From contig NZ_JADCDB010000003.1 in NCBI RefSeq assembly GCF_020252395.1, positions 1-64,000 on the forward strand: 64,000 nt of DNA, in the 5' to 3' direction. Below, one piece after another: positions 1-64,000 of the stretch (positions within the stretch are counted from its first letter, which is position 1; every line of letters begins with the position of its first letter). The stretch comes from Aestuariivirga sp. Lineage in GTDB: Bacteria; Pseudomonadota; Alphaproteobacteria; Rhizobiales; Aestuariivirgaceae. Position numbers and translations under genes: made by a program. Under the pieces are notes generated by a model, which did no database searches, was not told the DNA's origin, and saw only the letters and a list, made by a program, of their open reading frames with translations.

Positions 1-139
1 GACGCTCAGAACACGTTCACGCAGATCTTGAGAATAGGCAACTCCCATCGCAGGTCTCCATGCCGAATCAACATGAACACTGAATCACCAAACAGGCCCT
101 AAGAAAATCCGCGATTCCGCTAAGCGTGAAAATGCTCTA
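1..139 (-). mobile_element. End of an IS630-type insertion sequence, cut by the window edge
   Basis: On the minus strand an ATG at 48-46 opens a frame reading MGVAYSQDLRERVLSV to the window edge, the typical N-terminus of an IS630-family transposase. The roughly 90 bases between this start and the TA at 138-139 would be the element's terminal sequence. IS630 elements insert at TA dinucleotides. Only 16 codons of transposase are visible, so the family call rests on that N-terminus and on the abrupt switch to a truncated reading frame at about 140. Confidence 0.6.
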
Positions 140-292
140 GTGCGCGTCGGCTGCCGTTTCGAACGGCTCGGCCCGGAGATCATCCTGGATCGTGGCCTAC
201 GCACGGTTGCCGCGCTCTTCCCTGTCGGCGCGGACGCGTCGGATGCGCTGCGTCAAGGGCTTATCCGCCGAGGGCAATGCGCCGCCGCCTGA
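140..292 (+). pseudogene. C-terminal remnant of a probable acyl-homoserine-lactone synthase (LuxI family)
   Basis: An open frame of about 50 codons runs from the edge of the IS630-like end to a TGA at 290-292. It reads VRVGCRFERLGPEIILDR and continues RGLRTVAALFPV. This resembles the last part of LuxI-family autoinducer synthases, where an R-x-G...RLGP segment is followed by a small-residue loop and a V-A-x-L-x-P-V strand. The catalytic N-terminal half is absent, presumably lost to the IS insertion, so it should be non-functional. A LuxR-type receptor lies at the far end of the same gene run. The assignment comes from a short stretch and could be wrong; a GNAT-like C-terminus is the main alternative. 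Confidence 0.45.
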
Positions 293-371
293 CGGTCGTA
301 CGGCCGTCGCTTCAGTGGAAATAGCCTTATCGGAACGGTACCGAGATCCCTGATATCAAAGGACAGAGGAC
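293..371 (+). promoter_or_regulatory. Leader region of the biosynthetic gene run
   Basis: This short gap holds a perfect 8-base palindrome CGGTACCG at 336-343, inside a wider TCGG...CCGA dyad (330-344), about 30 bases before the first start codon. A purine-rich ribosome binding site AGAGGA is at 365-370. The palindrome is a plausible operator for the LuxR-type regulator, but no canonical lux box was recognised. Confidence 0.3.
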
Positions 372-1661
372 ATGATGGCACAGGAACTTAAATGCCTAGC
401 ACTGATCGGCTGTGGCGACGAGCGCTATCGGTCGTACCTACTTGAGCAGATCAGCGAAGGCTATGACATCTGGCTGATCGATACGGCAGAGCCGACCTGG
501 CAACGCACCCGGCTGCGCGGGGCCACGCGAATCGAGGCATTCCGCCCCGACCTGATCGAGGCGGCGGTTGCCGATCTAATGCAGGACGGCGGCTTAGACG
601 GCATCGTCTGCTGGGATGAACGCTACGTTCTTGTGGCCGCAGACTGTGCGGCACTGTTCCGGCTGCCGACGCCGGGCGCGTTGGGAATTCGCGGCTGCCG
701 CGACAAAGCGCTGTGCCGCACGCGGCTCACTGAGGCGGGGTTACCGCAGCCCCGCTCCCGGCAGTGCTACGACGCGGAAGATGCCGCTAGCTTCGCCGAG
801 ACGGTCGGCTATTCCTGCGTAGTTAAACCGCGCGACATGGGAGGGAGCATCGGCGTTGCCCTAGTGACAGGCCCCGCAGACCTACGCCAGGCCTTCGGCA
901 GGGCTCAGGCCGCCAGTCGCAGCGGATCCGACCGCAGCCTGACCGGTGTCCTGGTCGAGGAGTTCATCGCCGAAGGCCCGGAGATCAGCATCGACGGCAT
1001 CTATTTCAGCGGCCGGTACACGCCGCTCTTCGTCGGGCGGAAATCGGTGGGCATGGCACCGTTCTTCGAGGAGATTGCGCATCTTGTCGACGCGGCAGAC
1101 CCGCTGCTGGACGATGCGGTGCTGCGCGACGTGCTTAACCGCGCACACGCCGCCATCTGCTTCGGCGACGGCATCACCCATACCGAGTTGAAACTGACCG
1201 CGAACGGTCCCGTAATCATAGAGATTAACGGGCGGCTGGGAGGCGACTTCATCCCCTGGCTGGCCACGCTGGCGATGGGGATGCGGCCCGGTCTTCTTGC
1301 CGGCCAGGTTGCCGCGGGCGACCCGGTCACCCTGCCGTCAAGGGGCGCAGGCCGCGGCTGTGCTGCCATCGCATTCCGATACCCCGACCGCAACCTCACC
1401 GTGGCCGAGGTCATGGCACCCGAGGCGCGGATCCTGGGTCTGGCGCAGGGAAGCGCCACTCGCCTTGCCCGACCTGGCGACATTGTCGGTCTGCCGCCGG
1501 AGCACCACCTCGGGCGTGTCGGTTACGCCATCGCGCATGGCCCTGATCCCGCCGACTGCGTGACCCTCGCCGCTAGTCTCGCGACCGAGTTCGACTGGCG
1601 TGCCGCGACCCCGTCCGGCACCGGTACCACGGTCGGTGCCCTTTCAACGAGCGAGATTTGA
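372..1661 (+). CDS. ATP-grasp ligase (first of three)
   Basis: ATP-grasp enzymes join a carboxylate, activated as acyl phosphate, to an amine or similar nucleophile. In this 429-residue protein an N-terminal pre-ATP domain (about 1-110) precedes the ATP-binding lysine segment VVKPRDMGGSIGV (150-162), VEEFIAEGPEISID (195-208) and the metal-binding ELKL...IEINGRLGGD (272-292). It resembles L-amino-acid ligases and carnosine-synthase-like enzymes. The start may be ATG 372 or ATG 375, the latter better spaced from AGAGGA. The next gene follows after 4 bases. The inferred role is an amide or hydrazide bond in the cluster product; the substrate is unknown. Confidence 0.85.
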   Translation: MMAQELKCLALIGCGDERYRSYLLEQISEGYDIWLIDTAEPTWQRTRLRGATRIEAFRPDLIEAAVADLMQDGGLDGIVCWDERYVLVAADCAALFRLPTPGALGIRGCRDKALCRTRLTEAGLPQPRSRQCYDAEDAASFAETVGYSCVVKPRDMGGSIGVALVTGPADLRQAFGRAQAASRSGSDRSLTGVLVEEFIAEGPEISIDGIYFSGRYTPLFVGRKSVGMAPFFEEIAHLVDAADPLLDDAVLRDVLNRAHAAICFGDGITHTELKLTANGPVIIEINGRLGGDFIPWLATLAMGMRPGLLAGQVAAGDPVTLPSRGAGRGCAAIAFRYPDRNLTVAEVMAPEARILGLAQGSATRLARPGDIVGLPPEHHLGRVGYAIAHGPDPADCVTLAASLATEFDWRAATPSGTGTTVGALSTSEI

Positions 1662-1665
1662 CATC

Positions 1666-3321
1666 ATGATCACGCATGATCTGAACTTTGACGTCATCAT
1701 GATCGGCGCCGGTCCGGGCAACCTCGCCTTGGCCGCCATGCTCGATGAAACCTCGCCGGCCATCGCGGCCCGCAGCGTAATGCTCGAAGCCTGCGAGACG
1801 ATCGCCTGGCAGCCCGGACTGATGGTCCCCGGCGCGCTCAGCCAGGTGAATTACGTCAAGGACCTCGCGACCCTTCGCGATCCCAAAAGCCGGTTCACCT
1901 TCCTCAACTACCTGCATTCAACAGGACAGATCGACGATTTCATCAACATGGGCAGCGCATTCCCGTTGCGCGAGGAGGTTTCGCGCTACCATGCGTGGGT
2001 CGCAGACCTGCTTACCAACGTGCGGCTAAAGCTCGGGCAGCGGGTGACGCAGGTGGCTCCGATCCGCGAAGGACACCGTATCACCGGATGGCGCGTCGAG
2101 ACCGAGGCCAGGCTTTCGCTGACAGCACGTCATGTTGTCATCGGAATCGGGCGAGAAGCCCGCATTCCGCAGGAGCTGATGGACCTTCCGGACGATCGCA
2201 TCATCCACTCCACCGCCTTCATGCAGCGTATCGGACGGTTTGCCCCCGAGGCAATCCGCTCCGTCGCCATCATCGGCAGCGCCCAGAGTGCCGCCGAGAT
2301 GACGCTGGAAATCGGACGACGTTTTCCCGACGCCAAGCGAACGATGATCATGCGCTCAATCGGGCTGATGGGCTACGAGACCAGCAAGTTCACCAACGAG
2401 TACTTCTATCCCGACTTCATCGACAGCTTCAATGCGCTGCCCGGGGAGGACCGCGCGCTGGTGCTCGAGCAGATGCACCGCGCCAACTACGCGGGTCTTG
2501 CGCCGCATACCGTCGAGGCGCTCTATGCACAGCGATATCAGCGGAAGCTCGACGGACGGGGTGACCTCGAAATCCGGCCGCTGACCTGGATCCGCCACGC
2601 CATGGTGGATGACGCAGCGGTGACAATGCGCCTGCATTCGAAGCTCGATGGCCCGAGCGAAGCTCGGTTTGATCTCGTGCTGCTTGGCACCGGTTTCGAC
2701 CCGCAGATGCCGCGACTGATCCTCGAGACTGCCCGCGCCGCGGGCGTCGACGAGGTCATCATCGATCGCTTCTACCGGCTCGAACTCGGGGCGCAGGGTT
2801 CTGAGTCCGCGATGTGCTTCGTCCTCGGTGTCAACGAAGGCACCCATGGAATCGCTGACTCCCTTCTCAGCGTTCAAAGTGTGCGGGCACAGGAGGTCGG
2901 CGCGCTGATCCAGCGGAATTCGCTGCGCCGCTGCGCCGCCGATCAGCGCGTCAAGCGCTTCGACCCGAAGATGCTGGTGCACGAAAACGGGCTGCGAGCT
3001 CAGCGTCTGCTGCCGTTCCCGCTGACCACTCCCTTCGAGAGCTCTTGGTGCATCTTGGCTCCGGGCAGCGCCTCCACCCCACATGCGCACCACGAATATG
3101 AGATCTTCGTTGCCCTCGAAGGCGAAGCCGTCATCGAGATGGATGGCGAGGAAGTGACCTTGACCCGCGGCGACACCGTCTACTTCGAGCCGGGCGCCCG
3201 CCACCGCGTCGTGAACCGCGGGACGACGGACTTCATCATGTACAGCATCTGGTGGGACGACGCCATGAGTCTTCGTCAGCTCGCCGCCTCGATGCTGCCC
3301 GAAAGGAATGTGGCGTCATGA
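1666..3321 (+). CDS. Lysine/ornithine N-hydroxylase fused to a C-terminal cupin domain
   Basis: Residues 1 to about 440 are an FAD- and NADPH-dependent amino-acid N-monooxygenase of the SidA/IucD/PvdA family: FAD motif GAGPGN (14-19), WQPGLM (48-53), NADPH-site IIGSAQSAAE (202-211), GTGFDP (341-346) and HGIADSLLS (394-402). Residues about 445-545 form a cupin with probable metal ligands H473, H475, E479 and H513. ATG 1666 was chosen because it starts just before the FAD motif and just after the previous stop; an upstream in-frame start at 1600 would overlap the ligase. In hydrazine-forming pathways such as Spb38/Spb40 the hydroxylase is separate and the cupin is fused to the MetRS-like protein, so this arrangement is unusual. 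Likely product: N6-hydroxylysine or N5-hydroxyornithine. The gene overlaps the next by ATGA. Confidence 0.88.
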   Translation: MITHDLNFDVIMIGAGPGNLALAAMLDETSPAIAARSVMLEACETIAWQPGLMVPGALSQVNYVKDLATLRDPKSRFTFLNYLHSTGQIDDFINMGSAFPLREEVSRYHAWVADLLTNVRLKLGQRVTQVAPIREGHRITGWRVETEARLSLTARHVVIGIGREARIPQELMDLPDDRIIHSTAFMQRIGRFAPEAIRSVAIIGSAQSAAEMTLEIGRRFPDAKRTMIMRSIGLMGYETSKFTNEYFYPDFIDSFNALPGEDRALVLEQMHRANYAGLAPHTVEALYAQRYQRKLDGRGDLEIRPLTWIRHAMVDDAAVTMRLHSKLDGPSEARFDLVLLGTGFDPQMPRLILETARAAGVDEVIIDRFYRLELGAQGSESAMCFVLGVNEGTHGIADSLLSVQSVRAQEVGALIQRNSLRRCAADQRVKRFDPKMLVHENGLRAQRLLPFPLTTPFESSWCILAPGSASTPHAHHEYEIFVALEGEAVIEMDGEEVTLTRGDTVYFEPGARHRVVNRGTTDFIMYSIWWDDAMSLRQLAASMLPERNVAS

Positions 3322-4850
3322 CCGTGCCCAACAACCGCCTGCTGATCATCGGCCCGCCCCCGACTCCGAACGGCGACCTGCACATCGGACACATAGCGGG
3401 TCCATACATGAGCGCCGACGTTCTGCGCCGATGGGTCCTGCTGCAAGGCGGCGAGGCCGAGTTCGTGACCGGCACCGACGACAGCCAGACCTTCACCGTC
3501 GCGTCGGCGCGCAAGCTCGGGATTGAGCCAGCGACGCTTGCGGCGCAATCAACCGCGGCCATCCGGCGCTCGCTCGACCAAGCGCTCATCCGGATCGACG
3601 GTTTCGCCCCCTTCGACGCGGGTTATGAGGCTGCGGTGCGCGCCTTCCTCGATCCGCTGCATGCTGCGGGCAAGCTGGTGAAGAAGACGCGGTTCCTGCC
3701 GTGGGACACGCAGGAGGCGTGTTTTGTCGTCGAGGGGCTGGTGGCGGGCGAATGTCCGCACTGCCTCGCCGAGTCGCGCGGCGGGCTCTGCGAAAGCTGC
3801 GGGCAGCCCGTCGCCTGCGAGACCCTGCGCAATCCGCATTCCGTACTGTCCGGCAATCGCGACCTGGAGTTCCACGAGACGGAAATCCTCGTTCTGGAAC
3901 TGGAGCCGCTGCGCGGGCGGATTGAAGCATACTACAACCCCGAACGCCTGGCCGCGCTTCGCCCCGGTGCCCGCCGCATCATCTCACAGGCCCTTGCGGG
4001 CCCGCTGCCGGATTTCCCGGTGACCTACCCGCTGGCCTGGGGAATTCCGGCGTGCTACGACGAAGTGCCTGGGCAGGTCTTCAACGCTTGGGCTGAAGGC
4101 ATGGCGGCGTCGATGTACTGCACGGCGGCGGCCCGCGACGGTGCCGTCCAGACCGGCTTGCAAGCTTGGCAGGACAGGCACACTGACCTTGTCTACTTCC
4201 TCGGGCTCGACAACGTATACTTTTGGGGTGTGACGCACTTGGCGATGCTGCTCGCGCACGACGGGCGCTTCATGCTGCCCGTCAACTACTATTCGAACCA
4301 CTTCTACGAGTTGGACGACGAAAAGATATCCACAAGCCGCGGCCATGTCGTCCTGATGGGCGACCTTCTGCAGGAATTCGGTGCATCGGCGGTGCGGTTC
4401 TTCCTTTGCTGGACCGCCCCAGAAGCGACCGAGCGGTCGTTCTCGCGCGACGCCTTCGTGCGGGTAACGGATCGCTGCCTCGTCGCGCCTTGGAACCGCA
4501 TCTTTATGGCCGTGCAGCCGGTGGAGATCACGCCGCAGGACCGGGTGGCTGCGGCGGCGGACATCGCGTTGATGCTGGCCGAGATGATTGGCCACATGTC
4601 GCTCGCATCCTTCTCGACGGCCGGCGCAGCACGCATGCTGGCTAAGCATCTCGGGCGGCTCGACCGGATGGCTGCGTCGCTGCCGCCAGGTGACGCTGGC
4701 CAGCTGGCGGCGCAGTTCCAGGCTCTCGCATGGCTGGCCGACCCGATCCTGAAGCAAGGGGATGTCACCACGACACGCGAGGAGTGGATGCCTCGGCCGC
4801 TCGCCCTATGGCTCGACCCTGAGACGCCCGGCCCCCGGGACGCCGCGTGA
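3318..4850 (+). CDS. Methionyl-tRNA-synthetase-like protein, candidate hydrazine (N-N bond) synthetase
   Basis: This 510-residue protein has a class I synthetase core: HIGH motif LHIGH (21-25), a zinc knuckle CPHC...CESC (146-161), GLDNVYFWG (296-304) and a KMSKS-like KISTS (336-340). The C-terminal third is degenerate relative to the anticodon-binding domain of housekeeping MetRS. Known relatives in N-N bond biosynthesis (Spb40, PyrN) activate an amino acid and couple it to an N-hydroxylated amine with help from a cupin domain. Here the cupin is on the upstream hydroxylase, so the two proteins would have to cooperate. The start overlaps the previous stop (ATGA). It is unlikely to be the cell's MetRS, given its context and divergence. 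The partner amino acid cannot be read from sequence. Confidence 0.82.
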   Translation: MTVPNNRLLIIGPPPTPNGDLHIGHIAGPYMSADVLRRWVLLQGGEAEFVTGTDDSQTFTVASARKLGIEPATLAAQSTAAIRRSLDQALIRIDGFAPFDAGYEAAVRAFLDPLHAAGKLVKKTRFLPWDTQEACFVVEGLVAGECPHCLAESRGGLCESCGQPVACETLRNPHSVLSGNRDLEFHETEILVLELEPLRGRIEAYYNPERLAALRPGARRIISQALAGPLPDFPVTYPLAWGIPACYDEVPGQVFNAWAEGMAASMYCTAAARDGAVQTGLQAWQDRHTDLVYFLGLDNVYFWGVTHLAMLLAHDGRFMLPVNYYSNHFYELDDEKISTSRGHVVLMGDLLQEFGASAVRFFLCWTAPEATERSFSRDAFVRVTDRCLVAPWNRIFMAVQPVEITPQDRVAAAADIALMLAEMIGHMSLASFSTAGAARMLAKHLGRLDRMAASLPPGDAGQLAAQFQALAWLADPILKQGDVTTTREEWMPRPLALWLDPETPGPRDAA

Positions 4851-5767
4851 TGGCAAGGATCGCTATCGTCGGCGGTGGTGTCCTCGGGCTGTTGGCGGCG
4901 TTCTGGGCGCTGCGCCAGGGCGACACCGTCGACCTCGTCGATCCCGGAGACGACGGTGCGATCTCTTGGAATGGCGCCCGAATCGTTCGCGATCCGCGCA
5001 TCGGCGCAGGCGACAACACGCGGCCCTGGAGCGCGGTGCTCAAGCTTCTGGGGCACGGCGCGGTCGATGCGCGTCCTGTCGTGCATCTGGAAGATGCGCA
5101 CCAGGTCGCCGAACCCCTGGCCTTCTGTCTCGATACCGCGCGGGTGCGCGTGCTCCTCCACGCCAGGCTGGACGCCGAGCCGCATTTCACCTGGCATCGC
5201 ACCAAAGTCATGCGGATCGAGGCTGAAGGTCGCGCCCTGCGGCTTGCGGACGGGCAGCTGATGCGCCCCGATGCCGCGATCGTGGCGGCGGGACAGGGCA
5301 GTGCCGACCTTGCTGGAGATCCAGGGGCCATCCAGATGCGTTGGCAGGTTTGCGCCGAGCTCCCGCGCGTTCCCCCCGCGGTCCGTACGCCGTTCGTTCA
5401 GCATAAGGCCGGGCATGGACTCTGGGGGACGCCCGCGGTAGGCGCCCAACCCGCGAAGATCAGCGCCTCGGACCTTTGTTTCGACAGTCGCGCGGAAGCG
5501 GAGGCCTTCGTTGCCTCGCCGGTCGGGCGCGGTGCGTTCCTCGTTCGCGCACGGCAGTTGCCGGAGGCGGTCGCAGTCTGCCCGGACAGCATAACCGAAG
5601 GCGACGTTTGCTGGCGCATCGACAGCTATGCCGCCAGCCTTGCCCCCCGGATCCGGCAAATCGGGCGGACCACCCTGCACCTTGCCTGCGACGGCGGTCT
5701 GTTCAAACGCGCGCCAATGGTGGCGGAGGCGCTGCTCGAAACCCTGAAACCGGGAGTGATGATGTGA
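4850..5767 (+). CDS. Small FAD-dependent amine oxidase (D-amino-acid/glycine-oxidase fold), Spb39-like
   Basis: This 305-residue flavoprotein opens directly with a Rossmann FAD motif (GGGVLG, 8-13), followed by an acidic strand end LVDPGD. The body matches the DAO/glycine oxidase superfamily in length and layout, with a C-terminal FAD-contact segment around LACDGGLF. In known hydrazine pathways an oxidase of this class (Spb39) cleaves the lysine-derived hydrazine to release a hydrazino acid such as hydrazinoacetate. Its position directly after the MetRS-like gene, with a TGATG junction, supports the same role. A GTG at 4847 is an alternative start. The assignment to the Spb39 step is inference. 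Confidence 0.78.
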   Translation: MARIAIVGGGVLGLLAAFWALRQGDTVDLVDPGDDGAISWNGARIVRDPRIGAGDNTRPWSAVLKLLGHGAVDARPVVHLEDAHQVAEPLAFCLDTARVRVLLHARLDAEPHFTWHRTKVMRIEAEGRALRLADGQLMRPDAAIVAAGQGSADLAGDPGAIQMRWQVCAELPRVPPAVRTPFVQHKAGHGLWGTPAVGAQPAKISASDLCFDSRAEAEAFVASPVGRGAFLVRARQLPEAVAVCPDSITEGDVCWRIDSYAASLAPRIRQIGRTTLHLACDGGLFKRAPMVAEALLETLKPGVMM

Positions 5768-7029
5768 CCCGACGCATCCTTTTCATCGAAGCCGTGCAGT
5801 ACGGCACCTACTACGCCGACCGCTATGCGCATATCTGCAAGCTTGGCTACGACGTGCACGTGCTCTACGGCACTGGCACGCTAGAGGGGCGCGACCGTGC
5901 GCATCACCGGGTCGCGGGCGAGCGCAACATCGACACACTGATCGCCGCCGCCGCCGGCTGGCACCGCGAGACTCCCTTCGACGGCATCACCACGCTGTGC
6001 GAGCCTTCCGTTCTGGCCACGGCAGAGATCGCCGCGGCGTTGGGGCTGTCCTATCCCTCGCTCGGCGCGGCGCTCTTGTCGCGAGACAAGTTCGAAATGC
6101 GCTGCGCGCATCGCGGGCTGGGCGTGCCGCACCCTCACTTCATCGGGTTGCGCGAGATTACCGACCTCGCCGCCTGGCCCGAGAGTGCCTACCCCGCCAT
6201 CGTAAAGCCCGCGATGGGATCGGCAAGCTCTTTCGTGTTCCGGGCCGATACGCCCGAAGAACTGCGGCGCTATGCGCAGCTCGTGCTGGAGAACGTCAGC
6301 ACCATGGCCGTGGCAAAGCTGGAGGCAGAGATGCCACTGCGCGATGCGCCGAGCGTGGTGGTGGAGCGCTTCCTCGACGGCTCCGAGCACCTGGTCGAGG
6401 GTTATGTCTACAACGGCTGCTTCGTGTTGGGCTCAATTGTGGATCGAATCACCCTCGAAGGCGTGACTTTCGATGACGATGTGCATCACGCGCCCTCACG
6501 GCTGTCACTCGAAGATCAGCACCGTGTGGGCGAGGTGATCGGCTTGGCCTGCACAGCACAGAAGATCGACATGGTCACCGTCCATGCGGAAGTGCGCTTC
6601 CACGAGGTCCGCCCCTACATCGTCGAGATCGGCATCCGCCCGGGTGGCGGCGGGCTGAACCTCATGGCCGGGGAATCCTTCGGCTACGACCCGCTGGACA
6701 TGGTGGCGAGGCTGGCGCTGGGGCAGATTCCGGGGCCGCGCCCGGCGGGCCCGACCGGAGTACACACTGCCGCTGCCTGCCTTATGGGTTACGAAGGGCA
6801 GATCTCCGGCATCGAAGGCGCGGAAGCGCTGCGCGACGATCCGTCGGTTTTCTTCTTTAAGCTTGTGGCTGCGGTCGGCACCGAGCTGCGGCGCCCGCCG
6901 CGCGGCAATTCCATCGTCGGGTTCCTGGGCGTCCGCGGCACCAGCTACGCCGACGTGGTTGAGACGCTGAACCGCAAGAGTGCCAAACTTCGGGTTATCG
7001 TCGAGGAGGTGGACCATGTCGGAGGCTAG
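5764..7029 (+). CDS. ATP-grasp ligase (second of three)
   Basis: This 421-residue ATP-grasp protein has the lysine segment IVKPAMGSASSFVF (146-159), VVVERFLDGSEHLVEG (198-213) and the metal-binding HAEVRF...VEIGIRPGGG (274-296). It is only distantly similar to its two paralogues here, which suggests different substrates rather than a recent duplication. GTG 5764 was chosen as start because it gives a four-base GTGA overlap with the previous stop and removes about 96 residues of low-complexity upstream translation. The first residues, TRRILFIEAVQYG, look like the first strand of a pre-ATP-grasp domain. Its inferred role is condensation of the hydrazino unit with an amino acid or carboxylic acid. 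Confidence 0.82.
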   Translation: MTRRILFIEAVQYGTYYADRYAHICKLGYDVHVLYGTGTLEGRDRAHHRVAGERNIDTLIAAAAGWHRETPFDGITTLCEPSVLATAEIAAALGLSYPSLGAALLSRDKFEMRCAHRGLGVPHPHFIGLREITDLAAWPESAYPAIVKPAMGSASSFVFRADTPEELRRYAQLVLENVSTMAVAKLEAEMPLRDAPSVVVERFLDGSEHLVEGYVYNGCFVLGSIVDRITLEGVTFDDDVHHAPSRLSLEDQHRVGEVIGLACTAQKIDMVTVHAEVRFHEVRPYIVEIGIRPGGGGLNLMAGESFGYDPLDMVARLALGQIPGPRPAGPTGVHTAAACLMGYEGQISGIEGAEALRDDPSVFFFKLVAAVGTELRRPPRGNSIVGFLGVRGTSYADVVETLNRKSAKLRVIVEEVDHVGG

Positions 7030-8293
7030 GACGATCGCCGTCGGCTACACGCAGGCCGGCCTCGCGTCGCTGAACGCGCTGCGCCCCGCCGGGTCGATCA
7101 TCGTGATCGAAGAGCCCGCCGTCGTGGCGCGGCGCGGGATCGAAGTTGCGGTCGCAGCCCTTCCGGGTGTCAACCGGGTAATCGCCGCCTGCCACACCGA
7201 TCCGGCCGCGCTCGACGCGATCCACTCGGCGCTCGCCCGCGAGGTCGTGGCGAGTGTCGTGCCCCTGAACGAATACGGCACGCCCGCGGCTGCGTATCTT
7301 TCCGAATTCTTCGGCGTGCCCGGTGCCGGGTACGAGGCGGCCCGCACGCTGCGCGACAAGCACCTGCTGCGCAGGGTTTCCGAAGCGGGCGGGATCCGCA
7401 ACCCGCGCTCGAAACCGGTCGCCTCGCTGGCCGAGGCCCGGGCCTTCGCCGCCGACCTCGGCCGCCCGGTGATCCTCAAGCCCCGCAACCGGCAGGCTTC
7501 CGTTGGCACGGTGATCGTGCGCAATCCGGCGGACCTTGTGGCGGCCTGGGACATCTGCCAGGCCCGCGACGAGGGCGTGTTGGAGCCGCAGACGGCGCTG
7601 CCGCCACTGACCCTTGTCGAGGAGTTCGTCGAGGGACGGGAATTCAGTGTCGAGGCGCTGATCCGCGACGGCAACCTGCTGTTCGCCAACGTCACCGCAA
7701 AATCGCTCTACCCCGGCGACCGCCCGATCGAGCGCATGCACCTCGTGCCCGCCGACCTGGCACCTAACGACTATGCCCGCCTGGTGGCCGATACCGCTCG
7801 TCTGGTGACGGTGACCGGCTTCGGCACCGGCATCGTGCATTGCGAATGGCTCATGAACCGGGGCGTGCCGCATCTCGTGGAATGCGCGGGCAGATTCGCC
7901 GGCGACGGGATCATCGACTTGATCTGTCGTGCCTGGGGTTTCGACATTGTGGCCGCCTACCACGCGCTCATGCGCGGCGAAGACACGGGTATACTGCCCG
8001 AGCGGCCCCGCAAGGCTGCGCTGGTGCGCTTTCTCGACGCCCCCGAGGGCCGAGTCAGACAGGTCATCCGCGACGAGGTCGCGCTAGCCGCACCGGGCAT
8101 AAAGCAGGTCCACATCTCCGTCAAGCCGGGCGATCTCGTAGCACCGCTGGTCTCGTCCTGGCAGCGTCCCGGATCGGTGACGATCGAGGCAGACGATGCC
8201 GCTGCGGCCCGCCGCCTCGCCGAGGTGGCGGCGGCCGCCATCACCATTGCCTGCGAACCCGAACAGGAGCTTGCCGATGTCGCAACGCATTGA
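7016..8293 (+). CDS. ATP-grasp ligase (third of three)
   Basis: This 425-residue ATP-grasp enzyme has ILKPRNRQASVGT (153-165), VEEFVEGREFSVE (201-213) and the catalytic segment HCEWLM...LVECAGRFAGD (275-297), in which the usual E-x-N-x-R is E-C-A-G-R. The sequence resembles BacD/carnosine-synthase-like dipeptide ligases. ATG 7016 follows a strong ribosome binding site (GAGGAGG at 7003-7009) and overlaps the previous gene by 14 bases. Three ligases in a row suggest that several amide or hydrazide bonds are formed without an NRPS. Substrates are not predictable from the motifs. Confidence 0.83.
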   Translation: MSEARTIAVGYTQAGLASLNALRPAGSIIVIEEPAVVARRGIEVAVAALPGVNRVIAACHTDPAALDAIHSALAREVVASVVPLNEYGTPAAAYLSEFFGVPGAGYEAARTLRDKHLLRRVSEAGGIRNPRSKPVASLAEARAFAADLGRPVILKPRNRQASVGTVIVRNPADLVAAWDICQARDEGVLEPQTALPPLTLVEEFVEGREFSVEALIRDGNLLFANVTAKSLYPGDRPIERMHLVPADLAPNDYARLVADTARLVTVTGFGTGIVHCEWLMNRGVPHLVECAGRFAGDGIIDLICRAWGFDIVAAYHALMRGEDTGILPERPRKAALVRFLDAPEGRVRQVIRDEVALAAPGIKQVHISVKPGDLVAPLVSSWQRPGSVTIEADDAAAARRLAEVAAAAITIACEPEQELADVATH

Positions 8294-8618
8294 CTACGAC
8301 GGTCGGCGATTCACGCGTAGCGACGTGCTCGAGGCCCCGACAGCGGTCTATCGCCAGCGTGGAGATGTACTTCACGGAAGCTTCCAAGGGGCCGACATCC
8401 GCTATGGCTGCCTCTGCGGCGTCGTGCGGGAAGATGGCACCCTGCAGTTCTCCTACTCCATGGTCGATGCGGCGAACCAGGTGATTTCCGGACAGTGTAC
8501 CAGCACCGCCGAGGTTGGGCCGGACAACCTCGTGCACCTGCGCGAGGAATGGCAACGTTTCTCACCGGTCGCATGCAGCGGCGTCTCCTACCTAAGGGAG
8601 ATCCCCGATGGCACGTGA
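8277..8618 (+). CDS. Small protein of the family often labelled N-acetylglutamate synthase; function unknown
   Basis: This 113-residue protein overlaps the previous gene by 17 bases and the next by 11. It reads as alternating beta strands with motifs YDGRRF (6-11), GDVLHGSFQGADI and HLREEWQRFS. I associate this pattern with a family of roughly 100-residue proteins commonly mislabelled N-acetylglutamate synthase; it has no acetyltransferase fold signature. There is no signal peptide or membrane segment. In the cluster it could be a small binding, carrier or tailoring protein, but no function should be assigned. An upstream in-frame start at 8196 is rejected because it would lie inside the ligase gene. 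Confidence 0.65.
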   Translation: MSQRIDYDGRRFTRSDVLEAPTAVYRQRGDVLHGSFQGADIRYGCLCGVVREDGTLQFSYSMVDAANQVISGQCTSTAEVGPDNLVHLREEWQRFSPVACSGVSYLREIPDGT

Positions 8619-9933
8619 CCTTCTTCAGCTAGAGCGCCTTTCGCCCTACAACGAGGCGGTCCGCCTGCCCCGCATCGCTTCGGTCGTGACGCCGCGCAAC
8701 ACCTCTGAACTCGTGGCGGCGATCGCCGAGGCGCGACAGCATTGCCGGACCCTGAGCATCTGCAGCACCGGCCACGACTTCGAGGGGCGCTCGCTCTCGG
8801 GCGAGGTCATACTCAACCTGAATGCGTTCACCGGCACGTTCTACAACCCTGTAACCATGCGTCTCACCGTCGGTGGTGCGACCCGCGTGGCCGCAATCAA
8901 CGACACCCTGCGTCCGCACGACCGCGCGATCTCAACCGGAACCAACCAGGACGTCGGCATCGCCGGGCTTGCGATGGGTGGCGGGGCGGCCTACACCTCG
9001 CGCAGCCGCGGCCTTACCTGCGATGCCCTCGTCGAGGTCGAGCTCGTCACCTGGGGCGGCGAGGTGCTTAGGCTGAATGACGCCAGCGAACCGGCGCTCA
9101 TGCGACTTGTGCGGGGTGCGGGCGGCGGCTGGCTCGGGGCGGTCACGACTCTGATCTTCGAGACCTACGAGACCAGTCCCGTCACGGCCTTCGGCGGCAG
9201 CTGGTCCTGGCAGCCGGGCCTCCTGGGTAGGCTGGAACAGGCGCTGGTTTCGGCGCCGCGTGCGCTTTCGATGCGCGTTGGGACGAACATCACTGGCGCG
9301 GACTGCACCCTGCGGATAACCGTTTCAGGCCAAGTGATGGGCGGCGACGAAGCCCTGCTAGCACGGCACCTCGCGGGTATCCCGCAGCCCGCCGACTGGC
9401 ACCAGCGGACGATGCCCTACGCCGAGGCGATGGCCGGGGCAAGGCACGTGACTTCGGGCGGGGCCTTCCGGATCAAGAGCCGCTTCGCCCCCCGGCCGGT
9501 GGGTACGGACACGCTGGAGGCCATGGCCGCACACGTGGGGAACTGGCCGCCGACACGCAACCCTGACGGTGCAGGCTTCGGGCTCTTCGCCTGGGGCGGG
9601 GCGGTGGCCGACACGCCGCGCGCGCGCTCCTGCGCCGCCGGACGCGATGCACACTACCTCGCCTCGTTCGACACCTCATGGACGGCGCAGGAAAGTGCGG
9701 CCGACATCGCCCGGCAGGATCGCTGGCTGCGCGACCTCGACGAGCTGGCCGCGCCGCACATGGCGGCGGGCGGCTACATCAACTTTCCCGATTCGGACGA
9801 CGACGCGTTCGCCAACCGCCACCTCTCCGGTTTTGCCGACGAGCTGGTCGCGGCCCGGCTCCGCTGCGACCCGGACGGCCTCTGCCGCCAAGTCTCGCTC
9901 TATCATTCTCCAGCGCAAGTCACGCCCTCATGA
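8608..9933 (+). CDS. Berberine-bridge-like FAD-linked oxidase, probably with bicovalent flavin
   Basis: The 441-residue protein has a PCMH-type FAD-binding domain with STGHDFEGRSLSG, where H56 matches the histidyl-FAD site. RGLTCDALVEVEL has C138 at the position of the cysteinyl-FAD site of bicovalent BBE flavoproteins. A central GGGAAYTS loop and a C-terminal BBE segment with GGYINFPDSDDD follow. Such enzymes use oxygen for two-electron oxidations. Here it is a good candidate for oxidising a hydrazine to a hydrazone or azo function, or for desaturating the product. It overlaps both neighbours. The cytoplasmic context without a Tat signal indicates an intracellular biosynthetic enzyme. Confidence 0.82.
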   Translation: MARDLLQLERLSPYNEAVRLPRIASVVTPRNTSELVAAIAEARQHCRTLSICSTGHDFEGRSLSGEVILNLNAFTGTFYNPVTMRLTVGGATRVAAINDTLRPHDRAISTGTNQDVGIAGLAMGGGAAYTSRSRGLTCDALVEVELVTWGGEVLRLNDASEPALMRLVRGAGGGWLGAVTTLIFETYETSPVTAFGGSWSWQPGLLGRLEQALVSAPRALSMRVGTNITGADCTLRITVSGQVMGGDEALLARHLAGIPQPADWHQRTMPYAEAMAGARHVTSGGAFRIKSRFAPRPVGTDTLEAMAAHVGNWPPTRNPDGAGFGLFAWGGAVADTPRARSCAAGRDAHYLASFDTSWTAQESAADIARQDRWLRDLDELAAPHMAAGGYINFPDSDDDAFANRHLSGFADELVAARLRCDPDGLCRQVSLYHSPAQVTPS

Positions 9934-11201
9934 GCATGCACCCTCACGACCAGAATCCGACCGTCCTGCAGGTGCTGAAGGGCACGTCGCTGACCGTGCG
10001 CTTCCTCCTTGCAGGGGCCTTCATCAACCAGCTAGGGTACTTTATCCAGGCCTATATCATCGTGTTCATGGTGGCACGCGGCTTCGATACGCTGCAGGCG
10101 GGCTGGGGCCTCGCCACTTTCTCCGCCGGCTCGATCCTCGGCACGCTTCTGGCGGCGCCCCTCGCGGCGCGGATTGGCGACCGGAGCACAATCATGCTCG
10201 CCTCGCTTTGCACCGCGCTCTTCGTCGCGATGATCCCAATTGGCGTCCGCCCGGACCTGCCGGTTTTTGCCTGGGCCGGGTCCATCGCCCTGGCTGGCGT
10301 CTTCGCCCAGATGTACCGCCCCGCGGCGGCTAACATCCTCAGCCATCACTTCCGCCAGGACCTTCAGGTCATGGGCTTCTCGATGCTGCGCATTGCGCTG
10401 AACCTGGGCGGTGCAGTCGGGCCGGTCGTGGCGACCGCACTCGCGGCTTGGAACTGGGATCTCGTCTTCGGCTTCAATGCCTTTACGAGCCTGCTTTTCG
10501 CTGGCATGGCGGCGGCCTTCATCCGCGACCCGCGTCCCGCCACCGGGGATGCCCGGGACGACGTCGGCACGCCCTCCGCGACCTCGGCCTGGTCGCATCT
10601 GATGCGAGACGGGCGGTTCATTGCCTTCCTGGGCGCCATGTTCCTGAGTTCGATCGTCTTCGCCCAGTTCTATGCCACCGTGCCGATTGGGATTGAGGCG
10701 CAGGGGATGCCCCTCAAGGTCTACTCGACGCTGCTAAGCACTTACGCGGTGGTTCTCATCCTCTGCGAGCTCAAGATCAGCTCGATCGTGCGCCGCTATC
10801 CCGTCTGGAAACCGGCTGCGCTGGGGACCACTGTGCTCTGCCTTGGCGTTGCCTCCTTCGGTCTGACCCTGCATAGCGCGGCCGGACAAATGGCCAGCAC
10901 CGTGCTGCTGGTCGGTGGGCTGATAATCAGCGGGCCGACGATGTTTGCCTATCCCGCGCGCTTCCCGCTCGCGGTGCGGCGCCTCTACATCAGCGCGAAC
11001 CAGGCCGCCTTCTCTGCCGGACTGGCCATCGGACCCATTGTCGGGATCGCGATCTTCAACAGCCATAGCGGGCTCATCTGGCTCATCTGTTTGGCGCTCG
11101 CACTGATCTCGGGCATGCTCTGCGTCGTCGGGATGCGCGCCCCCGCCGACACGCTCCCCGCAGCTCCGGACGCGGCCGGGGCATCCGGTAGCGGAGGCTG
11201 A
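9930..11201 (+). CDS. MFS transporter, probable product exporter
   Basis: About 423 residues with the hydrophobic periodicity of a 12-helix major facilitator protein, including the loop after helix 2 (APLAARIGDRST) and long C-terminal helices. Start ATG 9930 overlaps the stop of the oxidase (ATGA). The frame also stays open upstream to 9678, but that part is a shadow of the oxidase gene. It sits inside the biosynthetic run, the usual place for an efflux pump that exports the metabolite and protects the producer. Direction and substrate are inferred from context only. Confidence 0.82.
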   Translation: MSMHPHDQNPTVLQVLKGTSLTVRFLLAGAFINQLGYFIQAYIIVFMVARGFDTLQAGWGLATFSAGSILGTLLAAPLAARIGDRSTIMLASLCTALFVAMIPIGVRPDLPVFAWAGSIALAGVFAQMYRPAAANILSHHFRQDLQVMGFSMLRIALNLGGAVGPVVATALAAWNWDLVFGFNAFTSLLFAGMAAAFIRDPRPATGDARDDVGTPSATSAWSHLMRDGRFIAFLGAMFLSSIVFAQFYATVPIGIEAQGMPLKVYSTLLSTYAVVLILCELKISSIVRRYPVWKPAALGTTVLCLGVASFGLTLHSAAGQMASTVLLVGGLIISGPTMFAYPARFPLAVRRLYISANQAAFSAGLAIGPIVGIAIFNSHSGLIWLICLALALISGMLCVVGMRAPADTLPAAPDAAGASGSGG

Positions 11202-11202
11202 C

Positions 11203-12855
11203 ATGCCCCAGAATACCATAGACTCCATCGGTGCCGCCGTGCTCGACCTGCGACAGCGCATGGACCCGCTCGACGACGCCTTCCGCGTCCTCCCTCGCCC
11301 GGCGCATGTCCTTCCCGCGATCTCCGCCGGGTGGGAAGCCGACCTGCGCTCAGGCCTCGACGCGCAGGAGGCGGCGCTGGCATCGTTGCCTTCGACCCGT
11401 CAGGATGACCCGCTGGCCCGCGCCATTGTGGCCCGGCAGATGGAGGAGGCCCGGCTGAGGCTCGACACCGCCTTCTGGGCCATTTTCCTCACCGGCTACG
11501 ACCACTCGCCGCTGGGTCGGGTCAGCGGCCTCTTTCCCACCCTGCCAGTGGATTGCCCGGCCGCGCGGGCTTGGTTCCTCGAGGCACTCGCCTCGGTCGG
11601 GGGGTATCTCGACGGTTGTCTGGATGCCTCCGCGCGGGCCGCGAGCCGGGGCCGGACACCGCTCGACCGCAGCCTGAAGCAAGCGCTGCGGGACTGGTCC
11701 GCGCTGGAGCGGAACCAAGGTCGCGACCTGCTTCCCGCTGAGGTCACACCGGACTTCGCGGCCGAAGCCTCGGCGCTCTTCGAGCGCCACGTCAGCCCGG
11801 CCGTCGCACGATACGTCGGGGGCCTCGAACACACTTGGGCAACGACCCGTGGCAATGATCGGCCGGGCCTTTGCCATGTCCCTGGCGGGCGCGCCGACTA
11901 CGAGCGTCTGGTGGCCTTGCACACCGACCGTGCGGCTGCGGCCGATGAAATCCATGCATACGGTCTCGCCGAGGTGGCGCGCTTGCGCGACGCGCTGGCG
12001 ACCTTGTGCGAGATGGACGCACAAGCCTCGGTCGAGGAGATGCTGGCTCCCCGGCCGAACGAAGCCGTCAACGCGACCCCTGCGGATGTGGCGGCCGAGA
12101 TGTGCACCTTTCTGGACGCCGCGCGGCGCAGCTTTGCCGACCGGTTCGACTTCGACCGGATCGGCCCGATGCGCAGCGAGGCGATTCCCGCCCATCTCTC
12201 CGCCGCTTCCCCGCCCGCCTACTATATTCCGGGCAACGACGCTCGGCCCGGCACGCTTATGGTCAACCACGCGGCGCTTGTCGGGCAACCCTGCGGGGCA
12301 GTGCAGGCGATGGTGTTCCACGAGGCGATACCCGGCCACCACCTGCAATTCGAGATCGCGCGCTCCGTTGCGAGTCCCGACTACCGCCGAGCCTCGTGGT
12401 TCAACTCCTTCATTGAGGGTTGGGGCCTCTACTGCGAGGAACTCGCCGCGGAAGAAGGCCTTTACGTAACCCGGGCGGCGCTGCGCGGCAAGATCGGGAT
12501 GGAGCTGCTGCGGGCGGCACGGCTAATAGTCGATACCGGCCTGCATGCGCGAGGTTGGTCCTTCGAGAAGGCGCTGGCTTGTTTCATGGACGTCACCGGC
12601 TTCGCGACCGCTCGGGCGGAGCGCGAGATCGCGCGGTACATCGAGTACCCTGCGCAGGCGCTCTCCTATGCCATGGGCAAGGCGTGGCTGCTGCGGCTGC
12701 GCGCCGACGCGCACAAGGCGCTAGGCCGCGACTTCGACCTGCGTCGTTTCCACGGCGAGGTGCTGCGGTACGGTGCCGTCCCGCTCGATGCAATGGCGGA
12801 CCAAGTCACCGCCAGCCTGCTGCTCGATCAAGCGCGTCGTTCGACCGTGCAATGA
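11203..12855 (+). CDS. DUF885-family metallopeptidase-like protein
   Basis: The 550-residue protein carries the DUF885 hallmark HEAIPGHHLQ (373-382), a zinc-site motif with two histidines and a glutamate, followed by EGWGLYCEE, the second conserved block of this family. Members are mostly uncharacterised and look like zinc metallopeptidases. No signal peptide is visible, so it should be cytoplasmic. It lies one base after the MFS stop and overlaps the next gene by ATGA. It may trim a peptide-like intermediate, release the active product, or act as a non-hydrolytic tailoring enzyme. These options cannot be separated from sequence. Confidence 0.78.
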   Translation: MPQNTIDSIGAAVLDLRQRMDPLDDAFRVLPRPAHVLPAISAGWEADLRSGLDAQEAALASLPSTRQDDPLARAIVARQMEEARLRLDTAFWAIFLTGYDHSPLGRVSGLFPTLPVDCPAARAWFLEALASVGGYLDGCLDASARAASRGRTPLDRSLKQALRDWSALERNQGRDLLPAEVTPDFAAEASALFERHVSPAVARYVGGLEHTWATTRGNDRPGLCHVPGGRADYERLVALHTDRAAAADEIHAYGLAEVARLRDALATLCEMDAQASVEEMLAPRPNEAVNATPADVAAEMCTFLDAARRSFADRFDFDRIGPMRSEAIPAHLSAASPPAYYIPGNDARPGTLMVNHAALVGQPCGAVQAMVFHEAIPGHHLQFEIARSVASPDYRRASWFNSFIEGWGLYCEELAAEEGLYVTRAALRGKIGMELLRAARLIVDTGLHARGWSFEKALACFMDVTGFATARAEREIARYIEYPAQALSYAMGKAWLLRLRADAHKALGRDFDLRRFHGEVLRYGAVPLDAMADQVTASLLLDQARRSTVQ

Positions 12856-13415
12856 TCCCGAAGATGACAGGAAGGCCGATGTCCATGCGCGTTGCCGACA
12901 TTGACGATTACGCCCACCGGAACCTCATGTCCCGCCTTCGACGTACCCGCATCCCTGTGCAAACACTATCGCACTCGGCCGAGGGCAACACCGTGCGTGC
13001 CTCTGAAATCCGGCGCCACCGGATCGAGGACGCGGCAAAGTCCATCGTGGTCCGGGTCAAACTCGGTCGCAAGGACCGGCTCTATGCGATCGCGATCGTC
13101 TGTGGTCACCAGCGCGTGGACCTCGTCCGGGTGGCACGCTGCTTCGGCGGGATCGAGGCACGCTTCGCCGACCAGAAGACGACTGAGACGCTGACGCGCT
13201 GTGTCAGCGGTTGCGTGATGCCGATCGCCCAGAACGCCGAGCTGCTTACCGTGGCAGACTACGGCCTTCTCGACCGGCCGCTCCTGTGGTTCAACTCGGG
13301 GCGGCTAGACCATTCCGTTGCACTTAGGCCCCAGGACTGGCTCGCACTGGCCGCGCCGTACCTGGATCACATCGCCGAATGCCGCACGCCGCCGGATCTG
13401 CGCGCCGTGGGATGA
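12852..13415 (+). CDS. YbaK/ProX-type aminoacyl-tRNA deacylase domain protein
   Basis: 187 residues matching the YbaK/EbsC fold: an N-terminal helix followed by RIPVQTLSH, a core with SIVVRVKLG, RVDLVRVARCFG and TRCVSGCVMPI, and a C-terminal block WFNSGRLDHSVAL. Family members hydrolyse wrongly charged tRNAs such as Cys-tRNAPro and Ala-tRNAPro. The start ATG 12852 overlaps the DUF885 stop; the longer upstream frame is a shadow. In this cluster it may deacylate tRNAs charged with the amino-acid-like product or intermediate, giving self-protection. It could also act on an aminoacylated intermediate made by the MetRS-like protein. Both are inferences. Confidence 0.72.
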   Translation: MIPKMTGRPMSMRVADIDDYAHRNLMSRLRRTRIPVQTLSHSAEGNTVRASEIRRHRIEDAAKSIVVRVKLGRKDRLYAIAIVCGHQRVDLVRVARCFGGIEARFADQKTTETLTRCVSGCVMPIAQNAELLTVADYGLLDRPLLWFNSGRLDHSVALRPQDWLALAAPYLDHIAECRTPPDLRAVG

Positions 13416-13422
13416 GAAAATC

Positions 13423-13439
13423 ATATCGGTGCCCGATAT
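13423..13439. repeat. Inverted repeat between YbaK-like and PEP-mutase-like genes
   Basis: The sequence ATATCGG TGC CCGATAT gives 7-base perfect arms around 3 bases, in the only long gap (88 bases) within the + strand gene run. It could be an operator, a processing hairpin or chance. No T-run follows, so it is not a standard terminator. Confidence 0.35.
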
Positions 13440-13503
13440 CAGGCGCTCCCGCCTTGCGGGATCGCCTACACAACCGAAACCCTCGCCGAATATGGAGCGG
13501 ACC

Positions 13504-14265
13504 ATGAGCCAGATCGAAAAGGCGGACGTCTTCAGAGCCTTGCATGTCAGGGGCCGGCCCGTGATCTTGTACAATATCTGGGACGCCGGTGGTGCCCGCG
13601 CGGTGGCCCAGGCAGACGCGAAGGCCATCGCGACCGGGTCGATGTCCGTCGCCGCTGCGCAGGGATACTCGGACGGCGAGGCGATCCCGCTCGACTTCGT
13701 CCTGTCGCTCGTGACGCGGATCGTGGCGGCGGTCGACCTGCCCGTCACCGTCGATTTCGAAGGCGCCTACGCCGCCGATCCCGACACCATCCGGGCCAAT
13801 GTCGCTCGGCTGATCCGGACGGGGGCCATCGGCCTGAACTTCGAGGATCAGGTGGTCGGCGGCAGCGGCCTCTATCCGGTGGAGATGCAGGCGGCGCGGA
13901 TCGCGGCGGTCCGGGCAGCGGCGAAGGACAGCGGCGTGCCGATGTTCATCAATGCCCGGACGGACCTGTTCCTGCAGGCGGGGGACGGGGGCGATCACGC
14001 GACGCTGGTGACTGCTGCCATCTCGCGCGGGCGACGCTACGCCGAGGCAGGCGCGGACTGTTTCTTCGTTCCGCTGCTCGGCGCGCCCGAATTGGTGGCC
14101 GAGGTCGTCGCTGGGGTCGACCTGCCGGTGAACGTGATGGTGCTGGACACCGGGGCAGATCTCGCGCCGCTGGCCGCTGCCGGCGTGGCCCGCGTTAGCT
14201 TCGGGCCTGCCCCCTATCTGGCTAGAAACCGCGCATTGACAGAGGCCGCACGGAAGTTTATTTGA
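13504..14265 (+). CDS. Isocitrate lyase/PEP mutase superfamily enzyme
   Basis: 253 residues with the PEP mutase/isocitrate lyase TIM-barrel layout: GSMSVAAAQGYSDGE, VTVDFEGAYA, GAIGLNFEDQ and NARTDLF. The superfamily forms or breaks C-C or C-P bonds next to a 2-oxo acid. The isocitrate lyase cysteine loop (KKCGH) is not visible, and neither is a convincing PEP-mutase EDK-NS signature, so it belongs to the broad group of uncharacterised members, some of which decarboxylate oxaloacetate or cleave methylisocitrate. The ribosome binding site GGAGCGG precedes ATG 13504. It is probably part of the cluster and may supply a precursor such as a 2-oxo or glyoxylate-type acid. Confidence 0.75.
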   Translation: MSQIEKADVFRALHVRGRPVILYNIWDAGGARAVAQADAKAIATGSMSVAAAQGYSDGEAIPLDFVLSLVTRIVAAVDLPVTVDFEGAYAADPDTIRANVARLIRTGAIGLNFEDQVVGGSGLYPVEMQAARIAAVRAAAKDSGVPMFINARTDLFLQAGDGGDHATLVTAAISRGRRYAEAGADCFFVPLLGAPELVAEVVAGVDLPVNVMVLDTGADLAPLAAAGVARVSFGPAPYLARNRALTEAARKFI

Positions 14266-14317
14266 TCTCACTTTGCGTCTTCGAAATCATTGGCCGACCA
14301 TTGAGCAGGATTTTGTG

Positions 14318-15082
14318 ATGCAGGAAACGCTTTCTGAGAGGTTCGAAACTTTACTCCTTGAGAAGCGCGCTACGGATCTGGTGGAAACCGCGACGAGCAT
14401 CCTCGCGCACCTCGGGATCGACAAGATCTGCTATCTGCGTCCGCCGGACGCCGGAAGCGCCAACGCGGCAGAGATCCTGACGAACTATTCGGCCGACTGG
14501 AAAGACCGCTACATTGAGCAGGATTACTTCACCATCGATCCAGTGATCGGCCTGGGCCTTTCGCACAAGCGCACGCTAAACTGGCTTGATCTCGATCTTT
14601 CGGACCGGAAGCTCGTGCGGTTCTTCGGCGAGGCCCGGGAGTACGGGATTCACTCCTGTGGCCTCTCGGTGCATATCTCCGACTGCGAGAATCGCAGGGC
14701 GCTGTTCTCAATGAACTCCGCCCTGCCTCGCCGCGACTGGGAGGCGCTGCTGACGGAACGCCGCGCCGATCTGGAGCATCTCGCCTATCTCTTCCACATC
14801 CACCACGTCCAGTACCACGCCCATGGGCCGCTAGCTTTCGAAGAGTTGTCGAAGCGTGAGTTGCAGGTGCTCAGCTGGGCCGCGGCAGGAAAGTCCAGCT
14901 GGGAGACCTCGCAGATCCTTGACCTTTCTGAGAAGACGGTCGACGGCTACTTGCGGGCTTGCTACCGGAAGCTGCACTCCAGCAACAAGACCCATGCTGT
15001 GGCTATGGCCATGCATGGCAGGATGCTCGACCAATTATTCGTAAGGCAGTTCATCCTGCCTGCGAAGGCCGGTCCTGCGTGA
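14318..15082 (+). CDS. LuxR-type transcriptional regulator with autoinducer-binding domain
   Basis: 254 residues. The N-terminal domain keeps the ligand-binding set of acyl-homoserine-lactone receptors: W61, Y65, D74-P75 and W89, each four positions after the equivalent residue in TraR. A C-terminal LuxR helix-turn-helix (about 175-238) contains LSKRELQVLSWAAAGKSSWE and LSEKTVDGYLR. The start was set at ATG 14318 behind GCAGGA; the frame continues upstream to a TTG at 14273. It probably controls the gene run in response to an AHL-like signal. No intact luxI is in the window, only a possible remnant at its left edge. The 3' end overlaps the convergent ada by 32 bases. Confidence 0.85.
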   Translation: MQETLSERFETLLLEKRATDLVETATSILAHLGIDKICYLRPPDAGSANAAEILTNYSADWKDRYIEQDYFTIDPVIGLGLSHKRTLNWLDLDLSDRKLVRFFGEAREYGIHSCGLSVHISDCENRRALFSMNSALPRRDWEALLTERRADLEHLAYLFHIHHVQYHAHGPLAFEELSKRELQVLSWAAAGKSSWETSQILDLSEKTVDGYLRACYRKLHSSNKTHAVAMAMHGRMLDQLFVRQFILPAKAGPA

Positions 15083-16136
15083 CACAGTCACGCAGGTTGC
15101 GTTCGATCTCGATCAGCTTCTGCTTGCGCCAGAGCCCGCCGCCGTAGCCGGTCAGCGCGCCGTCGGCACCAATGACTCGATGGCACGGGATGACGATCGA
15201 AATCTGGTTGGCACCGTTGGCCCGCGCCACCGCGCGCACGGCCGACGGGTGCCCGAGCCGCCGGGCGATCTCGGAATAGCTGCGCGTGTGCCCGGCGGGT
15301 ATGCGCTGCAGTTCCATCCAGACGGCCCGGGTAAATTCGGACCCGTGCAGCGCCAGCGGCACCTCGAAGCGGTCCCGCGCCTCGGCGAAGTAACTGCCCA
15401 GTTCGTCTCTGACCTGTTCGGTCGGCGCGTAGCGACCGATGCCGAGGTCCCCCTTCACGTTTTCGCGCAGCTTGTGCAATTCGACCGGAAGCGCTTTACG
15501 GTCAGCGAACTCCAGCAGGTGGAGATGTCGCGCCGAGGCGACGCAGATCATGTCGCCCAAGGGCGTCGCAAACCAATCGGCCAGAAGCACACCGCGGGTG
15601 CCGAACTGCGACGGGCTTGCCCCCATCAGGCGGGCGAAGGCCTCGCGGAAGGCATTGGGTGATTGGTAGCCTGCGTCCTGCTGGGCCATGATGACTTTGT
15701 CGCCCTCCGCCAGCGCCGTGAAGCCCTCGCGCAGGCGTCGCTGTCGGGCGAGCTCCAGGAAGGTACGGCCTAGGTGGCGCCTGAAGGCTCGACGCACGGT
15801 CGAGGGGTCGTGACCCAAGCGCATGATGTCCTGCTCGGTCCAGCGATGCCCTGGCCGCCGGTCCAGCTCCGCAATCAGGGCGGCGATAACCGGCTCCCTA
15901 GAGACGGTCTGCTGCAATGGGTGGCAGCGAAGGCAGGGCCGGTACCCGGCCTCCATGCACTCGCCGATGGAACCGAAGAACGTGCAGTTCTCCGGTTTGG
16001 GCTTGCGCGCGACGCAGCTCAGCCTACAGAAGATGCCAGTGGACGAGACGCAGACATAGACGCGCCCGTCGTACAGCTCGTTGCGGGAGACGAGGGCCTG
16101 GTAAAGCGTCTGGTGGTCGGGAATATCGAACAGCAT
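15051..16136 (-). CDS. ada: Ada: bifunctional DNA repair methyltransferase and transcriptional activator
   Basis: 361 residues, like E. coli Ada in length. The N-terminal phosphotriester-repair domain has four zinc cysteines, C37, C41, C68 and C71. A central AraC-type helix-turn-helix follows (about 80-170). The C-terminal O6-alkylguanine methyltransferase has the acceptor motif IPCHRVIG with C318. It removes alkyl groups from DNA and activates its own regulon. Start ATG 16136 was chosen because it opens directly on the conserved N-terminus; the frame stays open to 16412 but through AT-rich sequence without Ada similarity. It lies tail to tail with luxR at the edge of the biosynthetic island, so it may serve as protection against an alkylating product. 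Confidence 0.92.
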   Translation of the reverse strand: MLFDIPDHQTLYQALVSRNELYDGRVYVCVSSTGIFCRLSCVARKPKPENCTFFGSIGECMEAGYRPCLRCHPLQQTVSREPVIAALIAELDRRPGHRWTEQDIMRLGHDPSTVRRAFRRHLGRTFLELARQRRLREGFTALAEGDKVIMAQQDAGYQSPNAFREAFARLMGASPSQFGTRGVLLADWFATPLGDMICVASARHLHLLEFADRKALPVELHKLRENVKGDLGIGRYAPTEQVRDELGSYFAEARDRFEVPLALHGSEFTRAVWMELQRIPAGHTRSYSEIARRLGHPSAVRAVARANGANQISIVIPCHRVIGADGALTGYGGGLWRKQKLIEIERNLRDCVTQDRPSQAG

Positions 16137-16526
16137 GCGCGCAGCGTAGCACCATATAATCCCGAAGTCCCGGGACACTGCCTGCGAGTTTGAGCGGATG
16201 GTTATCTGCGGACATGAACTTCCTCGTATGATTGTATTCACGGATAAGACTTTCTTTGTCTTTGGATTGACTTCGATAAAATTCTGACCATCAGAAAGGA
16301 TAAGATTGCTGGTCTTCTTGCTATGTTTTTCCGACTCTTGACTCTGGTCTGGTGGCAATACTGCTCTCCCGTCCAAGAGAGTTTTCCCTTCCACTCGCCT
16401 TTGCTCCGCCATTTCATTAGTCTAAGATTTCGAGTTGCAAAGCACTTATTGTTGAGTCAAGAATTCTAGTATAAAGTCTATTCTGCAATCGCGTTCTTGT
16501 GCAACGCTCTACCAGAACGGTAATCA
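16137..16526. other. AT-rich intergenic region at the island boundary
   Basis: About 390 bases that are clearly richer in A and T than both flanks, upstream of ada. It should contain the ada promoter; on the minus strand an AT-rich TTATAT stretch lies about 20 bases before the ada start. Its composition fits a junction between the acquired island and older chromosome. No gene, att repeat or transposon end was recognised here. Confidence 0.5.
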
Positions 16527-16559
16527 CCTGACATTAGACTCTCGCTAACGCGAGTCAGG
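16527..16559. terminator. Nested inverted repeat downstream of the SDR gene
   Basis: Outer arms CCTGAC (16527-16532) and GTCAGG (16554-16559) enclose an inner CTCGC/GCGAG stem with a TAAC loop, just past the stop of the SDR gene on the minus strand. There is no clear T-run, so it may end transcription weakly or only stabilise the 3' end. Confidence 0.35.
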
Positions 16560-16568
16560 CGCAGCGTC

Positions 16569-17399
16569 TCACCACATCGCTTCGGGCGGCTCCGCGATGG
16601 CGTTGCCCGCTCCCAGCACCTGCTGGTCGAAGTCGATGATGGAACCTGTCATCAGGCCGGACTCGTTGCTGGAGAGATAGGCTGTGGCGCGGGCGACTTC
16701 GGCGGGCTTCAACAGGCGGCCGACCGGGCGGGCGGCTTCGGCGCGCTTCAGCCAGTCCGGGCCGGCGTCATGATAGGTCTTCATGATGCGGTCCTCGCCG
16801 GGTGTGTCCATCCAGCCGATGTTGAGGCCGTTGACCCGGATTTTATACCTCATCACCGAATAGGCGACGTTCTTCGTCATCACCGACAGCGCGCCCTTAG
16901 TGGTCGAGTAGGCGGTGAGGAAATCCTGCCCGCCATGGCCCGACATGGAGAGGATGTTGACGATGGTGCCGCTGGTCCTCGCCTTCTTCATCAGCTGCAA
17001 CGCGTCTTGCATGAGGAAGAAGGGCGCCTTGACATTGACGTCGAAGAGTTCGTCATAGCGCGCTTCCGGCGTGTCCCAGATGGTGCCGCGGTCAGTGAGG
17101 GCGGCGGCGTTGACGAGGGCATCGATGCGGCCGAAGGAGGCGTCACACGCCGCCACGATCTTGCGCACGTCGGCGAGTTTCACGAGGTCGGCAGGCACGA
17201 AAACGGTTCTCACCTGCTTCGCTTCCAGAGCGGCTTTCACCCTCGCCCCACGCTCCGCGTTGCGGCCGGTGATGACCATCTGGGTGACGCCGCGGTCGGC
17301 GAAGAGGTGGGCGATGGCCTCGCCCAGCCCTTGTGTAGAGCCGGTGATGACAGCGGTCTTGCCGTCCATGGACAGGTGCTTGAGACTCTCGATATTCAT
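16569..17399 (-). CDS. Short-chain dehydrogenase/reductase in the inositol locus
   Basis: 276 residues with a classical SDR cofactor motif TGSTQGLG near residue 20, the NAA segment LVNAAAL, and the catalytic Y-x-x-x-K as YSTTKGA with the preceding serine in ILSMSG. It probably oxidises a sugar or cyclitol with NAD. Start ATG 17399 lies 5 bases after the iolG stop, so the two are co-transcribed, which points to a role in inositol or related cyclitol use. A longer frame starts at 17438 inside iolG and is rejected. The exact substrate is unknown. Confidence 0.8.
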   Translation of the reverse strand: MNIESLKHLSMDGKTAVITGSTQGLGEAIAHLFADRGVTQMVITGRNAERGARVKAALEAKQVRTVFVPADLVKLADVRKIVAACDASFGRIDALVNAAALTDRGTIWDTPEARYDELFDVNVKAPFFLMQDALQLMKKARTSGTIVNILSMSGHGGQDFLTAYSTTKGALSVMTKNVAYSVMRYKIRVNGLNIGWMDTPGEDRIMKTYHDAGPDWLKRAEAARPVGRLLKPAEVARATAYLSSNESGLMTGSIIDFDQQVLGAGNAIAEPPEAMW

Positions 17400-17404
17400 G
17401 GGGT

Positions 17405-18394
17405 TCAGCTCACTTTCACGGGCTTGCCGGTCGCCCACGATTCGGTCGCGGCATCGGCGAGTTTCTGGGCCTGCAGGCCGTCAGTCCCGGAGGGGGCGGC
17501 AGGTTTGCCGTCCGTCACGGCGTCGATAAAGGTCAGCACTTCGCTGGCATAGGCCTGGCCGTAGCGCTCGGTGAAGAAGTGCAGGATTGGGTCGGCGCTG
17601 AAGCCTTCCGCGGTCGCCGTTTCCACTGTGGTGTTGTGGATATTGCCGGCGCGCAGCATGCCCTTCGCGCCGTGCACCTCGATCCGCTGGTCGTAGCCAT
17701 AGGCGGCGCGGCGCGAATTGGTGATGACGGCGATCTTTCCGCTCGCCGTCTGCATCTGCACGGCCGCCGTGTCGCAGTCGCCTTCATCGCCGATGGCCTT
17801 GTCGACGAGGGCCGCGCCCAGCGCGCCGACCGTGACGAACTCCTCGCCCACCAGAAAGCGCGCGAGGTCGAGGTCGTGGATCATCATGTCACGGAAGATG
17901 CCGCCGGAGCTCTTGACGTAAGACGCGGGAGGGGGCGCCGGATCGCGGCTGATGATGGTGGCCATCTCGATGGCGCCGATGGCGCCCGCGCGCAGCCGCT
18001 TTTCGAGGGAGGCGAAGTTGGGGTCGAAGCGGCGGTTGAAGCCGATCATCAGGGTGGTCTTGTTCTTCTCCACCGTCTTCAGGCACGCCTCGATGCGGGC
18101 GACCGACAGGCTCACCGGCTTCTCGCACAGGATGGCCTTGCCGGCATTGGACGCAGCCTCGATCTGCTCGGCATGGAACGGCGTGGGCGTGGCGATCAGG
18201 ACCGCGTCAACATCACCCGCCTTGATGATGTCGTCAACGCCCGCGACCCTGGCTCCCACCTCCGCCGCCAGGTCCTCCGCCGCTTTCGGCATGGCGTCAG
18301 CGATGTAGGCGACCTTCGCCTTGCCGGATGCCGCAATGGTTCGCGCGTGAACCTTGCCGATTCGGCCGGCGCCCAGAACTCCAAAACGTATCAT
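17405..18394 (-). CDS. iolG: Inositol 2-dehydrogenase (Gfo/Idh/MocA family)
   Basis: 329 residues. The N-terminal NAD-binding motif is GVLGAGRIGKVHA (about 5-17). The family EKPVSLS motif carries the catalytic lysine, and the later DMMIHDLDL block contains the conserved D and H of the active site. IolG oxidises myo-inositol to scyllo-inosose, the first step of inositol catabolism. The start is preceded by a strong GGGAGG site. The gene is divergent from iolC across a 399-base regulatory region. Related cyclitol or sugar dehydrogenases are possible, but the neighbouring iolC and iolB support iolG. Confidence 0.87.
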   Translation of the reverse strand: MIRFGVLGAGRIGKVHARTIAASGKAKVAYIADAMPKAAEDLAAEVGARVAGVDDIIKAGDVDAVLIATPTPFHAEQIEAASNAGKAILCEKPVSLSVARIEACLKTVEKNKTTLMIGFNRRFDPNFASLEKRLRAGAIGAIEMATIISRDPAPPPASYVKSSGGIFRDMMIHDLDLARFLVGEEFVTVGALGAALVDKAIGDEGDCDTAAVQMQTASGKIAVITNSRRAAYGYDQRIEVHGAKGMLRAGNIHNTTVETATAEGFSADPILHFFTERYGQAYASEVLTFIDAVTDGKPAAPSGTDGLQAQKLADAATESWATGKPVKVS

Positions 18395-18711
18395 TGAGAT
18401 CCTCCCGTGGAACGGTGCGATTTCAGTTGCTGTCTGTTGCCCCGGATGATGCTTCCGGGCTGTTGCGGTTGCATTTCGGTTGCTGCCGGCCGGCGGGTGG
18501 CGTGCAACCGAAGTGCGATGCGCGAGAATGTTACGCAATAGGAATATGTTCAGCTCGTGGCAATGCGAGATCGCGGCCTTTGCCGGGATGGCGGCAGAGG
18601 CTGGGGCGCCGTTGCCGCGGCGGTGGTTTTGCGTTGCTGTCCGACGCATTCTCGTTGCTGTCCGGTTGCGCAATCGGGTTGCCCAACCCATTCCCGGGAT
18701 CAATGGCGTTT
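18395..18711. other. Intergenic region between iolG and iolC
   Basis: This divergent promoter region holds several dispersed copies of a GTTGCTGTC-like word and a REP-like palindrome segment (about 18563-18594, GCGGCCTTTGCCGGGATGGC). No gene is supported. An in-frame extension of iolG through it is rejected. The likely operators lie at its right end and are listed separately. Confidence 0.5.
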
Positions 18712-18755
18712 GGAATAAACATTCCGAATTGACTTCATTTTGGAATTACTGTTTC
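18712..18755 (+). promoter_or_regulatory. Two IolR-type operator candidates upstream of iolC
   Basis: A perfect GGAA-N6-TTCC match (GGAA TAAACA TTCC, 18712-18725) is followed 30 bases later by a near match (GGAA TTACTG TTTC, 18742-18755), just before the iolC start. GGAA-N6-TTCC is the motif described for IolR-controlled inositol promoters in Sinorhizobium meliloti. The repressor itself is not in the window. Confidence 0.6.
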
Positions 18756-18793
18756 GTATTGTCAAGCCGGCAAACAAGAATTCGGAGTGCGGC

Positions 18794-20716
18794 ATGTCAG
18801 CGGGTTCGGCCACGGGCAAGCGGTTGGACGTCATCACCATCGGGCGGTGTTCGGTGGACCTTTATGGCCAGCAGATCGGATCCAGGCTGGAGGACATCGC
18901 CTCCTTTGCCAAGTCCGTTGGCGGTTGCCCCTCCAATATCGCCATCGGCACGGCGCGGCTGGGCCTCAAGTCCGGCCTCATCACCCGGGTAGGTGACGAG
19001 CAGATGGGGCGCTATGTGAAGGAGCAGATGGCGCGCGAGGGCGTGGCGCTGGACGGCATCGCCACCGACCCCGCGCGGCTCACATCGCTGGTGCTGCTGT
19101 CGGTCGAGAACGACAAGATCTTCCCGCTGATTTTCTACCGGGATAATTGCGCGGACTCCGCGCTCTGCGAGGCGGACATCGACGAGGACTTCGTGAAATC
19201 CTCCGCCTCCGTGCTGGTGACCGGCACGCATTTCGCCAAGCCGAATACGGATGCCGCGCAGCGCAAGGCCATGCGCATCGCCAAGGCCAATGGCGCGAAG
19301 GTCATCCTCGACATCGACTACCGGCCGAACCTGTGGGGCCTCGCGGGGCTGGGCGCGGGCGAGGAGCGCTACATCAAGTCGGACAAGGTGTCCGGGCACA
19401 TGAAGTCGATCCTGCCGGATTGCGGCCTGATCGTGGGCACGGAAGAGGAGGTGCACATCGCGGCGGGAACGGAAGACACGCTCGAAGCGCTGCGCACCAT
19501 CCGTGCGCTGTCGAATGCCGTGATCGTGCTGAAGCGCGGGCCTATGGGCTGCGTGGTCTATCCCGGTCAAATTCCGGATGCGCTGGACAAGGGGCTGGTC
19601 GGCAAGGGCTTCCCCATCGAGGTCTATAACGTGCTGGGCGCGGGCGACAGCTTCATGTCCGGCTTCTTGCGCGGCTGGCTCAAGGGCGAGGACTATGCGA
19701 CGAGCGCCACCTGGGCCAATGCCTGCGGGGCGTTTGCGGTGTCCCGCCTTCTGTGCTCGCCGGAAATCCCCACGTGGGAGGAGCTGCAGTTTTTCCTCAA
19801 ACATGGCAGCCCGCACACGGCGCTGCGCAAGGACGAGGCGATCAACCACGTGCATTGGGCGACCACGCGCCGCCAGCAACCGGAGCAGCTCTTGGCCTTC
19901 GCCATCGACCACCGCATGCAGATGGAGAAGATGGCCGACGATGCGGGCGCGCCGCGCACGCGCCTCAACGCCTTCAAGCGGCTGGCCGTTCAGGCCATCG
20001 GCCGCGTGTCGAAAGGCGAGCCGGGCTATGGCACGCTTCTCGACGACGTTTATGGCCGCGAGGCGATGTTCGATGCGGCGAAGCTGGGCCTGTGGATCGG
20101 CCGCCCGCTGGAGCAGCCGGGCTCGCGCCCCCTGCGCTTCGAGTTCGGGCAGGATGTGGGCTCGCGCCTGGTGGACTGGCCCGTGACGCACACCATCAAG
20201 TGCCTGGCCTTCTATCACCCCGACGACCCAGGGGACATGAAGGAAGAGCAAGCGCAGAAATTGCGCACGCTTTATGAGGCCGCCCGCAAGGTGGGGCGCG
20301 AATTGCTGGTCGAGATCATCGCCGGCAAGAACGGCCCGATGGATGGCAGAACCATCGCGCGCGCGCTGGCGGAGCTTTATGCGCTGGGCATCAAGCCCGA
20401 CTGGTGGAAGCTGGAGCCGCAGGCTTCGGCGCAAGCCTGGGAGAACATCGCAAGCGTCATCAAGCAGAATGATCCGTGGTGCCGCGGCGTGGTGCTGCTG
20501 GGCCTCGACGCGCCGGAGGAGGAGTTGGCCAAGGGTTTCGCCGCCGTGGCGGGCCAGCCCATCGTGAAAGGCTTCGCCGTGGGACGGACCATCTTCAGCA
20601 ACGCGGCGCAGAACTGGCTGCGCGGCGAAATGGATGACGAGCAGGCGGTGGAGGACATGGCGCAGCGATTTCAGGCGCTGGCCGGCCTCTGGCGGGAGGC
20701 GCGGCGCTCCGCGTGA
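18794..20716 (+). CDS. iolC: 5-dehydro-2-deoxygluconokinase with C-terminal DUF2090 domain
   Basis: 640 residues. The N-terminal half (about 10-330) is a PfkB-type sugar kinase with GGCPSNIAIGTARLG near the start and the catalytic GAGDSFMSGF motif. The C-terminal half (about 340-635) is a DUF2090 domain with an aldolase-like barrel. This fusion is typical of IolC in Rhizobiales. It phosphorylates 5-dehydro-2-deoxygluconate; the second domain may act as the following aldolase (IolJ-like) but this is not shown here. Start ATG 18794 follows GGAG. Two operator-like sites lie upstream. Confidence 0.9.
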   Translation: MSAGSATGKRLDVITIGRCSVDLYGQQIGSRLEDIASFAKSVGGCPSNIAIGTARLGLKSGLITRVGDEQMGRYVKEQMAREGVALDGIATDPARLTSLVLLSVENDKIFPLIFYRDNCADSALCEADIDEDFVKSSASVLVTGTHFAKPNTDAAQRKAMRIAKANGAKVILDIDYRPNLWGLAGLGAGEERYIKSDKVSGHMKSILPDCGLIVGTEEEVHIAAGTEDTLEALRTIRALSNAVIVLKRGPMGCVVYPGQIPDALDKGLVGKGFPIEVYNVLGAGDSFMSGFLRGWLKGEDYATSATWANACGAFAVSRLLCSPEIPTWEELQFFLKHGSPHTALRKDEAINHVHWATTRRQQPEQLLAFAIDHRMQMEKMADDAGAPRTRLNAFKRLAVQAIGRVSKGEPGYGTLLDDVYGREAMFDAAKLGLWIGRPLEQPGSRPLRFEFGQDVGSRLVDWPVTHTIKCLAFYHPDDPGDMKEEQAQKLRTLYEAARKVGRELLVEIIAGKNGPMDGRTIARALAELYALGIKPDWWKLEPQASAQAWENIASVIKQNDPWCRGVVLLGLDAPEEELAKGFAAVAGQPIVKGFAVGRTIFSNAAQNWLRGEMDDEQAVEDMAQRFQALAGLWREARRSA

Positions 20717-20731
20717 TCTTGCCACGAAACT

Positions 20732-20758
20732 GGCTTCCACCTTTGCGGATCATGCTCT
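20732..20758 (+). repeat. Partial copy of a rhizobial palindromic element
   Basis: The segment GGCTTCCACCTTTGCGGATC followed by ATGCTCT matches, with two mismatches, the right half of the full element at 39215-39263. Only this half is present here, just after iolC. Confidence 0.55.
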
Positions 20759-20849
20759 CGCGCTACGTGCCCTCAGGAGCGCAGCACTTGCAGGCGGAAA
20801 GTTCCGCTGGCCTTTAAATTTGGAGTGGCTTTACTGTGCTCAGTGCGCG

Positions 20850-20998
20850 ACCTCTTCTCCCGCTTCAGCGGAAGAAGACCCTGTTGCGATCTGCAACGGG
20901 GAGATGAGGGGACGTGGGGAGTGCCGTCCGGTTGTGGCGGACTTCCCCTCACTGGCTCCAACTTCGTTGGAGCGTCCTCTCCCGCTTCGCGGGAGAGG
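20850..20998. repeat. Cluster of REP-like hairpins between iolC and iolB
   Basis: Several palindromes with short loops lie side by side: CCGCT TC AGCGG near 20860, GTTGC GATCT GCAAC near 20890, GCTCCAAC TTC GTTGGAGC (20955-20973) and CCTCTCCCGC TTC GCGGGAGAGG (20976-20998). The last type recurs at 50366-50390, 50483-50509 and 61235-61257. The rest of the 316-base gap shows no gene. Confidence 0.6.
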
Positions 20999-21032
20999 TT
21001 GTTGGCGAACGCGGCACATGCAGGAGGTTGAC

Positions 21033-21830
21033 ATGCCGAAGCTGAAGATTCACCCCACGGCGCGGGATGGCCGCATCGTTCATGTGACGCCCGAAAGTGC
21101 GGGCTGGAAGCATGTGGGTTTCGACATCTGGAAACTGAAGCCGGGCGGCGTTGCCGAGGGCGGCGAAGAGGGCCGGGAGGTGTGCCTCGTTTTCATCGGG
21201 GGCAAGGGGCAGGTTTATGTCGGGGCCAAGGATTTCGGCGTGCTGGGTGAAAGGAATTCGCCCTTCGAGGGAAAGCCCTGGTCGGTCTATATTCCTGCTC
21301 GCGAGCCGTGGAAGGTGACGGCGGAGAATGAGGTGACGCTCGCCGTATGCACGGCGCCCGACGAAGGGGGCAAGCACCCGGCCCGCGTCATCCCGCCCGA
21401 GGGCCTGCACCAGGAAACGCGCGGCAAGGGCTCGAACACGCGGCACGTCACCAACATCATTCCCGAATGGGACCCGGCCGAAGGCCTGCTCGTCGTGGAG
21501 GTCATCACGCCCGGCGGCTGCACGTCCAGCTATCCGCCGCACAAGCACGACGAGGATAATCTTCCGCATGAGTCATTGCTGGAGGAAACCTACTACCACC
21601 GCATCAACCCGCCACAGGGCTTCGCTTTCCAGCGCGTCTATACCGATGACCGGTCGCTCGACGAGGCGATGGCTGTGGAGGATGGCGACGTGACGCTGGT
21701 GCCCAAGGGCTATCATCCCTGCGCCACGACGCATGGCTATGACCTGTATTATCTCAACGTGATGGCGGGGCCGAAGCGGACATGGAAGTTCCACAATGCG
21801 CCAGAGCATGAGTGGCTGCTGAAGGCTTAG
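21033..21830 (+). CDS. iolB: 5-deoxy-glucuronate isomerase
   Basis: 265 residues matching IolB end to end, with the C-terminal cupin-like metal site seen as SYPPHKHDEDNLPHESLLEE and a distal PKGYHPCATTHGYDLYYLNV block. It interconverts 5-deoxyglucuronate and 5-dehydro-2-deoxygluconate, the substrate of IolC. The start follows CAGGAGG. The in-frame extension upstream to 20634 overlaps iolC and is rejected. The separation from iolC by a repeat-rich gap suggests a shared transcript with differential stability. Confidence 0.92.
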   Translation: MPKLKIHPTARDGRIVHVTPESAGWKHVGFDIWKLKPGGVAEGGEEGREVCLVFIGGKGQVYVGAKDFGVLGERNSPFEGKPWSVYIPAREPWKVTAENEVTLAVCTAPDEGGKHPARVIPPEGLHQETRGKGSNTRHVTNIIPEWDPAEGLLVVEVITPGGCTSSYPPHKHDEDNLPHESLLEETYYHRINPPQGFAFQRVYTDDRSLDEAMAVEDGDVTLVPKGYHPCATTHGYDLYYLNVMAGPKRTWKFHNAPEHEWLLKA

Positions 21831-21868
21831 TCTGCAACACCACCCAACGGGATGACGGGAGTCGATAT

Positions 21869-22849
21869 TCACACCTTCAAGGTCTGGCGATATTTCTCCG
21901 CGTCCCAGTTCACCAGGCGGCCGACGTCGTCGTCTGTCAGCGCCACGAGCGGATCGTCCTCCTCCACGCGGCGCATGACGTCGGCAAGGCAGCGGCCCAT
22001 GGGTTCGATGGCGGGCTTGGCATCCTCGCGGATCAAGACGCCGACGCCGGGAATGGCGACGAGGGGCGGGTTGCCCTCGAAGCTGGTGGCGACGCCGACG
22101 CCGAGGAAGACCACGTGGTCTGGGTAGAAGACCTTGTGCTGGCCACGCTTCAGCGCCAGTGGGTCGGTGGCGAGCGCGTGGGTCGCGTCCATTTCGGCGG
22201 GCTTGTAGGGCGTGCCGGCGCTGAGCTTTTCCAGCGCGGCGCGGTCGACCTTCGACGCGGCACGGACGGGACGGGTGACGGCAGCCACCACCTTGTCGAG
22301 AAGCGTTTCGGCTTCTTCCACGCTGTCAGCCGCGACGGCGAGGCCGTGGTTGCCGAGAACGAGAACGTCAACGCCCTCGCGCATACGGGACTGGATCGCG
22401 CCGGCGAGCGGCAGGCCGGGGCGGGCATAGGGGATGAAGGCCCAGTCGAAGTCCTTCAGCCTCCCGGCGAGGCGCTGCCCGGCATCGGCACGGATGGCCC
22501 AGGCGATGGTGTTGACGCAATGGACATGCACCACCACGCGCTGCGGCATCAGGGCGTGCACGGTGGTCTCGATCGAGGGGCGAAGGCCGGTGCTGTTCAA
22601 ATCCGTGCGCACGAAGGCGGTGCAGGATTCACATGCCGGGTCGTTGCTGGCGAGGCCCTGCATGATGGCGGTGTGATCGAGCGGCACGAAGATGTCGCGC
22701 GCGGCGGCGTCCTTCAGCCAGGTTCCGGAAGCCTTGATCCACATGATGCCCTGGTCCTTCAGCGAGGTGTTGCCGCCGGCGGCCTGCACCAGCAGCGGGT
22801 CGCTGCCGGCCCTGGCCGAGAGAGCGCGGAGGCGGCGGAGTTCTACCAT
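21869..22849 (-). CDS. Class II aldolase/adducin family protein, last gene of the polyol operon
   Basis: 326 residues, longer than simple fuculose-phosphate aldolases and resembling the aldolase half of RhaD-type bifunctional proteins. AAGGNTSLKD near residue 25, VVHVHCVNTIAW with zinc histidines, and LGNHGL are visible. It probably cleaves a phosphorylated ketose (retro-aldol) using zinc. The start overlaps the HAD gene stop by 7 bases, so translation is coupled. Its substrate would be the final phosphorylated intermediate of the pathway encoded upstream, which is not identified. Confidence 0.8.
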   Translation of the reverse strand: MVELRRLRALSARAGSDPLLVQAAGGNTSLKDQGIMWIKASGTWLKDAAARDIFVPLDHTAIMQGLASNDPACESCTAFVRTDLNSTGLRPSIETTVHALMPQRVVVHVHCVNTIAWAIRADAGQRLAGRLKDFDWAFIPYARPGLPLAGAIQSRMREGVDVLVLGNHGLAVAADSVEEAETLLDKVVAAVTRPVRAASKVDRAALEKLSAGTPYKPAEMDATHALATDPLALKRGQHKVFYPDHVVFLGVGVATSFEGNPPLVAIPGVGVLIREDAKPAIEPMGRCLADVMRRVEEDDPLVALTDDDVGRLVNWDAEKYRQTLKV

Positions 22850-23622
22850 TGGAAGGCGTCCATCACGTAATCGGGTTGGGGAGAGAGTGTTGCGGGATCA
22901 TGGCCCGCGGAGACGCCCTGCAGGACGAGCAGCGTTGAGAAGCCCGCGGCGCGCCCGCCCGCCACGTCATGCTCGGCACTGTCACCGATGCAGAGGATGC
23001 GCCGGGGGTTGCCGATGAGCCGCGCGGCTTGCGCGTAGATCTGTGGGTAGGGCTTGCCGATCCAGGTGACCGAGCCTCCCATCTCCTGATAGAGCGCGGC
23101 GATGGCGCCGGGAGCGGGCATGAGGCCTGCGGGCGTCAGCATCAGCTTGTCGGGGTTGCAGCAGATCGCCGGAAGGTCCAGGCCGGTGAGCAGCTTGCGA
23201 TAGTCCTCGAGCGAGGTTTTCGGCGCGTTGGAGCCGAGGATGAGGATGATCTCGGCCTCGCGAGGGTCGCTTACGAATTGGATGCCGTCGAAGCCATAGT
23301 ACTCGCCGTCCTTGCCGATGAGGAAGGCCTTCTTGGCGGTGATGCTGGAGAAGGCAGCCTCGCCGGAGCTGATGGCATCGACGAAGTGATCGCGCGGCAC
23401 GCCCATCTTGACGAGGCGTTGGCGGTTGGACTCGGCGCGCTTGCCGGAATTGGTCATCACCGCCACGGGAATGCCAAGCCTGTGCAGTTCGCTGAGCACG
23501 CGCGGCGTGCCGGGATAGAGCGACTGGCCGTCATGGATGACGCCGAACTGGTCGATCAACATCCCGTCGAAACGGGATGCGATTTCGTGAAGGCCGTCAA
23601 GTCGCTTTGCTTTAGTTGACAT
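22843..23622 (-). CDS. HAD-superfamily class IIA hydrolase
   Basis: 259 residues with HAD motif I as LIDQFGVIHDG, motif II in VAVMTNSGKR, a type IIA cap, and the C-terminal CIGDSAEHDVAGG magnesium-binding motif. It matches the NagD-like hydrolases found beside sugar operons in alphaproteobacteria. It probably dephosphorylates a sugar phosphate, either as a pathway step or to relieve toxic phosphosugar build-up. It overlaps the kinase gene upstream by 11 bases and the aldolase downstream by 7, so it is part of the operon. Confidence 0.8.
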   Translation of the reverse strand: MSTKAKRLDGLHEIASRFDGMLIDQFGVIHDGQSLYPGTPRVLSELHRLGIPVAVMTNSGKRAESNRQRLVKMGVPRDHFVDAISSGEAAFSSITAKKAFLIGKDGEYYGFDGIQFVSDPREAEIILILGSNAPKTSLEDYRKLLTGLDLPAICCNPDKLMLTPAGLMPAPGAIAALYQEMGGSVTWIGKPYPQIYAQAARLIGNPRRILCIGDSAEHDVAGGRAAGFSTLLVLQGVSAGHDPATLSPQPDYVMDAFQW

Positions 23623-24877
23623 GGCCGATGCCCCGCCAGGCGAGGCGGGCCGTGCCGACGGCGGCGTGTTCGCTGAGGGAGGGCTTTTCCGGCACGCCGA
23701 GCGCCTTCAGGCGGATCGCCGTCCACGCCGCATTGGCGGAGCCGCCGCCGGCGCTGCGGATGCTCTTCAGTGTGGAAGCACCGAGCTCACCGAGCTTGGC
23801 ATAGGCCTCCGCCTCGATGCGGGCGATGCCTTCGAGGATGCCCTGGAAGAAGATGCGGTCATCCGCCGGGCGCGGCGCGAGGCGCGGCTGGAAATTCGGG
23901 TCGTTAATAGGGAAGCGCTCGCCGTGTTTGGGCAGCGGGTAGTAGTCGAGGCCAGTGGACTGGTCCGGTTGGAGCAGCGGCGTCAGGCGTGCGATGTCGT
24001 CCTTCGAGAAGTACGCGCCGATGGCGGCGCCGCCGGTGTTCGACGCACCGCCTGCCAGCCACTGGCCGCCGATGCGGTGGCTGTAGATGCCGAAGTCGGG
24101 CGCGAAGACAGGCTCTGCGGAGAGCAGCTTCAATGTGAGCGTGGTGCCGAGCGAGGTGACGCCGTCGCCGGGCTCGGAGGCGCCGCTCGCGAGGAAGGCG
24201 GCGCAGCCGTCGGTGGTGCCGGCAACGATGGCGGCCGTCTCCGGCAGGCCGAGCTGGGCGGCTATCCCGGCGGTGATGTTGCCGATCCTGGCGCCGGCGG
24301 GGACGACGGCGGGGAAGAGGCGAAGATCGAAGCCCGTCCTGGCGATCCAGCGCGGCCAATCGCGAGCGATGGGATCATAGCCGGACTTGAGCGCGTTGTT
24401 CTCGTCGGTGACGTCATAGCGGCCCGAGAGTTTGCCGAGGATCCAGTCGGCCTGGTGGAGGATGCGCGTGCCCTTGCCGACGAGTTCCATGGCGCGGGCA
24501 AGGGGCGAGGTGCTGCCCAGTGCCGCCGTCTCGCGCGGGGCGACGGCGGCGATCCTCGCCAGACTCTCATTGTCGCAAACGTCGTTGTACATGGAGCCAA
24601 GGCTCGCCGGGCTGCCGTCAGAGTTGACGGCGAGGATGGTGCCCGACGTGCCGTCGATGGCGATGGCGCGGACGTGCAAGCCATCGAGCTTCAGGGTGGC
24701 GAAGGCGGCAAGTGTCGCATTCCACCACAGCTGCGGGTCCTGCCGGGCGCGGCCGAAATCGGCGATCGGGGCAGCGATGGGGGCCGTGGCCATAGCCTTG
24801 AGCGTATTGTTCCCGTCGGTGGCGGCGATGCGCACGCCCGACGTGCCGATGTCAATGCCGAGGACGACGTCCGTCAT
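23612..24877 (-). CDS. FGGY-family carbohydrate kinase
   Basis: 421 residues. The N-terminal phosphate-binding loop is VLGIDIGTSGVR, the central FGGY region has AIVAGTTDGCAAFLASG, and SLGTTLTLKL supplies the second phosphate site. It phosphorylates a polyol or ketose; the short length separates it from xylulokinases of about 500 residues. Start ATG 24877 overlaps the regulator stop (ATGA). A 20-residue upstream extension lies within the regulator gene and is rejected. Being next to a SorC-type regulator recalls the erythritol kinase-EryD pairing, but the substrate here is not established. Confidence 0.82.
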   Translation of the reverse strand: MTDVVLGIDIGTSGVRIAATDGNNTLKAMATAPIAAPIADFGRARQDPQLWWNATLAAFATLKLDGLHVRAIAIDGTSGTILAVNSDGSPASLGSMYNDVCDNESLARIAAVAPRETAALGSTSPLARAMELVGKGTRILHQADWILGKLSGRYDVTDENNALKSGYDPIARDWPRWIARTGFDLRLFPAVVPAGARIGNITAGIAAQLGLPETAAIVAGTTDGCAAFLASGASEPGDGVTSLGTTLTLKLLSAEPVFAPDFGIYSHRIGGQWLAGGASNTGGAAIGAYFSKDDIARLTPLLQPDQSTGLDYYPLPKHGERFPINDPNFQPRLAPRPADDRIFFQGILEGIARIEAEAYAKLGELGASTLKSIRSAGGGSANAAWTAIRLKALGVPEKPSLSEHAAVGTARLAWRGIGHVN

Positions 24878-25881
24878 GTCTCTTCCATGGCGAGGACGGA
24901 CTGAGCTGTTTGCTCGTCCGTGATGATGACGTCGCACATGCCACCCTTGAGCACGCCCCGCAAGCCCGGCACCTTGGTGCGGCCACCCGATGCGATCATC
25001 ACGCAGGGAATCTGCTTCAGCTTCTCAGGCGAGAGCGCCACCACGCGCTTGTTCAGCTCATGGTCGACGACCCGGCCCTCGCGGTCGATCCAGTGCGCCG
25101 AGATGTCGCCCACGGCTCCGGCCTGCGTCAGCGAGTCGACATCGGCGCGCGATACGAGGCCGACGCGCGTCATGGTGCAGGTGGGCGTAAGCTCGCCCAC
25201 CGAGAGGAAGGCGAGATCGACTTTTGAGCCCCGCTCGAAGATCTCGTGCAGCATGGGCTGGGCCATGAGCAGGTCGCGCGTCGACTGCGTGTCGGTCAGC
25301 GCGGGGGCGGCGACGTAGTAGCATTGCGCGCCGACGAGATCGGCCAGGTGCGAGGCCGTCTCGTGCGGGTTCATTGCGGAGCCGCGCGTGAGGCCACCCA
25401 GCAGCGAGACGACCGAAAGGCGGCTCAGCTGGCGGCGCGGCACGGACTGGATGGAGAGCCGCAGCGTACGGCCCCAGCCGACGCCCACCGACATGCCGTC
25501 CTTGAGCCGCGCGGAGAGGGCAGCCGCCGCGGCGGTGGCGATGACCTGCGGGATGAGTTCCTGGCTGGGCGGCGTGGGCACAACCGTCGCGTCTTCGAGG
25601 CTGTAGCATTCCTCGAGCTTCTCCTCGAGCTCCACGCAGGAGGCGAGCCTGCCGGTGATGTTGATCTGGACGAGGCCCTGGTCGCGCGCCTGGGCGAGAA
25701 GCCGGTTGACGCGGGTGCGGTTGAGGCCAAGCTTCTTGCCGATCTGCGCCTGGGTGAGGCCAGCCACGAAATAGAGCCAGGCGGCGCGGGTGGCGAGCTG
25801 TTCTTCCGGGTCGACGGCGAGATTGGCGCCGAGGGCGGGCGCCAGGTCCGGCAATGCGCGTGTGTCGCCCTCGTCCATCAT
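24874..25881 (-). CDS. SorC/DeoR-type sugar-binding transcriptional regulator
   Basis: 335 residues. An N-terminal helix-turn-helix (about 25-60) contains FVAGLTQAQIGKKLGLNRTR and VNRLLAQARDQGLV, and a C-terminal SorC effector domain has GVGWGRTL and LLGGLTRG. Family members such as EryD and DeoR sense phosphorylated sugars. It lies inside the operon, so it probably autoregulates it. Start ATG 25881 or 25878, a few bases after the upstream stop. Confidence 0.85.
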   Translation of the reverse strand: MMDEGDTRALPDLAPALGANLAVDPEEQLATRAAWLYFVAGLTQAQIGKKLGLNRTRVNRLLAQARDQGLVQINITGRLASCVELEEKLEECYSLEDATVVPTPPSQELIPQVIATAAAAALSARLKDGMSVGVGWGRTLRLSIQSVPRRQLSRLSVVSLLGGLTRGSAMNPHETASHLADLVGAQCYYVAAPALTDTQSTRDLLMAQPMLHEIFERGSKVDLAFLSVGELTPTCTMTRVGLVSRADVDSLTQAGAVGDISAHWIDREGRVVDHELNKRVVALSPEKLKQIPCVMIASGGRTKVPGLRGVLKGGMCDVIITDEQTAQSVLAMEET

Positions 25882-25885
25882 CGCC

Positions 25886-26937
25886 TCACATGCGGTGGAA
25901 GGCCGCCCAGGGAATGTCGAGGGCGGTGTCGTGGGTGAGCGCATCGAGGATGGCGGTGGTTAGGGGCAGCGACCTGGCGTCGAGCGCGCCGGCCGCCATC
26001 ATGGCGCGGAGCGTCTTGGCCACGGTGACGCCGAGCTCGGCGCCCTCGATGGTGTCGCCCTTCATCGGGCCGTCCTTGGTCTGGCTGTAGGTGAGACCGC
26101 GGCCGAGATTGTTGCCGAGGCGCGAATTGCGGCCGGCCTGGGCCGTGACATAGAGGTCGCCGGCGCCCGGCATGCCCCACACACTTGCCTCTGCGCCGCC
26201 GTGGGCGCGGACCAGCACCATGAGCTCGCGGATCGCCTGGTCGAAGATGATGGCGGCGGCATTGTGGTTGAAGGCGCGGTTCTCGGTGGCGGCCATCTTC
26301 TCGAGGCGCCCCGCCGCCCAGCCCACCCCGATGGCGAAGAAGTTCTTGAAGGCCGCACAGATCTCGACGCCAATGACATCCGGCGAGAGGCGCGGGTGGT
26401 AGTACTCGCACTCCAGCATGTCGCAGAGGCTCTGCGCGAAGGGCAAGTCATGCGAGGTGATGACGGTGCCTGTCTGGCGCCTGACCGCGAGTTCGCCCGC
26501 GATGCAGGGGCCGCCGATGGCGGCGATGCGCAAGCCGATACCGGTGCGGCGCTTCACCTCCGCCGCCACGCGGCCGGGGAGCGCGGCGAGGCGCTGCTCC
26601 TCCGGGTGCATGCCCTTGGTGATCATGACGACGGGCACGGGCGCCTTCAGCGTTTCGCACAGGCGGTCGATGGCCCAGTTGACGCCGGCGGAGCTGATGC
26701 CGAGGATGAGGAGATCGGTGTCGCTGCCCAGTGCCTTGGCGAACGCGTCGTGCTGGTAGCCAGTGACGCCATCGGGGAGCTTGACGTTGAGCTTGGGGTG
26801 GCGGCCGGTGGCCTTGACGCTGTCGATGATCTCCGCATCGAGATGCGTTCCGGCGAGGCGCACGGCATGGCCGCGGTCGCTGAGCGGCATGCACATGGCG
26901 GAGCCCATGACGCCGGCGCCGAGGATGGTGACCGTGC

Positions 26938-26941
<4 letters not shown>
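25886..26941 (-). CDS. GpsA-like NAD(P)-dependent polyol-phosphate dehydrogenase
   Basis: 351 residues with an N-terminal Rossmann motif ILGAGVMGSAM and the GpsA-like catalytic block IGVEICAAFKNFFAIGVGWA. A C-terminal segment AGAGDLYVTAQAGRNSR-like (written AGDLYVTAQAGRNSRLGN) matches the substrate-binding domain. In GpsA this fold interconverts glycerol-3-phosphate and dihydroxyacetone phosphate. Its place inside a sugar operon, beside a kinase and a regulator, makes a phospholipid role unlikely; a larger polyol phosphate is more likely. It overlaps the ABC ATPase gene by 4 bases. Confidence 0.8.
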
Positions 26942-27990
<1,049 letters not shown>

Positions 27991-27999
27991 TCTACGTTC

Positions 28000-29319
28000 C
28001 TATTGTTCGTCGCGGGCGAGGAAATCGTCGAGCAGGCCCGCATCGTCCGCGAGATCGAGGAAGGACCAGCGGTTGCGGACGTCCCGGGCATATTTCATGG
28101 CATCGCGCCAGACCTTGCGGTCGAGGCCGAGCTCGGTGGCCGTGGTGGGTCCGCCGGCGGCGGCGAGCGCGGCCTTCATCCTGGCGGGGTCCATGAGCAT
28201 GGGGCGCAGCTCCTCGCGGAGCTGCGGCCACATGGCGCCAAGCTTGCGGTTGAAGGCTTCCGCTCCGGCGCGGTCGAAGCTCTTCTTCTTGGCCTCGGTA
28301 TAGCACATGCGGCCGATGGCCTCGCCGTAACGCGCGATGAATTCCTTCTCCTCGATGCGGGTCGCCTTGATGAGGGGCGGCTGGTCCAAGGCCAGAAGCT
28401 CGTGATGCAGCCGCGCCATGGCGAGCGAGGCGACACCGACCTGCTGACCGTGGGTGGAGCCCGGGTGTTTCTCGCCCGCGAACATGTCGATCCAGTGCGA
28501 GACCTGGTGTTCGCCCATGGAGCCGTGATGCGACACGCCGGTGAAGCAGACGCCGAGGCCGCAAAGGGTGAGCACGCGGTGGAGGTGGCCATTGGCGGCG
28601 ATGTCATGGGTCTTCAAGCCCGCGGCGGACTCGATCATGCGCGGCTCGTCGCCGCCGATGAGGGTGTAGGGCGCACTCGAATAGAAGGTGTCGAACAGGC
28701 GGTGCGAGGCCCACCATTCGGCCTGTGCGGTGGGGCGGCAAAGCGAGTCGCCCAAGCCCGCGGCGGAGAGCCAGTGAGGCGCTGCAGCGGAGACCTTGAG
28801 ATCGAGGAAGATGCCGCGCGGCGCGTGGGCGGCAAGCGAGGTCTTGTAGCCGTTGGCGAGCGTCACCGAGGCGGTCGATGCGGCATAGCCGTTCATCGAG
28901 GCGGCGGTGCCGAAGGAGGCGTATTTCCGGCTGTCCTTGAAGGTGGCGTATTTGCAGGTGTCAGAAAGCGCGCCCGAGCCGACGGCGACGAGCGCATCGG
29001 CATGGCGGGTCTTCTCCTGCACCATGGCGATGGTGGGCTCGTCGCAATGGGTATTGCCGGGCAGCACCAGCTCCTCGATGGCGCCGAGGCCTTTGAGGTG
29101 CTTGGCCACGCGCTTGCCCATCGCCTCATGCGTGTTGACGTCCGACACCACCGCGATGCGCTTGCCGAGCTTTAAAGGCGCCAGCACATCGGCCTCGCCG
29201 CCGTCGAGGTCTTCCTCGATGCGGATCACCTCGAAGGGGACGGTGGCGGTCTTGCCCGTGGCGGGGTCCTTCCAGTTGCCGGCCACGACGTCGGCGATCA
29301 GTTCGTTCCAGCCGGTCAT
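28000..29319 (-). CDS. sn-Glycerol-1-phosphate-dehydrogenase-like enzyme (AraM/EgsA type)
   Basis: 439 residues. VAVGSGALSDTCKYA and FGTAASMNGYAA match the NAD-binding and early substrate segments of glycerol-1-phosphate dehydrogenases, and the zinc site is suggested by SHHGSMGEHQVSHW with STHGQQVG further on. It probably oxidises a polyol or polyol phosphate. Together with the GpsA-like protein it gives the operon two dehydrogenases whose parent families have opposite stereochemistry. ATG 29319 was chosen for its overlap with the kinase stop (ATGA); the 95-residue upstream extension lies in the kinase gene. Not a lipid gene in this context. Confidence 0.78.
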   Translation of the reverse strand: MTGWNELIADVVAGNWKDPATGKTATVPFEVIRIEEDLDGGEADVLAPLKLGKRIAVVSDVNTHEAMGKRVAKHLKGLGAIEELVLPGNTHCDEPTIAMVQEKTRHADALVAVGSGALSDTCKYATFKDSRKYASFGTAASMNGYAASTASVTLANGYKTSLAAHAPRGIFLDLKVSAAAPHWLSAAGLGDSLCRPTAQAEWWASHRLFDTFYSSAPYTLIGGDEPRMIESAAGLKTHDIAANGHLHRVLTLCGLGVCFTGVSHHGSMGEHQVSHWIDMFAGEKHPGSTHGQQVGVASLAMARLHHELLALDQPPLIKATRIEEKEFIARYGEAIGRMCYTEAKKKSFDRAGAEAFNRKLGAMWPQLREELRPMLMDPARMKAALAAAGGPTTATELGLDRKVWRDAMKYARDVRNRWSFLDLADDAGLLDDFLARDEQ

Positions 29320-30842
29320 TTCTGTGCGCTTCGCGAGAAATCGGCGAGTTTCTGGTTCCAGCCGGAGAGCTTCGGCCAGAGTTCGGAATAGATGACGAGC
29401 AGGTCCTGATAGCGGGCTGCGTTTTTCTTCCGTGGGCGGAAGGTTTTGGATGGCTTGCCGGACATGGCGGCCGAGGCTTGCGGAACGGACTTGAACCAGC
29501 CCGCACCCTTGGCGGCGGCCATGGCGGCGCCAAGGGCGGAGGCTTCCGCCGTTTCCAGCCGCTTCACCTCGCGGGCTGAGGCATCCGCGAGAATTTGGCA
29601 CCACAGGTCCGAGCGCGACCCGCCGCCCACGGCGGCGAAATGCGTGATGGGTGTGGTCGCATCGGCCACCTGGTTGGTCATCATCGCCTGTTCCAGCGCC
29701 ACGCCTTCGAGGAGCGCACGATAGACGTCGCCGCGCGAGTGGCTGCCGGAGAGGCCTGCGATGACGCCGCGCGCGGCGCTATCCCAGTAAGGCGTCATCA
29801 CGCCAGACCAGTAGGGCACCAGCACGAGGCCGTGCGCGCCGATGGGGGAAGCGGCGGCTTCCGTCTCCAGCGCCTTGAAGATCGTGGGGTCTTTGCCCGG
29901 GTTCACGTTGAACAGGCGCTCCACCATCCAGTTGACGAGGAAGGTGCCGGTGCGGATGGCGGTTTCGAAGGAAAAGCCCTCCTCGCCCACCGCCATCATG
30001 GTGCGGAAGGCGCGGTGCGCGGCGTAATGCTTGCCGTAGCTGCCGGAGACAGCGGCGGTGCCGAGGTTCACATAGGCGCGGCCTCTAAGGAATGTGTTGG
30101 CGCCGGTACCGGCGCATTGGCCGTCGCCGCCGCCGGCGATGACGGGTGTTCCGGGTTTGAGGCCGGTGAGCTTGGCGGCCTGCGGAGTGACCTCGCCCAT
30201 CACCTCGCCGGGGCGGAAGAGGATAGGCATCTGGTCGCGGCGCAGGCGCGCGGCCTTCAGCAGCACGTCGGACCAGTCATAGGACTGGACATCGAGCAGG
30301 CCCATGGGGTCGGCGGAGGCCGTCGAGGTGGCCCATTGGCCAGTAAGGAAATGGGTGAGGACGCCGTGGACCTCCGCCGTCGTCGCAGTCTTGGCCCAGA
30401 CCTTCGGCATGTGGGTCGAGAGCCAGCGGCAGCGATAGAGGCAGGGGGTGACATCGGCGGGTTTGCCGGAAATATGATGGACCGTGCCGGCGCCCAGTTC
30501 GGCGGCGATGTCCTTCACTTCCTTCTGCGCACGCTCGTCGAGCCACAGCGTGCCTGGGCGGAGCGCTTTGCCCTTCGCGTCGAACTGCGCGAAGCTTTCG
30601 CGCTGGTTGGAGATGGCGAGGCCTGCAACGCGCGCCATGTCGATCTTCTTCGACAGCTGCTTCAGCGCCTTGGTGAGGGCGCCGGTCCAGTCGCTGACCT
30701 CCTGCTCGAACCAGCCGGGATGCGGGTTGGACAGCGGAATGGGCGCGCGGCCTTCGGCCACGATGCGGCCCCTGGCATCGAAGGCAATGGCCTTCGTGGC
30801 CGTGGTCGAGCTGTCGATGCCGATGACCAGATCGGGGCGCAT
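29316..30842 (-). CDS. FGGY-family kinase of xylulokinase type
   Basis: 508 residues, normal for xylulokinase-like FGGY kinases. VIGIDSSTTATKAIAFD opens the protein. GWFEQEVSDW is the segment after the phosphate loop. IAGGGDGQCAGTGAN and the ATP-site AAVGGGSRSDLWCQILAD are typical. It likely phosphorylates the imported polyol or the ketose made from it. Start ATG 30842; an upstream extension of 42 residues runs into hairpin sequence and is rejected. It is separated from the binding-protein gene by three stem-loops. Confidence 0.85.
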   Translation of the reverse strand: MRPDLVIGIDSSTTATKAIAFDARGRIVAEGRAPIPLSNPHPGWFEQEVSDWTGALTKALKQLSKKIDMARVAGLAISNQRESFAQFDAKGKALRPGTLWLDERAQKEVKDIAAELGAGTVHHISGKPADVTPCLYRCRWLSTHMPKVWAKTATTAEVHGVLTHFLTGQWATSTASADPMGLLDVQSYDWSDVLLKAARLRRDQMPILFRPGEVMGEVTPQAAKLTGLKPGTPVIAGGGDGQCAGTGANTFLRGRAYVNLGTAAVSGSYGKHYAAHRAFRTMMAVGEEGFSFETAIRTGTFLVNWMVERLFNVNPGKDPTIFKALETEAAASPIGAHGLVLVPYWSGVMTPYWDSAARGVIAGLSGSHSRGDVYRALLEGVALEQAMMTNQVADATTPITHFAAVGGGSRSDLWCQILADASAREVKRLETAEASALGAAMAAAKGAGWFKSVPQASAAMSGKPSKTFRPRKKNAARYQDLLVIYSELWPKLSGWNQKLADFSRSAQK

Positions 30843-30894
30843 GGGACGGGGTGTTTCTTTCACAGATGAAAATGGAGGCGGCGGGCGCAACGGA

Positions 30895-30982
30895 CCCTCA
30901 AGTGCAAAGCACTTGAGGGGAAAAAGCTGCGCCAGACTTTTAACTCTGGCGCATCTTAGGCTTCGCAAGTGTTGCCACTTGC
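30895..30982. repeat. Three tandem perfect stem-loops between binding-protein and kinase genes
   Basis: CCCTCAAGTGC AAA GCACTTGAGGG (30895-30919), GCGCCAGA...TCTGGCGC (30929-30952) and GCAAGTG TTGC CACTTGC (30965-30982) lie in the 177-base gap just past the binding-protein stop. There is no T-run on the minus strand after any of them. They probably stabilise the upstream mRNA so that the binding protein is made in excess. Confidence 0.7.
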
Positions 30983-31019
30983 CCGCACGATGCGCTGCGC
31001 CGCCTCCGCGTCGTATTGC

Positions 31020-32540
31020 TTAGAGGCCGGCGTCGGCCACGGCGGCATCGATCGCCGCGGCGATCGTGTCCATGCACTTCTTCGGGTCGCCGCCGAAGTC
31101 CTGACCCGTGAGCAGCTTGCCGAGGTTGACGGGTATCTCGTTGTTCGAGAAGCCCGCCCACAGCGGCATGTCCGGCTCGGAGGCCATGTCGTTGTCGATG
31201 ATCCACTTCACCAGCTCGAGGTGGCGCGTGGTGCCGGGGCCCACCACCGCCTTCTCCGCGACGCGCGGATCGGTGAAGGAGGAGATGCGCATGGGCGCGA
31301 AGCCGCCGATCAGCGTGCAGCGGGTCATCACGTCCTTCGAGCAGGCCCACTGCATGAAAAGCCAGGCTGCATCGACGTTCTTGGAGTACTTCGACAGGCC
31401 GAGCACCGAGCCGCCCTGGTGGGCGCGGTTCGGGATTTCGCCGAAGCCCACTTCGGAGGTGGGGCGCAGCGGCTTGGCCTGCAGCGGCTTTGCCGGCATC
31501 CACAGGCCCTGCACCTTCGAGTCCGCGGCGTCGAGGCCGGGGAAGAACTCGTCCCACGACTGGACGAGGGCGCACTGGCCCGCGGCCATCATCTGGAACT
31601 GGCCGTCCCAGGTGGAGTTGAGCGACTCAGGCGGCGCGTTCTTCGCCCATTCCTGGTACAGCGCGAGACCGGCGACGCCTGCTTCGTCGTTGCCCTTGAA
31701 CTTCTTGTCGGCGCCAAAGATCGAGCCGCCGGCGTTCCACACCATCTGGGTCCAGTCGCAGTTCAGCGAATAGTGGCCCGACTTGGCCTGGAGGCCGGTG
31801 CCATACATGCCATTGGCCTTTTCCGCCTCGGTGATCTTCTTGATCGCCGCGGTGAACTCGTCCTCGGTGGTTGGCACGGCGATGCCGTGCTTCTCAAGAA
31901 TGTCCTTCCTGTACATCAGCATGAAGATCGGGATGTCGAAAGGAATGCCGACCATCTTGCCCTCGTACATGGCAAGGCCGTCGACGAGCGGCTTGGAGAA
32001 ATCATCCCAGTCGAAGTTGGGCATCGCCAGGTCCGGCTTGTCCTTGTAGTACTGGGTGGGGTCGATCGTGTCCTGCGCGAAGGTCGCCACCCAGGACTGG
32101 TCGAGATAGTAGAGGTCGTACGTGCCGAGCTGGCCCTGCACGTCCTGCGTGGCCTTGGCGAGCACCTGCTCCAGCGGGACGATCTCGACTTCCACCTCGA
32201 TGCCGGTCGGGTCGGTGAATTCCTTCTTGATCTTGTCGAGCACGACGGTGGGCGGGGTTGCTTCCGAGGTGTAGCGGATCTTGGCGCCCTTGTACTTCGA
32301 TCCCACATCCTTCAGCCACTGCGTGACGGAGGCGTCCTGCGCCATGGCCTCGGTGCCGATCAGGCTGAGGTCGCCGCGGAAGCCGCGGGTGTTGCCGAGC
32401 AACCCGGCCGAGAAGGCCGAAAAGCCGACGCCAGCCAGCGCCATCTTCTTCATGAAATCGCGTTTGGTGATGCGGCGGGCGGCAAAGTCGCGCGCCGTAT
32501 CGGCGATGAACGTCTTCTTGTCGTGGTCTTTGAAGCTCAT
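31020..32540 (-). CDS. ABC transporter substrate-binding protein, exported
   Basis: 506 residues with a long N-terminal region ending in a Tat-like signal: RRITKRDFMKKM, then a hydrophobic run and a probable cleavage near AMAQDA (about residue 66). The mature part is a family 1 sugar-binding protein of the larger type, with KIRYTSEATPPTVVLDKIKK near its start. It binds the substrate in the periplasm and delivers it to the two permeases. A strong GGGAGG site precedes ATG 32540. The size and Tat-type signal resemble polyol and glycerol binding proteins of rhizobia. Confidence 0.87.
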   Translation of the reverse strand: MSFKDHDKKTFIADTARDFAARRITKRDFMKKMALAGVGFSAFSAGLLGNTRGFRGDLSLIGTEAMAQDASVTQWLKDVGSKYKGAKIRYTSEATPPTVVLDKIKKEFTDPTGIEVEVEIVPLEQVLAKATQDVQGQLGTYDLYYLDQSWVATFAQDTIDPTQYYKDKPDLAMPNFDWDDFSKPLVDGLAMYEGKMVGIPFDIPIFMLMYRKDILEKHGIAVPTTEDEFTAAIKKITEAEKANGMYGTGLQAKSGHYSLNCDWTQMVWNAGGSIFGADKKFKGNDEAGVAGLALYQEWAKNAPPESLNSTWDGQFQMMAAGQCALVQSWDEFFPGLDAADSKVQGLWMPAKPLQAKPLRPTSEVGFGEIPNRAHQGGSVLGLSKYSKNVDAAWLFMQWACSKDVMTRCTLIGGFAPMRISSFTDPRVAEKAVVGPGTTRHLELVKWIIDNDMASEPDMPLWAGFSNNEIPVNLGKLLTGQDFGGDPKKCMDTIAAAIDAAVADAGL

Positions 32541-32584
32541 TGAAATCCTCCCATGGGTTTGAGCTTTAGGTTCTCGCGCGCGGT

Positions 32585-33493
32585 TCACTCTTTCAGGGAG
32601 CCAAGAGTGAGGCCGCGCACCAGATTCTTTTGGACGAGCAGGATGAATACGAAGCTCGGGATGATCGCCGCCGTGCCCAGCGCCGCGATGAAGCCCCATT
32701 CATTGCCCGTCGAGGTCACGAAGGTCTGGATCTTCACCGGCACGGTGCGGATCTCCGTCGTGAGGAAGAGAGACAGCAGGAACTCGGTCCAGCTGAAGAT
32801 GAAGACGAGGACGGCGGAGGCCGCGATGCCGCCCTTCACCATCGGCAGCACCACTTTGCGGAAGGTCTGGAAGCGCGTGGCGCCGTCGATCATCGCCGCC
32901 TCGTCCACGTCCTTCGGCACGTCGTCGAGGAAGGACTTCATCAGGAGCACGGCGATGGGAAGGTTCATCAGCGCATAGATCATCATGAGCCCGAAATAAC
33001 CCATGTAGAGGTTGTCGGTGTCGCGCAGGCCCGCCGTCTTGTAGATGGTGACGAGCGGCACCAGGATGGCGATGGGCGGCATGAAGCGCTGGCCCAGCAC
33101 CCAGTTGAGATAGTGGCTGCGGCCCCTGAACATCATGCGCGAGATGGCATAGGCCGCAAAGACGGCGACCGCCATGGTGATGGCCGTGGCGCCGAGCGAG
33201 ACGATGACCGATTCCATGATCGACTGGCGCGAATCATAAGCTTCAGCCCCGCCTACGCCCATGCCGATGCCCTGGTCGATGGCGAGCTGCGAGCGCGACT
33301 GCCCGAACAACGTCACGCCATAATTGATGAAGGTCGGCGTGAAGTCGAAGAAGTTGACGCGGTCCTTGTCGAAAATGGCCGAGATCGGCTTGATCGAGGT
33401 GAGCGCCCACCAGAAGATGGGGAACATGAAGATCCCCACCACCGTCACGGCGGTGACGTCCCGCACAATCCGAAGGGGGCGCGAGCTTTCCAT
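32585..33493 (-). CDS. ABC transporter permease (MalG type)
   Basis: 302 residues with about six membrane helices and the coupling motif VDEAAMIDGATRFQTFRKVV, the EAA loop that contacts the ATPase. An unusually long periplasmic segment follows helix 1 (about 45-95). ATG 33493 overlaps the stop of the other permease (TGATG). It forms the channel with its partner; substrate unknown. Confidence 0.9.
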   Translation of the reverse strand: MESSRPLRIVRDVTAVTVVGIFMFPIFWWALTSIKPISAIFDKDRVNFFDFTPTFINYGVTLFGQSRSQLAIDQGIGMGVGGAEAYDSRQSIMESVIVSLGATAITMAVAVFAAYAISRMMFRGRSHYLNWVLGQRFMPPIAILVPLVTIYKTAGLRDTDNLYMGYFGLMMIYALMNLPIAVLLMKSFLDDVPKDVDEAAMIDGATRFQTFRKVVLPMVKGGIAASAVLVFIFSWTEFLLSLFLTTEIRTVPVKIQTFVTSTGNEWGFIAALGTAAIIPSFVFILLVQKNLVRGLTLGSLKE

Positions 33494-34419
33494 CACAGCT
33501 TGACCTTGAAGGCCTTCATGAAGGCCGTGGAGACGAGGATGACGATGATCAGGGTAAGGAGCGCGATCGTCGAGGCATAGGGGAAATCGGCATTGCCGAA
33601 ATAGATGCGGCCGGCATAGGAGGTGAGCGTCTCGGTTGCCGTGCCGGGGCCGGAGTCGGTCATCACCTTTACGTAGTCGAAGGCGCGGAACAGGTCGATG
33701 CCGCGGATCAGCACCGCAATGGCGATGACCTTCGACATCATGGGCAAGGTCAGCTTGAAGAAGGCCTGGAAGGCAGTGGCGCCGTCGATGGCGGCGGCCT
33801 CGAAGGGTTCCTTCGGCAGCGAGCGCAAGCCCGCCAGCATGATCAGCACCATGAAGGGCGTCCACTGCCAGATCTCGGCCAGCAGCACGCCGGCCATCGC
33901 CGTATTCGCTGTGCCGAGGATCGAGAAGCCGGGCGGGAACACGCCCATGGCGATAAGCCCGCGGCTCAGAACGCCGAAGGAGCCGTTGAGCATGAGCAGG
34001 AACATCATGCCGGTGACGGCGGGCGGGATGACGAGGGGCAGCGTCATCATGGCGCGCAGCACGCCGTAGCCCTTGCGGTCCGAATCGAGCAGCAGGGCGA
34101 TCAACATGCCCAGCACCAGCTGGAAGACCAGCGCCACGCCGGTATACAGGAAGGTATTGTAGATGGCGTTCCAGACCCGCTCGTCAGAGAGGATTTTGGT
34201 CCAGTTATGCGTGGGGTCAAACACCATCTTCCGGGTGGCGGCGTTCTTCTTGTAGAGCGACAGCGTCACCGCATAGATGAGCGGATAGATGCCGAAGACC
34301 GCCATTAGCGCCGCGGCCGGGAGCAGCCACGGCAAGGGGCTTTCGGACGTCAGCCAATGCGGCAGCCACGGACGGCGATCCGTCGCGCGGACCTCCAGGC
34401 TGGCGGAATCGGCAGGCAT
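33493..34419 (-). CDS. ABC transporter permease (MalF type)
   Basis: About 308 residues with six predicted membrane helices and an EAA loop FEAAAIDGATAFQAFFKLTL. The start was set at ATG 34419 because GGGAG lies 8 bases before it; upstream ATGs at 34434 and 34458 lack a comparable ribosome binding site. It opens the transport part of the operon and pairs with the downstream permease. Confidence 0.9.
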   Translation of the reverse strand: MPADSASLEVRATDRRPWLPHWLTSESPLPWLLPAAALMAVFGIYPLIYAVTLSLYKKNAATRKMVFDPTHNWTKILSDERVWNAIYNTFLYTGVALVFQLVLGMLIALLLDSDRKGYGVLRAMMTLPLVIPPAVTGMMFLLMLNGSFGVLSRGLIAMGVFPPGFSILGTANTAMAGVLLAEIWQWTPFMVLIMLAGLRSLPKEPFEAAAIDGATAFQAFFKLTLPMMSKVIAIAVLIRGIDLFRAFDYVKVMTDSGPGTATETLTSYAGRIYFGNADFPYASTIALLTLIIVILVSTAFMKAFKVKL

Positions 34420-34579
34420 CAGGACGGCTCCCATTCCCGGCGTTGCGGGCAGTTGCATTTGTGATTTTTGAATTGCAAAAGTGCAGGGGAATTGGGCGCG
34501 AGTCAACGGCGCGCAGCCAAATGGCGCAGGATTTTGCGTTGCAAACAGTATATTGCGGCGCAAGAAGCGTGGCGGCGCG
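34420..34579 (-). promoter_or_regulatory. Gap upstream of the transporter genes, probable internal promoter
   Basis: A 160-base gap between the SAF-domain oxidoreductase and the permease, richer in A and T than its flanks, with repeated TTGCAA/TTGCG words (for example TTGCAAACAGTATATTGCGG near 34538-34557). It is the only sizeable gap besides the hairpin region in the operon and could hold a secondary promoter and sites for the SorC-type regulator. No defined -35/-10 pair is claimed. Confidence 0.35.
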
Positions 34580-35902
34580 CTACAACGCGTGGAAGCGCGT
34601 GTCGGCCTGGTCCATGCGGCGGCGGATCTGGGTGACGAGGAGGGATTCGTCCGGCGCGCAATTGTCGTAGGTGAGGCGGTCGCCGGCCTTGATGGGCTTC
34701 AGCACCTTTGCACCCTGGGCGAGGCCCAGGGGCATGGCGTTGGCGTTTCTCGCTTCCGCATGAGTCATGGCCCAGGCGCGGTAGTCCATCTCGCCGATAC
34801 GGCCGAGGATTTCGCCGGGGCTCAAGTCACGCTTGGCCACTGTCACGCATTCGGCGACGGGCTGTTCCAGCGGCGCCATGTCGGCTTTGCCGTGAAGCAC
34901 GGCGCGGGCGGCGGAGAGCGGCACTTCGAGGCTGGTGAGGTGATAGGGCCGCGTCAATGCGAAATAGGGGCCCTTTCCGACCTTGAGATCGATCATGCGC
35001 TCCTGCAGGCGCGGATGGTCCGTCGTCACGATGCAGAACACGCCAGGCGCCACACCCTTGCCGATGGAATAATCCACACAGCCTTTTTTCGAGAGCACGC
35101 CGCCATGTTCCTTGGGGATCAGCACCGAGGCGAGTTCCTCGCGTGTGGCGGCGGGGCCGTGCATGCCGGGCACGTCGGGCACGAGGCCGGTGCAGTTGGC
35201 GATGGCCACCATCTCCACCATGGTCTTGGAGCCGTCGACGAACTCGACCAGCATGCGGGCATTCATGTTGCGGGCCTTGGCCTCCGCCTCGTAGTCGGCG
35301 GGCACTGCATCCCACTTCAGCGGATTGTTCTTGCCCTTGCCCGCACAGATCACCTCGAGGCCGATGGACTGCGCGAAGCCGATGAGCTCCAGCGTGGCGG
35401 CGGGCTCGTCACCCGCGGCGCCGGTGTAGACGACGCCGGCGTGCTTCGCCGCCTCATGCAAGTGGCGGCCGATGGTGATATCGGCCTCGACATTGAGCAT
35501 GACGACGTGTTTGCCGCTGGCGATGGATTCGAGGGCAAACTGCGTGCCGGTGTTGGGATTGCCGGTGGCGTCGATCACCACATCGATGCGGCCGGACCTG
35601 GCCAGCACCGCGGGGTCCGAGGTGATGGCGATGCGGCCTGCCTCGATCGCCGCATCGATGGCGGCGGGCGTTTCGGCGTAAACCGTGCGGTCCTCCGTGA
35701 AACCCGCCATGGCGGCGGCGGCGCGGGCCTGGGGCGGGCGCATTTCGGCCACGGCGCCCAGGCGGAGGCCCGGCATGCGGTTGAGCTGCACCATGATGTC
35801 GGTGCCCATCTGGCCGCAGCCGGCAAGGCCGATGGTGACGGGCCTCCCCGCCTCTTCGCGGGCTTTGAGTTCGGCAACGAGGGGGGAGACGCCTGCGATC
35901 AC
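34580..35902 (-). CDS. COG4091-type NAD(P)-dependent oxidoreductase with C-terminal SAF domain
   Basis: 440 residues. The N-terminal NAD-binding part has GLAGCGQMGTDIMVQLNR (about 25-42) and VVIDATGNPNTG, and the middle resembles homoserine dehydrogenase. The C-terminal SAF-like part includes AKRDLSPGEILGRIGE and a final AGDRLTYDN. COG4091 proteins are often called homoserine dehydrogenase-like, but the context is sugar catabolism. GTG 35902 gives a four-base overlap with the class II aldolase stop and has GAGGAAA upstream. Reaction unknown; oxidation or isomerisation of a branched or carboxylated sugar intermediate is possible. Confidence 0.8.
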   Translation of the reverse strand: MIAGVSPLVAELKAREEAGRPVTIGLAGCGQMGTDIMVQLNRMPGLRLGAVAEMRPPQARAAAAMAGFTEDRTVYAETPAAIDAAIEAGRIAITSDPAVLARSGRIDVVIDATGNPNTGTQFALESIASGKHVVMLNVEADITIGRHLHEAAKHAGVVYTGAAGDEPAATLELIGFAQSIGLEVICAGKGKNNPLKWDAVPADYEAEAKARNMNARMLVEFVDGSKTMVEMVAIANCTGLVPDVPGMHGPAATREELASVLIPKEHGGVLSKKGCVDYSIGKGVAPGVFCIVTTDHPRLQERMIDLKVGKGPYFALTRPYHLTSLEVPLSAARAVLHGKADMAPLEQPVAECVTVAKRDLSPGEILGRIGEMDYRAWAMTHAEARNANAMPLGLAQGAKVLKPIKAGDRLTYDNCAPDESLLVTQIRRRMDQADTRFHAL

Positions 35903-36642
35903 TTTTTCCTCGCGCTCTTCCTGGCGGCGGATGTCTTCGGCACATCGCGGCGCACGAGGCCGGTGACGGAGGGCGCATCGGTCTTGTTGAATTCGCCGGA
36001 CTGCTTGCCATAGGTCTTCATGCGCGCCAGCACGGTGCCCATCTGGCCCGGCTTCAGAATGATGGGTTTGCCCACCTGCAGGGCCGCCCAGTACTGCTGC
36101 GCGATGGTTTCGACCTCGCCCGCCCGCCAAAGCGCTTTCTCGAGGTTTGGGCCGAAGGCGATCTGGCCATGGTTGCCGAGGAGGCATGCGGAGCGGTCCT
36201 CCAACGCCTTCAGCATGACTTTCGACAGTTCCGGCGTGCCGAACTCGGCATAGTCCGAGCAGCGGATGTCGGTGCCGCCGGCAATGCCGATCATGTAGTG
36301 GAAGGCGGGAATGTCCATCCTGAGGCAGGCGAGGGCGGTGGCATAAATCGAGTGGGTGTGGACGATGGCGCCGGCTTCCGCGCGGTGCTTGAAGATGTCG
36401 AGGTGCATGCGCCACTCGGTCGATGGCAGGTATTCGCCGATGTAGCCGCCGTCCAAATCCATCTCGACGATGTGATCGGGCTTCATGCGGGCATAGGGGA
36501 TGCCCGAAGCGGTGATCAGGAAGCCTTCAGGGGTGCGCACGCTGACATTGCCCGACGTGCCCTGATTGATCCCTTCCTCATTCATCCTGAGGCAGGTGTC
36601 GATCACCGCCTGGCGGAGGTCGAGATGTTTCAGCTTGGCCAT
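35899..36642 (-). CDS. Class II aldolase/adducin family protein, first gene of the polyol operon
   Basis: 247 residues, close to L-fuculose-phosphate aldolase size. INQGTSGNVSVR near residue 25 is the phosphate-binding region, and the zinc site includes IVHTHSIYATALA and LLGNHGQIAF. The C-terminus ends in a basic tail (KSARKK). It cleaves or epimerises a phosphorylated sugar. It is the most upstream gene of the minus-strand run and divergent from a third FGGY kinase, so the 133-base gap should hold two promoters. Confidence 0.82.
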   Translation of the reverse strand: MAKLKHLDLRQAVIDTCLRMNEEGINQGTSGNVSVRTPEGFLITASGIPYARMKPDHIVEMDLDGGYIGEYLPSTEWRMHLDIFKHRAEAGAIVHTHSIYATALACLRMDIPAFHYMIGIAGGTDIRCSDYAEFGTPELSKVMLKALEDRSACLLGNHGQIAFGPNLEKALWRAGEVETIAQQYWAALQVGKPIILKPGQMGTVLARMKTYGKQSGEFNKTDAPSVTGLVRRDVPKTSAARKSARKK

Positions 36643-36775
36643 GTGGGCGGATCTCCGGACTGGTTGTCAGGCGCATGGCTATAGACCTGAGCCGCCTGCC
36701 CCTTCAAGTGCCCGGGGCGATTGACGCCCATGCGGCGGATGCGAGAGAGTGGCCGAAAACAAAAGGACGAAGCGA

Positions 36776-38176
36776 ATGGGGCAGGACGGCTTGCGCGGCA
36801 TCGCGGTGGTGGATGTGGGCTTCACCAACACCAAGATCGCGCTGTTTTCGAAGGCGGGCGAGTTGCTGGCGGAGCGCAAGGCGCCGAGCCGGCATGTGCC
36901 CGCACCGCCTTACAAGCATATCGACCCCGAGCCGATGGTGGCGCTGTGCCGGAGCGCGCTTCCCGAACTTGACGCCATGCTGCCCATCGATGCGATCGTG
37001 CCAACGGCCCATGGCGCGGCCATGGCCTGCCTTGATGCCGAGGGAAAGCTCGCGCTGCCGGTGATGGGCTATACCAGCGAGCCGCCCGCAGAGATCGTAG
37101 CGGAGTATGAGAAGATCATGCCGGGCTTCGACGAGGCGCTGTGCCCGCTGCTGCCGATGGCGATCACCCACGGCCTGCAGCTTTTCTGGCAGCAGCGGGC
37201 CTGGCCGGATGACTTCGCGCGAGTGACGACGCTGCTGCCGTGGATCCAGTATGTGGCCTTCAGGCTCAGCGGCGTCCGGGTGACCGAGATCTCCTCCATG
37301 GCCTGCCAGACGCATCTGCTCGACATCCGCGCGCAAGCGCCATCGAGCATGGCGCGCAAGCTCGGCTGGGACGCGCTGTTTCCGCCCATGGCCAAGGCCT
37401 GGGAGACGATCGGCGCCCTGAAGGACGAGTTCCGGGGGCCAGGCTTCCGTGGCGAGGCCCGCGTGCTGGGCGGCGTGCACGACTCGACCGCCAATTTCAT
37501 GCGCTATGTCTGCGCCGGGCTCGACCGCTTCACGCTCGTCTCGACCGGCACGTGGAGCATCAGCTTCGATCCTTCGACGAGTGTGGATGTGCTGGACCCC
37601 AGGCGCGACACCAACACCAACACCGACGTGCTGGGACGCAATGTGTGCTGCAGCCGCTTCTTCGGCGGCATGGAATTCGCCGCGGTGGCCAATGGCGCGC
37701 CGGCAGAGGCGGCGAGCCTCGCCTGCGTTGCAGCACTGGCCGCGCGGGGGACTTACGCCGTGCCGTCCTTCACCATGACCAGCGGGCCGGTGCCGGAGTC
37801 TCTCGGCAAGGGCTATGTGAAGGGGCCCGCGGCGGAGAACGCGGAGGAGCGCGCCTCGCTCGCGGCCCTCTATTGCGCGCTAATGGTGTCCGAGCAGCTC
37901 GATGCCGTTACGTCAAAGGACGACATCATCGTCGATGGGCCCTTCTCGCAGAACCCGGTGCTGCTCGCGGTGCTGGCGCAATTGCGCCCGGCGCAGAAGG
38001 TAAAGGCCTCCGCACTCCGCGACGGCACCACCGCGGGGGCGGCGGCATTAGCGATGATCGAGAATGGCAAGCTGCCGGCGATCGGCATCAGAATGACGGA
38101 CGTGACGCCGGCGGAGATTGCGGGGCTCGCCGGGTATCAGGCGGCGTGGCGGACGCTGGCCTATGAGAGGCGGTGA
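36776..38176 (+). CDS. FGGY-family kinase, L-fuculokinase-like
   Basis: 466 residues. VVDVGFTNTKIALF is the phosphate loop; VLGGVHDSTANFMRY, VSTGTWSISFDPS and the late DGPFSQNPVLLAVLAQL are FGGY blocks. It resembles FucK/RhaB-type kinases. ATG 36776 was chosen for its AAGGA site; a GTG 27 bases upstream is the alternative. It is divergent from the polyol operon and probably belongs to the same pathway, giving three kinases in all. Confidence 0.83.
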   Translation: MGQDGLRGIAVVDVGFTNTKIALFSKAGELLAERKAPSRHVPAPPYKHIDPEPMVALCRSALPELDAMLPIDAIVPTAHGAAMACLDAEGKLALPVMGYTSEPPAEIVAEYEKIMPGFDEALCPLLPMAITHGLQLFWQQRAWPDDFARVTTLLPWIQYVAFRLSGVRVTEISSMACQTHLLDIRAQAPSSMARKLGWDALFPPMAKAWETIGALKDEFRGPGFRGEARVLGGVHDSTANFMRYVCAGLDRFTLVSTGTWSISFDPSTSVDVLDPRRDTNTNTDVLGRNVCCSRFFGGMEFAAVANGAPAEAASLACVAALAARGTYAVPSFTMTSGPVPESLGKGYVKGPAAENAEERASLAALYCALMVSEQLDAVTSKDDIIVDGPFSQNPVLLAVLAQLRPAQKVKASALRDGTTAGAAALAMIENGKLPAIGIRMTDVTPAEIAGLAGYQAAWRTLAYERR

Positions 38177-38344
38177 TTGCGGCGAATTCTTCTCCGACTG
38201 CCTGCTGCGACGAGAGAGGGGAAATCGCCGCGGCATGTTGCTTACCCGCTTCCCTAAAATGCGGCAAGCTTCGCACAAGGGGTGTTAACCATCCGGCAAA
38301 GCATCGGGCGCAGGATGGAGCCCGTTTGTTGCGTGAGGTGTTCC

Positions 38345-38725
38345 ATGTCTCAATCCCTGCCGGAAGAATCTTTCACTCTCGTGTCTCCCGGCTACCGGCC
38401 CCAGGCAGGGCGCCTGGCCTTCGCCATTGGCGCGCAGTTGGTCGCCGAGATGGATGACGACGACCTGGCCCAGAGCTGGCAGGCGGCCGATGAGCTCACC
38501 GCCGGCGAGGCCGCCGAACTCAGCGATGCTGCGGCACTGCACCTGATGGAACTGCTGGAAGAGGGGCTGCCCGCGGCCGACTTGTCCGAGGCCGTGGCAG
38601 ATGCGGCGGTGGTGTTCCTCATCGCCATGAAGCGCCATGGCATTGCCGACCCAAAGCGGATTCCCGCCTGCGCCGTGATGTGGAACTTGCGCGCCGAGCG
38701 GGCAAGTGTTCACATCGCATCATGA
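38345..38725 (+). CDS. Hypothetical acidic protein
   Basis: A 126-residue, strongly acidic and alanine-rich protein with a run of predicted helices (EEGLPAADLSEAVADAAVVF). No family recognised, no signal peptide or clear membrane segment. The 168-base gap before it shows no other gene. The start at 38345 is a guess; the frame is open back to 38282. It overlaps the next gene by ATGA, which supports it as a real gene. Confidence 0.5.
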   Translation: MSQSLPEESFTLVSPGYRPQAGRLAFAIGAQLVAEMDDDDLAQSWQAADELTAGEAAELSDAAALHLMELLEEGLPAADLSEAVADAAVVFLIAMKRHGIADPKRIPACAVMWNLRAERASVHIAS

Positions 38726-39153
38726 GCGATACCAATCCCGAACCGGATGCCGCCGAATATGGACGCGGCCTCAGGGGCCTCGGCTTCAACCTGCTGGTGA
38801 CCGATGTGCCGCGCTCCGTGACCTTCGCCCGGGAGGTGCTGGGCGCCACCAGTTTCTATGACAATGAGGATTTCGCGGCGCTGCGCTGGCAGGGGCAGGA
38901 CTTCATGTTCCATGCCGACCGTTCCTATCGCGGGCACCCGCTGTCCGGCATCGTCGCCGGGCTGGAGGCGCGCGGCGCCGGGGTGGAACTGCGGATTTAC
39001 GGCTGTGACCCGGACCGGGCGGAAGCAAAGGCGCGCGAGCTGGGCTTCACGGTGCTGGCGGGCTCACTCGACAAGGCGCACGGGCTTCGCGAATGCGTCA
39101 TCCTCGACGATGACGGATATGCCTGGGTGCCGACGGCGCCTACGCCGCGATAG
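38722..39153 (+). CDS. VOC (glyoxalase/bleomycin-resistance) superfamily protein
   Basis: 143 residues with the beta-alpha-beta-beta-beta pattern of a VOC module: GFNLLVTDVPRSVTFAREVL in the first half and a C-terminal LDDDGYAWVP ending. Such proteins bind a metal or small ligand and may act in isomerisation, dioxygenation or drug binding. Overlaps the preceding small gene by 4 bases. Function not assignable. Confidence 0.7.
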   Translation: MSDTNPEPDAAEYGRGLRGLGFNLLVTDVPRSVTFAREVLGATSFYDNEDFAALRWQGQDFMFHADRSYRGHPLSGIVAGLEARGAGVELRIYGCDPDRAEAKARELGFTVLAGSLDKAHGLRECVILDDDGYAWVPTAPTPR

Positions 39154-39154
39154 A

Positions 39155-39266
39155 GCATGTTCCGATCAGGTGGGCTCGCCTGATCGGCAAGAACATGCGC
39201 CAGATCAAAAGCTTGAGCATGATCTTATCGCAAAAGTGGGTTCCACTTTTGCGGATCATGCTCTAG
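39155..39266. repeat. Rhizobial-type palindromic element, two hairpins
   Basis: First hairpin: GCATGTTC (39155-39162) with GAACATGC (39190-39197) around CCGATCAGG...CCTGATCGG. Second: GAGCATGATC (39215-39224) with GATCATGCTC (39254-39263) around CGCAAAAGTGG GTT CCACTTTTGCG (39229-39253). The second hairpin has a half copy at 20732-20758. Similar elements are widespread between genes in Rhizobiales. Confidence 0.75.
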
Positions 39267-39301
39267 GTTGCGCCACCATTTCAGATTGGCAGGAGGCCTT
39301 C

Positions 39302-40801
39302 ATGGTCAAGGAGATCGGACATTTCATCGGCGGCAGGCACGTGAAGGGCGCCTCGGGCCGCTTCGCCGACGTGTTCAACCCCAATACCGGCGAGGTTCAG
39401 GCCAAGGTGGCGCTGGCCTCGCCGCCTGAACTCCGCGCCGCGGTGGAGAACGCCAAGGCGGCCCAGCCGGACTGGGCGGCCAGGAACCCCCAGGTGCGGG
39501 CGCGCGTGATGATGAAGTTCCTCGAGCTCACCCGCACCCATGCCGAGGAGATCGCCACGCTGATTTCCATGGAGCATGGCAAGACCATTCCCGATGCGCT
39601 GGGCGACCTGCAGCGCGGCGTCGAGGTGGTGGAATTCGCCTGCGGCATTCCGCATCTGCTGAAGGGCGAATTCACCGATGGCGCCGGCCCCGGCATCGAC
39701 ATGTATTCGATGCGCCAGCCGCTGGGCGTCGCGGCGGGCATCACGCCTTTCAACTTCCCGGCCATGATCCCGCTGTGGAAGGCGGCCCCGGCGATTGCCT
39801 GCGGCAATGCCTTCATCCTCAAGCCGTCGGAGCGTGACCCGTCCTGCCCGATGCGGCTCGCCGAACTTTTCCTTGAGGCGGGCCTGCCGCCCGGCATCTT
39901 CAATGTGGTGAATGGCGACAAGGAAGCCGTCGACGGCATTCTCGATCATCCGGACATTGCGGCGGTGGGCTTTGTCGGCTCGACGCCCATCGCGCATTAC
40001 GTTTATTCGCGCGCCGCCAACAACGGCAAACGCGCCCAGTGCTTCGGCGGGGCCAAGAACCACATGCTGATCATGCCTGACGCCGACATGGACAAGGCGG
40101 TCGATGCGCTGATCGGCGCCGGCTATGGCTCCGCCGGCGAGCGCTGCATGGCGATCTCGGTCGCGGTTCCCGTCGGCGAGGCCACGGCCAATGCGCTGGT
40201 CGAGAAGCTGGCGCCGCGCGTCGAGAAGCTGAAGGTGGGTCTGTCCACCGACCGCGAGGCCGATTACGGCCCGCTCGTCACAAGCCAGGCGCTGGACCGG
40301 GTGGTGGGCTACATCGATGCCGGCGTGAAGGAAGGGGCCACACTGAAGGTCGATGGCCGCGGCTTCCGCATGCAGGGCTACGAGAAGGGCTTCTTCCTCG
40401 GCGGCACGCTGTTCGACAACGTGACCAAGGACATGAAGATCTACAAGGAAGAGATCTTCGGGCCCGTGCTCTCGGTCGTCCGCGCCAAGACTTATGACGA
40501 AGGGCTGAAGCTGGTGAATGATCACGAATACGGCAACGGCACCGCCATCTTCACGCGCGACGGCGACACGGCGCGCGACTTCGCCTCGCGCTGCCAGATC
40601 GGCATGGTGGGCATCAATGTACCGATCCCGGTGCCGCTGGCATACCACACCTTCGGCGGCTGGAAGCGCTCGGCCTTCGGCGACCTGAACCAGCATGGGC
40701 CCGATTCCGTGCGCTTCTACACCAAGACCAAGACGGTGACGGCGCGCTGGCCTTCCGGCATCAAGGAAGGGGCACAGTTCTCGATCCCGACGATGCGCTG
40801 A
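39302..40801 (+). CDS. mmsA: Methylmalonate-semialdehyde dehydrogenase (CoA-acylating), IolA/MmsA type
   Basis: 499 residues matching MmsA/IolA throughout: FNPNTGEVQAKV at the start, ITPFNFPAMIPLWKAAPAIA, NAD-site VGFVGSTPIAHYVY, and the catalytic cysteine in GSAGERCMAISVA. It oxidises malonate or methylmalonate semialdehyde to acetyl- or propionyl-CoA, the last step of inositol and valine breakdown. The start at 39302 was chosen from the MmsA N-terminus. It lies 20 kb from the other iol genes but probably finishes their pathway. The preceding palindromic element separates it from the VOC gene. Confidence 0.92.
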   Translation: MVKEIGHFIGGRHVKGASGRFADVFNPNTGEVQAKVALASPPELRAAVENAKAAQPDWAARNPQVRARVMMKFLELTRTHAEEIATLISMEHGKTIPDALGDLQRGVEVVEFACGIPHLLKGEFTDGAGPGIDMYSMRQPLGVAAGITPFNFPAMIPLWKAAPAIACGNAFILKPSERDPSCPMRLAELFLEAGLPPGIFNVVNGDKEAVDGILDHPDIAAVGFVGSTPIAHYVYSRAANNGKRAQCFGGAKNHMLIMPDADMDKAVDALIGAGYGSAGERCMAISVAVPVGEATANALVEKLAPRVEKLKVGLSTDREADYGPLVTSQALDRVVGYIDAGVKEGATLKVDGRGFRMQGYEKGFFLGGTLFDNVTKDMKIYKEEIFGPVLSVVRAKTYDEGLKLVNDHEYGNGTAIFTRDGDTARDFASRCQIGMVGINVPIPVPLAYHTFGGWKRSAFGDLNQHGPDSVRFYTKTKTVTARWPSGIKEGAQFSIPTMR

Positions 40802-40834
40802 ACAAGCAGAAGCCTTCGCTTTTCCGCGCTGGCC

Positions 40835-41458
40835 ATGGCTGACATTCACAAAGTCCCGCTGCCTGTGGGCTATCACCCGCTGCCCAAGGGCCACCTCGCC
40901 AACTTGGTGACCTGCCTCGAGATGACGGCGAAACCCGCGCTGCGGCCCGCGCCGGAGCAGGGCTTCACGCTGGAGCGCATGGGGGCGGAGGACACCGGGC
41001 GATTCCGCGCCCTGTTCCGTTCGATCGGGCAGGACATCATGTGGTTCTCGCGGCTGATGCTGAGCGAGGAGACGCTTGCCGCCATCATCGGCCACCCCGG
41101 TGTACAATGCTTCGCACTGGTAAGGGACGGGCATGACATGGGGCTTCTCGAACTGGACTTCCGCGAACAAGGCCAGTGCGAGCTGTCTTTCTTCGGAGTG
41201 GCGCCCTCCGCCGTGGGCGGCGGCGCCGGGCGCTTCTTGATGAATGAGGCGCTGACTCGGGCCTGGGCACAGCCCATCACGCGGATGTGGGTGCACACCT
41301 GCCACTTCGATCATCCGGCCGCACTGGGCTTCTACCAGCGCTCCGGCTTCCGGCCTTATGCGGTGATGGTGGAGGTGCACCCCGATCCGCGGCTGACGGG
41401 GGCGATGCCTCGGCATGCCAGCCCGCAGGCGCCGCTGATCGGTGATAACGGAACTTAA
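40835..41458 (+). CDS. GNAT-family N-acetyltransferase
   Basis: 207 residues. The acetyl-CoA pocket is seen around ELSFFGVAPSAVGGGAGRFL (about 125-145), with a C-terminal HPAALGFYQRSGFRPYA block typical of GNAT enzymes. Substrate not predictable. It lies 33 bases after mmsA and may be co-transcribed. Confidence 0.75.
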   Translation: MADIHKVPLPVGYHPLPKGHLANLVTCLEMTAKPALRPAPEQGFTLERMGAEDTGRFRALFRSIGQDIMWFSRLMLSEETLAAIIGHPGVQCFALVRDGHDMGLLELDFREQGQCELSFFGVAPSAVGGGAGRFLMNEALTRAWAQPITRMWVHTCHFDHPAALGFYQRSGFRPYAVMVEVHPDPRLTGAMPRHASPQAPLIGDNGT

Positions 41459-41519
41459 GGCCGGGGAGCTTTCGCAGTGGTGAGCGAATCTTTACCGCAC
41501 ACCCGTAGCGTTCCGCGCC

Positions 41520-42455
41520 ATGTCTGACTTCGCATCCAGTTTGAGCGCCGATGCCGCTGCTGCCGTGCAGGGGTGGCTCACGAGCCTCAAGTCCGGGCGT
41601 CGCATGTCTGCGAAGACGCTGGAGGCCTATGCGCGGGACATGGGGCAGTTCGCGCAGTTCATGGCCGATCACCTCGGCGCGCTGCCATCCAACAAGGACT
41701 TGGCAGACCTCACCGTCTCCGACTTCCGGGCCTTCCTGGCCAGGCGGCGCATGGCCGGGGTCGAGAGCCGCACGCTGGCGCGGCAATTGTCCAGCCTGCG
41801 CTCCTTCTATCGCCATGCCGAGAAGACCGGGCTGTTCCGCAACCCCGCACTCTCCGCCCTGCGCTCGCCCAAGCTGCCGCATGCGGTGCCGAAACCCCTT
41901 TCGCCGGAGAAGGCGCGGGCGCTGGCGAAAGCCGATGTTCTGGCCACGGAGGAAACCCCGCGCTGGGTGCTGGCGCGCGACCAGGCGGTGCTGACGCTGC
42001 TTTATGGTTGCGGCTTGCGCATTTCGGAAGCCCTGTCTCTCACCGAGGCGCAGGTGGAGCAGCCCACGCTGGCCATCACCGGCAAGGGCAACAAGACCAG
42101 GCTCGTGCCGCTGCTGCCCGTGGCGCGCGCGGCCATCTCGCTTTATCGCGAGCTCTGCCCCTTCGCGCTCAAGCCGCGCGAGCCAATGTTCCGCGGGCAG
42201 AAGGGCGGGCCGCTGAATGCCCGCAACATCCAGCTGCTGATCGCGCGGCTGCGTGGCGCGCTGGGGCTTCCCGGGACGGCCACTCCGCATGCGTTGCGGC
42301 ATTCCTTCGCCACGCATCTCCTGGCGAATGGCGCCGACCTGCGGGTGATCCAGGAATTGCTCGGCCACGCCAGCCTGTCGACCACGCAGATCTATACCGA
42401 AGTGAACCGCGCGCATCTGCTGGAGCAGTATCGCAAGGCCCATCCCCGCGCGTGA
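41520..42455 (+). CDS. xerC: Tyrosine recombinase XerC
   Basis: 311 residues with an N-terminal SAM-like DNA-binding domain and a C-terminal catalytic domain. The catalytic set is present: R in GCGLRISEALSL, K in GKGNKTR, H-x-x-R in PHALRHSFATH, a later H in GHASLSTTQIY, and the tyrosine nucleophile in that same segment. Resolves chromosome dimers with XerD at dif. It lies with core genes, and no phage genes are nearby, so it is a housekeeping copy. Confidence 0.88.
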   Translation: MSDFASSLSADAAAAVQGWLTSLKSGRRMSAKTLEAYARDMGQFAQFMADHLGALPSNKDLADLTVSDFRAFLARRRMAGVESRTLARQLSSLRSFYRHAEKTGLFRNPALSALRSPKLPHAVPKPLSPEKARALAKADVLATEETPRWVLARDQAVLTLLYGCGLRISEALSLTEAQVEQPTLAITGKGNKTRLVPLLPVARAAISLYRELCPFALKPREPMFRGQKGGPLNARNIQLLIARLRGALGLPGTATPHALRHSFATHLLANGADLRVIQELLGHASLSTTQIYTEVNRAHLLEQYRKAHPRA

Positions 42456-42513
42456 GGGGGTCATGCACGTGCTGTTGGTGACAGGGCCGGGGCGGGCAGG
42501 CTAGTTTCAGCCC

Positions 42514-43842
42514 ATGCCGAAGATCAAGCTCGTTCCATCCGACACGCAACTCCCGAAACAGGCCGCCGTCTGCGTCATTGGCGGCGGTGTCGCCGGGGTA
42601 TCCACCGCCCTCGAACTCGCCGAGCGCGGGATCGATGCCGTGCTGCTGGAGAAGGGCGAGATCGCCGCCGAGCAGTCGAGCCGGAACTGGGGCTGGTGCC
42701 GCCAGATGGGGCGCGACCCGCGCGAGATTCCGCTGATCCAGATCTCCATGGCGATCTGGGACGGCATGGATGCGCGTGTCGATGGCCAGACCGGCTTCAC
42801 GCGCTGCGGCATCCTCTATCTCTGCGAAACCGGGCAGCAGTTGGCGCAGAAGGGTGAGTGGTTCGAGAAGAACGCAAAGCCCGCTGGCCTTGCCACGCGC
42901 ATGATCGGCGCTGCCGAAGCGAACGAATTGCAGCCTGGCTGCACCAGGCCCTGGAAGGGTGCGCTCTATACGCCGAACGATGGCCGCGCCGAGCCCTTCG
43001 TCGCTGTGCCGCTGATGGCGGAGGCGCTGCGCGCCAAGGGCGGCAAGGTCTTCACCAATTGCGCGGTGCGCGGGCTGGAGACAAAAGGGGGGCGCATCTC
43101 GTCGGTCGTGACAGAGAAGGGGACGATCGCCTGTGACACGGTGGTGCTGGCGGGCGGCGCCTGGTCGCGCCGCTTCTGTCACAACCTCGGCATTTCGCTG
43201 CCGCAGCTCACCGTCATCAATTCGGTGATGCGCACCGAGCCTATCGACACGGGGCTGACCCGCACCTGCTCCGGCGGCGGCTTCACCTTCCGTAAGCGCA
43301 TGGATGGCGGCTATACGGTAACCGACAACCACTTCTCGGTGGCCGACATCGTGCCGGATTCTTTCCGCCTGTTCCGCGAATTTCTGCCCGCGCTGATGCT
43401 GGACTGGAACGGATTGCGCCTGCGCCTCGGCAAGCGCTTCATCGCGGAGGCGAAACTCAAGCGCCGTTGGGAACTCGATGAAGTGACGCCCTTCGAACAG
43501 GTGCGCATTCTCGATCCGGAGCCGGTGAACGATGTGCTGGACGGTGCTGCGATGGCGCTGAAGGAATATTATCCGGTGTTCAAGCCGATGAAGATCGCCG
43601 AGCGCTGGGCCGGCGCCATCGATGCGATGCCGGATGCGGTGCCGGTCATCTCGAAAGTCGATGCGCTGCCCGGCTTCCATTTGTGCACCGGCTTCTCGGG
43701 CCACGGCTTCGGGCTTGGGCCGGGCGCGGGCAAGCTGATGGCGGAGATCGTGACGGGAGAGACGCCATGCGTGGACCCATCGCCCTTCCGCTACACGCGG
43801 TTCTTTGATGGGACGAACCCGCGGCCGACGACGGGGCTGTAG
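42514..43842 (+). CDS. FAD-dependent oxidoreductase, DAO family
   Basis: 442 residues. The FAD motif VCVIGGGVAGVSTALELAER is near residue 20, followed by SSRNWGWCRQMGRD. A C-terminal GFSGHGFGLGPGAGKLMAEI block is typical of sarcosine/glycine/D-amino-acid oxidase relatives. It likely deaminates an amino acid or N-methyl amino acid, passing electrons to oxygen or quinone. Monocistronic and convergent with lpdA. Confidence 0.82.
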   Translation: MPKIKLVPSDTQLPKQAAVCVIGGGVAGVSTALELAERGIDAVLLEKGEIAAEQSSRNWGWCRQMGRDPREIPLIQISMAIWDGMDARVDGQTGFTRCGILYLCETGQQLAQKGEWFEKNAKPAGLATRMIGAAEANELQPGCTRPWKGALYTPNDGRAEPFVAVPLMAEALRAKGGKVFTNCAVRGLETKGGRISSVVTEKGTIACDTVVLAGGAWSRRFCHNLGISLPQLTVINSVMRTEPIDTGLTRTCSGGGFTFRKRMDGGYTVTDNHFSVADIVPDSFRLFREFLPALMLDWNGLRLRLGKRFIAEAKLKRRWELDEVTPFEQVRILDPEPVNDVLDGAAMALKEYYPVFKPMKIAERWAGAIDAMPDAVPVISKVDALPGFHLCTGFSGHGFGLGPGAGKLMAEIVTGETPCVDPSPFRYTRFFDGTNPRPTTGL

Positions 43843-43863
43843 GAACACTCGCCCACTCACACA

Positions 43864-43887
43864 TTCATCATGCCCGGCCATGATGAA
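43864..43887. terminator. Bidirectional terminator candidate between the FAD oxidoreductase and lpdA
   Basis: A perfect 9-base stem TTCATCATG CCCGGC CATGATGAA sits in the 69-base convergent gap. An A-run follows on the + strand and short T-rich flanks occur on the minus strand, so it can serve both genes. Confidence 0.55.
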
Positions 43888-43911
43888 AACTGGTGACGTG
43901 TGAGCAGGGCG

Positions 43912-45300
43912 TTACGAATGGATCGCCCGGCCCGCCACCGCGAGCGCCGCTTCCTTCACCGCTTCCGACAGCGTGGGATGCGCATGGCAGGTGCGGGCGA
44001 GGTCTTCGGCACTGCCGCCGAATTCCATCAGCACGGCGGCCTCGTGGATCAGCTCGCCCGCCATGGGGCCGACGATGTGGACGCCCAGCACGCGGTCGGT
44101 CCTGGCATCGGCCAGCACCTTCACGAAGCCATCCGTCGTCTGATTGGCCTTGGCGCGGCCATTGGCGAGGAACAGGAACTTGCCGGCCTTGTAGTCCACG
44201 CCCCCGGCCTTCAGCTCCTCTTCCGTCTTGCCGACGGCGGCGACTTCCGGGTTGGTGTAGACGACGCCGGGGATGACGCCGTAATTCACATGGCCGGCTT
44301 GCCCCGCGAGGATCTCGGCGAGCGCGATGCCTTCGTCCTCCGCCTTGTGGGCGAGCATGGGGCCGCGGATGACGTCGCCGATGGCATAGATGCCCGGCAC
44401 ATTGGTCTGGAAATAGTCGTCCACCTCGACGCGGCCGCGGTTATCGAGTTTCACGCCCGCGGCTTCAAGGCCAAGACCTTCGGTGTAGGGCGTGCGGCCG
44501 ACGGCGACGAGCACCACTTCTGCCTCGATGGTTTCAGGCGTGCCGCCCGCGGCGGGCTCGACGTTAAGCGTCACCTTGTCCTTCGACTTCACGGCGCCCG
44601 TCACCTTCGATGACAGGCGGAAGGCGAAGCCCTGCTTCTGCAGCATGCGCTGGAAGGTCTTGGCGGCGTCGTGGTCCATGCCGGGCAGGATGCGGTCGAG
44701 ATACTCGATCACCGTCACCTTGGCGCCAAGGCGGGCATAGACGGAGCCGAGCTCGAGGCCAATGACGCCGGCGCCGATGACGGCCAGCGTGGCGGGAACT
44801 TTCCCGAGGTCGAGGGCGCCGGTGGAGGAGACGATCTGCTCCTCGTCGACATCGATGCCCTTGAGCCTGGCGACGTCCGAACCGGTGGCGATGACGATGG
44901 ACTTCGTCTCGATGGTCTCGCCGCCCACGGTGACCTTGCCGGGACCTGAGATCTTGCCAACCCCACGGAACACGGCGACCTTGTTTTTTTTCAGCAGGAA
45001 GTCGATGCCCTTGGTGTTGCCGTCGATGGCCTCCTGCTTGAAGCCCATCATCTTCGGGAAGTCGACGCTGGTTTCGGCCTTGATGCCCATCTTGGCGAAG
45101 GCATGCTTCGACTCGGCATAGAGCTCGGAGGCATGCAACAGGGCCTTGGAGGGAATGCAGCCGACATTGAGGCAGGCGCCGCCATGGGTGGCGCGCTTTT
45201 CCACCACCGCGGCCTTGAGCCCCAGCTGGGCGGCGCGGATGGCGCAGACATAGCCGCCGGGGCCGGTGCCGATGATGGTGACGTCGAACGGGTTGGCCAT
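43912..45300 (-). CDS. lpdA: Dihydrolipoyl dehydrogenase (E3)
   Basis: 462 residues. FAD motif [19 protein letters not shown], the redox disulfide [19 protein letters not shown]-site [19 protein letters not shown], and the C-terminal active-site HAHPTLSEA. It reoxidises dihydrolipoamide for 2-oxoglutarate dehydrogenase and probably other complexes. Start ATG 45300 follows AAGGAAC. Last gene of the TCA operon. Confidence 0.95.
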
Positions 45301-45311
45301 GTTTCTGTTCC

Positions 45312-46058
45312 TTAGCAGCGCCCGCCGGCCACGGGAATGATGGAGCCGGTGACATAGGAGGATTGGTCCGAGCACAGCCAGAGGATGGCGTCCGCCACCT
45401 CGTCCGCCGTGCCTTCACGCTTCATGGGGATGTGCTCGCGCATCATCTTCACGCGGCCGGGAATGCCGGAGCTGTCATGAATCTCGGTGTCGATGATGCC
45501 GGGGCGCACCGCATTGACGCGCACGCCCTCGGCTGCGACTTCGCGGCCGAGCCCGATGGTGAGCACGTCGATGGCGCCCTTGCTCGCGGCATATTCGACG
45601 CCGAGGCCCGGGGCGCCCAGCACGGAGGCCGCGGAGCCGAGGTTGACGATCGATCCGCCGCTGCCGCCATGCCTCGCCGACATGCGCTTCACCGCCTCGC
45701 GCGCGCAGAGGAAGGAGCCGAGGATGTTGATGTCGAAGAGGCGCTTCAGGCGCTCCGCGCTCATTTCGTCCAGCCGGTTCTGGCGGTCCATGATGCCGGC
45801 ATTGTTGACGAGGACCTTGAGGGGGCCGAGCTTGTCCGCTGCGGCGAAGAGGGCGAGGATATCGGCTTCTTTCGCGACGTCGCCCTGGACGGCGACCGCC
45901 TTGCCGCCCGCGGCGGTGATGGCCTTCACCACATCATTCGCAGCGGCTTCGTTCGAGGCGTAGTTGACGACGACGGTGTAGCCCGCCGCACCAAGCTTCA
46001 GCGCCGCCGCGCGGCCGATGCCGCGGCTGCCGCCAGTGAGGATGGCTACTGCTGTCAT
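45312..46058 (-). CDS. SDR-family oxidoreductase inserted in the TCA operon
   Basis: 248 residues with the SDR cofactor motif [10 protein letters not shown] at the start, NNAGIM, serine in LGSAASVLG and the catalytic YAASKGA. It resembles FabG-like or sugar dehydrogenases. GGGAG precedes ATG 46058. It sits between sucB and lpdA, which are usually adjacent or separated by small genes in related bacteria. It has a palindrome repeat just upstream. Substrate unknown. Confidence 0.8.
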
Positions 46059-46093
46059 ATCTCCCACTCCCCCGCCTCCCGCTCCCCTTCTTC

Positions 46094-46122
46094 CGTCACC
46101 CCGGCAAAGGGCCGGGATGACA
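46094..46122. repeat. REP-like palindrome
   Basis: GTCACCCCGGCAAAGGGCC followed by GGGATGAC forms an imperfect palindrome in the gap between sucB and the SDR gene. Similar words occur near 55196, 61100-61180 and 62210-62240, all between genes. Confidence 0.5.
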
Positions 46123-46152
46123 GCAATGAGGGGAGGGATCACGGCATTATTG

Positions 46153-47367
46153 TTAAAGGTCCAGAATGATCCGCTGCGGATCCTCGAGGTTCTCCTTGAC
46201 GCGCACCAGGAAGGTGACGGCTTCCTTGCCGTCGACGATGCGGTGGTCATAGGACAGCGCCAAATACATCATCGGGCGGATCGCCACCTGGCCGTTGATG
46301 GCCATGGGGCGCTCCTGGATCTTGTGCATGCCGAGGATGCCGGACTGCGGCGCGTTGAGGATCGGCGTCGACATCAGAGAGCCATAGATGCCGCCGTTGG
46401 AGATGGTGAAGGTGCCGCCCTGCATGTCGGCGATCTGCAGGTTGCCGTCACGCGCGCGCTTGCCGTATTCAGCGATGGTCTTCTCGATGCCGGCAAAGGA
46501 CAGCATGTCGGCATCGCGCAGCACGGGCACGACGAGGCCCTTGTCGGTGCCGACCGCCACGCCGATGTTGTAGAAGTTCTTGTAGACGATGTCGTCGCCG
46601 TCGATCTCGGCATTGACCGCCGGGATCTCCTTCAGCGCCTGGATGCAGGCCTTCACGAAGAAGCTCATGAAACCGAGCTTCACGCCGTGCTTCTTCTCGA
46701 ACAGGTCCTTGTACTGGTTGCGGACCTGCATGGCCGCCGTCATGTCCACCTCGTTGAAGGTGGTGAGCATGGCGGCGGTGTTCTGCGCATCCTTCAGGCG
46801 GCGCGCGATGGTGAGGCGGAGGCGCGACATCTTCACGCGCTCCTCGCGCGCGGCATCGGACGGGGTTGACGGCGCGCGGGCGGCAGGTGCGGATGCTGCG
46901 GGGATCACCAGCGGCTTCGACTCCGCGGCGGGCTTCTCCAGATGCGCGATCACGTCGCCCTTGGTGAGGCGTCCATCCTTGCCGGTGCCGGAAACGGCGG
47001 CGGTGTCGACCTTGTTCTCCGCCACCATCTTGCGGACGGCGGGCGAGAGGGTCTGCTCGGCGGCCTTGGCGGCGGGGGCCTCGGCCTTCTTCGGCGCTTC
47101 GGCCGTATTGGTGGGCGCGGAACCGGCCGCACCTTCCTCGATCATGCCGAGAAGGGCGCCGACATTGACCGTGGTTCCGGGCTCGGCGGAGATCGCCGCG
47201 AGCTTGCCCGAGGCCGGGGCGGGCACCTCGACGGTGACCTTGTCGGTTTCCAGCTCGACCAGCGACTCGTCCGCCTTCACGGCCTCGCCCGGCTTCCTGA
47301 ACCACTTCGCAATCGTCGCCTCGGTGACCGATTCACCCAGTGCCGGAACGCGGATTTCCTTTGCCAT
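46153..47367 (-). CDS. sucB: Dihydrolipoyl succinyltransferase (2-oxoglutarate dehydrogenase E2)
   Basis: 404 residues. The single lipoyl domain has [17 protein letters not shown] with the lipoyl lysine in TDKV. A linker rich in alanine leads to an E3-binding domain ([15 protein letters not shown]), and the catalytic domain ends with [19 protein letters not shown], carrying the active-site histidine. It transfers the succinyl group to CoA. Starts 13 bases after sucA, preceded by AAGGAAC. Confidence 0.96.
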
Positions 47368-47380
47368 CTTGTTTGTTCCT

Positions 47381-50344
<2,964 letters not shown>

Positions 50345-50365
50345 CCCATGATCCTCATTGCGCGT

Positions 50366-50509
50366 CCTCGCCCGCGAAGCGGGAGAGGAAAGGGGCCCGC
50401 CGCGGCAGCGGCGGGATAGGTGAGGGGAAGTAAGCGCAGAACCAGCGGACCCTCACCTCCCCCATGCTGCGCATGGGGTCCCGTCCTCTCCCGCCTGGCG
50501 GGAGAGGAC
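50366..50509. repeat. REP-like hairpin cluster between sucD and sucA
   Basis: Three hairpins: TCCTCGCCCGC GAA GCGGGAGAGGA (50366-50390, imperfect), CCCATGC TGC GCATGGG (50461-50477) and GTCCTCTCCCGCC T GGCGGGAGAGGAC (50483-50509, perfect 13-base arms). They belong to the same family as the hairpins at 20976 and 61235. Confidence 0.65.
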
Positions 50510-50541
50510 GAGGGGGCATGGGGTCCGGCTTGCCGCATAAA

Positions 50542-51417
50542 TCAGCCCTTCAGCGTCTTGACCAGCGTCTTGCCAAGCAAAGCGGGCGAATCCGCGACGG
50601 CGATGCCGGCGCGCTTCATGGCGTCGATCTTGGACTCGGCCCCGCCCTTGCCGCCGGAAATGATGGCGCCGGCATGGCCCATGCGGCGGCCCGGAGGTGC
50701 GGTGCGGCCGGCGATGAAGCCGGCCATGGGCTTCTTCTTCTTGGACTTGGCGATAAACTCCGCGGCGTCTTCCTCGGCCGAGCCGCCGATCTCGCCGATC
50801 ATGATGATCGATTGAGTTGCGTCGTCGGCGAGGAACATTTCCAGCATGTCGATGAATTCGGCGCCCTTGACAGGGTCACCGCCGATGCCGACGGCGGTGG
50901 TTTGCCCCAGGCCCTCGCGGGTGGTCTGGAACACGGCTTCATAGGTGAGTGTGCCGGAGCGCGAGACGATGCCGACCGAACCTTTCTTGAAGATATTGCC
51001 CGGCATGATGCCGATCTTGCATTCGTCAGGCGTGAGCACGCCCGGGCAGTTGGGCCCGATGAGGCGGGACTTGGAGCCCGACAGCGCGCGCTTCACCTTC
51101 ACCATGTCCATCACCGGAATGCCCTCGGTGATGCAGACGATGAGCGGGATCCCGGCATCGATCGCCTCGAGGATCGCATCCGCCGCGAAGGGCGGCGGCA
51201 CGTAGATCACGGAGGCGTCAGCGCCCGTGGCCTGCTTTGCATCCCACACCGTGTCGAACACCGGAACGCCCACATGGATCGTGCCGCCTTTGCCCGGCGT
51301 CACGCCGCCCACCATTTGCGTGCCATAGGCAATGGCCTGCTCGGTGTGGAAGGTGCCGTTGTTGCCGGTGATGCCCTGGCAGATGACCTTGGTGGACTTG
51401 TCGACGAGAATGGACAT
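50542..51417 (-). CDS. sucD: Succinyl-CoA ligase, alpha subunit
   Basis: 291 residues. CoA-binding N-terminus with [38 protein letters not shown], and the phosphohistidine loop [16 protein letters not shown]. Forms ATP or GTP while converting succinyl-CoA to succinate, together with SucC. ATG 51417 overlaps the stop of the small membrane-protein gene upstream (TAATG), so its translation appears coupled to that gene rather than directly to sucC. Confidence 0.96.
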
Positions 51418-51781
51418 TAGCTCTCCAGTTTTTCTTGGCGCGGTCGCTTTGCAACCCGGAATGTAAGGAGCAGGACGAGGCAGGCCATCAGTGGACCAAA
51501 CACGTAGATGAAGCCGTAGTTCAAAGCTCCTCCTGGCCCGTCGCACGCAAAAATCATTTTGCCGTCACCGCAGACAGCAGGATCGGAGCAATCAGGGGGA
51601 ACAAATTCTGGCGGAGCACTGCATGTAATGACCATCTCGACAATCGCGTAGAGAAGAAGTCCACTTAGCAGTAGCCCGACGGCCCAGACCGCCCGCTGGC
51701 CCAAGTACCGCCCTGCCAACAAAAGCAGCAGCCACACCAATGCGGCGCAGATTGCTGAGGAGATGGCAAGGGGTACGAGAA

Positions 51782-51785
<4 letters not shown>
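51417..51785 (-). CDS. Small membrane protein of unknown function, between sucC and sucD
   Basis: 122 residues from GTG 51785, which overlaps the sucC stop by GTGA; the stop overlaps the sucD start by one base. Three hydrophobic segments are visible, [20 protein letters not shown] near the start, [18 protein letters not shown], and [18 protein letters not shown], with a cysteine-rich loop ([20 protein letters not shown]) between the last two and a basic tail. No family recognised. The tight coupling on both sides argues it is expressed. Its base composition is somewhat richer in A and T than that of sucC and sucD. Confidence 0.6.
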
Positions 51786-52951
<1,166 letters not shown>

Positions 52952-52984
52952 CTTGCCACGTCCTTGTTTTACGTGCGCGTCAAA

Positions 52985-53977
<993 letters not shown>

Positions 53978-54080
53978 TCAGGTCGTTTTGCAGTGCAAAA
54001 GCGACGTTTGTGTAGACCCGATATCTATCACCTTCAAGACGGCGGCCTAGTCCTTTTGGAGGAGAAACTTGACCAAAACG

Positions 54081-55172
54081 TCAGGTTTCGGCGATTTTTT
54101 TGCCCCACCAGGAGGCCGACTGCATCTCCTTGAGGCGCGAGACGGTTCTGCCGAATTCGACGGCGTGGTCTCCCGCGGGATAGATGCCCTCCGGGGCTTG
54201 CGCGGAGGTGGCCACCAGCCTGATCTTGCCGTCATAGAGCGTGTCGATCAGCAGCACGAAGCGCTTGGCCTCGTTGCGGCTGTCTGGGTTCAACTCTGGG
54301 ATGTGCTCAAGGAATAGAATCTGGAAATTCTGGGCCAGCGCCAGGTAATCCGGCGGGCCCAGCGGCTGCCCGCAGAGTTCGGCGAAGGAAAAGCGCGCGC
54401 AGCCATGGGCGGCCTGCGGCACGTGCAGCTTGCGGCCCAGCACGCCGATGTCCATGGGCTCGCCCCGTTCCGTGTCGGTGAGGCGTTGCCACAGGTCCTG
54501 CAGGCGGGCGTCGGTCTGGGCCGAGATCGGCGTGAGGAAAGTCTCATGCGCCTTCACCCGGCCGAGGCGGTAATCCGTCGGGCTCTCCAGCGAGACGACA
54601 TCGAGGCGCTCCCCGATGAGCGCGATGAAGGGCAGGAAGAGCTGGCGGTTGAGGCCGTTGCGGTAAAGCTGGCCGGGCGCGAGGTTGGAGGTGGTGACGA
54701 TCACCGTGCCGGCCGCCAGCAGGCCCTCGAACAGGCGGCCGACGATCATGGCGTCCGCAATGTCGGTGACCTGCATCTCGTCGAGGCAGAGGAGGCGCGC
54801 TTCCTTCGCCAGCGCCTTCGCCACGGGGGCGATGGCATCTTGGCGGTGCGACTGCCGCGCGGCGTGGAGGCGCCTGTGCACGTCCTGCATGAAGGCATGG
54901 AAGTGGACGCGGCGCTTCGGGGCGGTTTCGGCTGTCTCGTAGAAGATGTCCATCAGCATGGTCTTGCCGCGGCCCACCTCGCCGTGGATGTAGAGACCCT
55001 TGGGTGGGGCTGCGGGCTTACGGAAGCGGGCGAGGAGGCCGGAAGACGGGACCTGCGCGGTCAGTGCGGTGGCGAGTGCGTCGAGCCTCGCTGCAACAGC
55101 TCGCTGCGCGGCATCGGGCTTGAGGGTGCCTGCGCCGCAGCGCAGCTGATATTCAGTAAGGATGGCGCCCAT
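54081..55172 (-). CDS. zapE: ZapE/AFG1-type cell division ATPase
   Basis: 363 residues. Walker A GEVGRGKTMLMDIFY, Walker B LLCLDEMQVTDIADAM and the ZapE-typical HFHAFMQDVHRRLH. ZapE is an AAA-type ATPase that acts at the division ring; the mitochondrial homologue is AFG1. Its place next to mdh is common in Rhizobiales. Start at ATG 55172. Confidence 0.9.
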   Translation of the reverse strand: MGAILTEYQLRCGAGTLKPDAAQRAVAARLDALATALTAQVPSSGLLARFRKPAAPPKGLYIHGEVGRGKTMLMDIFYETAETAPKRRVHFHAFMQDVHRRLHAARQSHRQDAIAPVAKALAKEARLLCLDEMQVTDIADAMIVGRLFEGLLAAGTVIVTTSNLAPGQLYRNGLNRQLFLPFIALIGERLDVVSLESPTDYRLGRVKAHETFLTPISAQTDARLQDLWQRLTDTERGEPMDIGVLGRKLHVPQAAHGCARFSFAELCGQPLGPPDYLALAQNFQILFLEHIPELNPDSRNEAKRFVLLIDTLYDGKIRLVATSAQAPEGIYPAGDHAVEFGRTVSRLKEMQSASWWGKKIAET

Positions 55173-55195
55173 TACGCGCCACCCTCGAAGTCCGC

Positions 55196-55222
55196 CGTCC
55201 CGCCTTTCGCCGGGATGACGGC
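55196..55222. repeat. REP-like palindrome
   Basis: CCGTCCCGCCTTTCGCCGGG followed by ATGACGG forms an imperfect palindrome between zapE and the transaldolase gene. Same family as 46094-46122. Confidence 0.45.
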
Positions 55223-55266
55223 CAGAGGGGGAGAGGGCGAAGAGTGGGGCGCCGTCACGTTGCGCC

Positions 55267-55917
55267 TTACAGCGTCTGCCCGGTCTTCTTCCAATCCGCC
55301 AGGAACTGCTCGATGCCCTTGTCGGTCAGAGGGTGCTTGACCAGGCCCTTGATGACGGCGGGCGGGCAGGTGGCGACGTCGGCGCCGATCAAGGCCACCT
55401 GCTTCACATGCAGCGCGGTGCGCACGGAGGCCGCGAGGATCTCGGTGTCGAAGGCGTAATTGTCGTAGATCTGGCGGATCTCCGCGATGAGGTCCGTGCC
55501 GTCCAGGTGAATGTCGTCGAGACGGCCGATGAAGGGCGAGATGAAGGTGGCGCCGGCCTTGGCGGCCAAGAGCGCCTGGATGGCCGAGAAGCAGAGCGTG
55601 ACGTTCACCATGCAGCCGTCGGAGGTGAGCGCCTTGCAGGCCTTGAGGCCATCGAGCGTGAGCGGCACCTTGATCGTGACGTTGGGTGCGATCTGGCGCA
55701 GGCCGGCGGCCTCGCGCATCATGCCGTCATAGTCGAGCGACACGACCTCCGCCGAGACCGGGCCTTCGACGATCGCGCAGATATCGGCGATCACATCCTT
55801 GAAGTTGCGGCCGGACTTGGCAATCAGCGAGGGGTTGGTGGTGACGCCGTCGAGCAGCCCCAGGTCATTCAGTTCCTGTATGTCCTTCACTTCGGCGGTA
55901 TCGGCAAAGAATTTCAT
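55267..55917 (-). CDS. Transaldolase of the fructose-6-phosphate aldolase (FSA/TalC) subfamily
   Basis: 216 residues, the short transaldolase form. [16 protein letters not shown] at the start, [13 protein letters not shown], the Schiff-base lysine in VTIKVPLT, and [16 protein letters not shown] plus SPFIGRLDD. It moves dihydroxyacetone units in the pentose phosphate pathway or acts as an aldolase. AAGGGA precedes the start. Confidence 0.9.
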
Positions 55918-55946
55918 GGGCGGGTCCCTTTTGTCTGCGGGGAGCC

Positions 55947-56813
55947 TTACCGCCCGGACTTGCCCAAATCAACCATGCGCGGGTCGTGGCCGCATTGCAG
56001 GCGGGCCGCCTCGCACAGAGACTGGATGAGGGGGCTGAGGTCGCCCTGCGCCAGCGGCCCGCGGTCCAGCGCCGTGACGGGCCTGATGAAGCGCAGGCTG
56101 TTGGTGAGGAACACGGCATCCGCCTCCTTCAGCTCGCCGGGCTTCACCACGCGTTCCTCGGGCTTGAGGCCCAAGTGCGCGGCGGAATGGAGCAGCGTCT
56201 GGCGGGTTACCCCCGTCAGGATGCCCTGGTCGCGGGCCGGCGTGACAAGGCTCTTGCCCTTGAGAAGGAAGACATTGGCGATGGTGGTGCAGGCGACATT
56301 GCCGTCCCCATTGAGCATCAGCGCGTCCTCGACGCCGTGGCTCGCCGCCTCGCGCGCAGCTGCGATGTTGTCGATGTAGGAGAGGGTCTTCAGCCGGCAG
56401 GAGACCGACTGCGGGTTGCGGCGGATCGCGGTTGACGACAGCGCCACGGACTTCAGCATCATGTTCGCGTCGAAGGCGTCGAGCATGAGGAGCAGGCTGG
56501 AGGAGCCGCCGGCCGCCGCAAGTCCGCGCGCCGCGGTACCGCGGGTCAGCGTCACGCGCAGCACGTGGTGAAGCCTGGGGATGCCGGTGAGGATTTCCGC
56601 CACCGCATCATCCAGCGTGCCGCGGTCGAAGCCGAGGCCCAGTTCCCTGGCCGCGGCCTCGAGCCGGGCGAAATGCATGTTGCCCCATAAGGGCGTGCGG
56701 TTGAGAACCAGCATGGTTTCGAACAGTCCGTCGCCCAGCAGCAGACCGCGCTCGCCGCGCGCCACCGCCAGCGGGCCCTCGGTGAGGGCGCCGTTGAACC
56801 AGGTGCGGCTCAT
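55947..56813 (-). CDS. pabC: Aminodeoxychorismate lyase-like PLP enzyme (class IV aminotransferase)
   Basis: 288 residues of class IV PLP fold. [18 protein letters not shown] and the PLP lysine within [13 protein letters not shown] are visible, with [20 protein letters not shown] further on. PabC releases p-aminobenzoate for folate. Branched-chain or D-amino-acid aminotransferases share the fold; the four-base overlap with pabA supports PabC. Confidence 0.85.
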
Positions 56814-57373
56814 TCCACCGCCTTCAGGAAATTCCTGAACATGTCGTAGCCGCCCTCAGTGAGGATCGATTCGGGGTGAAACTGTACCCCATAAGTCGGG
56901 TGGCTTGCATGACGCAGACCCATGACCTCGCCCTCGTCGCTCTTGGCCGTGACGATGAGTGGCGTGTCACGGCCCTCCAGTTCCACGATGAGCGAATGAT
57001 AGCGCCCGGCGCTGAATCGCTGTGGCAGGCCCTCGAAGATGCCTTTGCCGTCATGGTTGATCTCGGAGGAGTCGCCATGCATCGGACGCTTTGCGCGTGT
57101 CACGAGGCCGCCGAAGACCTCGCCCATCACCTGGTGGCCGAGGCAGATGCCGAGAATGGGGAGCTTGCCCGAGTATTCGCGTATGATGTCCAACGACTGG
57201 CCCGCCTCACGCGGCGTGCAGGGGCCGGGCGAGACGACGATGGCTTTGGCTGCATCGAGGTCCCGCGCCGTCACCCCGTCATTGCGGACGACGCGCGTGT
57301 GCTGGCCCAGCTCCTCGAAATAGCGCGCCACGTTGTGAACGAACGAGTCGTAATTGTCGACGATGAGGATCAT
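56810..57373 (-). CDS. pabA: Aminodeoxychorismate/anthranilate synthase glutamine amidotransferase
   Basis: 187 residues. Class I amidotransferase triad: nucleophile in LGICLGHQVMGE, and H...E in GVQFHPESIL. Opening MILIVDNYDSFVHNVARYFE is the family signature. It supplies ammonia to PabB. Overlaps both pabB and pabC by 4 bases. Confidence 0.92.
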   Translation of the reverse strand: MILIVDNYDSFVHNVARYFEELGQHTRVVRNDGVTARDLDAAKAIVVSPGPCTPREAGQSLDIIREYSGKLPILGICLGHQVMGEVFGGLVTRAKRPMHGDSSEINHDGKGIFEGLPQRFSAGRYHSLIVELEGRDTPLIVTAKSDEGEVMGLRHASHPTYGVQFHPESILTEGGYDMFRNFLKAVE

Positions 57374-58710
57374 GGTTCAAAAGCCGCCATGATCCGCTTG
57401 ATCTTGGTGAGGCTCTCTTCGTACTCGGCCGCCGGGTTCGACCGCGCCGTGATGCCGCCGCCGCCCTGCACGCGGGCGATGCCGTTCGCGAACTGCGCGG
57501 TGCGGATGGCGATGTTGAGGTCCGTGCGGCCGTTGAAGCCGATATAGCCGATGGCGCCGCAATAGACGCCGCGCGGGGACTGCTCGATCTCCGCGATGAT
57601 CTCCATGGCGCGGATCTTCGGCGCACCGGTGATCGAGCCGCCCGGGAAGGTGGCGCCGATGAGGTCGCCGATGCCGTGAGCCTCCTTCAGTTCGGACGTG
57701 ATGACCGAGACCAGGTGATGGACATTGGCATAGGTCTCGAGCCCGCAGAGCACCGGCACCTTCACCGTGCCCGCTTTCGAGACGCGCGAGAGATCGTTCC
57801 TGAGCAGGTCGACGATCATCACGTTCTCCGCGCGGTCCTTGCGCGATGAGGTGAGGTCGGCGATCAGGTTCGCATCGCGCACCGGATCAGAGTCGCGCCG
57901 CCTCGTGCCCTTGATGGGGCGGGCCTCGACCGTGACGCCATCGTAACGCAAGAGCCGCTCTGGCGAGGACGAGGCGATCTGGACCGGCCCGTAATCCATG
58001 TAGGCCGCGAAGGTGGCGGGGTTCTTCTGGCGCAGCACGCGGTAGAAGCCCAGGGGATCGAAGCCCGCGGGGATGGGCGCGGAGAACATCTGCGTGACGT
58101 TGGCCTGGAAGATGTCGCCCGCGAGAATGTAGTCCACCGTGAGGGCAATGGCCTTCTCGTAGGCCTCGCGCGTGAAGTTCGGCTGCCAGCCCTCGATGAC
58201 GTGGCTGCCCGTCACCTTCGGGCGGCGGCGCAGCAGCTCCTCCATCTCGTCGGCGCGGGCGGGCGTTTCCGAGATGATCCATGCGCGCTCCTGCATGTGG
58301 TCGAAGGCGGCCACACAGTCATAGTGGTGCAGCATCAGGTCCGGGCAGAGCGGGGCGAAGTCCGGAATCCTGGCGTGTGGTTCGAGGCGGCGGCCATAGT
58401 CATAGGCGATGTAACCCGCGAGCCCGCCCTGGAAGGGCGGCAGGCCAGCGATGTGGCGCTGGCGGTTCTCGGCGACGATGCGGCCGATCAGCGTGAGCGC
58501 GCTCTTGGCGAGCGGCACGCCATTGTGGAAGGTGCCCCCGGCGTTCACCTCGATGGTGGCGGCCGGATTGCAGGCGAGGAAGGAATAGCGCCCCAGATGC
58601 TCCGAGCGCATGACGCTTTCGAGCAGCGTCAGGTGGCGTTGGCCTTTGAGCCGCAGGGCGAGCGCCGACGGCTCCAGGCAGACGATCTCGCGAACATGGG
58701 GTTCCCTCAT
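57370..58710 (-). CDS. pabB: Aminodeoxychorismate synthase component I
   Basis: 446 residues. The chorismate-binding domain has FQANVTQMFSAPIP, ARPIKGTRRRDSD, VMIVDLLRNDLSRV, FPGGSITGAPKIRAM and GVYCGAIGYIGFNG. The PIKGT form is typical of PabB. TrpE is the alternative, but the pabA-pabC operon partners support folate synthesis. Divergent from priA. Confidence 0.9.
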   Translation of the reverse strand: MREPHVREIVCLEPSALALRLKGQRHLTLLESVMRSEHLGRYSFLACNPAATIEVNAGGTFHNGVPLAKSALTLIGRIVAENRQRHIAGLPPFQGGLAGYIAYDYGRRLEPHARIPDFAPLCPDLMLHHYDCVAAFDHMQERAWIISETPARADEMEELLRRRPKVTGSHVIEGWQPNFTREAYEKAIALTVDYILAGDIFQANVTQMFSAPIPAGFDPLGFYRVLRQKNPATFAAYMDYGPVQIASSSPERLLRYDGVTVEARPIKGTRRRDSDPVRDANLIADLTSSRKDRAENVMIVDLLRNDLSRVSKAGTVKVPVLCGLETYANVHHLVSVITSELKEAHGIGDLIGATFPGGSITGAPKIRAMEIIAEIEQSPRGVYCGAIGYIGFNGRTDLNIAIRTAQFANGIARVQGGGGITARSNPAAEYEESLTKIKRIMAAFEP

Positions 58711-58764
58711 GGCGGTGCCATATAACGGTGGAAGCCGCCCGGCCCCAAGTCTATTTCAGTCTCA

Positions 58765-60933
58765 ATGACCCGCGATTCCGCCATAGCCGGGGTGCTGCTG
58801 CCGCTGGCGCTCGACGGCCCCTATTCCTACCGCGTGCCGCCGGGCATGGCGCTCGAGCCCGGAAGCTACGTCATCGTGCCGCTGGGTCCGCGCCAGATGA
58901 TCGGCGTGGTCTGGGCCGTGAAGGACAAGGCGGATACGGACAAGACGCTCCGCGACGTGGCGCAAGTCTTCGACATGCCGCCGCTCCCTGAGACGCACCG
59001 GCGCTTCGTCGACTGGCTGTCGGCCTATTATCTCGAACCCGCGGGCAATGTGCTGCGCATGGTGCTGCGATCGCCCGGCGCCTTCGAGGGTCCCCGCGAG
59101 CAGATCGCTTACCGCGCAACCGGGCATGTTCCGAAACGGATGACCCCGCAGCGCGCCCGCGTGCTGGAGACCGCCCGCGAAGGCTTCGCCATGCGCGCCG
59201 CGGAACTGGCGGAAGCCGCGGGCGTGGGCACCTCGGTGATCAAGGTGCTGGCGAAGGATGGCGCGCTTGAGGCTGTGGCGCTGCCCGCGCACAGGCGCTT
59301 TGCGGAGCCCGACCTCAATGCCGGCGGCTTCGCACTCTCGAAGGGCCAGCAGGCGGCGGCGGACGCGCTGCGCGCGGTGGTGGCCCAGCGTCAGCACAAG
59401 GTGATGCTGCTCGACGGCGTCACAGGCTCCGGCAAGACGGAAGTCTATTTCGAGGCGATGGCGGCGGCGCTCGCATCTGGGGGGCAGGCGCTGCTGTTGC
59501 TGCCTGAGATCGCACTCACCCAGCCCTTCATCGAACGCGTCGAGCGGCGCTTCGGCGCTGAGCCGGCGCAGTGGCACTCGGACCTGCGGCCGCGCGAGCG
59601 CGAGAGGGTGTGGCGCGGCGTGGCCGATGGCACGGCGAAGATCGTTGTGGGGGCGCGCTCCGCGCTCTTCCTGCCGTGGAAGAAGTTGAAGCTCATCGTC
59701 GTCGATGAGGAGCATGAGAGCGCCTACAAGCAGGATGACGGCGTGCCCTATCACGCGCGTGACATGGCGGTGCTCTATGGCTCCATCGGGAAATTCCCCG
59801 TGGTGCTGTCCTCCGCAACGCCCTCGCTCGAAACGCTGGTGAATGTCGACCGTGGCCGCTACGGCGTGGTGCGGCTGATGGACCGGCACGGGCGGCCGGA
59901 ACTGCCGGAGATCGGGTTGATCGACATGAAGCGCGCGGCCCTCGAGCCCGGCACATGGATTTCGCCGCCGCTCTTCGACGAAGTGAAGACGACTCTGGAG
60001 CAGGGTGATCAGGCGCTGCTGTTTTTGAACCGCCGCGGCTATGCGCCGCTCACCTTGTGCCGGGCCTGTGGCCACCGGCTGGAATGCCCGAACTGCGCCG
60101 CCTCGCTGGTGGAGCACAGATTCCGGCGGCAGCTGATGTGCCACCACTGCGGCCACCTCGAACCCATGCCGAAGGCGTGCCCGGGCTGCCACACGGAAGG
60201 AAAGATGGTTCCCGTGGGGCCCGGCGTGGAGCGGCTGGCGGAGGAGGCTGCCGTGCGCTTTCCGCAGGCGCGCATCGCGATTCTCTCCAGCGATCTCTCG
60301 CGTGGGCCCCTGCTGCGCGATACGATTTGCGGCGTGGAGGAGGGGCAGTTCAACCTCGTCATCGGCACGCAGCTCGTCGCCAAGGGTCACCACTTTCCGC
60401 ATTTGACCCTGGTGGGCGTGGTGGACGCCGACTTGGCGCTTGAGTCCTCCGACCCGCGCGGGGCCGAGCGAACCTGGGCGCTGATGGCGCAAGTTGCGGG
60501 CCGTGCCGGGCGTGGCGCCAAGCCGGGGCGAGCCTTGGTGCAGACCTATCTACCCGAGCACCCGCTGATGCAGGCGCTGCGGAAGGGCGACCGCGATTCC
60601 TACCTGAACCAGGAAAAGGCGATCCGCGAGACTGCCGGGCTGCCGCCTTACGGGCGGCTGGCGGCGATCATCATTTCGGGCAACGACGCGGCGGAGACGG
60701 AGCGCTTCGCGCGCGCGCTCGGGCTGATTGCTCCGTTGGCGGACGGTATCGCGGTGCTGGGCCCCGCCGCGGCGCCGATCGCCATGGTGCGCGGGCGGCG
60801 CCGCTTCCGGTTCCTGGTGAAGGCAAAGCGGGACATGAATGTGCAGGCGTTCCTCAGGCTGTGGCTGAAGGACGTGAAGCCCAAGGGCTCGCTGGCGCTG
60901 CAAGTGGATGTGGACCCGTATAATTTCCTGTAG
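58765..60933 (+). CDS. priA: Primosomal protein N' (replication restart helicase)
   Basis: 722 residues. N-terminal DNA-binding domain, Walker A LLDGVTGSGKTEVYFEAM, DEEH box in VVDEEHESAYKQDDG, zinc cysteines in LCRACGHRLECPNCAASL and MCHHCGHLEPMPKACPGCH, and ARIAILSSD, FNLVIGTQLVAKGHHFPHL. Reloads the replisome at stalled forks. In many Rhizobiales the atp operon follows; here it does not. Confidence 0.95.
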   Translation: MTRDSAIAGVLLPLALDGPYSYRVPPGMALEPGSYVIVPLGPRQMIGVVWAVKDKADTDKTLRDVAQVFDMPPLPETHRRFVDWLSAYYLEPAGNVLRMVLRSPGAFEGPREQIAYRATGHVPKRMTPQRARVLETAREGFAMRAAELAEAAGVGTSVIKVLAKDGALEAVALPAHRRFAEPDLNAGGFALSKGQQAAADALRAVVAQRQHKVMLLDGVTGSGKTEVYFEAMAAALASGGQALLLLPEIALTQPFIERVERRFGAEPAQWHSDLRPRERERVWRGVADGTAKIVVGARSALFLPWKKLKLIVVDEEHESAYKQDDGVPYHARDMAVLYGSIGKFPVVLSSATPSLETLVNVDRGRYGVVRLMDRHGRPELPEIGLIDMKRAALEPGTWISPPLFDEVKTTLEQGDQALLFLNRRGYAPLTLCRACGHRLECPNCAASLVEHRFRRQLMCHHCGHLEPMPKACPGCHTEGKMVPVGPGVERLAEEAAVRFPQARIAILSSDLSRGPLLRDTICGVEEGQFNLVIGTQLVAKGHHFPHLTLVGVVDADLALESSDPRGAERTWALMAQVAGRAGRGAKPGRALVQTYLPEHPLMQALRKGDRDSYLNQEKAIRETAGLPPYGRLAAIIISGNDAAETERFARALGLIAPLADGIAVLGPAAAPIAMVRGRRRFRFLVKAKRDMNVQAFLRLWLKDVKPKGSLALQVDVDPYNFL

Positions 60934-61266
60934 CCGCCGAGAGGCTCATCGTGCCCGGGCCGGGCCCGGCGGTGATGAATGAGAGAAATGGGCAAAGGCC
61001 CTGCCGATATCGCCTAAGGAAAATAAACCTTGACAGCGCGCGCTCGATGTGCTAGGAAAAGGCATACTCCAGATTCGCGCCCGGCACCCCGCCTTGCCGC
61101 CGCTCCGGCGAAGGCAGGGGTCCCGCTTTTTTCCGCCTGTGCTGATGCAAAGCGGGAATTCGGCCTTCGCCGGGGTGACGGATAGGGGGTGAATGTGGAG
61201 AGCATGGATGGCGGCGGTGGCCGGGTGATCGTCTTCTCCCGCTGAAGGAGCGGGAGAGGACGAAAG
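60934..61266. other. Intergenic region downstream of priA
   Basis: About 333 bases with no supported gene. It holds a good sigma-70-like promoter pointing right (61030-61058, listed separately), REP-like segments (near 61100-61180) and a perfect hairpin TCTCCCGCT GAAGG AGCGGGAGA at 61235-61257. The promoter faces the end of a convergent gene. Confidence 0.55.
61030..61058 (+). promoter_or_regulatory. Sigma-70-like promoter without a downstream gene
   Basis: TTGACA at 61030-61035, 17 bases, then TAGGAA at 61053-61058. It is downstream of priA and points towards galM, which is on the opposite strand. It may be a leftover promoter of a gene or operon that used to follow priA. Confidence 0.45.
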
Positions 61267-62190
61267 TCATGTGAAGAACCGCCACTCCATGCGGTGCCGG
61301 TAGACCTCGCCCGGACGCAGTTCGGCGCTGGGGAAGTTCTTGTGGCTTGGAGCGTCTGGCAGGTTCTGGGGTTCGATGGCGATGGCGCCGTATTGCCGGA
61401 GCGGCCCCGTCTTGCCAGGAAAGCTGGGGTTCCAGTGTTCGGCGGTGTACATCTGCATGCCGGCCTCGGTGGTCCAGACCTCCATGCGGCGGCGGGAGAC
61501 CGGGTCTCGCAGGGTGAGGCCGTGCTTCAGCTCACCACGCGGGCCGTCGAGCACCCAGCAATTGTCATAGACGCCGCCCACGGGGCGCAGTGTACGGAAG
61601 TCCCAGCGGGTGCCGGTGACATCGCGCAGCTCGCCGGACGGCAGCAGCAACTCGCTGAGCGGCAGATAGCGCGAGCCCAGGATCTGCATCTCGTGATCGA
61701 AGGCGCCGCGCGCGCCGCCGGAGAGGTTCCAGTAGGCGTGGTTGGTGAGGTTGATGACGGTGGGCTTGGTGGTGCGGGCCTCGAAGCCGAGCGACAGCGT
61801 GTTGCCCTGCGCGGCATAAGTCGCGGTGACATCGAGGGCGCCGGGATAGCCCTGGTCGCCGTCAGGAGAATGAAGGGAGAAGGTGATGCTCTTGCCGGTT
61901 GCTTCCGCTTTCCAATGGCGGATGGCGAAATTGTCCGGGCCGCCATGGAGCTGGTGGTCGCCGAAATTCTTCGCGAGCTGGTATTCGGTGTTGTCGATGC
62001 TGATGCGGGCATTGGCAATGCGGCCCGCGATGCGGCCGGCGACGGCACCGGTGGTCCAATCGCCCGCCAGGATGCCGGCCTCCGTGCCGCCGCCCATCAC
62101 GCAGTCGGCGCCGGCGAAGTCGAGCGCCACGAGGCGTGCGCCCAGAGTCGAGAAGCGGGCGCGGAAAATGCCGGTCGCGAGGTCGAACAT
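61267..62190 (-). CDS. galM: Aldose 1-epimerase
   Basis: 307 residues. FGDHQLHGGPDNFAIRHW and VINLTNHAYWNLSGG carry the two catalytic-site histidines, with a later EHWNPSFPGKTGPLRQYG block. Interconverts alpha and beta anomers of aldoses. It shares direction with the dehydratase upstream and likely serves the same sugar. Confidence 0.88.
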   Translation of the reverse strand: MFDLATGIFRARFSTLGARLVALDFAGADCVMGGGTEAGILAGDWTTGAVAGRIAGRIANARISIDNTEYQLAKNFGDHQLHGGPDNFAIRHWKAEATGKSITFSLHSPDGDQGYPGALDVTATYAAQGNTLSLGFEARTTKPTVINLTNHAYWNLSGGARGAFDHEMQILGSRYLPLSELLLPSGELRDVTGTRWDFRTLRPVGGVYDNCWVLDGPRGELKHGLTLRDPVSRRRMEVWTTEAGMQMYTAEHWNPSFPGKTGPLRQYGAIAIEPQNLPDAPSHKNFPSAELRPGEVYRHRMEWRFFT

Positions 62191-62251
62191 GGTGCGGGCT
62201 CCTCGAAAGGCATCACCCCGGCGCGTGGGCCGGGGTGATGATGTTGGATCG

Positions 62252-64000
62252 TCAGTGGTTGTCCCGCGGCAGGCCCATGGTCTTGGCGACGCGCCGGAAC
62301 TTGGTGGCGCCCTTCAGCACCATGCCTTCGGCGAGCTGGCCCACTTCCTTCCTGAAGATTTCCTGCCAGGGCGTCTGGCTCGGCGGCGCCTTGTAGCCAC
62401 CGGCCTTCTCGAGTTCGGCGCGACGCTTCTCGAGTTCCTCCGCGGGCACCAGCATGTCGCAGGCGCCCTTGTTGAGGTCGATGCGCACCTGGTCGCCGTT
62501 CCTCAGGATGGCGAGGCCGCCGCCCGCTGCCGCCTCCGGCGAGGCGTTGAGGATCGAGGGCGAGCCCGAGGTGCCGGATTGGCGGCCGTCGCCCACGCAG
62601 GGGAGCGAGCGGATGCCCTTTTCGAGCAGGTAGTTGGGTGCCCGCATGTTCACGACCTCCGCCGCACCCGGATAGCCCAAGGGGCCGACGCCGCGGATGA
62701 AAAGGATGGTGTTCTCGTCGATATCGAGCTTTGGATCGTCAATATGCGCGTGGTAATCCTCCGGCCCGTCGAAGACGATGGCCTTGGCCACGAAGGCATT
62801 GGGGTCCTTCGGGTTCGAGAGATAGCGCTTCCTGAATTCCTCCGAGATCACGGAGGTTTTCATGATGGCGTTGTCGAAGAGGTTGCCGGAGAGGCGCTTG
62901 AAGCCCGCATGCTCCTTCATCGGCTTGCCGAATTCGCGGATGACGGCGCGGTCCCAGCTGAACTGGCCCTTGCAGTTCTCGCCGATGGTCTTGCCATTGG
63001 CGGTGACGCAGTCCTCGTGGATCTTGCCCGCGCCGATCAACTCGGCGATGACGGCGGGCACGCCGCCGGCGCGGTGATAGTCCTCGCCCAGATATTCGCC
63101 GGCGGGCTGCAGGTTGACCAGCAGCGGCAGGTCATAGCCATGCTTCTCCCAGTCGGCGACGGTGAGTTCTATCCCCAAATGCGCGGCGATGGCGTTCAGG
63201 TGGTTGGGCGCGTTGGTGGAGCCGCCGATGGCGGTGTTGACCGCGATGGCATTCTCGAAGGCCTTGCGCGTCATGATCTTCGACGGTGTCAGATCCTCCT
63301 TCACCATGTCGACGATGCGGCGGCCTGTCGCGTAAGCCATTTGTCCGCGTTCGCGATAGGGCGCGGGAATGACGCCGTTGCCGGGAAGGCACATGCCCAG
63401 CGCCTCGGTGAGCGAGTTCATGGTCGTCGCCGTGCCCATGGTGTTGCAGAAGCCGGTGGAGGGCGCGGAGGTGGCGACGAGTTCGACGAAGCCTTCGTAA
63501 TCGAGCTCGCCCGTCGCCAGCTTCTCGCGCGCCATCCACACGATGGTGCCGGAGCCTGTGCGCTGGCCCTTGTACCAGCCGTTCAGCATGGGGCCCGACG
63601 AGAGGGCGATGGCCGGAATGTCCACCGTGGCGGCGGCCATCAGGCAGGCGGGCGTGGTCTTGTCGCAGCCGATGGTAAGCACCACGCCATCCAGCGGATA
63701 GCCGTAAAGCACTTCGACGAGGGAGAGGTAGGAGAGGTTCCGGTCGAGCGAGGCGGTGGGCCGCTTGCCGGTTTCCTGAATGGGGTGGATGGGGAATTCC
63801 AGCGGAATGCCGCCATTCTCGTAGATGCCATCCCTCACGCGCTTCACGAGGTCCACATGGGCGCGGTTGCAGGGGGAGAGGTCGGAGCCGGTCTGGGCAA
63901 TGCCGATGATCGGCTTGCCGCCCTGCAGTTCGGAGCGGGTGAGGCCGAAATTCAGGTAGCGCTCGAGGTAGAGCGCCGTCATGTCGGCATTGGCCGGATT
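62252..64000 (-). CDS. IlvD/Edd-family dehydratase, sugar-acid type, 5' end beyond the window
   Basis: At least 576 residues from an internal ATG at 63982; the frame stays open to the window edge reading NPANAD before that methionine, so the N-terminus is missing. [4Fe-4S] or [2Fe-2S] cysteines are in [24 protein letters not shown] and [12 protein letters not shown]. The ...[13 protein letters not shown] start and overall match point to L-arabinonate/D-xylonate-type dehydratases rather than IlvD. It removes water from an aldonate to give a 2-keto-3-deoxy acid. It lies with galM. Confidence 0.85.

Follow-up and report, generated by a model that had tools for sequence, protein, structure and literature searches.

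A probable hydrazine-forming gene cassette with the cupin fused to the N-hydroxylase in Aestuariivirga sp.

We have analysed a 64,000-nucleotide stretch of DNA from Aestuariivirga sp. (the window), in which a gene for a fused N-hydroxylase (NMO) and cupin is followed by genes for a MetRS-like protein and a DAO-type FAD oxidoreductase (Table 1). This locus raises the question of whether these proteins form an N-N bond, and of how the cupin came to be part of the hydroxylase. Considering the evidence described here, the genes probably constitute a cupin/MetRS-type hydrazine synthetase cassette, in which a fusion of adjacent genes tethers the N-hydroxylase to the N-N-forming cupin.

Table 1. Features of the cassette and the surrounding cluster (positions in the window)
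Position	Strand	Feature	Size, domains and matches
140..289	+	Probable AHL synthase (luxI) C-terminal tail, truncated by insertion-sequence end (126-140)	
375..1661	+	AG1, ATP-grasp ligase	Pfam ATP-grasp_4, E 6.6e-15
1666..3321	+	NMO-cupin fusion	551 aa; N-hydroxylase ~1-425, junction, cupin ~438-551
3318..4850	+	MetRS-like amino acid-activating enzyme	510 aa; Pfam tRNA-synt_1g, E 1.3e-58
4847..5767	+	Small DAO-type FAD oxidoreductase	306 aa; Pfam DAO, 27.5 bits
5764..7029	+	AG2, ATP-grasp ligase with LAL_C2	Pfam
7016..8293	+	AG3, ATP-grasp ligase with LAL_C2	Pfam
8277..8618	+	Small protein	No Pfam match; conserved in clusters, 43-50%
8608..9933	+	FAD_binding_4 oxidoreductase	Pfam; 54% to D. 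ficus cluster
9930..11201	+	MFS transporter	Pfam; 50% to D. ficus cluster
11203..12855	+	DUF885 protein	Pfam, E 2.7e-97; 33-35% in 5 Streptomyces clusters
13504..14265	+	Isocitrate lyase/PEP mutase-type protein	Pfam PEP_mutase, E 1.1e-76; 38-45% in 7 of 28 stretches
14318..15082	+	LuxR-type regulator, autoinducer-binding domain	Pfam

The three cassette genes are coupled by 4-nt overlaps (ATGA, GTGA). In the product of the first gene, Pfam places Lys_Orn_oxgnase at residues 8-345 (E 3.6e-78) and Cupin_2 at residues 461-529 (E 9.5e-19), and the cupin ligands H473, H475, E479 and H513 lie in its C-terminal domain, just as the preliminary description of this DNA had claimed. Considering the Pfam E-values and the identical gene order elsewhere, the three-gene cassette is not a chance assembly. 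The cupin matches RHS1 (PDB 5UQP, E 1e-9), a proven N-N-forming cupin; the lack of similarity to Spb40-type cupins that would have refuted that description is not borne out. Its ligands follow the pattern His/Asp-x-His-x3-Glu-x33-His, with a spacing of 2, 4 and 34 identical to that of the residues printed in PMC8664883 for PyrN (50, 52, 56 and 90) and RHS1 (63, 65, 69 and 103). In 37 cupin rows, which represent 36 distinct loci (L083 copies L010), the columns of H475, E479 and H513 are invariant and that of H473 is His in 35. The cupin tree does not fix the place of the window inside the cassette clade.

The MetRS-like protein showed no cupin domain by Pfam and alignment. The HIGH, KISTS and zinc-knuckle motifs attributed to it are intact: H22, G24 and H25, K336, S338, T339 and S340, and the cysteines 146, 149, 158 and 161 are invariant among eight aligned cassette proteins. 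In the MetRS tree (L004 and L105 left out), it belongs to a cassette clade of 22 rows (SH-aLRT 99); the other MetRS rows, 29 in all, are grouped on the same side of a branch (92), apart from that clade. Accordingly, an ordinary MetRS duplicate, which would be at odds with the preliminary description, is ruled out; by its sequence, the protein belongs with MetRS paralogs that are linked to cupins. The other MetRS-like match of the genome (L002) sits apart on a long branch and is probably its ordinary MetRS. In the NMO tree (without a characterised ornithine enzyme), these 22 rows again form a clade that includes the NMO of the window (support 100). The third protein scores just below the Pfam DAO cut-off of 27.9 bits and is 47-80 aa shorter than its counterparts. 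It aligns (29-30%), including an N-terminal GGG and a C-terminal motif, with 373-aa FAD proteins that occupy the same position in six Streptomyces clusters, and is a candidate for a DAO-fold counterpart of the Spb39-type FAD oxidase, which releases a hydrazino acid. Domains, motifs and overlaps agree with three coupled genes carrying the parts of an N-N bond machinery, whose identity is assigned by homology.

Among 38 cassettes, the cupin stands alone in 32, is fused to MetRS in five and is fused to the NMO only in the window. This count treats eight loci as copies, six of them after a sequence check and two (L001 and L011) because they are the window itself; it includes L119 and L120, which were added manually, and omits L113/L096, in which NMO and MetRS occur but a cupin was not found, and L105, a MetRS fragment. 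The usual gene order is NMO-cupin-MetRS; NMO-cupin-MetRS-FAD is annotated in other clusters, and one more shows the first three genes before its stretch ends. The nearest relatives (Streptomyces, Deinococcus, Pantoea and Klebsiella) encode the cupin separately, in a gene flanked by those for NMO and MetRS. In Pantoea ananatis, only one stop and 15 nt separate the NMO gene from the cupin gene downstream, and both share a reading frame. Accordingly, fusion of neighbouring genes is the simpler account. The cupin had been described as moved from the MetRS-like protein, in an independently arranged version of the machine. Both proposals were given up: relatives keep a separate cupin in the same order, which argues against derivation from a Spb40-type cupin-MetRS protein, and the genes of the three proteins are in the common order and the proteins belong to one cassette clade, which argues against independent invention. 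On sequence grounds, the NMO-cupin is best read as a variant of the cupin/MetRS hydrazine synthetase, a known system with a novel domain fusion.

Within the phylum of the window, the MetRS-like query (E 1e-45) matched only its own genome among 398, and among 346 genomes of the phylum of G783 (E 1e-50) only G783 itself matched. The fusion-protein query matched 30 of the 398 genomes at E 1e-40. Own genome apart, none of these matches shows an in-frame cupin; they end at query residue 374-432, or at 459-486 through stop codons (G596, G464 and G549).

The single occurrence among 38 cassettes, together with the few changes that would fuse the P. ananatis genes, favours the view that the fused gene reflects a mistake in sequencing or assembly, or else a stop codon lost very recently in this strain, and that the functional cassette is of the ordinary kind with separate genes. 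We consider this unlikely. In the assembled sequence, the fused reading frame is continuous (1666-3318 without a stop codon). Besides the stop, the usual cupin start is also absent: of the in-frame start codons near the junction, GTG 2881 (within the NMO), ATG 2971 and GTG 2977, visual inspection shows none preceded by a suitably placed Shine-Dalgarno sequence. The 27-codon junction has a coding-like GC3 of 0.926, next to 0.776 in the NMO part and 0.807 in the cupin part. The window row is on long branches in all three trees (NMO, cupin and MetRS), and hence the fusion need not be recent.

In terms of substrate, the best PDB match of the NMO is the ornithine hydroxylase PvdA (3s5w, E 5e-56), and the lysine hydroxylase MbtG is nearly as good (E 2e-50). 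Its residues K65, N244 and S402 align with K107, N293 and S469 of SidA, which we take to be ornithine-binding residues. The NMO of Rhodococcus jostii RHA1, a lysine user according to PMC8664883, instead has 6xbb, 5o8p and 7us3 as its best PDB matches. The ornithine/lysine split is not clean, because MbtG scores near PvdA and PvdA is the second-best match of a Mesorhizobium cassette NMO (L101) from the other branch. Overall, ornithine appears more likely than lysine as the substrate in the window. The closeness to siderophore-type ornithine hydroxylases and the presence of an MFS gene would also suit synthesis of a hydroxamate or N-acylated component of a siderophore instead of N-N bond formation, with cupin and MetRS as accessories to the NMO and ligases, and a siderophore role was proposed for some MtRS-paralog loci by Aravind et al. 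2010 (PMC2922099). However, we regard this as very unlikely, considering that an acyltransferase or iron-uptake gene is absent among the 12 assigned genes (375-15082), that the MetRS and cupin motifs are intact, and that PyrN and RHS1 form hydrazine in vitro according to PMC8664883.

Gene order, fusion, motifs and phylogeny are direct observations, and from homology we infer the following reactions, substrates and product for the hydrazine-forming cassette. The NMO domain would hydroxylate the side-chain nitrogen of a diamino acid. The MetRS-like protein would adenylate a second amino acid and load it onto the hydroxylamine oxygen instead of a tRNA, giving an unstable ester. The cupin domain, with Zn at its four ligands, would rearrange this ester to form the N-N bond, and the DAO-type enzyme would cleave one C-N bond oxidatively to free a hydrazino acid. 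At least one of the three ATP-grasp ligases would incorporate the hydrazino acid into a small peptide for export by the MFS pump. The tether would hold the first and third steps in one protein, and the MetRS-like protein, encoded by the next overlapping gene, would be expected to dock between them. To our knowledge, no enzyme of this cluster or its nearest clade has been assayed.

As described in PMC8664883, the substrate of the cupins of PyrN and RHS1 is an O-aminoacyl ester that the MetRS domain has formed. The hydroxylamine therefore has to reach MetRS before the cupin, and the direct hand-off to the cupin that had been proposed conflicts with this chemistry. In all, the preliminary interpretation is supported as regards the machinery and the cupin as a domain of the hydroxylase, and is not supported as regards the move, the independent arrangement and the hand-off. 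Although SznF unites an N-hydroxylating domain with an N-N-forming cupin, as reviewed, it is highly improbable that the fused cupin performs an SznF-like rearrangement of the hydroxylamine not preceded by MetRS, since it belongs to the RHS1/PyrN type and conserves the E479 position, and the MetRS partner is kept with intact motifs. The ester passed from MetRS to cupin in PyrN has a half-life below 10 min (PMC8664883); being unstable, it makes the way in which the parts are held together relevant to yield and to the engineering of N-N biocatalysts. The tether may have arisen neutrally, as a side effect of the fusion. As a natural NMO-cupin fusion, the protein is a new compact scaffold with which the importance of channelling could be tested.

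The surrounding cluster is probably peptide-making. AG2 is the most widely shared ligase (40-46% in 16 of 28 stretches), and AG1 is found at 42-43% in five Streptomyces loci (L005-L008 and L010) and at 50% in Deinococcus ficus. From its family role, we take the DUF885 protein to be a possible peptidase. The PEP mutase-type protein was rejected as a phosphonate signal, considering that its active-site stretch, compared by eye with known motifs, does not look like that of a PEP mutase. The LuxR-type regulator has no match in the 28 stretches. The luxI-like tail has neither a Pfam nor a PDB match; it gave weak tblastn matches (E 0.08-0.4) in eight plasmid records, of which seven are annotated as AHL synthase (50% over 38 aa) and one is unannotated, and the adjoining insertion-sequence end occurs at 15 places. 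Pyridazomycin, an ornithine-derived N-N product, was rejected for lack of a link, its hydroxylase being listed as unknown in a review, and a term search of the main text of two Pantoea antibiotic papers (PMC11350110 and PMC7744662) gave no match. Near-full counterparts of the cluster occur in Streptomyces and Deinococcus and a smaller one in Pantoea. Tentatively, and with considerable doubt, we suggest that an apparently uncharacterised, widely transferred cluster family (Streptomyces, Deinococcus, Pantoea, Klebsiella and this bacterium) might make ornithine-derived hydrazine peptides with ATP-grasp ligases; here, the polypeptide uniting hydroxylation and rearrangement and the coupled MetRS-like protein might form a complex that channels the unstable ester. 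Control might perhaps be exerted through quorum sensing by the flanking luxR and luxI, the latter now broken by an insertion sequence. The family with three ATP-grasp ligases common to Streptomyces and Deinococcus is a target for hydrazine-containing peptides.

Among known systems, the di-domain synthetases PyrN (pyrazomycin) and Spb40/Tri28 share MetRS-like activation, Zn-cupin rearrangement and an adjoining NMO gene, as described in PMC8664883, but carry the cupin N-terminally on the MetRS domain, where the 510-aa protein of the window has none. Stand-alone cupins in such systems are already published. In the RHS1 system of R. jostii RHA1 (5UQP; L097), the cupin is likewise separate from the MetRS-like protein but forms a protein of its own; the best PDB matches of the NMO in that system are 6xbb, a lysine and a putrescine hydroxylase rather than PvdA, and its MetRS is only 31% identical to that of the window. 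The loci of MtRS paralog, cupin and lysine N6-monooxygenase described by Aravind et al. 2010 (PMC2922099) have the same three-gene set, with the cupin typically 5' to MtRS; that account gives cupins fused to MtRS or stand-alone and does not report a monooxygenase fusion, whereas in the window the Lys/Orn N-hydroxylase accompanies the MetRS-like gene as a fusion with the cupin. Fusion of an N-hydroxylating to an N-N-forming domain is also seen in NMO-piperazate synthase chimeras (Hu et al., via PMC11705231) and SznF, but the former use a heme piperazate synthase and the latter a heme-oxygenase-like diiron domain and an Fe cupin, with no MetRS partner mentioned in these accounts; Pfam and NCBIfam scans of the window proteins gave no heme piperazate synthase domain (PzbAB type). 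The clusters of Streptomyces flaveolus and others (L005-L008 and L010; L009 is cut by its contig ends) and of D. ficus pDFI1 (L014) share NMO, cupin, MetRS, FAD enzyme, three ATP-grasp ligases, FAD_binding_4, MFS and ICL-type proteins with the window. In these Streptomyces (L005-L010) and D. ficus clusters, however, the cupin has its own gene and the gene strands are rearranged, and D. ficus carries an M32 carboxypeptidase in place of the DUF885 protein of the others.

The genome carrying the window comprises 3.49 Mb in 46 contigs, and ten tightly spaced plus-strand genes with several short overlaps occupy positions 375-12855. The three cassette genes lie within this run.

Cassette genes in the ten-gene run, with the databases used for domain assignment
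Feature	Position	Strand	Order in run	Assignment
NMO-cupin	1666-3321	+	2nd of ten	Pfam, NCBIfam
MetRS-like	3318-4850	+	3rd of ten	Pfam, NCBIfam
DAO-type	4847-5767	+	4th of ten	Pfam, NCBIfam

The NMO-cupin gene is a single 551-aa frame in which Pfam assigns residues 8-345 to the Lys/Orn N-hydroxylase (NMO) and 461-529 to the cupin, and the preliminary description was right that the cupin is a domain of the hydroxylase. In Streptomyces L005 and L008, Deinococcus ficus, two Pantoea and Klebsiella variicola, the NMO ends at about the start of the window's junction, and a separate cupin gene begins 14 to 55 bases past it. In P. ananatis the two genes share a reading frame with 15 nt between them, which may be why they came back as one tblastn piece. 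The window junction has no stop codon between NMO and cupin, and where the cupin gene usually begins, the aligned stretch is without a start codon. The first in-frame ATG after it (2971) lacks a well-placed Shine-Dalgarno sequence as judged by eye, and the junction GC3 is 0.926 (27 codons). Accordingly, this is, as assembled, a true in-frame fusion. The idea that the cupin had moved here from the MetRS-like protein finds no support, the cupin being a gene of its own after the NMO in the relatives compared.

We classified 38 distinct loci, each counted if the fetched stretch held both a MetRS-like protein and a cupin. The cupin is separate in 32, fused to MetRS in five (L017, L099, L100, L101 and L103) and fused to the NMO only in the window, a frequency of 1/38 that applies to the loci of a non-exhaustive sample. 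The sources included one genome-contig scan (6 loci) and selected plasmid matches (14 fetched of 80 listed, the best 40 of 1984 and the best 40 of 92 records); L119 and L120 were added by hand, and no NMO was found in the stretch of L094. Genome surveys supplied further loci: within the order, 3 of 175 genomes matched, counting the own genome; among S. flaveolus and its congeners, 18 of 246 did so at E 1e-60; and within the class, 60 of 385 at E 1e-20. Among 30 loci fetched from the class survey, a cupin was found only in the own locus and L017 (G285). A search with the fusion protein at E 1e-20 across 41 relatives, a set that contains the own genome, gave a match in that genome alone.

In the MetRS tree, one branch (SH-aLRT 92) parts the 38 cassette rows (L083 is a copy of L010) from 29 other MetRS that we labelled ordinary, 67 rows in all; R. 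phaseoli L102, on a long branch, joins just outside the ordinary rows. The window falls inside a 22-row clade (SH-aLRT 99) whose other distinct members have a separate cupin, except L096, in which none was found, and it groups with the same 22 rows in the NMO tree (66 rows; 100). The cassette NMOs are not one group: R. jostii, B. arboris, S. hirsutus L103 and the rhizobial rows form a distant clade. The R. jostii NMO matches PDB entries 6xbb, 5o8p (lysine) and 7us3 (putrescine); the Mesorhizobium cassette NMO matches 6xbb, then PvdA. The cupin tree is poorly resolved around the window. The best PDB matches of the window cupin are 4rd7 (E 1e-31), plu4264 (E 1e-25) and RHS1 (5UQP, E 1e-9), the last a cupin demonstrated in PMC8664883 to form an N-N bond. 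RHS1 has E in our alignment at the position of D63 published there, which we take as a one-residue aligner shift.

According to PMC8664883, the MetRS-like domain makes an ATP-dependent, tRNA-free O-aminoacyl ester on a hydroxylated diamine, and the zinc cupin then rearranges it to a hydrazine; the domains can also function in trans, and stand-alone pairs occur in nature. Motifs for ester formation and rearrangement are present in the window proteins. A direct hand-off of hydroxylamine from NMO to cupin, as had been proposed, is not supported and runs counter to this step order, because the cupin consumes the ester made by the MetRS-like domain. The tether would hold the ester-consuming cupin beside the hydroxylamine-making site, with MetRS acting between the two.

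The closest PDB match of the window NMO, as of the S. flaveolus NMO, is the ornithine hydroxylase PvdA (3s5w). SidA K107, N293 and S469, residues with a role in ornithine binding, are kept as K65, N244 and S402. Ornithine is thus the favoured substrate by sequence comparison, and no more than favoured because the lysine enzyme MbtG is a close second for both NMOs. For the related Por9/Por11 system of Pseudomonas orientalis, the review PMC11705231 gives another substrate by compound number only; we read this as ornithine or a compound closely derived from it.

Thirteen window proteins or domains were compared with 28 stretches by tblastn. The ATP-grasp ligase AG2 has relatives at 40-46% identity in 16 of them, and AG1, AG2, AG3, FAD_binding_4, MFS and the ICL-type protein co-occur in six (Streptomyces L005-L008 and L010, and D. 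ficus). DUF885 is present in these five Streptomyces clusters; D. ficus instead has an annotated M32 carboxypeptidase. Two Pantoea stretches keep AG2 as the sole ligase of the three and carry, by annotation, MFS, substrate-binding protein and GNAT genes. The K. variicola record (L013) stops just past MetRS, so its stretch covers no downstream genes. This shared neighbour-gene pattern suggests that the hydrazine unit would be coupled into a small peptide. The DAO query had no match in 23 of the 28 stretches; an FAD protein nonetheless occupies the DAO position in all nine clusters checked.

The window's DAO-type protein has 306 aa against 353-386 aa in nine related clusters; it lacks several internal stretches and keeps the N-terminal GGG motif and a C-terminal motif. 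An ICL/PEP mutase-type gene (13504-14265) is found again in 7 of the 28 cluster stretches, and the gene list of the azaserine cluster contains an isocitrate lyase as well (PMC10445470). The Streptomyces-group locus L113 (G983) has NMO, MetRS-like and two ATP-grasp genes, and tblastn found no cupin within 19 kb. In L119 (5423-8252; G1456, same order), two hydroxylase genes in tandem stand beside the MetRS-like gene and a separate cupin. On a K. variicola KV1 plasmid (L105, 9001-9957), residues 137-453 of the MetRS-like query match a stretch for which no gene is listed. This partial match lies between two transposase genes of the IS6 family and may be what is left of a decayed cassette.

Contig C23, whose bases 1-64000 are the window, starts at an insertion-sequence end (126-140). 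The 15-mer of this end has 15 sites in the genome; counted at contig starts, seven lie 126-127 bases from the start, including C20 and C23, and seven copies are minus-strand. In C20 (L125 121-606), an AHL synthase is truncated by the same end (Pfam 5-148 of 183), and window positions 140-289 show weak likeness to an AHL synthase tail. C20 and C23 are probably neighbours; this adjacency would probably put a broken luxI just upstream of the cluster, with luxR (14318-15082) downstream. Megablast of 20000-44000 against plasmids returned 661 records, mostly alphaproteobacterial (Rhizobium 360, Sinorhizobium 93), with 75.7-78.5% identity in the ten listed, which agrees with the preliminary description's placement of the source among the alphaproteobacteria.

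No NMO-cupin fusion appeared in the open-access literature searched, in the portions available; most subscription papers lay outside this scope, and Matsuda and co-workers were covered via citations only. The available part of PMC13274452 contributes nothing on domain arrangement. The cluster family is apparently uncharacterised. Stand-alone cupins and cupin-MetRS fusions are already known (PMC8664883, PMC2922099, PMC11705231), DobE is a MetRS/cupin fusion (PMC13061610), and gain of the AzsN carrier domain via fusion of neighbouring genes was proposed in the same family (PMC10445470). Beside these systems, the NMO-cupin protein is a well-supported new domain arrangement of known N-N-forming machinery.
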